DNA from: a virus
Virus record (IMG/VR): IMGVR_UViG_3300006790_000086
Span: 1-28,585 of that record
DNA length: 28,585 nt
Strand: one strand, 5' to 3'
In this document: piece by piece, positions 1 through 28,585 of the stretch
How the letters are laid out: each line of letters opens with the position of its first letter
Position numbering within the stretch: the first letter of the stretch is position 1
Position numbers and translations under genes: made by a program
The notes under the pieces: model-generated
The model's input: only the letters and a program-made list of their open reading frames with translations
What the model was told of the DNA's origin: nothing
Database searches by the model: none

Positions 1-1
1 A

Positions 2-3000
2 TTAGATGTAGCAGGTGATACAAACATAACAGGCGATTTAACTGTATCAAGTAGTAGCGACCCAAGTGTAATCATACAAGACCCTAATGGTTCAGGGTTA
101 TTAAGACTTTTAAGAACTGATACAAGCAAACGATTTGATATATCTTTAGAGGGAAATGATTTAAGATTTACTCCAAACACTACAGATGGTTCAATGAATG
201 TATTAATAGGTGTAAATGCAGGAAGTTCTACAATAGATAGTAGATTAGGTGTAGGTAATGCAACACCATCTGAAATGTTAGATGTTACAGGTAATGCTAA
301 AATATCAGGTACTTTAGAAGCAGGAGCAACTACTATTAGCGCCTTAGAAGTAGGGGATAGTACAGAAGGTATTAAAATATCAGCTCTTTCATCAAATATA
401 GCAGGTATAGAAGGTATGGATACAGGTAGTTCGGCTTGGAACTCTATTCATATTAAAGCAGATGGTAATGATGGTTTATTTATAGAAAAAGATACTAATA
501 ATGTAGGCATAGGAACTACAAGTCCTACTGAAATGTTACACTTACAAAGTACAGGCGATGTTAAGATTTTATTAGAAGCCGATACTGATAATTCTGTAGA
601 AGATGATAATCCTGAAATACTATTTTCACAAGATGGTGGTGGAGTAACAGGTGTTATAGGGTTTACTTCTGATAATAAATTAAAAATTGCTAATAGTTGG
701 ACTAGTGATACAGGTGATATATTGCTACAGACAAAAAATATTACAAGAGCAACTATATATGGTAGTGGCAGTACAAGATTTCACAACACTACACAATTTT
801 ACAATGGGTTTCCACAAATAAAACTTAGTGATGATAGTGGTGCTGATTTTGTAGAAATAGGATTGAATGGTAATGTATTTATAAATAAAACATCAGATGC
901 AGATATAAACTTTCTTTGGCGAGATAATAGTAATAACGATTTATTAAGTATTGACACAGGAGCACAAACAGTTACCATAGGCGAAACTACACAACAAACT
1001 TATAAATTAAAAATAGGCGATAATGGTAGAATGAATATGCCTGTTCGTGGTTTAGAGTTTGAGAATGGACACGGATATTGGAACGCTCTTGGAGAGTTTG
1101 GTCTTGTTTATTTATTAATGTCTACACAAAATGATTTGATTAGACATAGAACACCATTAACATTAGAAAGATGGAATGGTAGTGCTTGGGTAGATGAATT
1201 ATCAGGAACAACAAGTGAAAATAATCCTACTACTAATTTACAAGGACTTAAAAATACATTAGATGGCTCAAAAACCACAGGTTGGACATTAGATGATGAG
1301 TGGAAAAAATTTAGATTTGTTATAACTAGAGAACAGGCTTGGGCAGAAGAACAACTGATATATTTAGATTTAGGTTGGTCTAGTACTAATTTTAGTAATG
1401 GTAGTTCTACAAGTGGCTCTATGTGTCCTACTATGACAGTAGAACAGTTAGATGGTAGTTTTGATGCAGTTGATGATAATAATAACGATTGGACTACTAA
1501 TACTACTATAACATCAGATTGGCATACTACAGGAATAGCAAGTCAATATGGAACTTTTTTTACATTTAGTAATGCAACACATATGCCTGAAACACACGTT
1601 AGAATAACAGTAGAGTTTCCTGATTGGGATGCATCTGCAGGTGGAAGCAAAAGAATGAATATAAGAAACTTGGGTATGCTATCAAATTATGCTTCTGATA
1701 GAACTACTGAAGTTTGGACTACCAATTGGGATAGAGATGCAATAGGGTATGGTAATACTAAAATACCTGCAGGACATAGTTATTTTATAAACAATGTTTC
1801 AGTATTAAATACTAATACATTAGGTAGTGGTGTAGTTAATTCATCACTTACAAGTGTAGGGACATTAACAAGTTTAGCAGTATCAGGCAACACTAACATA
1901 GATGGCAATCTTGCTATTGGCGATGTAAATAATGCTTCTGTTTCATTACATATTAAAGAAGATAGTGTTAATGCAAGAATAAGAGTTCAATCTACAGGTT
2001 CTAATAGCACATCATATATGAGACTTGAAAATGATGCTCAAAATTGGGATATAAGAGTAGATGGTGGTAATTCAGATAAGTTTATTATAAGAGATGAAAC
2101 TGCATCTACTAATAGATTTTCAATGGATACATCAGGTAATATAGTTACAACAGGTAATATGTCTCCTGCAGGTTATTTACAGTTAACAGGAGCACCTTCA
2201 GACCCTGGAGCAGATGGTACAGTTAGGCTTGGACAGGAAACAAATGTTTTAAAAATATTTTCAAATTATGGATGGGTAAGATTAGGCGCAGAAAGTGCAA
2301 GTTGGGCGCATATAAGAACTGATAGAAGTCAATTTTATTTTAGTACTAATATTGTAGTAGATGGTGGATATGTATCATCTTATGATGAAGATTTAATACT
2401 TCGTAGAGACTACAATGATACTACTTACAATCAAATTACAATAGGTGATGATACATTAGATATTAAACTTGATAACACATCTCGTTTAGCAATAGATGGA
2501 AATGGTCAGGTAGATTTAACAGGTGATTTAGTTTTACGTGGAGAGAAAGGTATCTTTATAGAAAACCTTGGAGGTCCAACAGGTACATCAACAGGATATG
2601 GTGGTAGCATTATCCAACCTGCAACTGCTATGTTTAGAACTGCTACTAACACGCATACAGGATTTATCAAAATTGTAATACCAACTAGTACAGGAGCAAA
2701 TCCAAGAGATATGTTTACATTTTGGGTTGATGTATTTGATTATGCTTCAGGAGATTCTTTTTCTGTATATATTAGTGGTTATAATTATGAAGATGCAGGT
2801 TCTAATGAGTGGCATAATTGTGATGCTATGATATTAGGTACAGAATCACATAGAGATTTTACAGTAAGATTTTGTCATGATGGTACTAATCCTTGTATAA
2901 CAATAGGTGAAACAGATACTACTTGGAATTATTTACAAGTTACAGTTAGAAATGTTCAGGTAGGATTTACTGCTGATATAGATGACTTTAAAGGTGACTG

Positions 3001-4084
3001 GACAATATCGGTTGAAACAACTTTACCAACTTATGTTGATGAAACAGTTTCAGGCAACTTTCCTATTGCATCAAGAACAATAGGTACTGCTGATATAGCA
3101 ACTACTGTAACATTAACAGACCAAGGTAGCGACTCAACTTGTTTCCCTGTATTTTCAACTGCTAATACAGGAGATAGAAATTTACATACAGATAGTAGTG
3201 CTTTAACATATAACTCTACAAATGGAACGTTGACATCTACAACAGTTAGCGGCACTTACTTAGAAGCAACTAGCAAATTAAATATAACTACATCTTCAGA
3301 TGCAGTAGCAACATTTAAAATGACTGATGATGCTTGGGGTTATATGGAATGGAGAAAAAATAACAATGATAGGGTTGCCTATTTTGGTATGGATTCTGAT
3401 ATGGACAGAATGATTATTTCTGCTACTGAAAATGGTGCTAATGAATTAGAGATAAATACCACAACAGTAGATATAAATGCAGATGTTGATATATCAGGCA
3501 CTCTTGATATGGAAGAAAATAACATTAATAATGTAGGCGAAATAGCATTAGATAAAATAAAAGCAGATACTGCAAGTAATGTTAATATAATGTTTAATAC
3601 AAGTGGTATGACTTTTAATGTAGAAACAGGTGATTCTTATCAATTTAATTTAGGTGAAGTAGATGCAGATTTAGTATACTATGATGATGAAGAAAATGAT
3701 TTATTTAAAATAGATTCAGGTAATAAAAGAGTAGGTATTGGTTTGTCTGCTCCTACTACTACACTTGACGTAGAAGGTACTGTATCATATAAACACGTTG
3801 CAGTAACAGCTTCTTCAGATGCTGTAGACGTATCAGGAGCAACAGTAGTAGAATGTACACCAAGTGGTAATATTTCTATTGGGGGATTTAGTGGTGGTGT
3901 ACAAGGACAAGTTATACATGTCTTAAAAGTAGACTCAGGATTTGGAAGAGTATTTTTAGAACATAATGAATCCACAGGAACACAAAAGATATTTACAAGT
4001 GCTGCAACTGATATTGCGATAATACAAAAGGGTGGCGTAACATTGTATTGTACAGGTTCAGAATGGATTGTATTAGATAAATAA
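2..4084 (+). CDS. Tail fibre protein, 5' end outside window
   Basis: The frame is open from the first bases of the window, so this is the 3' part of a longer gene; the in-frame ATG at 194 is internal. The product has about 1360 visible residues. It contains beta-rich repeats of the type GIGTTSPTEMLHLQ (near 515-550), a variant near 250-285, and VGIGLSAPTTTLDVEG near the C-terminus. Such repeats mark trimeric stalks of phage fibres, especially in marine phages. The last 60 or so residues, ending in YCTGSEWIVLDK, look like a C-terminal cap. The composition is rich in Gly, Ser, Thr, Asp and Asn and poor in Cys. It probably reads the host surface. No catalytic motif or self-cleaving chaperone motif was recognised. 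The fibre class is secure; the receptor is unknown. Confidence 0.85.
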   Translation, partial: LDVAGDTNITGDLTVSSSSDPSVIIQDPNGSGLLRLLRTDTSKRFDISLEGNDLRFTPNTTDGSMNVLIGVNAGSSTIDSRLGVGNATPSEMLDVTGNAKISGTLEAGATTISALEVGDSTEGIKISALSSNIAGIEGMDTGSSAWNSIHIKADGNDGLFIEKDTNNVGIGTTSPTEMLHLQSTGDVKILLEADTDNSVEDDNPEILFSQDGGGVTGVIGFTSDNKLKIANSWTSDTGDILLQTKNITRATIYGSGSTRFHNTTQFYNGFPQIKLSDDSGADFVEIGLNGNVFINKTSDADINFLWRDNSNNDLLSIDTGAQTVTIGETTQQTYKLKIGDNGRMNMPVRGLEFENGHGYWNALGEFGLVYLLMSTQNDLIRHRTPLTLERWNGSAWVDELSGTTSENNPTTNLQGLKNTLDGSKTTGWTLDDEWKKFRFVITREQAWAEEQLIYLDLGWSSTNFSNGSSTSGSMCPTMTVEQLDGSFDAVDDNNNDWTTNTTITSDWHTTGIASQYGTFFTFSNATHMPETHVRITVEFPDWDASAGGSKRMNIRNLGMLSNYASDRTTEVWTTNWDRDAIGYGNTKIPAGHSYFINNVSVLNTNTLGSGVVNSSLTSVGTLTSLAVSGNTNIDGNLAIGDVNNASVSLHIKEDSVNARIRVQSTGSNSTSYMRLENDAQNWDIRVDGGNSDKFIIRDETASTNRFSMDTSGNIVTTGNMSPAGYLQLTGAPSDPGADGTVRLGQETNVLKIFSNYGWVRLGAESASWAHIRTDRSQFYFSTNIVVDGGYVSSYDEDLILRRDYNDTTYNQITIGDDTLDIKLDNTSRLAIDGNGQVDLTGDLVLRGEKGIFIENLGGPTGTSTGYGGSIIQPATAMFRTATNTHTGFIKIVIPTSTGANPRDMFTFWVDVFDYASGDSFSVYISGYNYEDAGSNEWHNCDAMILGTESHRDFTVRFCHDGTNPCITIGETDTTWNYLQVTVRNVQVGFTADIDDFKGDWTISVETTLPTYVDETVSGNFPIASRTIGTADIATTVTLTDQGSDSTCFPVFSTANTGDRNLHTDSSALTYNSTNGTLTSTTVSGTYLEATSKLNITTSSDAVATFKMTDDAWGYMEWRKNNNDRVAYFGMDSDMDRMIISATENGANELEINTTTVDINADVDISGTLDMEENNINNVGEIALDKIKADTASNVNIMFNTSGMTFNVETGDSYQFNLGEVDADLVYYDDEENDLFKIDSGNKRVGIGLSAPTTTLDVEGTVSYKHVAVTASSDAVDVSGATVVECTPSGNISIGGFSGGVQGQVIHVLKVDSGFGRVFLEHNESTGTQKIFTSAATDIAIIQKGGVTLYCTGSEWIVLDK

Positions 4085-4089
4085 TATTC

Positions 4090-4099
4090 GTATATTATA
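4090..4099 (+). promoter_or_regulatory. Candidate late promoter element GTATATTATA
   Basis: The 10-base string GTATATTATA lies 30 bases before the ATG at 4130. The identical string lies at 28151-28160, 37 bases before the ATG at 28198. These are two of the few non-coding gaps before + strand virion genes. No sigma70-type -35 box sits at the right distance. In an AT-rich genome this may be chance, so the call is tentative. Confidence 0.3.
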
Positions 4100-4129
4100 G
4101 GGTATTTTTTAAACCAAAATGGAGAACAA

Positions 4130-4282
4130 ATGAAGTTAGAAGAAAAGTTAGAAAACTTAAAAAAACAACAACAACAGTTAGAAGTTACTTTAATAAAAGT
4201 ACAAGGAGCTATGGAGCTAATCGAAGCTATGATAGCTGAAGAGAAAAAAGAAGAAGAAAAAGACGAAGAAGAGAAGAAATAA
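4130..4282 (+). CDS. Small charged coiled-coil protein, 50 aa
   Basis: A 50-codon gene starts at ATG 4130 with GGAG at 4121-4124, a good Shine-Dalgarno distance. The product is almost wholly helical by composition. It has a heptad-like run of Leu, Ile and Val through residues 3-36, then an acidic and basic tail of Glu, Lys and Asp. It has no Cys, no signal peptide and no membrane segment. It lies between the fibre gene and the internal virion genes on the same strand, so a structural or assembly role is likely, for example a small scaffold or connector. The family was not recognised. Confidence 0.7.
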   Translation: MKLEEKLENLKKQQQQLEVTLIKVQGAMELIEAMIAEEKKEEEKDEEEKK

Positions 4283-4284
4283 CT

Positions 4285-4299
4285 TGCATAAGTTATGCA
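4285..4299. promoter_or_regulatory. Perfect dyad TGCATAA-G-TTATGCA
   Basis: A 7-base inverted repeat with a single central G lies just after the stop of the 50-residue gene and about 50 bases before the next ATG. A one-base spacer makes an RNA hairpin unlikely and suits a dimeric protein site better. The AT-rich string TTATTATATTAG follows at 4303-4314 and could be a promoter -10 region for the gene at 4350. The function is inferred only from position. Confidence 0.3.
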
Positions 4300-4349
4300 T
4301 ATTTATTATATTAGATTGATGAAAACCTTTAAAAAGGAGTATTTATAAT

Positions 4350-5024
4350 ATGAGTTGGCAAATGATTGCTAGTGCAGCCATGCAAATGGCTCCATCTTTA
4401 TTAAGTGCTTTTGGCGCTAATAATAACGATGCAGACCAAAGTAACTTAGATGTTAATTTTAAGCCTTATATGGATAAAATAAATAAGATAGGTGAAAAAG
4501 GATTAGAAATGACTACTCCTGGTTCTGCTTATAATGTGCAAGAAGATAAACGAATTAAAAGTGACGCATATGATGCTATGGGTGTTGCAGATATGTTATC
4601 AGGTAGAGGAATTGCAAAAGGCGGTATGGGTGGTTATAGTGGTATAACAAACCAATGGGCTCAAGCTGATTTAGCTAAACGTCACAATGAATTGCGAAAA
4701 ACATTACTAGATTCTCGAATGGCTAGAGAAGCTCAAGGTTATAATCTAATAGCTCAAGCTGCAGAAGGTGACCAATATATGGGTGCTTTAAAAACTCAAA
4801 GAGATATAAGTAAACCTCAATTTGATTTAGGTGGAACACTTCAAAACATAGGTACAGGAGCATTTGATTATTGGATGGGACAACAAGAAACTGTAAATCC
4901 TATCGTAGATACAATACAAAGTATGGAAACACCAAATTTTGATGTACAAAATATGTTCCCTAACTTATATAATACTAATACAACAACTAACGAACCAGTA
5001 AATTATTTTAGTGCATTTAATTAG
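4350..5024 (+). CDS. Probable internal virion protein, 224 aa
   Basis: The ATG at 4350 follows AAGGAG at 4334-4339. The N-terminus (MSWQMIASAAMQMAPSLLSA) is a hydrophobic or amphipathic Ala/Met-rich helix, as often seen in small phage ejection proteins that meet the membrane. A Gly-rich stretch lies around residues 85-100 and a long helix around 105-145. The C-terminus is Asn/Thr-rich. It is the first of four adjacent genes that end in the giant virion protein, a layout like the T7 gp14-gp15-gp16 ejection set. The role is inferred from order and size. Its sequence family was not recognised. Confidence 0.6.
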   Translation: MSWQMIASAAMQMAPSLLSAFGANNNDADQSNLDVNFKPYMDKINKIGEKGLEMTTPGSAYNVQEDKRIKSDAYDAMGVADMLSGRGIAKGGMGGYSGITNQWAQADLAKRHNELRKTLLDSRMAREAQGYNLIAQAAEGDQYMGALKTQRDISKPQFDLGGTLQNIGTGAFDYWMGQQETVNPIVDTIQSMETPNFDVQNMFPNLYNTNTTTNEPVNYFSAFN

Positions 5025-5032
5025 GAGATAAC

Positions 5033-5692
5033 ATGGCACAAGTAGATTTTTCACCATTATTAGCGAGAACTTTAGCAAAAGAATTAAAAGAAGCTGAAGC
5101 AGGATATAGTATAGGACATTCATTAGGACAAAAAGGATGGTATCCTGGTAAATATGCAGCAGAAGGTATAGGCGCAGCTGGTAAAGGTTTAGGTTTACTA
5201 GGTAAATACATGCAAGAAGCACCTGGTGGATTAAAAAAAGGATATGAAGCTATGGGTCAAATTCCTGAAAAAATGAAAAGAGCATATCAACTTTCACCTT
5301 ATCAATTTAAGAACCCTTGGGCAAAACCTGAAATAGATTTTGGTCTTCCACCTGAAGTGAATCAAAAAGGTTTAAATTCAATGATGTCTAATTTTCTTCA
5401 ATCTAATAGACCTGCACCATTACCAATTGTTGATTATGAACAAGATTGGAGAGGTATGGGTAGAGATATAGATAGAAAGATTCGTGCAGGTGAAAGAGAA
5501 GAAAAAGCTAGGAAAAAAGAGTATGAAGCTCAAAAAAGAAATATGGAAACAATAGCACCTTGGGCGTTCCCTGAAAATTTTGGTCCTATTGGCCCTGCTG
5601 AAGAAGAAACACAAAGCGCTTGGGGAAAAGCTTTTTCTAACTTTGGGCCAGCTATGAATAATTTATATAAAGCATTTGGATTTGGAGACTAA
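5033..5692 (+). CDS. Probable virion-associated protein, 219 aa
   Basis: The ATG at 5033 follows TTAGGAG at 5021-5027, which overlaps the stop of the previous gene, so the two are probably translated together. The product starts with a helical segment rich in Ala, Leu and Glu. A Gly/Ala-rich stretch (EGIGAAGKGLGLLGKY) lies near residues 44-60 and could be membrane-active. A basic and acidic helix lies at about residues 145-175, and the C-terminus is rich in Trp, Phe and Pro. It sits in the operon leading to the giant virion protein, so an internal or ejected structural role is likely. No enzyme motif was seen. Confidence 0.55.
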   Translation: MAQVDFSPLLARTLAKELKEAEAGYSIGHSLGQKGWYPGKYAAEGIGAAGKGLGLLGKYMQEAPGGLKKGYEAMGQIPEKMKRAYQLSPYQFKNPWAKPEIDFGLPPEVNQKGLNSMMSNFLQSNRPAPLPIVDYEQDWRGMGRDIDRKIRAGEREEKARKKEYEAQKRNMETIAPWAFPENFGPIGPAEEETQSAWGKAFSNFGPAMNNLYKAFGFGD

Positions 5693-5695
5693 ATA

Positions 5696-6871
5696 ATGAG
5701 TTTAGGTAATATAAGACAAAGATTTCAACAGATGAATCAACAAAGGCAAGTCAATTTTGAACAGGCTTTTTGGGGGGATGTAGGAAACTTTATTCAAAGT
5801 GATATAGGTTCTTATAATCCTGATACTAAATCAATAGTATTTCCTACTCAATTATTACCTAATAAAACATTACTGTGGAACGAATATAATAAACTAGCAA
5901 CAGAACGTGGTGTAAAAGCTGATTATGCTCAGTTTATAGCTCAATATGATGGCTTTAAAAAACTTGAAGACAATAAGTACTTACAAGTAATTAATAGTGC
6001 TTCTACTATGGGTATGAAAGCTAAAGATATTAAAAAAGCTATACAAGCTAACCCTATAGCTAATCAAAGAATAAATAATATATATATGACTTCTGATGCT
6101 AATACTCAAGCTTCAATGGTTGATATGCTTAAACCTGAAAAAAGTTGGGGAGATTGGGCTATGGATTTAAACCCATGGCAAGCAATGGCTGGAGCTGGTG
6201 GACTTGGATTAGCAGCTTATGGACTAGGAAAGGGAGCTGTTAAGGGAGGTTTAGCAACAAAAGATTATTTTTTCCCACCTGAAGAACCAAAGAAAGAATC
6301 TGAAAAGATTAAAGAAGAAGCTAAAGGTAAGGGTAAAGGCGGAAAAGGTAAAGGTAAAGTACCAATGGTAAAAACAAAAGTACCTTCACAAAATGTATCT
6401 ACAAAAGATATGGGTATAAAAGGTGCACCAGAATATTTTGATAGAGATAAATTAACTAAATTTACTCAAAAGCAATATCAAATGGATAAAATGTTTTGGG
6501 AAGAAGATAATCCAGGTAAGAAGTATAAAAAATTTAGTGAATGGAGAAAAGGTAAAACTGTACCTCAAATATTAAAAGGCGCAAGTTCTGATGAAATAAA
6601 AAGTTTAGCAGGTAAGAAATTTAAAATGGTTACTAAAGAAGTTCCTGATGTAAAAAGAAAAGTTTATGGACCACCTACTAAAGAAGGTGTTTATCCAAAG
6701 GCAGTAGAAAAACCTAAAACTGCAAAAGAAAAGTTTATGGAAATGGGTAAAAAAGGATGGAAAGGCTTTAAAGGCGGTAAAGGAAAACCTGGAATAATTA
6801 GAAGAAATCCTTTAACTACTGGATTATTAGCGCTACAAGCTGCACAATTATTAGGCTCAGACGAGGAGTAA
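5696..6871 (+). CDS. Lys/Gly-rich virion-associated protein, 391 aa
   Basis: The ATG at 5696 lies 3 bases after the previous stop, with GGAG at 5684-5687. Residues 1-150 are mostly helical. A Gly/Ala-rich hydrophobic segment around 165-185 (AGAGGLGLAAYGLGKGAVKG) could cross or insert into a membrane. Next comes a low-complexity linker of Lys, Gly and Glu near residues 200-222, then a very basic second half. The basic half could bind nucleic acid. Position and composition fit a DNA-contacting internal core or ejection protein delivered with the giant downstream protein. The family was not recognised and no catalytic motif was found. Confidence 0.55.
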   Translation: MSLGNIRQRFQQMNQQRQVNFEQAFWGDVGNFIQSDIGSYNPDTKSIVFPTQLLPNKTLLWNEYNKLATERGVKADYAQFIAQYDGFKKLEDNKYLQVINSASTMGMKAKDIKKAIQANPIANQRINNIYMTSDANTQASMVDMLKPEKSWGDWAMDLNPWQAMAGAGGLGLAAYGLGKGAVKGGLATKDYFFPPEEPKKESEKIKEEAKGKGKGGKGKGKVPMVKTKVPSQNVSTKDMGIKGAPEYFDRDKLTKFTQKQYQMDKMFWEEDNPGKKYKKFSEWRKGKTVPQILKGASSDEIKSLAGKKFKMVTKEVPDVKRKVYGPPTKEGVYPKAVEKPKTAKEKFMEMGKKGWKGFKGGKGKPGIIRRNPLTTGLLALQAAQLLGSDEE

Positions 6872-6877
6872 AAACAT

Positions 6878-9800
6878 ATGGCTTTTAATCCTTATGGATT
6901 CTATGAGTATGGTGGTAAACCAGAACCTCAAGGAGATAAGGCTGCAACCCCTGCAGAGTTCACTCCTACATACACAAAAAAACAATTAGATAGCATAATA
7001 AATGCTTATAAAAACAATCCTAAAGCATTTAAACCTGAGCATATAGATTCAATAAAACAACACGCAATATACCATAACACTGGCTTCTATGAAGGTGATT
7101 TCCAAATATCAGAAGCTATAAAACAATTTATGGGTGGTGTAGTAGAAGGTTGGTCAACATTTAGCCCTGTAGATGCCCCTGATAATGAATACGAAGCTAT
7201 TGCACGTAATGTAGGACATTTACTTGGTTTTGCTCCAGGTATGGCTGCTAAACCATTAAAACTATTAGGACTTAGAACTGCTGCTGCTAAAGTAGCAGGA
7301 TGGAAATCTATACCATTAAAAGTCGGTGAAGAAGCTACTAAACTTACAGGTAAATTTGTAAAAAGTGTTATTCCTGCTGCTAGGTTTGATGCTACTAATA
7401 CTGCAAGTAAATTTATAACAGGCGGAGCTGTTAAAAGCGTAGCAGAAGAAGCTATGAAGCTTGGTGTTGCTAGTGCTGTAAGTAATTGGAAGCAAGGTGT
7501 AGATGGTGTGATGATGGCCGCTAGAAGTGGTGGTGAATTTGGTGCAGCATTTCAAATACTTGCTAATGCAGTTCCAGGAAGTGGAACATTTAAATATTTA
7601 TTAAGAGCATTTGCAGGTTCTATGTATCAAGGAATGCATGCTGAAGCTGCTGGAGCTACTACACCTGAAAAAGTATATGAATATTTACTTGGTGCATACT
7701 TTGGTGGTGGAGGTGCTGGTTGGGTACAAAAAGACAAAGCTAAGTTTTTTAAAGAAAGAAACGAGCAAATGTATGGTACTAAAGGTAAAAAAGCAGACCA
7801 TAAAGCTGTTGCAACTGGAGACCCTACTCTTATTAAAACATGGGAAAAGTATGACCCTATAGTTCAAAAAGAAATTATAAAAGAATTAAATGACCCTAAC
7901 TATTATGGTAAAGGTAGACCTAGTGAAAATTGGAGACCTCAACATCAATTAAAAGAAGGTGAAACTTACCCTGAAAGAACAGCAATGCTTGAAATGCTTG
8001 CTAAAGGTGCTGGTATAGATACTAAACTAGAAACAGTATCACAAAAAGGTTGGGAAAGATTTAATAAAATGCAAGAAGATGCTATTATCGGTAAAAAACC
8101 AACTGGTCTTGCTATAAGTACTGAAAAAAGATTAAATGAGTTAAATGTCCAAAAGAAAGATTTAGCAGAGCAAATAACTAAGAAAAGAGCTGAAATAACT
8201 ACTTTAAAAGGTTCAGATAAAATGCTTGCTGAAACAGAGCTTGGTAGATTAGAAAGAAAGGTTGAAGAAGTTATTCAACTAGAAAAAGAACAACTTGATT
8301 TAAAACCTTATGAATTTATTGACAAAGCAGGTGAAATTAAAAACGAAAGAATGAATGATACTGGTAACGATATTGGTATGATAGCCGCTATTGATTTAAC
8401 AAAGAAATCAGAAAATCTTGTAAATAAACATTTAAAAAAGTATTGGGATAAAGATGACTTTGAACCTATAGATAAACGTAATGAGATGTTACGTTTAACT
8501 AAAATAGTAGATGATGTCGTAAGTGGCGAAAAATACAACAAACCAGGCGAAAAAATCGATACCCAAGAGTTAACTCAAGATATAATAAAAACTCTTAAAA
8601 AAGAGGAAAATATCGACTTAAACACTAATACTAAGAAGTGGAAAGAAACAGAAAATGAATTAAGACAGTTTTTAACAAGACGTAACTTTTCTAAACCTGT
8701 TAATTATATTAACATGACTATTGATAAAGGTGGTAAAATAAGCGACTTTAAATTAAGAGAAGGTGGTTTTACTAACGCTGGAAATAGAAAAGAAAGCATG
8801 GAGCCTAAGAAAGAAGTCCAAAGAGTTTTAGAAGAAGCTATGGGCAAGGACGCAGAAGTTCCTGAAGCTAGTGTTATATTAGATAATATGACATTTAGAG
8901 GGAATAAAGGTGAGTGGATAGATGGTGGGCTTGGAGATGTAAGAAAGCTTCTTAGAAATGAATATCGATATAGTAAAAAAACAAAGTGGAGAGATGTATA
9001 TAATGGATTAATTAAAGAATCTCATAAGAGAATGGAAAAAGAAGGTTATTATCCTTTTGGTGGTAAAGGTGATAATGATTTAATTATATACATTAAAAAA
9101 CATCCTGATTTACAAAAACCTAATGTTAAAAGATATATAAACGAATATATAACAGAGTTAACTAAAGATTATAAAAATTCAAAGTACTATAACCAAGCTA
9201 TAAAAAGAAATAAATTCTTTAGTGAAAAAGAGGCTAAAGACCAGTATTTAAGTAATATTATGTACGATATAGGATTAAATGGATTTAAACCTAAAACAAG
9301 TAAAGAGTACAGAGAGGTTTTAGATAAACTTTTTAAAGGTAAAGGTTACATTAAAAATGCTACCGCTTGGAATAAACGTCAACAAATATGGTTTACACCT
9401 ACTTATAGAGCTGATGGTGATTTTATCAATAATAATTTTAAACGATATATAGAAAGATTAAGTCAAGCCGATAGAAATGATATAAACCCTGCATTTAACA
9501 ATGTTTTAAAAAATAATGAAGTTAATTATGTAATAGTAAGGGATTTAGACCCTGCATTATTTAGTCTAGATGGCAAAAGAATTAAAAAGTTAGATAAAAA
9601 TAGTAAGAATACTGAAATGGATGAGAGTGTAGATGGCCAAATAACTGTAGAAGATACTTTATTAAAAGCTATTATTAAAGATGCTGGAATGCCTGAAAGT
9701 GGTAATAGTAAATCGTTTATTGTTAGTCCTGATGGACAAATGGGAGCTTTACTTGGTAAGTATATGATGCATAGTGCAGGACCAAAAGCATCTAAACAAA

Positions 9801-12800
9801 TGCGTAGAGCTGGCGTACATATGATTATGCAAGAAACAGCTGTTAAGCAAAGAGGTGAAAGAAAAATAACTGATTACAATATTAAAAATGATAATTTAGT
9901 AATAGATGATGCATCTCTAATTTATAGGCTACCTTTAAAAGATATCAAATATTCTTATAGTGTAAAAAATGATGATGCTATGATAGGGTTAAATCCTAAT
10001 GGAACTATGCATAAACATGGCCTACCTAAACAGTTATTAATGGCAATGGCTCAAAATACATTTAAACCTTTTCCTAAAGAAATGGTTGAAGATTTTTATA
10101 GAGAAACTGTACTAAAGAAATATGATGGAAAAAAAGAAATAAATGAATTATATGATGATTATAAAGATAATCCAAAGAGTAAGAAATTACTTAGACTATT
10201 AGAGGACAATATAGAAGATTTAGGCGTTGAGAGATTACTTGATGCAATAAATGGTAATCCTACAAACTTTTCTGATGCTGCTTATATGCGTTTAATGAAG
10301 ATACAAAAAGATGATATAATGCATAGAGTTGCTGATGGAGAAATGACTCCTGAACAAGCTGAAAAGTTAGTTCAGAATATGGAAGAATTTAACAGCTCTA
10401 TGGACAGAATAGTAGAAGCTGGGCAACAATGGAAAACAAGAGAGCAATTAATTGGTAGAGACGGTAATATTAACCCATTACTATTACATAAATGGATAAG
10501 GCCATACAGATTCCAGGTAATTAGAAACTATGTATTTAACTCACTTAGTAGACCAAAGATAGGTAATAGTGGTGTAGCCCGTATGCGTGGTTATGATAAA
10601 TGGTTTCAAACAGAATTAGATTCAAAGGGTAAAAAGAAATTTGGTGAATTAGAGACAAATGATGAAATATTTTATCTAGATGATGCATTTAAAAGAATGC
10701 CACTTAAAACTACTATTAAAGGTTATGAAGATACTACTTTAAGTGAATTATGGTATGACTCAAAAGGTTTTGGTAAAAAGAAAAAAGCACAAGCAGATGA
10801 AGTATTTACTGCTTTAACAGTAAGAGTGCCTATGGACTCTGTTAGTGGAGCTCAAAAAATGGTGTTTAGAGGATTTACAGGTAGACCTGGCCATGGTATA
10901 TTAATGCATGGTAGAGCTATGAAAGCTGAAGGTGGTGCTGACCTTGATGGTGATGAGTCATTTATATTTTTTGGTGGAAGAAAAGGTGATAAAGGTGAAG
11001 GGCTTAGAAAAGAATGGATAGATAAATTTCATGAAAATAAAACAGAGTTTTATAATGAAGATGGTACGATTTATAATAACAAAAATAAAGAAGTTACTGA
11101 ATCTTTAACTATGCAAGACTCTAAAACTACAACAGGTATTGACCCAAAAGCTAGAGATAGTAAAATGTGGCAATATGATTCACAATGGAGACAAGATATA
11201 TCAGAAAGAGCTGTAGAAGGTCGTAACTTATTAGGTGGAACAGTAAGTGGTGCTCAGGTATTAAAAGCTGCTCACAATGCAATGCTTGAAATGAAACAAG
11301 GACATACTTTTACTGTTTATAAAGGTAGGAAAAAGTTAAGAATAAAATTAACGCCTAGAACTGAAGAAGCAGAACTTGAACAAGCTAGAAAATTAGCATC
11401 TTCAATGATAGCGTTTACATCTGACCCTCTTGATGTAGCTGGTTTAACAGGTTACAAAGATTACATGAGTAAGTTAGGTAATGCTTATTTTAAAGTGAAG
11501 ATAAACGGGAAAGATGCAGAGATAACTCCTGACAATCAAGCTCAAGTATTTAATAAAGAAGGTATAATAGGGCAAGTTAGAGATATAAATAAAGCTCTTT
11601 ATAGTAGAGACTATTATAATAACAAATCTTGGGACGCTGTAGATATAAATCAAATGACTGCTGTTACAAAACCAAATAATGTGTCACCTCTTAGAAATTC
11701 AGAAATGCATAATAATATGCTACTTAAAATAGGACGTTTAGCTGCAGATGTAGAGTTATACGATAGTCCATTTAGAATGATAGCACCAGAGCGTTTAGTT
11801 GCAATGTATAATGATTACAACAATATAACTCAAAGAATACCTATGTTTAAAGATTTACTTCCAAACGTTAAAGTTACACCAAACAATTTAATGTTAAAGA
11901 TAATGGGTATTAAGGTTAAAGATGGAAAGGTTTATCAAACAAATAAAAAGTTATACGAGCAACAAGAATTAGAAAGAGTTGCTAACAGTTTACCTGAATT
12001 TTATAAGTATATTAATCATCCTCAAAGTCAATTCAGACCTGGTGGAAGTGAAAGAAGTAACTTTAGCGATGCTTATGCTCAAAAAAATCGTCAATATAGA
12101 ATAGATAAACTGAAAGAGCTTATAAAAACTAATGAAGATTTTTTATCACAAGATGTAAGTGATATGGTATCAGTTAGACAGATATTTAAATACTATGATG
12201 GTGTTGAAGTAAATCCTACAATGTTTAGAAAGATACTAAAACAAACTCAAGATTTAAAAAACAATAGTTATCTTCAGAGAAAAGAATTTACTGAAGAAGC
12301 TATGGAAAGAAAAACAATAAGGCAAATAAGAAAAAGTTTTGGTGTACCTGAAACAGCTGAATTAGAAAAAAGTGCTACATTAAATCAGGCTGAATTAGAT
12401 GCTGCAATACAAATGGCTAGAGAAACTATGCCTAATGCAAGAGCTAAAAAACTATTTGACCATTTAATGCTTGGAACTTTTAGACACAGTACTATGGAAA
12501 CTGGTGTAAATAAACTAGGATTTGCGTCTAAAGCTATAGACCCTGCTAGTTTAACAGACTTTGTTGGTGACTTTACACAAGTAATGACTAAAGCTTATAA
12601 AACTCCTTCACCAAACTCTGAATTAAATCGTAAACTATTCAAAGAAATTAGATTTGAAAAGGATTTACCTGAAGGAACAATACTTGAAGATACTACTACA
12701 GGTTATGAAGGTCTTTATGGTAAACCTGATATGAAACTAATACCTAAACAAGTTAGACAAGAGATTACTGAACTTGTTGATATACTAGGTAAATACAATG

Positions 12801-15754
12801 ATAAAGTTGGACAAGACTTAAATCTAATAACTAGAGATTTATTAGGAAAAGATTTTAATGCAATGGATTATGGTGATATAAAAAATCTAAATAGGTATTT
12901 TAAAGAGTTGCAAAGAGGTACTATTTGGCAGAGGTTATTTAGAGAAAAAACACCTGACCTTAGAAAAAGGTATACAATGTTATTTCCTCTTACAATAAAT
13001 AGAGAGACAATGAAGTATGACATTCATCTTATGAAAAAAAGAGGTTTGTTTATGACTCAAGCTGGTGAAGTTGCTTCTGGTGACATGGCAAGACCTACAA
13101 ATATTACAGAGAAACTCCATCATGGTATAACACTTGCTATGGATAAAGCACAAGCTAAAGGTGATGAAGAAGTGTTTAAACTACGAAGAGAGCTAGAGTT
13201 TCTTGATGGTATAGATGAAGGTGAAGCCTTTAGAATGATTGGTGTAAGGAAGCTTGAAGCAGATGGTAATGTAGCTAGAACACTTGGCAGGAAAGATACA
13301 CAAGGTCAAATTTGGGCACGTAATTATATTGAAGCTTTAAAAAGTGATATAAAAGACACTAATTATGAAGTTATTAAAAATAATAGATACAGAATAACTC
13401 AAAGAACACCTGAAGGTGAAGTTAAACGTATTGAAATGACAGGTAAAGATATTACTAAGAAAGTAATAGATATTTATAAAAATCATTTTCAAAATGTTTA
13501 CGATAAAGTTATTAGAGGTAACCAAGAATTTCTTGATAGTTACCATGAAAGAAGTGCTAAAGGTTACAAAATATATCACGATTTTAAAGATTACAAAACT
13601 CTTGATGACCCTATTAATGGTGGTAAACGTAAAATGCCAATGGAGCCTAAATATGAATATAAGAGATTTATTAAAGATGTTTATGAAGCTTATGAAAGAG
13701 GTCAAGATATTACAACAGACCTTGGTATAGATGGTATTAGAGCTATAGCTCGTTCTATGATGATTCAATTACATCCTCAGTATAAACATAAGTATAGAAC
13801 ACCTGAAGAGCTAAGAGCTCAAATAGGATTAATACTGCCTACAGGTAAAATTGAAGAGGGTTATTGGCCTCATATGTTATTTGATAAAGGTTTAGCAAGT
13901 AAGGCACTTTTAAATGCTCTGCAAAAGATTGATAAATCTACTATGACAGCTGCTGAAAAGAAAGAAGAAGCTAGAAAAATTCAAATGCGTAGTAAAACTT
14001 TAACAGGTGATTGGATTACAGGTACAGAGAATTGGGATGCTTTTGATGCTAAAATGCACCCTAAAAAGTTTAAAGGCAATGCTATAACTTGGAAAGAATC
14101 ATTACAAATGACTTCTTCAATGCATAAAAGAACAAGTCACATTCCAGGTCACTCTATTGATGCTACTGTTGCTGAGGTTTATACTCGTAACATGTATCAA
14201 ACTTACTATAAACAATTAGCTCAAATGCTATCTAGAAAAACATTGTTTGATTTTGATATGAGAGCTATTGATATGGGTTGGGCTAAAGAATGGACAGGAC
14301 CTAAAGGTAAGCAAAGAACTTTAAAAGATAGATGGCATGATTGGTATAGTTTATACGTTCAAGATGCTTTAGGACATCCAAGTACTATTCCAGAGTATAT
14401 ATTAAATGACCCAGGAATGAAAATAAAAGGCACACCTTATGCTTGGTGGGCTGATAATGTTGTAGCTAATAAAATGAATAAAGTTGCAAAAGCTATTGGC
14501 CTTAAAACACCATTTAAAGATGTAGATAAATATGATGTAAATGATGTTAGAGCTTTATCTAATCTCGAAGCTAAGTTTGAGCTTATGTCTTTACTTGCAC
14601 ATCCTAAGTCTGCTGTTGTTAACTTATTTGGTGGTTCACTGCATACTATCCAAAGTGCAGGTGCTTCTGCTCTTAGAAAAGTATATGATTATGGATTTTT
14701 AAAACAAATAAATCCTAATTGGACATCACGTCAAGATATTAAAGATTTTGCTATACAACAAGGTGTTTTCCCTGAGATGTTAGCACATGAGTGGGGAATG
14801 CAAAAAACTTTACAAAATAGTAAATCTAAAACTTTTGTTAAAGATTTAGTTGAAAATGTATCTAAAGAGGGTACAATAAACCCTGATAAGATTCGTGAAC
14901 TTGCTTCAAAACATAATGTTGGTAGAAATGTTATGGAATTTGCTGCTAAGTTTATGTCTAAACCTGAAATGAAACTGCGTACTGATGCGTTTATGGCACA
15001 TTACATTAAAGCCTGGGAACGTTTTGGTGGTGCTATTACTCAACATGACCATCCATTCTTAATTGAAATGGCTAAGAAAGGTGTTAAAGCTACACAATTC
15101 TTATATGATTCGGTAAATCGTCCAGCATTTGCTAGAACAGGTTTAGGTAAGATAATGACTCGTTTCCAGTTATGGTCTTGGAATGCTTGGCGTTTTAGAA
15201 ATGATGTTAATCGTGAAGCTCGTATCCGTGGTTATCGTCAGGGTACTCCTGAGTATGAAAGATTTAAAAGAACAGCGTCTATAGATTTATTAGTTTATGC
15301 TCTTGGTAGTGTGTATGCTATGAGTATATTTGAAAATGCTATTCCTGCACCTTATAATCATCTAAAAGAAACATCTGAATTATTGTTTGGTGATGATAAA
15401 GAAAGAGAAAGAGCGTTCTGGGGATTATATCCTAGGTCTATAGCTCCTCTTCAAGCTATTACTCCACCTGTTGTTTCTAGAACTATTGAAGGTTTAAAAG
15501 CTATGAGTAATGATGATTATGAGAAGTTTCTTGATTACCATATTTATACATTTATGCCATTTGGTAGGATAGCTAGAGATATATCTCCATGGGCTAGTGG
15601 TAATTTAATTGATAATCCTTATAGATTTATTGAGAAGACTACAGGTATACCATATGGTGATATACAAAGAGAACGTACTAAATATAAAGATGAGTTAGCA
15701 TATCATCCTACATTCCAAACAGCTGCTCAATTAAAACAACAGATAGAAGATTAA
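6878..15754 (+). CDS. Giant virion protein, candidate virion RNA polymerase, 2958 aa
   Basis: GAGGAG at 6862-6867 precedes the ATG. Amphipathic Gly/Ala-rich segments at about residues 75-280 resemble ejection proteins. The key motif is GGADLDGDE at residues 1352-1360 (nt 10931-10957). It has the Asp-x-Asp-Gly-Asp pattern of the metal-binding loop in the beta-prime-like double-psi barrel of two-barrel RNA polymerases. The stretch before it (VRVPMDS, then GILMHGRAMKAEGG) fits the same barrel as seen in crAss-like phage virion polymerases. About 400 residues earlier, GKYMMHSAG (Lys961) and ETAVKQRG (Lys990) could supply the two lysines of the beta-like barrel. The last 350 or so residues resemble the ends of large polyvalent phage proteins. 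The polymerase call is inferred from motifs; the virion role is inferred from size and gene order. No other polymerase gene lies in the window. Confidence 0.6.
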   Translation: MAFNPYGFYEYGGKPEPQGDKAATPAEFTPTYTKKQLDSIINAYKNNPKAFKPEHIDSIKQHAIYHNTGFYEGDFQISEAIKQFMGGVVEGWSTFSPVDAPDNEYEAIARNVGHLLGFAPGMAAKPLKLLGLRTAAAKVAGWKSIPLKVGEEATKLTGKFVKSVIPAARFDATNTASKFITGGAVKSVAEEAMKLGVASAVSNWKQGVDGVMMAARSGGEFGAAFQILANAVPGSGTFKYLLRAFAGSMYQGMHAEAAGATTPEKVYEYLLGAYFGGGGAGWVQKDKAKFFKERNEQMYGTKGKKADHKAVATGDPTLIKTWEKYDPIVQKEIIKELNDPNYYGKGRPSENWRPQHQLKEGETYPERTAMLEMLAKGAGIDTKLETVSQKGWERFNKMQEDAIIGKKPTGLAISTEKRLNELNVQKKDLAEQITKKRAEITTLKGSDKMLAETELGRLERKVEEVIQLEKEQLDLKPYEFIDKAGEIKNERMNDTGNDIGMIAAIDLTKKSENLVNKHLKKYWDKDDFEPIDKRNEMLRLTKIVDDVVSGEKYNKPGEKIDTQELTQDIIKTLKKEENIDLNTNTKKWKETENELRQFLTRRNFSKPVNYINMTIDKGGKISDFKLREGGFTNAGNRKESMEPKKEVQRVLEEAMGKDAEVPEASVILDNMTFRGNKGEWIDGGLGDVRKLLRNEYRYSKKTKWRDVYNGLIKESHKRMEKEGYYPFGGKGDNDLIIYIKKHPDLQKPNVKRYINEYITELTKDYKNSKYYNQAIKRNKFFSEKEAKDQYLSNIMYDIGLNGFKPKTSKEYREVLDKLFKGKGYIKNATAWNKRQQIWFTPTYRADGDFINNNFKRYIERLSQADRNDINPAFNNVLKNNEVNYVIVRDLDPALFSLDGKRIKKLDKNSKNTEMDESVDGQITVEDTLLKAIIKDAGMPESGNSKSFIVSPDGQMGALLGKYMMHSAGPKASKQMRRAGVHMIMQETAVKQRGERKITDYNIKNDNLVIDDASLIYRLPLKDIKYSYSVKNDDAMIGLNPNGTMHKHGLPKQLLMAMAQNTFKPFPKEMVEDFYRETVLKKYDGKKEINELYDDYKDNPKSKKLLRLLEDNIEDLGVERLLDAINGNPTNFSDAAYMRLMKIQKDDIMHRVADGEMTPEQAEKLVQNMEEFNSSMDRIVEAGQQWKTREQLIGRDGNINPLLLHKWIRPYRFQVIRNYVFNSLSRPKIGNSGVARMRGYDKWFQTELDSKGKKKFGELETNDEIFYLDDAFKRMPLKTTIKGYEDTTLSELWYDSKGFGKKKKAQADEVFTALTVRVPMDSVSGAQKMVFRGFTGRPGHGILMHGRAMKAEGGADLDGDESFIFFGGRKGDKGEGLRKEWIDKFHENKTEFYNEDGTIYNNKNKEVTESLTMQDSKTTTGIDPKARDSKMWQYDSQWRQDISERAVEGRNLLGGTVSGAQVLKAAHNAMLEMKQGHTFTVYKGRKKLRIKLTPRTEEAELEQARKLASSMIAFTSDPLDVAGLTGYKDYMSKLGNAYFKVKINGKDAEITPDNQAQVFNKEGIIGQVRDINKALYSRDYYNNKSWDAVDINQMTAVTKPNNVSPLRNSEMHNNMLLKIGRLAADVELYDSPFRMIAPERLVAMYNDYNNITQRIPMFKDLLPNVKVTPNNLMLKIMGIKVKDGKVYQTNKKLYEQQELERVANSLPEFYKYINHPQSQFRPGGSERSNFSDAYAQKNRQYRIDKLKELIKTNEDFLSQDVSDMVSVRQIFKYYDGVEVNPTMFRKILKQTQDLKNNSYLQRKEFTEEAMERKTIRQIRKSFGVPETAELEKSATLNQAELDAAIQMARETMPNARAKKLFDHLMLGTFRHSTMETGVNKLGFASKAIDPASLTDFVGDFTQVMTKAYKTPSPNSELNRKLFKEIRFEKDLPEGTILEDTTTGYEGLYGKPDMKLIPKQVRQEITELVDILGKYNDKVGQDLNLITRDLLGKDFNAMDYGDIKNLNRYFKELQRGTIWQRLFREKTPDLRKRYTMLFPLTINRETMKYDIHLMKKRGLFMTQAGEVASGDMARPTNITEKLHHGITLAMDKAQAKGDEEVFKLRRELEFLDGIDEGEAFRMIGVRKLEADGNVARTLGRKDTQGQIWARNYIEALKSDIKDTNYEVIKNNRYRITQRTPEGEVKRIEMTGKDITKKVIDIYKNHFQNVYDKVIRGNQEFLDSYHERSAKGYKIYHDFKDYKTLDDPINGGKRKMPMEPKYEYKRFIKDVYEAYERGQDITTDLGIDGIRAIARSMMIQLHPQYKHKYRTPEELRAQIGLILPTGKIEEGYWPHMLFDKGLASKALLNALQKIDKSTMTAAEKKEEARKIQMRSKTLTGDWITGTENWDAFDAKMHPKKFKGNAITWKESLQMTSSMHKRTSHIPGHSIDATVAEVYTRNMYQTYYKQLAQMLSRKTLFDFDMRAIDMGWAKEWTGPKGKQRTLKDRWHDWYSLYVQDALGHPSTIPEYILNDPGMKIKGTPYAWWADNVVANKMNKVAKAIGLKTPFKDVDKYDVNDVRALSNLEAKFELMSLLAHPKSAVVNLFGGSLHTIQSAGASALRKVYDYGFLKQINPNWTSRQDIKDFAIQQGVFPEMLAHEWGMQKTLQNSKSKTFVKDLVENVSKEGTINPDKIRELASKHNVGRNVMEFAAKFMSKPEMKLRTDAFMAHYIKAWERFGGAITQHDHPFLIEMAKKGVKATQFLYDSVNRPAFARTGLGKIMTRFQLWSWNAWRFRNDVNREARIRGYRQGTPEYERFKRTASIDLLVYALGSVYAMSIFENAIPAPYNHLKETSELLFGDDKERERAFWGLYPRSIAPLQAITPPVVSRTIEGLKAMSNDDYEKFLDYHIYTFMPFGRIARDISPWASGNLIDNPYRFIEKTTGIPYGDIQRERTKYKDELAYHPTFQTAAQLKQQIED

Positions 15755-15933
15755 TTCTTATCGAATTTATTTAATATTTCGCTTAATAATTGAGTATCAC
15801 TGCAACAATCTATATGAATGTGAAGATAAGCCATTTGACTAAACGACTTATCTACATTCAAAAAACCATGAGCGATTTTAAGGCAAGGTTCTAAAGGGTC
15901 TATTTCATCCCCACATTTATCACAAAAGTCCAT
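15751..15933 (-). CDS. Small treble-clef or zinc-ribbon-like protein, 60 aa
   Basis: Residues Cys4 and Cys7 form a CxxC knuckle, followed by Cys17 and an HIHIDCC group near residues 38-44. This spacing suits one zinc site of the treble-clef type (CxxC then HxxC), as in half-LIM, RING-like or HNH-like folds, but too few ligands are visible for a full RING. The ribosome site before the ATG is weak, and the gene ends the - strand operon. Its stop overlaps the stop of the giant virion gene by three bases. Protein or nucleic-acid binding is likely; no enzyme role is visible. Confidence 0.6.
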   Translation of the reverse strand: MDFCDKCGDEIDPLEPCLKIAHGFLNVDKSFSQMAYLHIHIDCCSDTQLLSEILNKFDKN

Positions 15934-15941
15934 ATAGTAAT

Positions 15942-16163
15942 TTACTTACTTTCTTCTTTTTTTGCAACCTCTTTTGCAGGAAATTCTTTTTCTAAAAATG
16001 CTAAGAATTTATCTTTATCTTTGTTAAATCTAATGTAAGCATCTAAAATGTTTTCATTTGCTACTGTTAGTTCTTCAAGAAATTGAAGCTTTTGTCCGAT
16101 AAATCTTAATGCATCAGTTATATCTTTACGGGTTGGTTTACCCTTGTTATTTTTCTTTGACAT
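15942..16163 (-). CDS. Small helical protein, 73 aa
   Basis: The ATG at 16163 has AAGGAG just upstream and overlaps the 3' end of the preceding coiled-coil gene by 17 bases. The N-terminus is basic (MSKKNNKGKPTRKD). Residues 14-60 are predicted helical with regular Leu, Ile and Phe, and the C-terminal 13 residues are Lys/Glu-rich. It looks like a small soluble helical protein, possibly a partner of the neighbouring coiled-coil product. The family was not recognised. Confidence 0.65.
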   Translation of the reverse strand: MSKKNNKGKPTRKDITDALRFIGQKLQFLEELTVANENILDAYIRFNKDKDKFLAFLEKEFPAKEVAKKEESK

Positions 16164-16359
16164 TATTTTCTCCTTCTTGAGCTAAAAAGCCTTCGAGCTC
16201 TTTGTAGTAGCTCTCAGCTTTTTTTCTCAATTGTTTTTCACCTTTTAATTCTCTATGAGCTTTTTTAAGCTCTAGTTTTAAGGCTCTGTTCTCTAAAGAT
16301 AAATCTCTAACTTTTTCACAACAATTCATCAATGCTTCGTGTGTCTGATTTGGGTCCAA
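16147..16359 (-). CDS. Coiled-coil protein, 70 aa, TTG start
   Basis: The frame opens with TTG, seven bases after GGAG, inside the 3' end of the nuclease gene (44-base overlap). The only internal ATG, ten codons later, lacks a ribosome site, so the TTG start is preferred. Residues 15-60 form a strong coiled coil with repeated Leu, Glu, Lys and Arg. Two Cys lie together near residues 13-14. It is probably a dimeric accessory protein translated together with the nuclease. Its function is unknown. Confidence 0.6.
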   Translation of the reverse strand: MDPNQTHEALMNCCEKVRDLSLENRALKLELKKAHRELKGEKQLRKKAESYYKELEGFLAQEGENNVKEK

Positions 16360-17053
16360 GTTTAAACTCCTTCTTTAGTTTTGGTAATTGTTTAGGCCAT
16401 GGTTTTCCATAAGGAAAGTTTAAAAAGCACCATAAGTCGTATACTTTATGATGTATGTCGCTGTCCTTAAATTTTCTGAATCCATAGCTTGGTTCTTTTA
16501 TCCATTTACCTTTTGTATATAAACCATACATGTCTAATATAGGGTTATCAGGAAATATTGCGTTCCATAAGTCCTTATACATTAGCTGTTGTATTTCATG
16601 AGACTTTCTATAGTCCCCTGTTTTTATATCTACTAAAGATAAACGTCCATTAACGTTTGCTATTATATCTGGTGTACCAGCCCAAGGTATGTCTTTATGA
16701 TAAAGAAACAGTTCTTTCTCTACCACATCAGGTTTTACTTCATAATAAAACTTTTCAAAGCTCATTAAAGACTTTTGAGTAAATTCATCATCTACTTTTA
16801 CTTCACCATTATCAAGTAGCATTTCAATATACTCGTGTACTTTAGTACCTCTTCTTGCTGATTCATCCCTTATAGTGATAGCATTTAGGCCATTTTTCAT
16901 TAACCATTCTTCAAAGTGTTTACCCTTTGAACATGCTTCACCTATTACAGTTGTTACTGATGGTTTCCAGTTATTTGCGTTTCCTCGACTGTACCATCTT
17001 CTTTCCGCGTCTAGTCTTTTTACGGGTTGACTCTTGTATTTTTCTAAGTTCAC
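16316..17053 (-). CDS. PD-(D/E)XK nuclease, Cas4/RecB-like, 245 aa
   Basis: The residues of this nuclease fold are visible in order: RRGTKVHEY with His73, Glu113 after the first strand, GTPD with Asp129, VDIK with Asp142 and Lys144, and Gln155/Gln156 with Tyr159 of the QxxxY motif. Family members are metal-dependent exonucleases or structure-specific nucleases used in recombination and end processing. No cluster of four Cys was seen, so an iron-sulphur site like that of Cas4 is not supported. The start is GTG at 17053 with a weak ribosome site, inside the small basic gene at 16971-17093, which may couple its translation. It follows the primase-helicase, SSB-like and Sak4 genes, so a role in phage recombination or replication is likely. 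Confidence 0.8.
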   Translation of the reverse strand: MNLEKYKSQPVKRLDAERRWYSRGNANNWKPSVTTVIGEACSKGKHFEEWLMKNGLNAITIRDESARRGTKVHEYIEMLLDNGEVKVDDEFTQKSLMSFEKFYYEVKPDVVEKELFLYHKDIPWAGTPDIIANVNGRLSLVDIKTGDYRKSHEIQQLMYKDLWNAIFPDNPILDMYGLYTKGKWIKEPSYGFRKFKDSDIHHKVYDLWCFLNFPYGKPWPKQLPKLKKEFKLGPKSDTRSIDELL

Positions 17054-17093
17054 TTCTGAATCTTTCCATCCATTGTTTGCTTACTCCTTTCAT
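16971..17093 (-). CDS. Highly basic 40-aa protein
   Basis: The ATG at 17093 is preceded by GGAGG four bases away, one of the strongest ribosome sites in the window. The product, MKGVSKQWMERFRSELRKIQ followed by an Arg/Lys-rich tail, should be one amphipathic helix with a strongly basic end. It overlaps the start of the nuclease gene by 83 bases in another frame. A longer frame reaches up to 17165, but that part overlaps the zinc-ribbon gene out of frame and has no ribosome site, so the shorter start is chosen. It may bind nucleic acid, or may mainly bring ribosomes to the nuclease GTG start. Confidence 0.55.
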   Translation of the reverse strand: MKGVSKQWMERFRSELRKIQESTRKKTRRGKKMVQSRKRK

Positions 17094-17124
17094 TGGAACC
17101 TCCAATCTTTGATGTAATATCGCT

Positions 17125-17217
17125 TCAGGTCTCAGTGTATCCACATATTGTACATGCGTAGCCACAGTCGTTACCTAAAACGATATTACCACATTGTAAA
17201 CAGGTTATTTTCTCCAT
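17125..17217 (-). CDS. Minimal zinc-ribbon protein, 30 aa
   Basis: The 30-residue frame contains CLQC (Cys6, Cys9) and later Cys18, then CTIC (Cys22, Cys25). This is the paired CxxC arrangement of a rubredoxin-like zinc ribbon, reduced to almost nothing else. Its ATG lies within the end of the HTH gene (13-base overlap), and the ribosome site is weak (ATAGG). Such tiny zinc ribbons occur in phage early regions and usually bind nucleic acid or protein. The Cys spacing makes chance unlikely. Confidence 0.65.
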   Translation of the reverse strand: MEKITCLQCGNIVLGNDCGYACTICGYTET

Positions 17218-17336
17218 AAATGCCTATAAATTGTTCTTTCTGAAAGGTTAAAAAGTATTGCTAATTTACGAGGTTTTACCCATAACTTCCAAAGTATATT
17301 TATAAGCGTTATTTTAAAATTACTTGTCTTTTTCAT
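17205..17336 (-). CDS. Small helix-turn-helix protein, 43 aa
   Basis: The ATG at 17336 directly follows the stop of the 51-residue gene, with GGGAG seven bases upstream. Residues 22-43 (PRKLAILFNLSERTIYRHLW) fit a helix-turn-helix well: a first helix with Leu-Ala, a turn at Asn-Leu-Ser, and a recognition helix SERTIYRHL. The first 20 residues are hydrophobic and aromatic and could form a dimer or packing helix. It is most likely a small DNA-binding regulator of phage genes. Its target is unknown. Confidence 0.7.
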   Translation of the reverse strand: MKKTSNFKITLINILWKLWVKPRKLAILFNLSERTIYRHLWRK

Positions 17337-17492
17337 TTATCTCCCATCGTTTGCTTTAAAACGTTTAGTTGATGTTAACATTTGGTAAAGCCACCAACAT
17401 CGACCGTTATCGGTAGCTTCTAATATCTTTTCTTTTCTTTTGTTAAAGAGTCTTAGATTAGCCTCTTTTTGTGCTTTTGTTAATTTCGGCAT
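17337..17492 (-). CDS. Small basic protein, 51 aa
   Basis: The ATG at 17492 follows GGAG five bases upstream and lies just after the HNH gene. The product is basic and helical (MPKLTKAQKEANLRLFNKRK), with a central Cys-Trp-Trp and a C-terminal Arg/Lys-rich segment. Its stop touches the start of the HTH gene, so the two are probably translated in series. The family was not recognised. A nucleic-acid-binding or nuclease-accessory role is possible from the charge alone. Confidence 0.65.
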   Translation of the reverse strand: MPKLTKAQKEANLRLFNKRKEKILEATDNGRCWWLYQMLTSTKRFKANDGR

Positions 17493-17500
17493 CGTTTCTC

Positions 17501-17977
17501 CTAATTAAATACATCTGATTTTGCAAGTTTTCTTAGTATATAATCTTTTACTCTTACATCTTGTTTACTTATCCATTTAATAAATCCTCTATATTCTTTA
17601 TCAGTTAGAGGTCCTTTTTTAGTATTACAAGATGCGCATATCATTTGTAGGTTACCCTTATATGAGCCACCACCTGATGATATTGGATGCTTATGGTCGC
17701 ATACCATGTTAGTTACATCTAATTTCTTCTTACAATATTTACAAGGTTTGTTATATGCTGTATATAGCATTTCACGTATTTCTGTAAGAGACATGTTAAA
17801 TGTTACCTCATACTCTTTACTCCTCTTTTTTAAAGATGATTTTAGAGTTGACGACTTTTTCATAAGTCTGTGAAACATTCTCTTAGCATGTGTCCCATGA
17901 GTGGGACGAAGCTTACGCATAAACTTCTTTTCCCACTCTTTAGGACTACGCGACTTCCTTCTGGAATTAGTACTCAT
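17501..17977 (-). CDS. HNH endonuclease, 158 aa
   Basis: The HNH core runs from residue 79 to about 121: CKYC (Cys79, Cys82), DHKHPIS (Asp94, His95), GNLQ with Asn109, and CASC followed by NTKKG (Cys114, Cys117). The four Cys bind a structural zinc, and the His-Asn-His core binds the catalytic metal. The first 55 residues are strongly basic and probably bind DNA. It may be a free-standing homing-type enzyme or a phage DNA-processing nuclease. The ribosome site before the ATG is weak. It lies within the replication operon between two HTH genes, and no adjoining gene looks split by it. Confidence 0.85.
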   Translation of the reverse strand: MSTNSRRKSRSPKEWEKKFMRKLRPTHGTHAKRMFHRLMKKSSTLKSSLKKRSKEYEVTFNMSLTEIREMLYTAYNKPCKYCKKKLDVTNMVCDHKHPISSGGGSYKGNLQMICASCNTKKGPLTDKEYRGFIKWISKQDVRVKDYILRKLAKSDVFN

Positions 17978-17987
17978 AACTAGTGTG

Positions 17988-18233
17988 TTATTTGCCTATC
18001 TTTTGGCCAGTTGGTGTCTTACGCATTGTGTATTTACCAAAGCCTTTATACTTGCCTCTAGTATTGTGCTCCATATCAATCTCGAAGCCTTTCTTTCTAA
18101 GGTTATGTATAACTGCTGATAATCTCCAAGCTCCAAATAAACTTGCTGCTTGTGCCTGATTAAGAGATTTACCCTTAAGCAGATGCAACATTATTTTTTG
18201 ACTCTTCGAGTTTCTGTTTGTTCTTCTTGGCAT
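17988..18233 (-). CDS. Phage helix-turn-helix protein, 81 aa
   Basis: The start follows AAAGGAGG, a near-perfect ribosome site. Residues 12-50 (KIMLHLLKGKSLNQAQAASL then FGAWRLSAVIHNLRKKGFEI) match the pattern of a compact winged-helix family common in phages: a helix ending in Gly-x-Ser-Leu, a second helix with Ala-Leu-Phe-Gly, and a recognition helix with Arg-Leu and Leu-Arg-Lys-x-Gly. The C-terminal 30 residues are basic. It probably binds DNA as a regulator or accessory factor for replication. It overlaps the 3' end of the upstream membrane-protein gene by 59 bases. Confidence 0.75.
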   Translation of the reverse strand: MPRRTNRNSKSQKIMLHLLKGKSLNQAQAASLFGAWRLSAVIHNLRKKGFEIDMEHNTRGKYKGFGKYTMRKTPTGQKIGK

Positions 18234-18393
18234 CTTTAGCCTCCTTTGCGAACGTTAGTATTAAAGCATAGCTGAATATTCCAATAAGTATTTTATACTC
18301 ATTTAGAAATAGTCCGTTACGTTTGGCTACGCTAAGTTCAAGAGCCCAGATTTTAATTCCGAGCTCTTCATTTGTTTTTAAGAAACTAATCAT
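18175..18393 (-). CDS. Small probable membrane protein, 72 aa
   Basis: The ATG lies behind AAGGAG and overlaps the primase-helicase stop by eight bases (ATGATTAG). Residues 34-50 (KILIGIFSYALILTF) form one likely membrane helix, followed by a Lys/Glu-rich cytoplasmic-type tail. There is no signal-peptide cleavage motif. The role is unknown; membrane attachment of replication complexes is one possibility suggested only by the neighbour genes. The long overlap with the HTH gene is unusual, but both have good ribosome sites. Confidence 0.6.
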   Translation of the reverse strand: MISFLKTNEELGIKIWALELSVAKRNGLFLNEYKILIGIFSYALILTFAKEAKDAKKNKQKLEESKNNVASA

Positions 18394-20164
18394 ATGTTCT
18401 CCTTAATCTAAAGCTTGGTTGCCATTCTAACTTAGTCTTAAACAGCTCACCATCAGTGTTTTTAAGCACTTCTAGCGTTTTGTTAGGACTGTTAGATTGA
18501 CCATTTAAGCCTATCACTTTACGTGATGCGTTTTCTATTGCACCTGAACCTTTACCTGCATACAGGTCAAGTACCTCATTTCTTGAGTATTCTCGTGAGA
18601 CCTGAGATACTTGAATTATGATTAAATCATTGTTTACAGCCATGCTTGAAAGTGAGTGTGATATATATTTGATTTGTTCATATTCCCCTCTAACATGAGG
18701 TGGAGTTTCGACCAAATCAATGTAGTCAACAACTACCACAGCTGGACGCAATTCTTTAACTTTAGCCTGTATTTGTTCAAGTGTTGGAGGTATAGTTTGA
18801 ATAGCCATATGATTAAGTTTATCTTTGTGCTTTTGATACACCTCTTTTGGATTCCTATTTATATCTTCTTTTGTTAAACCGCTTACTATTTGCATGTTAC
18901 GTCTATGCATATACCAAGCAGATAACTCTAAAGATAAGTACAGAGTAGGTAATTGCCAATCAGGATTAATATCATCATTCGCAAAATCTACTCCTAGTGC
19001 TATGCACTGTGCAAGTGTTGTCTTACTTGAGCCTGTTGGTCCAAATATAGTTACTAACTCGCCTGGGTATATCTCTGTATCAGCGTTATTTACACCTAGC
19101 ATTTCTGATAAAGGTAGAGCTCTTCCTGAAAAGTCAGAGTTCATTCTTTCTTCTAGTTTAGCTTGTAAATCATCACTGCTCATCACATCGATAAGGTAGT
19201 CTTTTCTTTTGAAATGTATGCACCGTGTCTTACAATGGTTAAGCATTATTTCATCTTGGCAACCAAATCTATAACCTCTGTTATAAACATACTCAACTTT
19301 CTCTATTACATTGTTTTCATTTAAACTATTGTTATTCCAATGTAGTATAGCAGCTTTAGCATATTCACTTGGTATACCATGTCTAAAGAAATGACTTGCT
19401 ATTCTTATAAGGGTTTGATTTCTCGTGCCCTCTTGTGGCCCATTTGAAAGCATTTCTTGTACACAGGGGATAACATCCCTAGGTTCAACAACTTTGCTTA
19501 TTTTGGCCATTCTAGTGGCTTTTTGAACTATTGTATCTTCTAACTCGCCATTACCTACTAACTCTGAATAAGCATAGTCTAGTCTTGGTGACTTCGCTAA
19601 TTCATGTATATTTTCAAACTTGCTTGTAAGCATTTCGTTCATAGTTAGAGGTATCTTATGCAAGTCAGTCTTTTTATTAACAGTGTGTTGTACTCTGTAT
19701 ATACCTGTTCTCATAAATATAGAGTTATCTATATCATCGCCAAATATATTTTTCATAGTACCTTTAACTACATAGTGTATGTTATCACTATTAGGAAAGT
19801 TAAATACACCACCATGAATTGCAAGATGGTAGCCACTACCACTAAAGTAACATTGAAGACTCCAGTCTTTATCTATTCCTAGTTCATCTAGTTTATAAAT
19901 AATATTTCTTGCTTTGTCTAGTGTGTATTCATCACTACTGTTACCTTTATCTATATCTAAAAGTATCCAGTCTATGCTTCTTTCACCAAAGTAGTTTTTT
20001 AAACCACCATTAGCTTCAGCAAACTCTACTGCTTCTTTTGTATATAGATAAACACTACGATACAATGGTTGCTCAGGTTTTATATAGTTAACTAAGTCTT
20101 TCTTTGCAATAAGTTGCCCTCTATGACGAGGGCTCCCTACTGCTATTTCAACATAGTCGTGCAC
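18386..20164 (-). CDS. AEP primase-helicase fusion, 592 aa
   Basis: The N-terminal domain (residues 1-180) has archaeo-eukaryotic primase features: LLDID with Asp70 and Asp72 for metal binding, SGSGYHLAI with His113, and the third-motif-like region with Arg157, Lys165 and Lys170. A small Cys/His group (Cys302, His310, Cys311, Cys315) could bind zinc. The C-terminal RecA-fold motor has Walker A GPTGSSKT (375-382), Walker B VVVVD (Asp480) and a QVSQVSRE sensor-like stretch, as in DnaB-type helicases. It makes primers and unwinds DNA at the phage fork. The start is GTG, sharing one base with the stop of the SSB-like gene, so translation is coupled. No DNA polymerase is present in the window. Confidence 0.85.
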   Translation of the reverse strand: MHDYVEIAVGSPRHRGQLIAKKDLVNYIKPEQPLYRSVYLYTKEAVEFAEANGGLKNYFGERSIDWILLDIDKGNSSDEYTLDKARNIIYKLDELGIDKDWSLQCYFSGSGYHLAIHGGVFNFPNSDNIHYVVKGTMKNIFGDDIDNSIFMRTGIYRVQHTVNKKTDLHKIPLTMNEMLTSKFENIHELAKSPRLDYAYSELVGNGELEDTIVQKATRMAKISKVVEPRDVIPCVQEMLSNGPQEGTRNQTLIRIASHFFRHGIPSEYAKAAILHWNNNSLNENNVIEKVEYVYNRGYRFGCQDEIMLNHCKTRCIHFKRKDYLIDVMSSDDLQAKLEERMNSDFSGRALPLSEMLGVNNADTEIYPGELVTIFGPTGSSKTTLAQCIALGVDFANDDINPDWQLPTLYLSLELSAWYMHRRNMQIVSGLTKEDINRNPKEVYQKHKDKLNHMAIQTIPPTLEQIQAKVKELRPAVVVVDYIDLVETPPHVRGEYEQIKYISHSLSSMAVNNDLIIIQVSQVSREYSRNEVLDLYAGKGSGAIENASRKVIGLNGQSNSPNKTLEVLKNTDGELFKTKLEWQPSFRLRRTYD

Positions 20165-20778
20165 TATAAGTTTCCTATACCTGTTCCAGACATTTCAACA
20201 GTCTGTTGTGGTGTCTCAGTATCTGATTCAGTAGCTTCTTTTATGAAACCTTTGCCTTTAAACCATTTAACATCAGCTTCAAGTTTCTTTCTACCTTCTT
20301 CATCAGCTTTTTGTACTTTTTGAAATACTCTTGAGTACACTTTGCCACCTTTAACTTTAGGTTTTTCTTTATAGATGTATGCTATATAGTTATACTCTGG
20401 GTCAGTATCAGGTATTATATCTTGAGAAACTGTTGCGTTTAAATACTTAGCTATATCATGTATTATTTCGCCATTTTCATTTTCCCATTCACCTTTTACG
20501 TTTAGTCCTGCTGTACAACCTATTACATCAAAGAAGTGATATAGTCTTTTAAGAGCTGAACCACCAGTTATGTTACCATTAGAATCTTTATCAAGATTAC
20601 CTGTGATTCTTAACTGTTTAGTGTAGTCACTACCTTCTTGTTTTATTTCTACATCTAGATATAAGTCAGCCCAATCATACTGTGAAGTTTTATCTTCAAA
20701 GCCTAATATACCAAACTTACATATTCCATAGAAATTACTACCATTACCACTACTTTCTTTTGGCCTAAATATTGCCAT
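20164..20778 (-). CDS. Putative single-strand DNA-binding protein, 204 aa
   Basis: The start MAIFRPKESS is chosen because GGAG lies nine bases upstream; a frame opening 15 codons earlier lacks one and overlaps the ATPase gene. The product is beta-rich through residues 15-110 with many aromatic residues (YGICKFGILGF, WADLYLDVEI). The C-terminal part has charged residues, then a Thr/Glu/Gly-rich tail. Its place between a Sak4-type ATPase and the primase-helicase is typical of phage single-strand DNA-binding proteins, but the acidic tip seen in classical SSBs is absent. The call is mainly from context. Confidence 0.45.
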   Translation of the reverse strand: MAIFRPKESSGNGSNFYGICKFGILGFEDKTSQYDWADLYLDVEIKQEGSDYTKQLRITGNLDKDSNGNITGGSALKRLYHFFDVIGCTAGLNVKGEWENENGEIIHDIAKYLNATVSQDIIPDTDPEYNYIAYIYKEKPKVKGGKVYSRVFQKVQKADEEGRKKLEADVKWFKGKGFIKEATESDTETPQQTVEMSGTGIGNL

Positions 20779-20779
20779 A

Positions 20780-21451
20780 CTACTTTTCTCCTTTCGTTGT
20801 TTTATAGATGTTTTTCCAATCAAACTCTATGTGTTGTCCTCGTAAATGTTCACATCTACTACCTGCTTCTATAGATTCATCTGCTTTAAATGATATCATT
20901 AGTTTGTCATCTTCTCTTAAGACATAACCGATAGCGTCACAATCCGACATAATCAGATTCTTCAGCTTACCAGTTATATCTAAAGATTCAGGTTCAACAA
21001 GAGCCTTGCCATCGACAACAGCTCTTGCAACCTTTCTATGACCAACGATAATCAAATGTTCACAAACGTCTCTAAAAGCATTAATAGTATTCATTACTTT
21101 TTCACGAGCCAACGCATAACCTTTACCGAATGTTAAATCAGCTATAGATGCTACCTCATATTCTTCGCAGACAGCCTTTTCAGCCCATTCTACAACTTTG
21201 TCAATAGTATCTATTGCTATGTATTTAAATTCGTGACCTTCCATAGCATCTTTAAGAGTTTGGATTAACTCTTCTCGGTTATTTACTTCTTGAACATATG
21301 CTTCTAACATATGTGTTCCTTTTTCTGTGTCTATAATCAGACAGTCATCTAACTGTGAGAGCATAGTAGTTTTACCTACTTTCGGTGCTCCATACATTAG
21401 AAGAACTTTCGGATTTAGAGACACGGGTTTGCGTTTCTGTTTTTTCAACAT
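20780..21451 (-). CDS. Sak4-like RecA-fold ATPase, 223 aa
   Basis: Walker A is GAPKVGKT (residues 21-28) and Walker B is YIAID (Asp81). The spacing and the early LIIDTEKGT stretch are typical of the AAA_24/Sak4 family, the RecA-core single-strand annealing proteins of phages. Such proteins promote recombination or annealing together with a phage SSB, which fits the next gene. The start ATG has AAGGAA upstream and lies 80 bases inside the end of the E1-like gene. The N-terminal residues MLKKQKRKPV before the first strand support this start. The long overlap locks expression of the recombinase to the conjugation cassette. Confidence 0.85.
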   Translation of the reverse strand: MLKKQKRKPVSLNPKVLLMYGAPKVGKTTMLSQLDDCLIIDTEKGTHMLEAYVQEVNNREELIQTLKDAMEGHEFKYIAIDTIDKVVEWAEKAVCEEYEVASIADLTFGKGYALAREKVMNTINAFRDVCEHLIIVGHRKVARAVVDGKALVEPESLDITGKLKNLIMSDCDAIGYVLREDDKLMISFKADESIEAGSRCEHLRGQHIEFDWKNIYKTTKGEK

Positions 21452-22127
21452 CTGTCATTCCTTCTATTATTGCTGGGTTTACTAGCCCCTCTTCGAGTGA
21501 TAAATAGGGTGCTAACGATTTATAAATATACATATAGAATGACCTATTATGCAAGACATTATATACTTGTGACAACATTAAGCCAGCAATTGTGTTTGCT
21601 GTAAATATTGTATGCTTTGCAGTACAAGGTAAATCAGGTATATCTTTACTAGATTGCCATCTTTCTAGATAGGTATCTCTTAAAGGTGTAGCTGTATGTA
21701 TATCCATTGACAATGCTCCCATACGTCCGTCCACAAGAACTGTACGCCTTGGATTTCTAGACCAATTCATATATACAATCTTACGAACTTCCATATTATC
21801 AGGAGCCATCATAACACATGGTGTTAAACCATCTAAAATACTGTATTCACCGTGTTCTATGATTTCTGTGTGTTCACATCCAAAGTATTTAACCAACTCT
21901 TTGGCTGCTTCTGTTTTTGACTTACCCAAATATTGTTGTGGGTACATCGTTGTGCTTAAGTTATGTTCTTGAAGCACATCATAATCCCAAACATGAATCT
22001 TTCTAAAGCCCATTATGGCAGCTGATAGTATGAGCGCAGAGCCCACACCACCAGCACCAATAATGGTAACTTCTTCTAGATTCTTTTGGTTTATTATGTC
22101 TTTATTCCTTAAGAATCTACTACTCAT
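21372..22127 (-). CDS. E1/ThiF-like adenylating enzyme, 251 aa
   Basis: A Rossmann nucleotide loop GAGGVGS (24-30) follows the first strand VTIIGAGG. Then come DYD (Asp48, Asp50), EHNLS with Asn56, and LGKSK (Lys69, Lys71), the classic order of ATP and metal contacts in E1/ThiF enzymes. VVD-type strand LVDGRMG gives Asp133. DLPCTAK supplies Cys168, the likely thioester cysteine. No paired CxxC zinc site was seen. The enzyme should adenylate the C-terminus of the ubiquitin-like protein and pass it to the E2. Its ATG overlaps the JAB stop (ATGA) behind GGAGG. The last 25 residues are a Ser/Thr-rich tail overlapping the ATPase gene. A sulphur-carrier role as in thiamine synthesis is an alternative, but an E2 partner argues for conjugation. 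Confidence 0.85.
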   Translation of the reverse strand: MSSRFLRNKDIINQKNLEEVTIIGAGGVGSALILSAAIMGFRKIHVWDYDVLQEHNLSTTMYPQQYLGKSKTEAAKELVKYFGCEHTEIIEHGEYSILDGLTPCVMMAPDNMEVRKIVYMNWSRNPRRTVLVDGRMGALSMDIHTATPLRDTYLERWQSSKDIPDLPCTAKHTIFTANTIAGLMLSQVYNVLHNRSFYMYIYKSLAPYLSLEEGLVNPAIIEGMTDVEKTETQTRVSKSESSSNVWSTESR

Positions 22128-22960
22128 CTAGCACCTCCAAACAATCCTATTTGAAAGCAATAGTCGTCTAGTTTCTTTTCAGCTTCTGTTGCTTTTTGAT
22201 TAGCTTCATCACTTTTAGGATGATTCCAATGTAAAGACTGATAGTAATCTTCTTTCTTGCGAAAATCTTCAAGAAGTTCTTGATACTTTTTGTCTTTTAC
22301 ATCATCATCGTAGATTTCCTTATTGTTATAAGCTCCCCACATACTAACTTGTCTAGTATAAGGATTATTATACCTAACAATATTAGATGTTTTAACAACA
22401 GTTTTAGCTTCTTTTTCTTGCTTAACAAGAGATTTAACACATTCTGCAAATGCGCCTTTAGGTTTGTATTTATCCCATTCAATCTCATATTCAGCTTTTT
22501 TGTAGTCAGTTACTATTGTATGTCCACGCTGAGTTGTATAACTTACAGCAAATGCATATGGACTACCTGTAGAATCATGAGCTACAACAAGAGATGGATA
22601 ACCTGTATTATTAGCGCAATGCTCTAATTGGTCTTTATCTACACTACTAATATAAGCACCACCTGATAACCCATGGTGACTATGTATTAAACCTTTATAG
22701 CACTCTTTAAGTTTTGGATTATCTTTGTATGCTTTATCTTGTGTATCCATCAATTGTTCACCATCAAACTCTGTTGCAGCACTACTGCCTAAATCGATAG
22801 GATAAAATCCTTCAATTCGCCATGTATCTGACCAATTGTGTTTGTCTGGCTCTACCATCTTATAAAATGCAACACCTGACCATTCTGTTTTAGGAAACAG
22901 ATTGAGTAAGTGCTTCACTTGTTGATGTACTTTCTTCGGAATGATTATTTTCATTTCCAT
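22124..22960 (-). CDS. JAB/JAMM metalloprotease, 278 aa
   Basis: The zinc residues are visible: Glu26 in TEWSGVAFY, HSHH at 93-96, and SSVD with Ser105 and Asp108. In the usual JAMM pattern (HxH, seven residues, Ser, two residues, Asp) the gap is shorter; here nine residues lie between His95 and Ser105. The EWSG opening is common in phage and bacterial Mov34-like proteins. The enzyme likely trims the modifier or removes it from targets. Residues 165-278 are charged and helical with no known motif. The start is 71 bases inside the end of the E2-like gene, with AGAGG upstream; the stop overlaps the E1 start. Together these show one translation unit. Confidence 0.85.
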   Translation of the reverse strand: MEMKIIIPKKVHQQVKHLLNLFPKTEWSGVAFYKMVEPDKHNWSDTWRIEGFYPIDLGSSAATEFDGEQLMDTQDKAYKDNPKLKECYKGLIHSHHGLSGGAYISSVDKDQLEHCANNTGYPSLVVAHDSTGSPYAFAVSYTTQRGHTIVTDYKKAEYEIEWDKYKPKGAFAECVKSLVKQEKEAKTVVKTSNIVRYNNPYTRQVSMWGAYNNKEIYDDDVKDKKYQELLEDFRKKEDYYQSLHWNHPKSDEANQKATEAEKKLDDYCFQIGLFGGAR

Positions 22961-24485
22961 TTTTTGCCTCTCTTTCGTAGTTTTCTACATATGCACTAAG
23001 TTCAGCATATTGTAGTTGTAGTTTCTTTTTGAATGATAAGTTAAATTGATATTCGTATTCAGGATATAAAGATTCTGCTTCTGCCATTAATCTTTGATAC
23101 TCTTTGAATACATCAACCACTTCTTTTTCTGATGATAAGTTTCTAGCATAATCAAGCATTTCCATGTAATCGTTAAACTTTCTATCACTTTCCCAACAAT
23201 TCATCCATGAATTTATAAATGAACTTATATCTTTTTTGGCACCGTAATACACGGCATCTTGAAGAGCATGTAGTTCATTTAAAATAGAATTTACTGCTGT
23301 ATAAGATTTAAAACATTTACTTTTTAAGTCTAAATCTGTTTCATTAATAGATGGTGCAAAGTTTGCGTAATCACTATAAACGGAATGTTTATTCTTTTTA
23401 TTAAAATACATACTATACTGACCACTTATCTTTTTATTTAATCTACGTAAATCACTAGACATGCTTTCAGTCCATTTGCCATCATACTCTTTTTCAATGT
23501 TTGAATTGTTAATCATTAGTTTTACAAATTCCATTGTAACGACAAACTTTTCTGATTGTGTTAATTCAGCATAACTAGGTGTATTACAAAACTTATCAAA
23601 ATTCCAAAATAATGTCATCCAAGCTGTTTTTACTTCTTCAGATTGATATACAGGCTCAATTTTCTCTTCATTAAGAGGATTTAATTGCATGCTATAATAT
23701 AACATGGTCCTACCTAAAGGTTCTGAATCATAAGCTTTTTTTCTGGCACTTGGAAGCATTATTTTTTCGTAACTGTATGCATAGTTTGTATTATATGTAT
23801 CTATTAAAGTCCTAGAAGACCTTAAGAAATTATAACCATGACCTCGCTCATTTACTTCAAACATACCAACCATTAAACCAGGATGATAAGGTTTAATACT
23901 TCTTTCAAACTGTTCAGGACGATAATGTGGGCTATTATAAGTCCAAGTGTTTAAATACATTTGAACTTTTTCAAAGCCACTTATATAACTATGTGCATTA
24001 AAAGATGCTTTAATAGTAGTTTCCCAATCAGCCATACAAGCTTGACCTGCTTGTATATGTGGATGTGCTGCAGCTATATATTTATACTCTATTTCATTCT
24101 TATCATTTACTACTGGTTCTTTTGTATAAAATTTCCAATTAGTTTTACTATAAGCATTGTTTACTAACCTTAAATAATAATCGCCAAGTCTAAAGATTTT
24201 ACGTCTTCTAATTCTAACATCTTTAAACTTAACCCAAAGTTCAAAAGAACCTTTATCTACTTTAAAACCATGACATTTTTTATCTTCATCATTAGTTACT
24301 ACATCAACAATGTCGAAACTTGCATGATTAACAAGAGATTTAGCTAAATCTTTTGAATCATATTGTGGTCTAATAAAATCCTTTTCTTGATAATGGTCAA
24401 ATTCAGTAAGCATTACATCAATAACTTTATTATCCCTTTTCTTTATAGCTTCTAGCATGCTATATACTTGAACGAACATGTTCAT
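22890..24485 (-). CDS. E2-like protein with large extension, 531 aa
   Basis: The strand and turn before the active site (YKYIAAAHPHI, residues 135-144) and GQAC with Cys150 fit the HPx...GxxC signature of E2 enzymes. In E2s the HP follows the fourth strand and the Cys receives the modifier from E1. A helix-rich stretch with Trp154, MYLNTW and NSPHYRP follows, as in the second half of the E2 fold. The part before residue 135 (GDYYLRLVNN, WKFYTKEP) gives the strands expected upstream. About 330 residues after the core are helical, charged and unrecognised; they could choose substrates in place of an E3. AGAGG precedes the ATG. The call rests on the motif and on the E1, JAB and Ubl neighbours. 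An unrelated fold with a chance motif is the alternative. Confidence 0.65.
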   Translation of the reverse strand: MNMFVQVYSMLEAIKKRDNKVIDVMLTEFDHYQEKDFIRPQYDSKDLAKSLVNHASFDIVDVVTNDEDKKCHGFKVDKGSFELWVKFKDVRIRRRKIFRLGDYYLRLVNNAYSKTNWKFYTKEPVVNDKNEIEYKYIAAAHPHIQAGQACMADWETTIKASFNAHSYISGFEKVQMYLNTWTYNSPHYRPEQFERSIKPYHPGLMVGMFEVNERGHGYNFLRSSRTLIDTYNTNYAYSYEKIMLPSARKKAYDSEPLGRTMLYYSMQLNPLNEEKIEPVYQSEEVKTAWMTLFWNFDKFCNTPSYAELTQSEKFVVTMEFVKLMINNSNIEKEYDGKWTESMSSDLRRLNKKISGQYSMYFNKKNKHSVYSDYANFAPSINETDLDLKSKCFKSYTAVNSILNELHALQDAVYYGAKKDISSFINSWMNCWESDRKFNDYMEMLDYARNLSSEKEVVDVFKEYQRLMAEAESLYPEYEYQFNLSFKKKLQLQYAELSAYVENYEREAKNGNENNHSEESTSTSEALTQSVS

Positions 24486-24609
24486 TGTTTACCTCTACTT
24501 TCTTTTTTTAGTTAAATAGACTACATAGGGAATTTCACCCTTACCACATTTACGCCATCGTGTAGCTTCATATGCTACATCACCTCGTCTATTTATTGTT
24601 AGTTACCTC
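24486..24609 (-). other. Gap with an open frame lacking a start codon
   Basis: This 124-base gap separates the ubiquitin-like and E2-like genes. One frame is open for 33 codons (24596 to the stop at 24495), from an ATA codon to TAG. It encodes a plausible peptide with ATRWRKCGKG and IPYVVYLTKK, yet it contains no ATG, GTG or TTG. AGAGG lies about ten bases before the ATA. The gap may be a decayed small gene, one starting at ATA, or a leader. No terminator was seen. Confidence 0.3.
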
Positions 24610-24843
24610 TTATTTACCAGACTTGTTAGAAGCCATAGTAATTGTTACACTATCTCCAGCGTTGATTGCTGTACCCATATCAACATTATCTCTTGCAACA
24701 CCACCATTTGTTATTCTGATGATTACGTTGCTCATTGATAAGTTAATATCTTCCAAAATAGAACCAACTGTTGGAAAATTATCAGTTGTTTCTGGTCTTG
24801 GAGTTCCATTAGGTGTATCTAGGTAAAACGTATTATTTGACAT
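24610..24843 (-). CDS. Ubiquitin-like (ThiS/MoaD-type) modifier, 77 aa
   Basis: The pattern is that of a small beta-grasp protein: PTVGSILEDINL (24-35) as strand turn and helix, NVIIRITNG (39-47) as the central strand and turn, then INAGDSVTITM (60-70), the Gly-Asp-x-Val-Thr end found in ThiS, MoaD and bacterial ubiquitin-like proteins. The C-terminus is SNKSGK, so the usual Gly-Gly end is missing. A single Gly lies before the last Lys, and removal of one residue by the JAB enzyme would expose it. The start follows AGGA by nine bases. It is the first gene of the cassette and lies just after a terminator-like hairpin. It probably is the protein activated by the downstream E1 and E2. Confidence 0.7.
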   Translation of the reverse strand: MSNNTFYLDTPNGTPRPETTDNFPTVGSILEDINLSMSNVIIRITNGGVARDNVDMGTAINAGDSVTITMASNKSGK

Positions 24844-24881
24844 ATCATATGTCCTTTCTTGGTGCTTTATCTTTTGTTTAT

Positions 24882-24925
24882 AAAAAGAGCCTGAAAAGCA
24901 ACACCAATTAAACTAATCAGGCTCT
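24882..24925 (-). terminator. Rho-independent terminator upstream of the modifier gene
   Basis: On the - strand the stem AGAGCCTGA / TCAGGCTCT (nine pairs) is followed by five T. The loop is about 22 bases, larger than usual. It lies 38 bases before the modifier ATG, so upstream early transcripts could be stopped here or held back, with the cassette started or released separately. On the + strand no T-run follows. Confidence 0.55.
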
Positions 24926-25531
24926 ATGAGGCAAACTGGATTGTTCGCCTAATTTAATCCAGACAGAGCCATCCTTAGTGTATCGCTGATTAAACGCCTT
25001 TTCTCACTAGTGTCTCTGTCTGGTATGTTATAACATAATACTTTGGTAACTCCTGCAACTTCCAGCCAGGCAATATTGTAGTTGATTAACTCAAATAAAT
25101 AAGGAGTTCTAATGGAAATAGAACTTTTTGAAATGTCAGATAGTAAACTGAGTACTATCTAGGGAGTTTTTATGCTGTTACCAATTTAAATCTTGGCATA
25201 CTTTCAAGGTAGGCGCGCGGTCCTTTGAACCTTGCTGTTAGGTATGCCAGCCATAACCGTAGGGCTAGTAATCACTACTTGTATGTTATTTGCTTTTTAC
25301 TATATCAAGTACCAATCGTCCTCTAGCCCTATTTAATTCTGCAAGACTGCACGCAAATAAGGGGATGTGTGCGGAAATATACTCGAAAGATAAGTTTACG
25401 TGCAGTCTTTTTAGATGAGTTGTATTAAGGACGTCATAAAGATAGAGTTAATGAACCAAAACTCTACGACATGTTAAGAAAGGATAAAACTCATGTCTAA
25501 CGCCCCGATTGTTCTCACGATACAATCCAAC
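24926..25531. other. Non-coding array of stem-loops
   Basis: No convincing gene lies here. Inverted repeats follow one another: 24936-24942/24956-24962, 24959-24968/25014-25023, palindrome 25025-25036, 25105-25111/25119-25125, 25138-25145/25153-25160, 25194-25201/25242-25249 with inner 25205-25210/25229-25234, 25260-25268/25323-25331 with inner 25276-25281/25306-25311, 25343-25353/25399-25409, and 25443-25449/25460-25466. Stems are 7-11 perfect pairs. The first two share bases and exclude each other. T-runs follow the stems at 25125 and 25408 on the + strand. No tRNA loop sequences were found. The array could be structured RNA, attenuators, or a single-strand replication or packaging signal. 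Confidence 0.6.
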
Positions 25532-25831
25532 TCAGAATATTTCATCAGCGGGATGCTGACCTTCTTTATATTCTATGTTTAATGGCTGTAGCAAGCCATA
25601 ATCTTTTTTTCTTTTATACTCTTCTTGAAAAGAGTTATCTTTTACAAAATGAAATGGAACACCAAATACTTCTTCAAATGGTTTTAAATATGTTTCCCAT
25701 TTCTTATACCTTTCTTTATAAGCGACTAGTTTTGTGTTATAGTTATCACTATAAAATCCCTTTTCATCATATGTAGGATTACCAGGCGGCTCGGGAGGGA
25801 AACCACCTGGTTTTATTAGTTTCTGTCTCAC
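25532..25831 (-). CDS. Unknown phage protein, 99 aa, coupled GTG start
   Basis: The frame is open from 25900, but the GTG at 25831 is chosen. It overlaps the TGA of the upstream membrane gene (GTGA) and has AAGGA seven bases before it, while the GTG at 25900 has no ribosome site and lies wholly inside that gene. The product starts MRQKLIKPGGFPPEPPGNPT, a Pro/Gly-rich segment, then a helix rich in Tyr, Lys and Glu, and an acidic end. No Cys pair, signal peptide or membrane helix is visible. The family was not recognised. Confidence 0.6.
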   Translation of the reverse strand: MRQKLIKPGGFPPEPPGNPTYDEKGFYSDNYNTKLVAYKERYKKWETYLKPFEEVFGVPFHFVKDNSFQEEYKRKKDYGLLQPLNIEYKEGQHPADEIF

Positions 25832-25935
25832 AGGACAGTCCTTAACATAATAACAATCCAATATATGTTTAGTAAGCCTACACCTAGTATTGCTAGCCAC
25901 AATAATAAGTTAGACCATCGTATTTTATTTATCAT
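25828..25935 (-). CDS. Single-pass membrane micropeptide, 35 aa
   Basis: The ATG overlaps the stop of the previous membrane gene (ATGA) and lies behind AAGGAG. Residues 9-31 (NLLLWLAILGVGLLNIYWIV) form one membrane helix, with a basic N-terminus (INKIRW) and a short basic C-terminus. The positive ends and length fit a small phage membrane modulator, perhaps a holin-like or superinfection-control peptide, but no family was recognised. Start, ribosome site and coupling on both sides make it credible. Confidence 0.65.
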   Translation of the reverse strand: MINKIRWSNLLLWLAILGVGLLNIYWIVIMLRTVL

Positions 25936-26030
25936 ATACAGCTCCTTAATAGTAATAATATACCATATAATGCTGCTAATAACAAAATACCTACTAATAT
26001 ACCTTCTAGTAATGCAAATAAGTTATTCAT
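25932..26030 (-). CDS. Single-pass membrane micropeptide, 32 aa
   Basis: The ATG follows AGGAGG by four bases, among the best ribosome sites here. The product MNNLFALLEGILVGILLLAA then YGILLLLRSCI is almost wholly one membrane helix with a single Glu near its start and Arg-Ser-Cys at the end. It is next to, and overlaps, a second membrane micropeptide, so the two may act as a pair. The function is unknown. Confidence 0.65.
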   Translation of the reverse strand: MNNLFALLEGILVGILLLAALYGILLLLRSCI

Positions 26031-26038
26031 ATAGCCTC

Positions 26039-26185
26039 CTAGTTATGATGTTTACAGGTTGGTATAACTCTGTCTACTTGATTTTGAGCTGCAATTATAT
26101 CTATACCAGCTGATAAATTTCGCTTATTACCATAAGTAGTCATCTTTTTACCACACTGTTTACATTTTATTTTAATCAATTTCAT
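26039..26185 (-). CDS. Small zinc-finger-like protein, 48 aa
   Basis: The ATG follows GGAG by five bases. Residues 8-11 are CKQC and the C-terminus has TCKHHN with Cys44, His46 and His47, so one zinc site is possible. The middle is a helix-prone stretch, AGIDIIAAQNQVDR. Its stop lies just before the AGGAGG site of the next gene. It resembles small Com- or ribbon-like zinc proteins of phages in general form only. Nucleic-acid or protein binding is the likely use. Confidence 0.65.
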   Translation of the reverse strand: MKLIKIKCKQCGKKMTTYGNKRNLSAGIDIIAAQNQVDRVIPTCKHHN

Positions 26186-26351
26186 TTATTCTCCTTTTTT
26201 TAATTTATATGCGCCTAGTAGTAGCTACTACGTTAACGTAATATCAGAATATATGCCGCCTCGGCTTTTTAAGTACATGGTTAGCATGACTCTCTTCTAT
26301 TTAGTAACTACTACTAGCTGTTTTATGCGCATTTGTTTACACGTTTCATGT
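26186..26351. other. Non-coding stretch with dyads
   Basis: Two palindromes lie side by side: GTAGTAGCTACTAC (26218-26231) and ACGTTAACGT (26230-26239). The string CTAGTAGTAG at 26215-26224 is repeated in inverted form as CTACTACTAG near 26309-26318, and ATGCGC occurs near both. This could be a regulator site or a long-range RNA fold upstream of the small zinc and membrane genes. A 19-codon - strand frame is present but too short to support. Confidence 0.45.
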
Positions 26352-26465
26352 TTATCTATACTTAGATTTATTGTACCACAACCAATATAGTTGTCGTTTA
26401 GACATATTTTTAAACTTACTAATGTCTTCCTTGGGCCACCTATTGGTAGCCCAAAGAATTAACAT
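26352..26465 (-). CDS. Possible 37-aa small phage protein
   Basis: The ATG at 26465 opens 37 codons. The product has PKEDISKFKNMSKRQLYWLW, and the Met-Ser-Lys-x-Gln-Leu-Tyr pattern is common in tiny phage proteins. The ribosome site is poor (AGAAG only two bases away), so the start may be wrong. It lies just after the coiled-coil membrane gene. It is kept as tentative. Confidence 0.35.
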   Translation of the reverse strand: MLILWATNRWPKEDISKFKNMSKRQLYWLWYNKSKYR

Positions 26466-26491
26466 TCTTCTGTTACTAGGAACATATTTAC

Positions 26492-27199
26492 TTACCATTC
26501 TATATCGTCCTCTATAGCCTGTTCCTTTATTTTAGCTTCTACTAACTCTTGTTCACGCTTCCATTGATATTTTTCATCACGTATCGATTCTTTTTCTTCT
26601 ACAGCTACTTCCATACCTAATCTATCAGCTTCTATATGTCCTAAGTCACGTATTTCTTTTAAGATACCCTCATTAACATGTTTTTCAAGGTTATTAACTC
26701 TTTCCTCAAACTTGCTATTTAAATTATCAATCCTTATATTTATTACTTCAGGATGACTTTGAAGATATGTTTCTATACCACTTGGTTTATGATATTCTTC
26801 AAGTTTATCAAGTCTTTCAGTAACTGTATCAGGATTAAGTGTGATAGGATTTAAGTTGTTAATATCTTTATTTACCGCTTTATTAAAACTATGTTGGTCT
26901 TCAAGACTCTTCATGTATTCTTGATGATTTCTATTTATCCTATTACTTAAACCTTGAGCCAAGTCTTCAATGCTACTACTTAACATGTCTATCTGTGATT
27001 GATAGTTATCATGTTTGTGAGTAGAATCATTAATTTCTACGTAACCCATATCTTCATGATATTGTTTCATAGCTACGTAATCTTTATAGATAGATACAGC
27101 TTTAAATGGTGCTATAATAACCCTGACTAGGCCATATAAGCAATATTCTACTGTTTCTATTATAAGGTTTATGAATGATTTTACTTTGTTAATTAACAT
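26492..27199 (-). CDS. Membrane-anchored coiled-coil protein, 235 aa
   Basis: GGAAAGG lies upstream of the ATG. Residues 8-35 (SFINLIIETVEYCLYGLVRV then IIAPF) form a hydrophobic anchor. The rest is soluble, charged and mostly helical, with coiled-coil character at about 60-105 and 160-230, where Glu and Lys dominate. The short core contains Pro/Asn-rich turns. It has no catalytic motif. It may tether a phage complex to the membrane or organise host takeover; both ideas are inference. It begins the early gene series after the terminator at 27270-27304, so a promoter should lie at 27200-27270, though none could be fixed. Confidence 0.7.
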   Translation of the reverse strand: MLINKVKSFINLIIETVEYCLYGLVRVIIAPFKAVSIYKDYVAMKQYHEDMGYVEINDSTHKHDNYQSQIDMLSSSIEDLAQGLSNRINRNHQEYMKSLEDQHSFNKAVNKDINNLNPITLNPDTVTERLDKLEEYHKPSGIETYLQSHPEVINIRIDNLNSKFEERVNNLEKHVNEGILKEIRDLGHIEADRLGMEVAVEEKESIRDEKYQWKREQELVEAKIKEQAIEDDIEW

Positions 27200-27226
27200 A
27201 GTTTTCCTTTCCTTTTTTGACTTTAT

Positions 27227-27240
27227 GTGTATTAATACAC
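27227..27240. promoter_or_regulatory. 14-base palindrome GTGTATTAATACAC
   Basis: A perfect palindrome lies 28 bases upstream of the 235-residue gene, in the short gap where its promoter should be. It is a good candidate binding site for a dimeric repressor or activator. No protein can be assigned to it. Confidence 0.4.
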
Positions 27241-27269
27241 TTGATAGTGTGTGTGTGGTTAAGTAGAGT

Positions 27270-27304
27270 AAAAAGGTAAAGACTCAAAAGAGTCCTTACC
27301 TTTT
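27270..27304 (-). terminator. Rho-independent terminator, probably two-way
   Basis: The stem GGTAAAGACTC / GAGTCCTTACC (10 of 11 positions paired) encloses a four-base loop. On the - strand the stem is followed by five T; on the + strand by four. It lies five bases after the stop of the 88-residue gene, so that gene appears to be its own transcription unit. Confidence 0.75.
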
Positions 27305-27308
27305 ACGA

Positions 27309-27575
27309 TTATTCCCAACCAGAAATGTCAATATGGTTATAATTAACCCATATTGATGGTGGATAAGGATTTCCATTCTTATCAACCGCAGGGCGTTTCC
27401 CATCATTTGCATCATAGCTTGCTCTGACTTGCAAATTATTGGCATCTATGTGAGATTGGACAACTTCTAGTTGCTCCTCTTTCACATCACAAATCATGAA
27501 GGATTTATTATCCGCCATAGGTTTGGTTTGCAGTAGTTTACCTACTGTTCTACAAAAATCAATGAACTCGTTCAT
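27309..27575 (-). CDS. Unknown early protein, 88 aa
   Basis: The ATG follows GAGGAAA by about five bases. It is the first - strand gene after the control region and has its own terminator, so it is probably made very early and strongly. The product is a mixed alpha-beta protein: N-terminal helix MNEFIDFCRTVGKLL, strand FMICDVKEEQL, and a C-terminal part with Asp/Gly/Pro turns and WVNYNHIDISGWE. There is no signal peptide, zinc site or membrane segment. Small host-takeover proteins often sit here. The family was not recognised. Confidence 0.7.
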   Translation of the reverse strand: MNEFIDFCRTVGKLLQTKPMADNKSFMICDVKEEQLEVVQSHIDANNLQVRASYDANDGKRPAVDKNGNPYPPSIWVNYNHIDISGWE

Positions 27576-27940
27576 TTTATTTCCTCACTTTCAAGTGTTG
27601 TATTAGACGTTATCGTCACGATACGTTTTGCATCGCAAGATGCACGGGGGATAAGAGGCGCCTAAACCGCGAAAAGCTTAATTGCGCTCAGTGCTTGGGG
27701 ATATAACTAGGTTTAAAATGCGAACACAAGGGTGAATTAACAGTGAGCATTTTCAACGTAGTTAACCCCCACACGGGCGTAATTTCGAGCGGTGTGGTGC
27801 ACTATATCTCTGACACACCCATTCTACGGCTAATTTTTCAAAAACGGCCTTTTCAACGCGATATAGGGCGATTTATCATAGGTGTAAGTGCTTGTTTTTA
27901 CTAGGTTTAAAAATTTTTTTAAATTTTTTTTCCAAAACCC

Positions 27941-27969
27941 TTGACTTTTAGGTCCAAAAAACGTTAAAT
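27941..27969 (+). promoter_or_regulatory. Sigma70-like promoter candidate
   Basis: TTGACT is followed after 17 bases by TTAAAT. The -35 box is good and the -10 box is weak. It faces the + strand virion genes but lies about 230 bases before the first ATG. It sits next to the A/T tracts, so it might also start a primer or leader RNA. Confidence 0.4.
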
Positions 27970-28090
27970 TTACCAGCCTACCAAGGTATAGTGACTGACT
28001 ATGTGACTTACAGCAAGACTTGTTACTAGGTTAACTAGACAGCTCCACTGTTTCAATCTATATTAAACCCGCAAGTGATGAGTATACACT

Positions 28091-28114
28091 GGTTAGTGAC
28101 TAGGTTAGTGACTA
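28091..28114. repeat. Tandem direct repeat GGTTAGTGACTA, two copies
   Basis: Two perfect 12-base copies lie end to end. Related AGTGACT and TGTGACT strings lie at 27990 and 28003. Spacing near one helical turn would let a protein bind neighbouring copies on the same face, as with iterons or operators. Confidence 0.7.
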
Positions 28115-28150
28115 AGCAAAGAAATAATTTGGATATTTGATAGTTATTTA

Positions 28151-28160
28151 GTATATTATA
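28151..28160 (+). promoter_or_regulatory. Candidate late promoter element GTATATTATA, second copy
   Basis: This is the same 10-base string as at 4090-4099. It lies 37 bases before the ATG of the 118-residue virion-type gene. A TTGATA string at 28137 is too close to serve as a normal -35 box, so an alternative factor or polymerase would be needed. Confidence 0.3.
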
Positions 28161-28197
28161 CCTAAAAATTTACAACAATTAACCGAAATGGGGAAAA

Positions 28198-28554
28198 ATG
28201 AGTGATTTAATAATAAAAAATGCTGGTACAGAGCAAACGCAAACTGAGCATGGACCAGTAAATCCTGAAGTAAAGTTAGGACAAGCAGGTTCTTGTTTAG
28301 TAGCTGGTACTGATGCTGTAACTTGTAAGAATGGCGTATTCGCAGCTATTACTATGCTAGAAAACACAGAGTTTACTGCACTTACTGCTGAAGATAATAC
28401 TAAATTTGTTAATACTGCTAGTGCACAAACAGCTATTTCTACTGCTAATACTGCTACTTCAGCTTCTGAAACGTTTCCTAAAGGCGTAACTATATACGGT
28501 AGATGGACTTCATTTACACTTGCTTCAGGCCTTGTAATGGCATACAGAGGATAA
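28198..28554 (+). CDS. Small virion-type protein, 118 aa
   Basis: The ATG lies four bases after GGGG. The product is Ala/Thr-rich and beta-prone with no charged clusters. Its C-terminus, FPKGVTIYGRWTSFTLASGL then VMAYRG, resembles small structural proteins that often lie next to capsid or fibre genes in marine phages. Two Cys are present without zinc spacing. The likely role is a decoration or fibre-associated protein. It opens the + strand virion block running off the right edge. Confidence 0.65.
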   Translation: MSDLIIKNAGTEQTQTEHGPVNPEVKLGQAGSCLVAGTDAVTCKNGVFAAITMLENTEFTALTAEDNTKFVNTASAQTAISTANTATSASETFPKGVTIYGRWTSFTLASGLVMAYRG

Positions 28555-28555
28555 A

Positions 28556-28585
28556 TTGAGTACTCTAGGATTAGGCAATAGTATA
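28556..28585 (+). CDS. Start of a further structural gene, cut by window end
   Basis: A TTG at 28556 lies six bases after AGAGG and two bases after the previous stop. The visible ten residues read MSTLGLGNSI with the TTG read as Met. This opening is similar to the N-termini of phage fibre or structural proteins in marine phages. The frame is open to the window end. Too little is seen for a firm call. Confidence 0.5.
   Translation, partial: MSTLGLGNSI

Follow-up and report, generated by a model that had tools for sequence, protein, structure and literature searches.

Why would a phage carry, within its replication operon, what looks like a complete set of genes for ubiquitin-like (Ubl) protein conjugation? 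We addressed this question in a 28,585-base IMG/VR virus record (the window, analysed over its whole length), a marine phage fragment in which an initial annotation had described four adjacent minus-strand genes as a modifier, an E2-like protein, a JAMM protease and an E1/ThiF enzyme. An ORF check found all four where they had been placed, encoding proteins of 77, 531, 278 and 251 aa in the order of transcription, each start preceded by a Shine-Dalgarno-like purine-rich stretch. The E2 and JAB genes share 71 bases, and the E1 gene overlaps by ~80 bases the gene of a Sak4-like recombinase (20780–21451; PHROG 124, 4.1e-33), which is followed on the same strand by an SSB-like protein (20164–20823) and a primase-helicase (18386–20164; Pfam DnaB_C, 4.4e-14; PHROG 19, 1.4e-31). 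The SSB-like gene is a conserved syntenic ORF with no PHROG or Pfam match, and its family is that given by the initial annotation. The claimed continuity of the cassette with the Sak4, SSB-like and DnaB/primase genes held, and the parts, their order and their conserved motifs bore out a full Ubl-E2-JAB-E1 set within a phage replication block.

The E1 candidate (21372–22127, minus strand) matched the Pfam ThiF domain PF00899 at 6.7e-14 (52 bits against a cut-off of 28.1), and both the GAGGVGS motif and Cys168 named in the annotation are present in the 251-aa protein. Across about 31 sequences the GxGGxGS motif, D48, K71 and R135 are kept, C168 being invariant (31/31), and the surrounding C-T/S-x-K/R-H/Q-T motif is found in all distinct E1 rows except two. 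The protein thus has the ThiF domain, GxGGxGS motif, Asp and Lys, and conserved Cys of the ThiF/MoeB/UBA superfamily, and C168 aligns with a cysteine kept in nine of nine PRTRC ThiF proteins. In a PDB profile search UBA5 was the best match (2.6e-13), with MccB and the SUMO and ubiquitin E1s ahead of MoeB and ThiF. Among NCBIfam models, ThiF/MoeB scored best, yet below cut-off. The phage enzyme shares a compact adenylating domain with UBA5 and ThiF/MoeB, which lack the phage-specific C-T/S-x-K-H/Q-T sequence around the cysteine.

The residues singled out in the JAMM/JAB protease (22124–22960, minus strand), Glu26, HSHH at 93–96 and Asp108, are likewise present in the 278-aa protein, together with S105. 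All six positions of the JAMM pattern E ... HxH-x(7+)-S-x2-D (E26, H93, S94, H95, S105 and D108) are conserved in 30 of 30 sequences. The window protein had no Pfam match, and its crAss-phage homologues matched Prok-JAB at 6.5e-5, just under the cut-off. Profile alignment placed HSH..S..D on the JAMM motif of CSN5 (E 0.03, weak by itself).

The annotation would have failed if the 77-aa protein (24610–24843, minus strand) were not a beta-grasp fold. Its AlphaFold model (pLDDT 90.3) is a beta-grasp, whose best PDB matches were TtuB (Z 8.2, rmsd 2.4, 62 residues aligned) and ThiS, with ubiquitin and SUMO below them, and which has the C-terminal Gly expected of such a modifier; no family was assigned to it from Pfam, NCBIfam or PHROG. 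The predicted fold fits sulfur carriers too, TtuB being the top match by Z. In place of the C-terminal Gly-Gly of ThiS and MoaD, all close relatives have Ser-Gly. The window protein ends in ...SNKSG-K, and the close marine Ubls share N-K-S-G (25/25), followed by no further residue or by K, N, IVA and the like. Other marine branches have K-x-x-SG followed by 0–14 residues, and the crAss-type proteins extend from 1 to over 200 residues beyond SG, with GG at that site in one member, so that tail length overall ranges from 0 to more than 200 residues and SG is kept. Because Ser-Gly is conserved while the residues after it vary freely, the pattern is best explained by a precursor that would be cleaved after this dipeptide, the adjacent JAMM protein being the candidate protease. 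The precursors of ubiquitin and SUMO are likewise cut at a C-terminal site.

The E2-like protein (22890–24485, minus strand) consists of a UBC-like N-domain (about residues 1–185) and a long, mostly helical tail. The motif HPH141–143...G147..C150 never arose in 20,000 shuffles of the protein, and we rejected chance motifs as its origin. Loss of Cys150 among relatives, which had been set in advance as a point against the annotation, was not seen: C150 is kept in 40 of 40 marine-type relatives, H141, P142 and H143 in 39 of 39, and a further 33 of 33 marine-type sequences retain HPH...C. The crAss-type proteins carry HxH...C-x-G (22/22). The eukaryotic E2 motif is HPN...G.ICL, and the marine form, HPHI..G..PC(L/W)G, comes close to it, the candidate catalytic Cys following an HPN-like motif as in UBC proteins. 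In the AF2 model (pLDDT about 75–94) the N-domain runs through a helix, antiparallel strands, the HPH loop, Cys150 and two helices, which is the UBC order of elements, before a low-confidence helical tail. No Pfam or NCBIfam E2 model matched, no PHROG was assigned, and PDB and VIA structure searches with the full 531-aa chain returned only helical-bundle matches, the tail filling the results. Because of this, the UBC assignment relies on topology, motif and profile alignment. In hhalign, the marine and crAss-type domains aligned Cys on Cys (E 6.6e-5, probability 64), and the marine domain aligned with two UBC reference sequences such that HPH matched HPN and the cysteines coincided (E 0.004, at a low probability of 8), while unrelated control families mostly gave E 0.1 or worse. 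These lines of evidence support a predicted UBC fold for the N-domain. No separate E3 was found.

The cassette is not peculiar to the window. By tblastn and pattern searches the E1 was found in 28, then 110 viral contigs, and the JAB in 292; 74 annotated phage records carry the E1, including Flavobacterium phages (FpV4 group), Bacteroides phages (crAss001, DAC15, PhiCrAssBcn) and uncultured Steigviridae. A pattern-based E1 search of 84,980 bacterial and archaeal genomes, which distant copies could escape, gave 41 pattern matches and no confirmed E1. An HMM survey of fetched loci, which include some nearly identical copies, recovered the full set in the expected order at 52 loci; three more are complete, their Ubl, directly ahead of E2, having diverged beyond the reach of the HMM and being identified by eye, and among the further loci recruited through JAB at least 24 of 42 are complete, most of the rest being cut by contig ends or having a Ubl recognised by eye. 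Beyond the window, more than 70 phage loci have the complete order. In the first locus set, every locus with more than 4.5 kb upstream of E1 has all four genes. The loci fall into two deeply split lineages, one of marine phages and one of Steigviridae crAss phages and Flavobacterium phages, and in the E1 tree the marine type, the crAss type and PRTRC are separate, each strongly supported. The E2/JAB gene overlap occurs in both lineages (72 of 75 loci), and the phage copies examined lie within a replication/recombination block. In phiCrAss001 the set reads gp79 (Ubl with a C-terminal extension), gp78 (E2-like), gp77 (annotated 'metalloprotease') and gp76 (annotated 'thiamine biosynthesis protein, ThiF'). 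A search of a viral fold library returned a single strong viral relative, an unnamed entry (A0A516LW79, E 3.3e-12). Neither ubiquitin nor ThiF is mentioned in the main texts of those papers on crAss genomes and structure that our incomplete coverage of the literature took in. Among phages the cassette is both old and widely distributed.

All four genes are under purifying selection. In close pairs dN/dS was below 1 for each of them, which led us to reject a pseudogene cassette; the values were 0.10–0.26 for E1, 0–0.51 for JAB and 0–0.11 for the neighbouring Sak4. The E2 stands out, with a dN/dS of about 0.4–0.6 (0.36–0.57 in marine pairs) and an identity of 82% between the window and locus L009, against 98.6–100% for Ubl, JAB, E1 and Sak4. 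The region beyond the N-domain changes most. To judge from these comparisons, the fast evolution of E2 suggests a changing partner or target, and mildly favours one that is host-facing or otherwise changeable. Relaxed constraint is a possible cause instead, as is some recombination, since dS in the window/L009 pair is raised in E2 too.

The 117 bases preceding the Ubl gene (24960–24844, minus strand) fold into a pair of hairpins plus a pseudoknot, the 3′ strand of which sits a few bases ahead of the Ubl ribosome-binding site. In an alignment of 12 leaders (10 distinct), 98.2% of cells were paired, compared with 31–48% in slid controls, and 11 pairs showed changes on both sides, with 0 of 500 shuffles as high; for example, GGTGTT/AACACC becomes GATGTT/AACATC in locus L013 and AGTGTT/AACACT in L011. 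A covariance model found one match per genome or locus, only before Ubl and within the close marine clade, and a pattern scan of all viral contigs returned nine stretches, eight of which fall on contigs where the cassette had been found before. No Rfam family matched at gathering; a FasX match (28.5 bits against a gathering threshold of 100) was treated as chance. The leader of T4 gene 32 is a translational-control pseudoknot, and the Ubl leader resembles such elements in position.

Taken together, the parts and their order, the conserved catalytic residues, the predicted beta-grasp, purifying selection and co-occurrence make it probable that the four genes encode a reversible Ubl conjugation pathway used during infection. 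In the proposed pathway, the JAMM protease would trim the Ubl precursor after the conserved Ser-Gly, and E1 would adenylate the exposed glycine and hold the Ubl as a thioester on C168 before handing it to C150 of E2. The long, fast-changing E2 tail may act as a built-in, E3-like substrate recognition module, the Ubl would be joined to a target lysine, and the JAMM protease might remove the tag as well. Expression of the cassette would be tied to the replication genes through gene overlap, and translation of the Ubl would probably be tuned by the leader pseudoknot. The likeliest target would be a protein encountered while the phage replicates its DNA or takes over the cell; the rapid change of the E2 tail makes one from the host a slightly better candidate than one from the phage. 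On the broader proposition, that a large share of crAss-like and marine phages have a complete pathway of their own (tag, E1, de-tagging protease and an E2 bearing a recognition tail, with pseudoknot-governed translation of the tag in one clade) and use it to remodel host or replication proteins in the course of infection, our judgement is evenly balanced.

The same chemistry could instead serve replicon maintenance, as in PRTRC, with the tag placed on the element's own replication, recombination or partition protein. The gene order shared with PRTRC, the homology of E1 and JAB, the location of the examined phage copies within replication/recombination blocks and the position of PRTRC cassettes next to ParB, in one case near ssb, all agree with this reading, which we regard as possible if somewhat doubtful; the function of PRTRC itself is unknown, and a self-target alone leaves unexplained why E2 diverges much faster than the adjacent replication proteins. 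The initial annotation had proposed action against a host Bil-type system. Counter-defence, in which the cassette would compete with or undo host Bil- or CBASS-type systems through a decoy Ubl or a JAMM protein that removes host tags, draws on the known action of bacterial Ubl systems against phages (PMC10097602, PMC11153139) and on the weak similarity of E1 to the BilD/Cap2 type. We find it unlikely, as a decoy needs no full set with every active site kept, and the cassette, unlike an optional accessory, is retained in nearly all loci with enough sequence in both lineages; its age and spread in phages make a recent anti-Bil acquisition less likely.

Less likely again is sulfur transfer, in which a ThiS/TtuB-like carrier would be converted to a thiocarboxylate by E1 and freed by the JAMM protein, the sulfur passing to a tRNA, nucleotide or metabolite that the phage needs. 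The TtuB and ThiS matches of the Ubl, the sub-threshold ThiF/MoeB scores of E1 and the 'thiamine biosynthesis' labels in phage annotations speak for it. However, an E2-like gene with a conserved HPH...C always lies in between, the Ubl tail has Ser-Gly rather than Gly-Gly, no rhodanese or sulfurtransferase domain was seen in the cassette, and the E1 profile reaches UBA5, MccB and the SUMO/ubiquitin E1s before MoeB and ThiF. Tagging of virion parts after the manner of the Ubl-JAB pair in lambdoid tail clusters (TAPI/TAPK; PMC1779556), for which nothing was found in support, is highly improbable, the cassette lying in the replication rather than the tail block and having the E1 and E2 that are not described in those clusters, and gp76–79 going unmentioned in the main text of the phiCrAss001 structure paper.

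By all the sequence evidence, then, the locus is a conserved phage conjugation cassette, which the initial annotation had recognised correctly and understated. Complete bacterial Ubl pathways have come to light chiefly in host defence and in plasmid cassettes without a known role, and a complete, conserved, phage-specific set makes protein tagging by bacterial viruses directly testable. Cultured gut phages with tractable hosts carry it (phiCrAss001 in Bacteroides intestinalis, DAC15 in B. thetaiotaomicron), the 'thiamine biosynthesis' and 'metalloprotease' labels of the phage genes would be corrected, and a handle on PRTRC function would be gained.

Compared with known systems, the claim of a complete cassette stood, while Bil, which the annotation had put forward as the counterpart, gave way to PRTRC as the nearest. 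Bil defence operons unite Ubl, E2, JAB and E1 in one operon, as the phage set does, but are carried by the host rather than the phage. No PADLOC Bil model matched the Ubl, E2 or JAB, E1 giving a weak partial match to BilD (5.2e-4), and membership in Bil was rejected. The lambdoid TAPI/TAPK genes also encode a phage Ubl and JAB, without E1 or E2 and in a tail-assembly locus (PMC1779556). PRTRC (families TIGR03735–TIGR03742), the cassette content of which is matched by class 6d of Iyer et al. 2006 (PMC1779556), matches the phage cassette both in its four types of protein and in their arrangement, C (Ubl)-[F]-B (E2)-A (JAB)-ThiF (E1), and like it resides on mobile elements. Its E1 and JAB (PRTRC_A) are homologous to the phage proteins (hhalign probabilities 98.5 and 95.6), and its Ubl has a single terminal Gly, which in some cases is followed by a tail; hhalign gave no significant link between Ubl and PRTRC_C or between marine E2 and PRTRC_B. 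The window and DAC15 E1 proteins score 17.0 and 32.8 bits against the PRTRC ThiF model TIGR03736 (cut-off 144.75), and for PRTRC_A (TIGR03735, cut-off 101.8) the window has no match and DAC15 reaches 15.9 bits. No PRTRC E, F or ParB lies beside the phage cassette (the window being a fragment), its neighbours being Sak4, SSB-like and primase-helicase genes, and PRTRC_B lacks both the HPH, which resembles the eukaryotic HPN, and the long tail of the phage E2. Membership in PRTRC was rejected as well. The closest known relative of the phage cassette is the plasmid PRTRC cassette rather than Bil, and because the phage proteins fall far below the PRTRC cut-offs, stand without E, F and ParB and include an HPH-bearing, long-tailed E2, the cassette is probably a separate, phage-specific branch working like PRTRC- and Bil-type systems.

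The spacer that separates the ubiquitin-like modifier (Ubl) gene from the E2-like gene of the cassette (window 24486-24612, − strand) is bounded by a complementary stem and has a variable interior. The stem arms read TTAAAAGAGAG...CTCTCTTTTAA, or, in the window, AAATAGAC...GTCTATTT, and the same gap with a bounding stem was found in six of the loci fetched for comparison (L011, L013, L016, L020, L028 and L032). Across the window and these relatives, the arms apparently covary.

The uncultured phage cr106_1 (L037, 2408-3611) carries an HNH endonuclease gene between the Ubl core, which ends just past KIKSG, and the presumed C-terminal extension; the separate ORF beyond the HNH gene looks like the former C-terminal extension of the Ubl. 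Additional genes were also observed in or near the cassette. One marine clade contains a conserved 145-aa gene between JAB and E1 (L160 3414-3860, L162, L165, L173 and L174), and small ORFs of 59–78 aa occupy this position in other clades (L009, L032, L179 and L188). Upstream of Ubl, L016 (4002-4889) and L090 (3328-4233) carry a radical-SAM-like gene with the motif CSYCYMRRH or CSYCYMKRH. In phiCrAss001 (L036, 3932-8342), gp76, labelled "thiamine biosynthesis protein", and gp77, labelled "metalloprotease", are better read as the E1 and the JAMM protease of the cassette, respectively.

Two large + strand proteins of the window received no Pfam assignment. The 2,958-aa protein (6878-15754) has, at residue 1355, a DLDGD motif reminiscent of the giant virion RNA polymerases that crAss-like phages encode, and the 1,296-aa protein (194-4084), judged by its repetitive make-up, looks like a tail-fibre protein.

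In the plasmid PRTRC locus L124, an ssb gene (5974-6594) comes after the cassette, an arrangement reminiscent of how the phage cassette is placed among replication genes.
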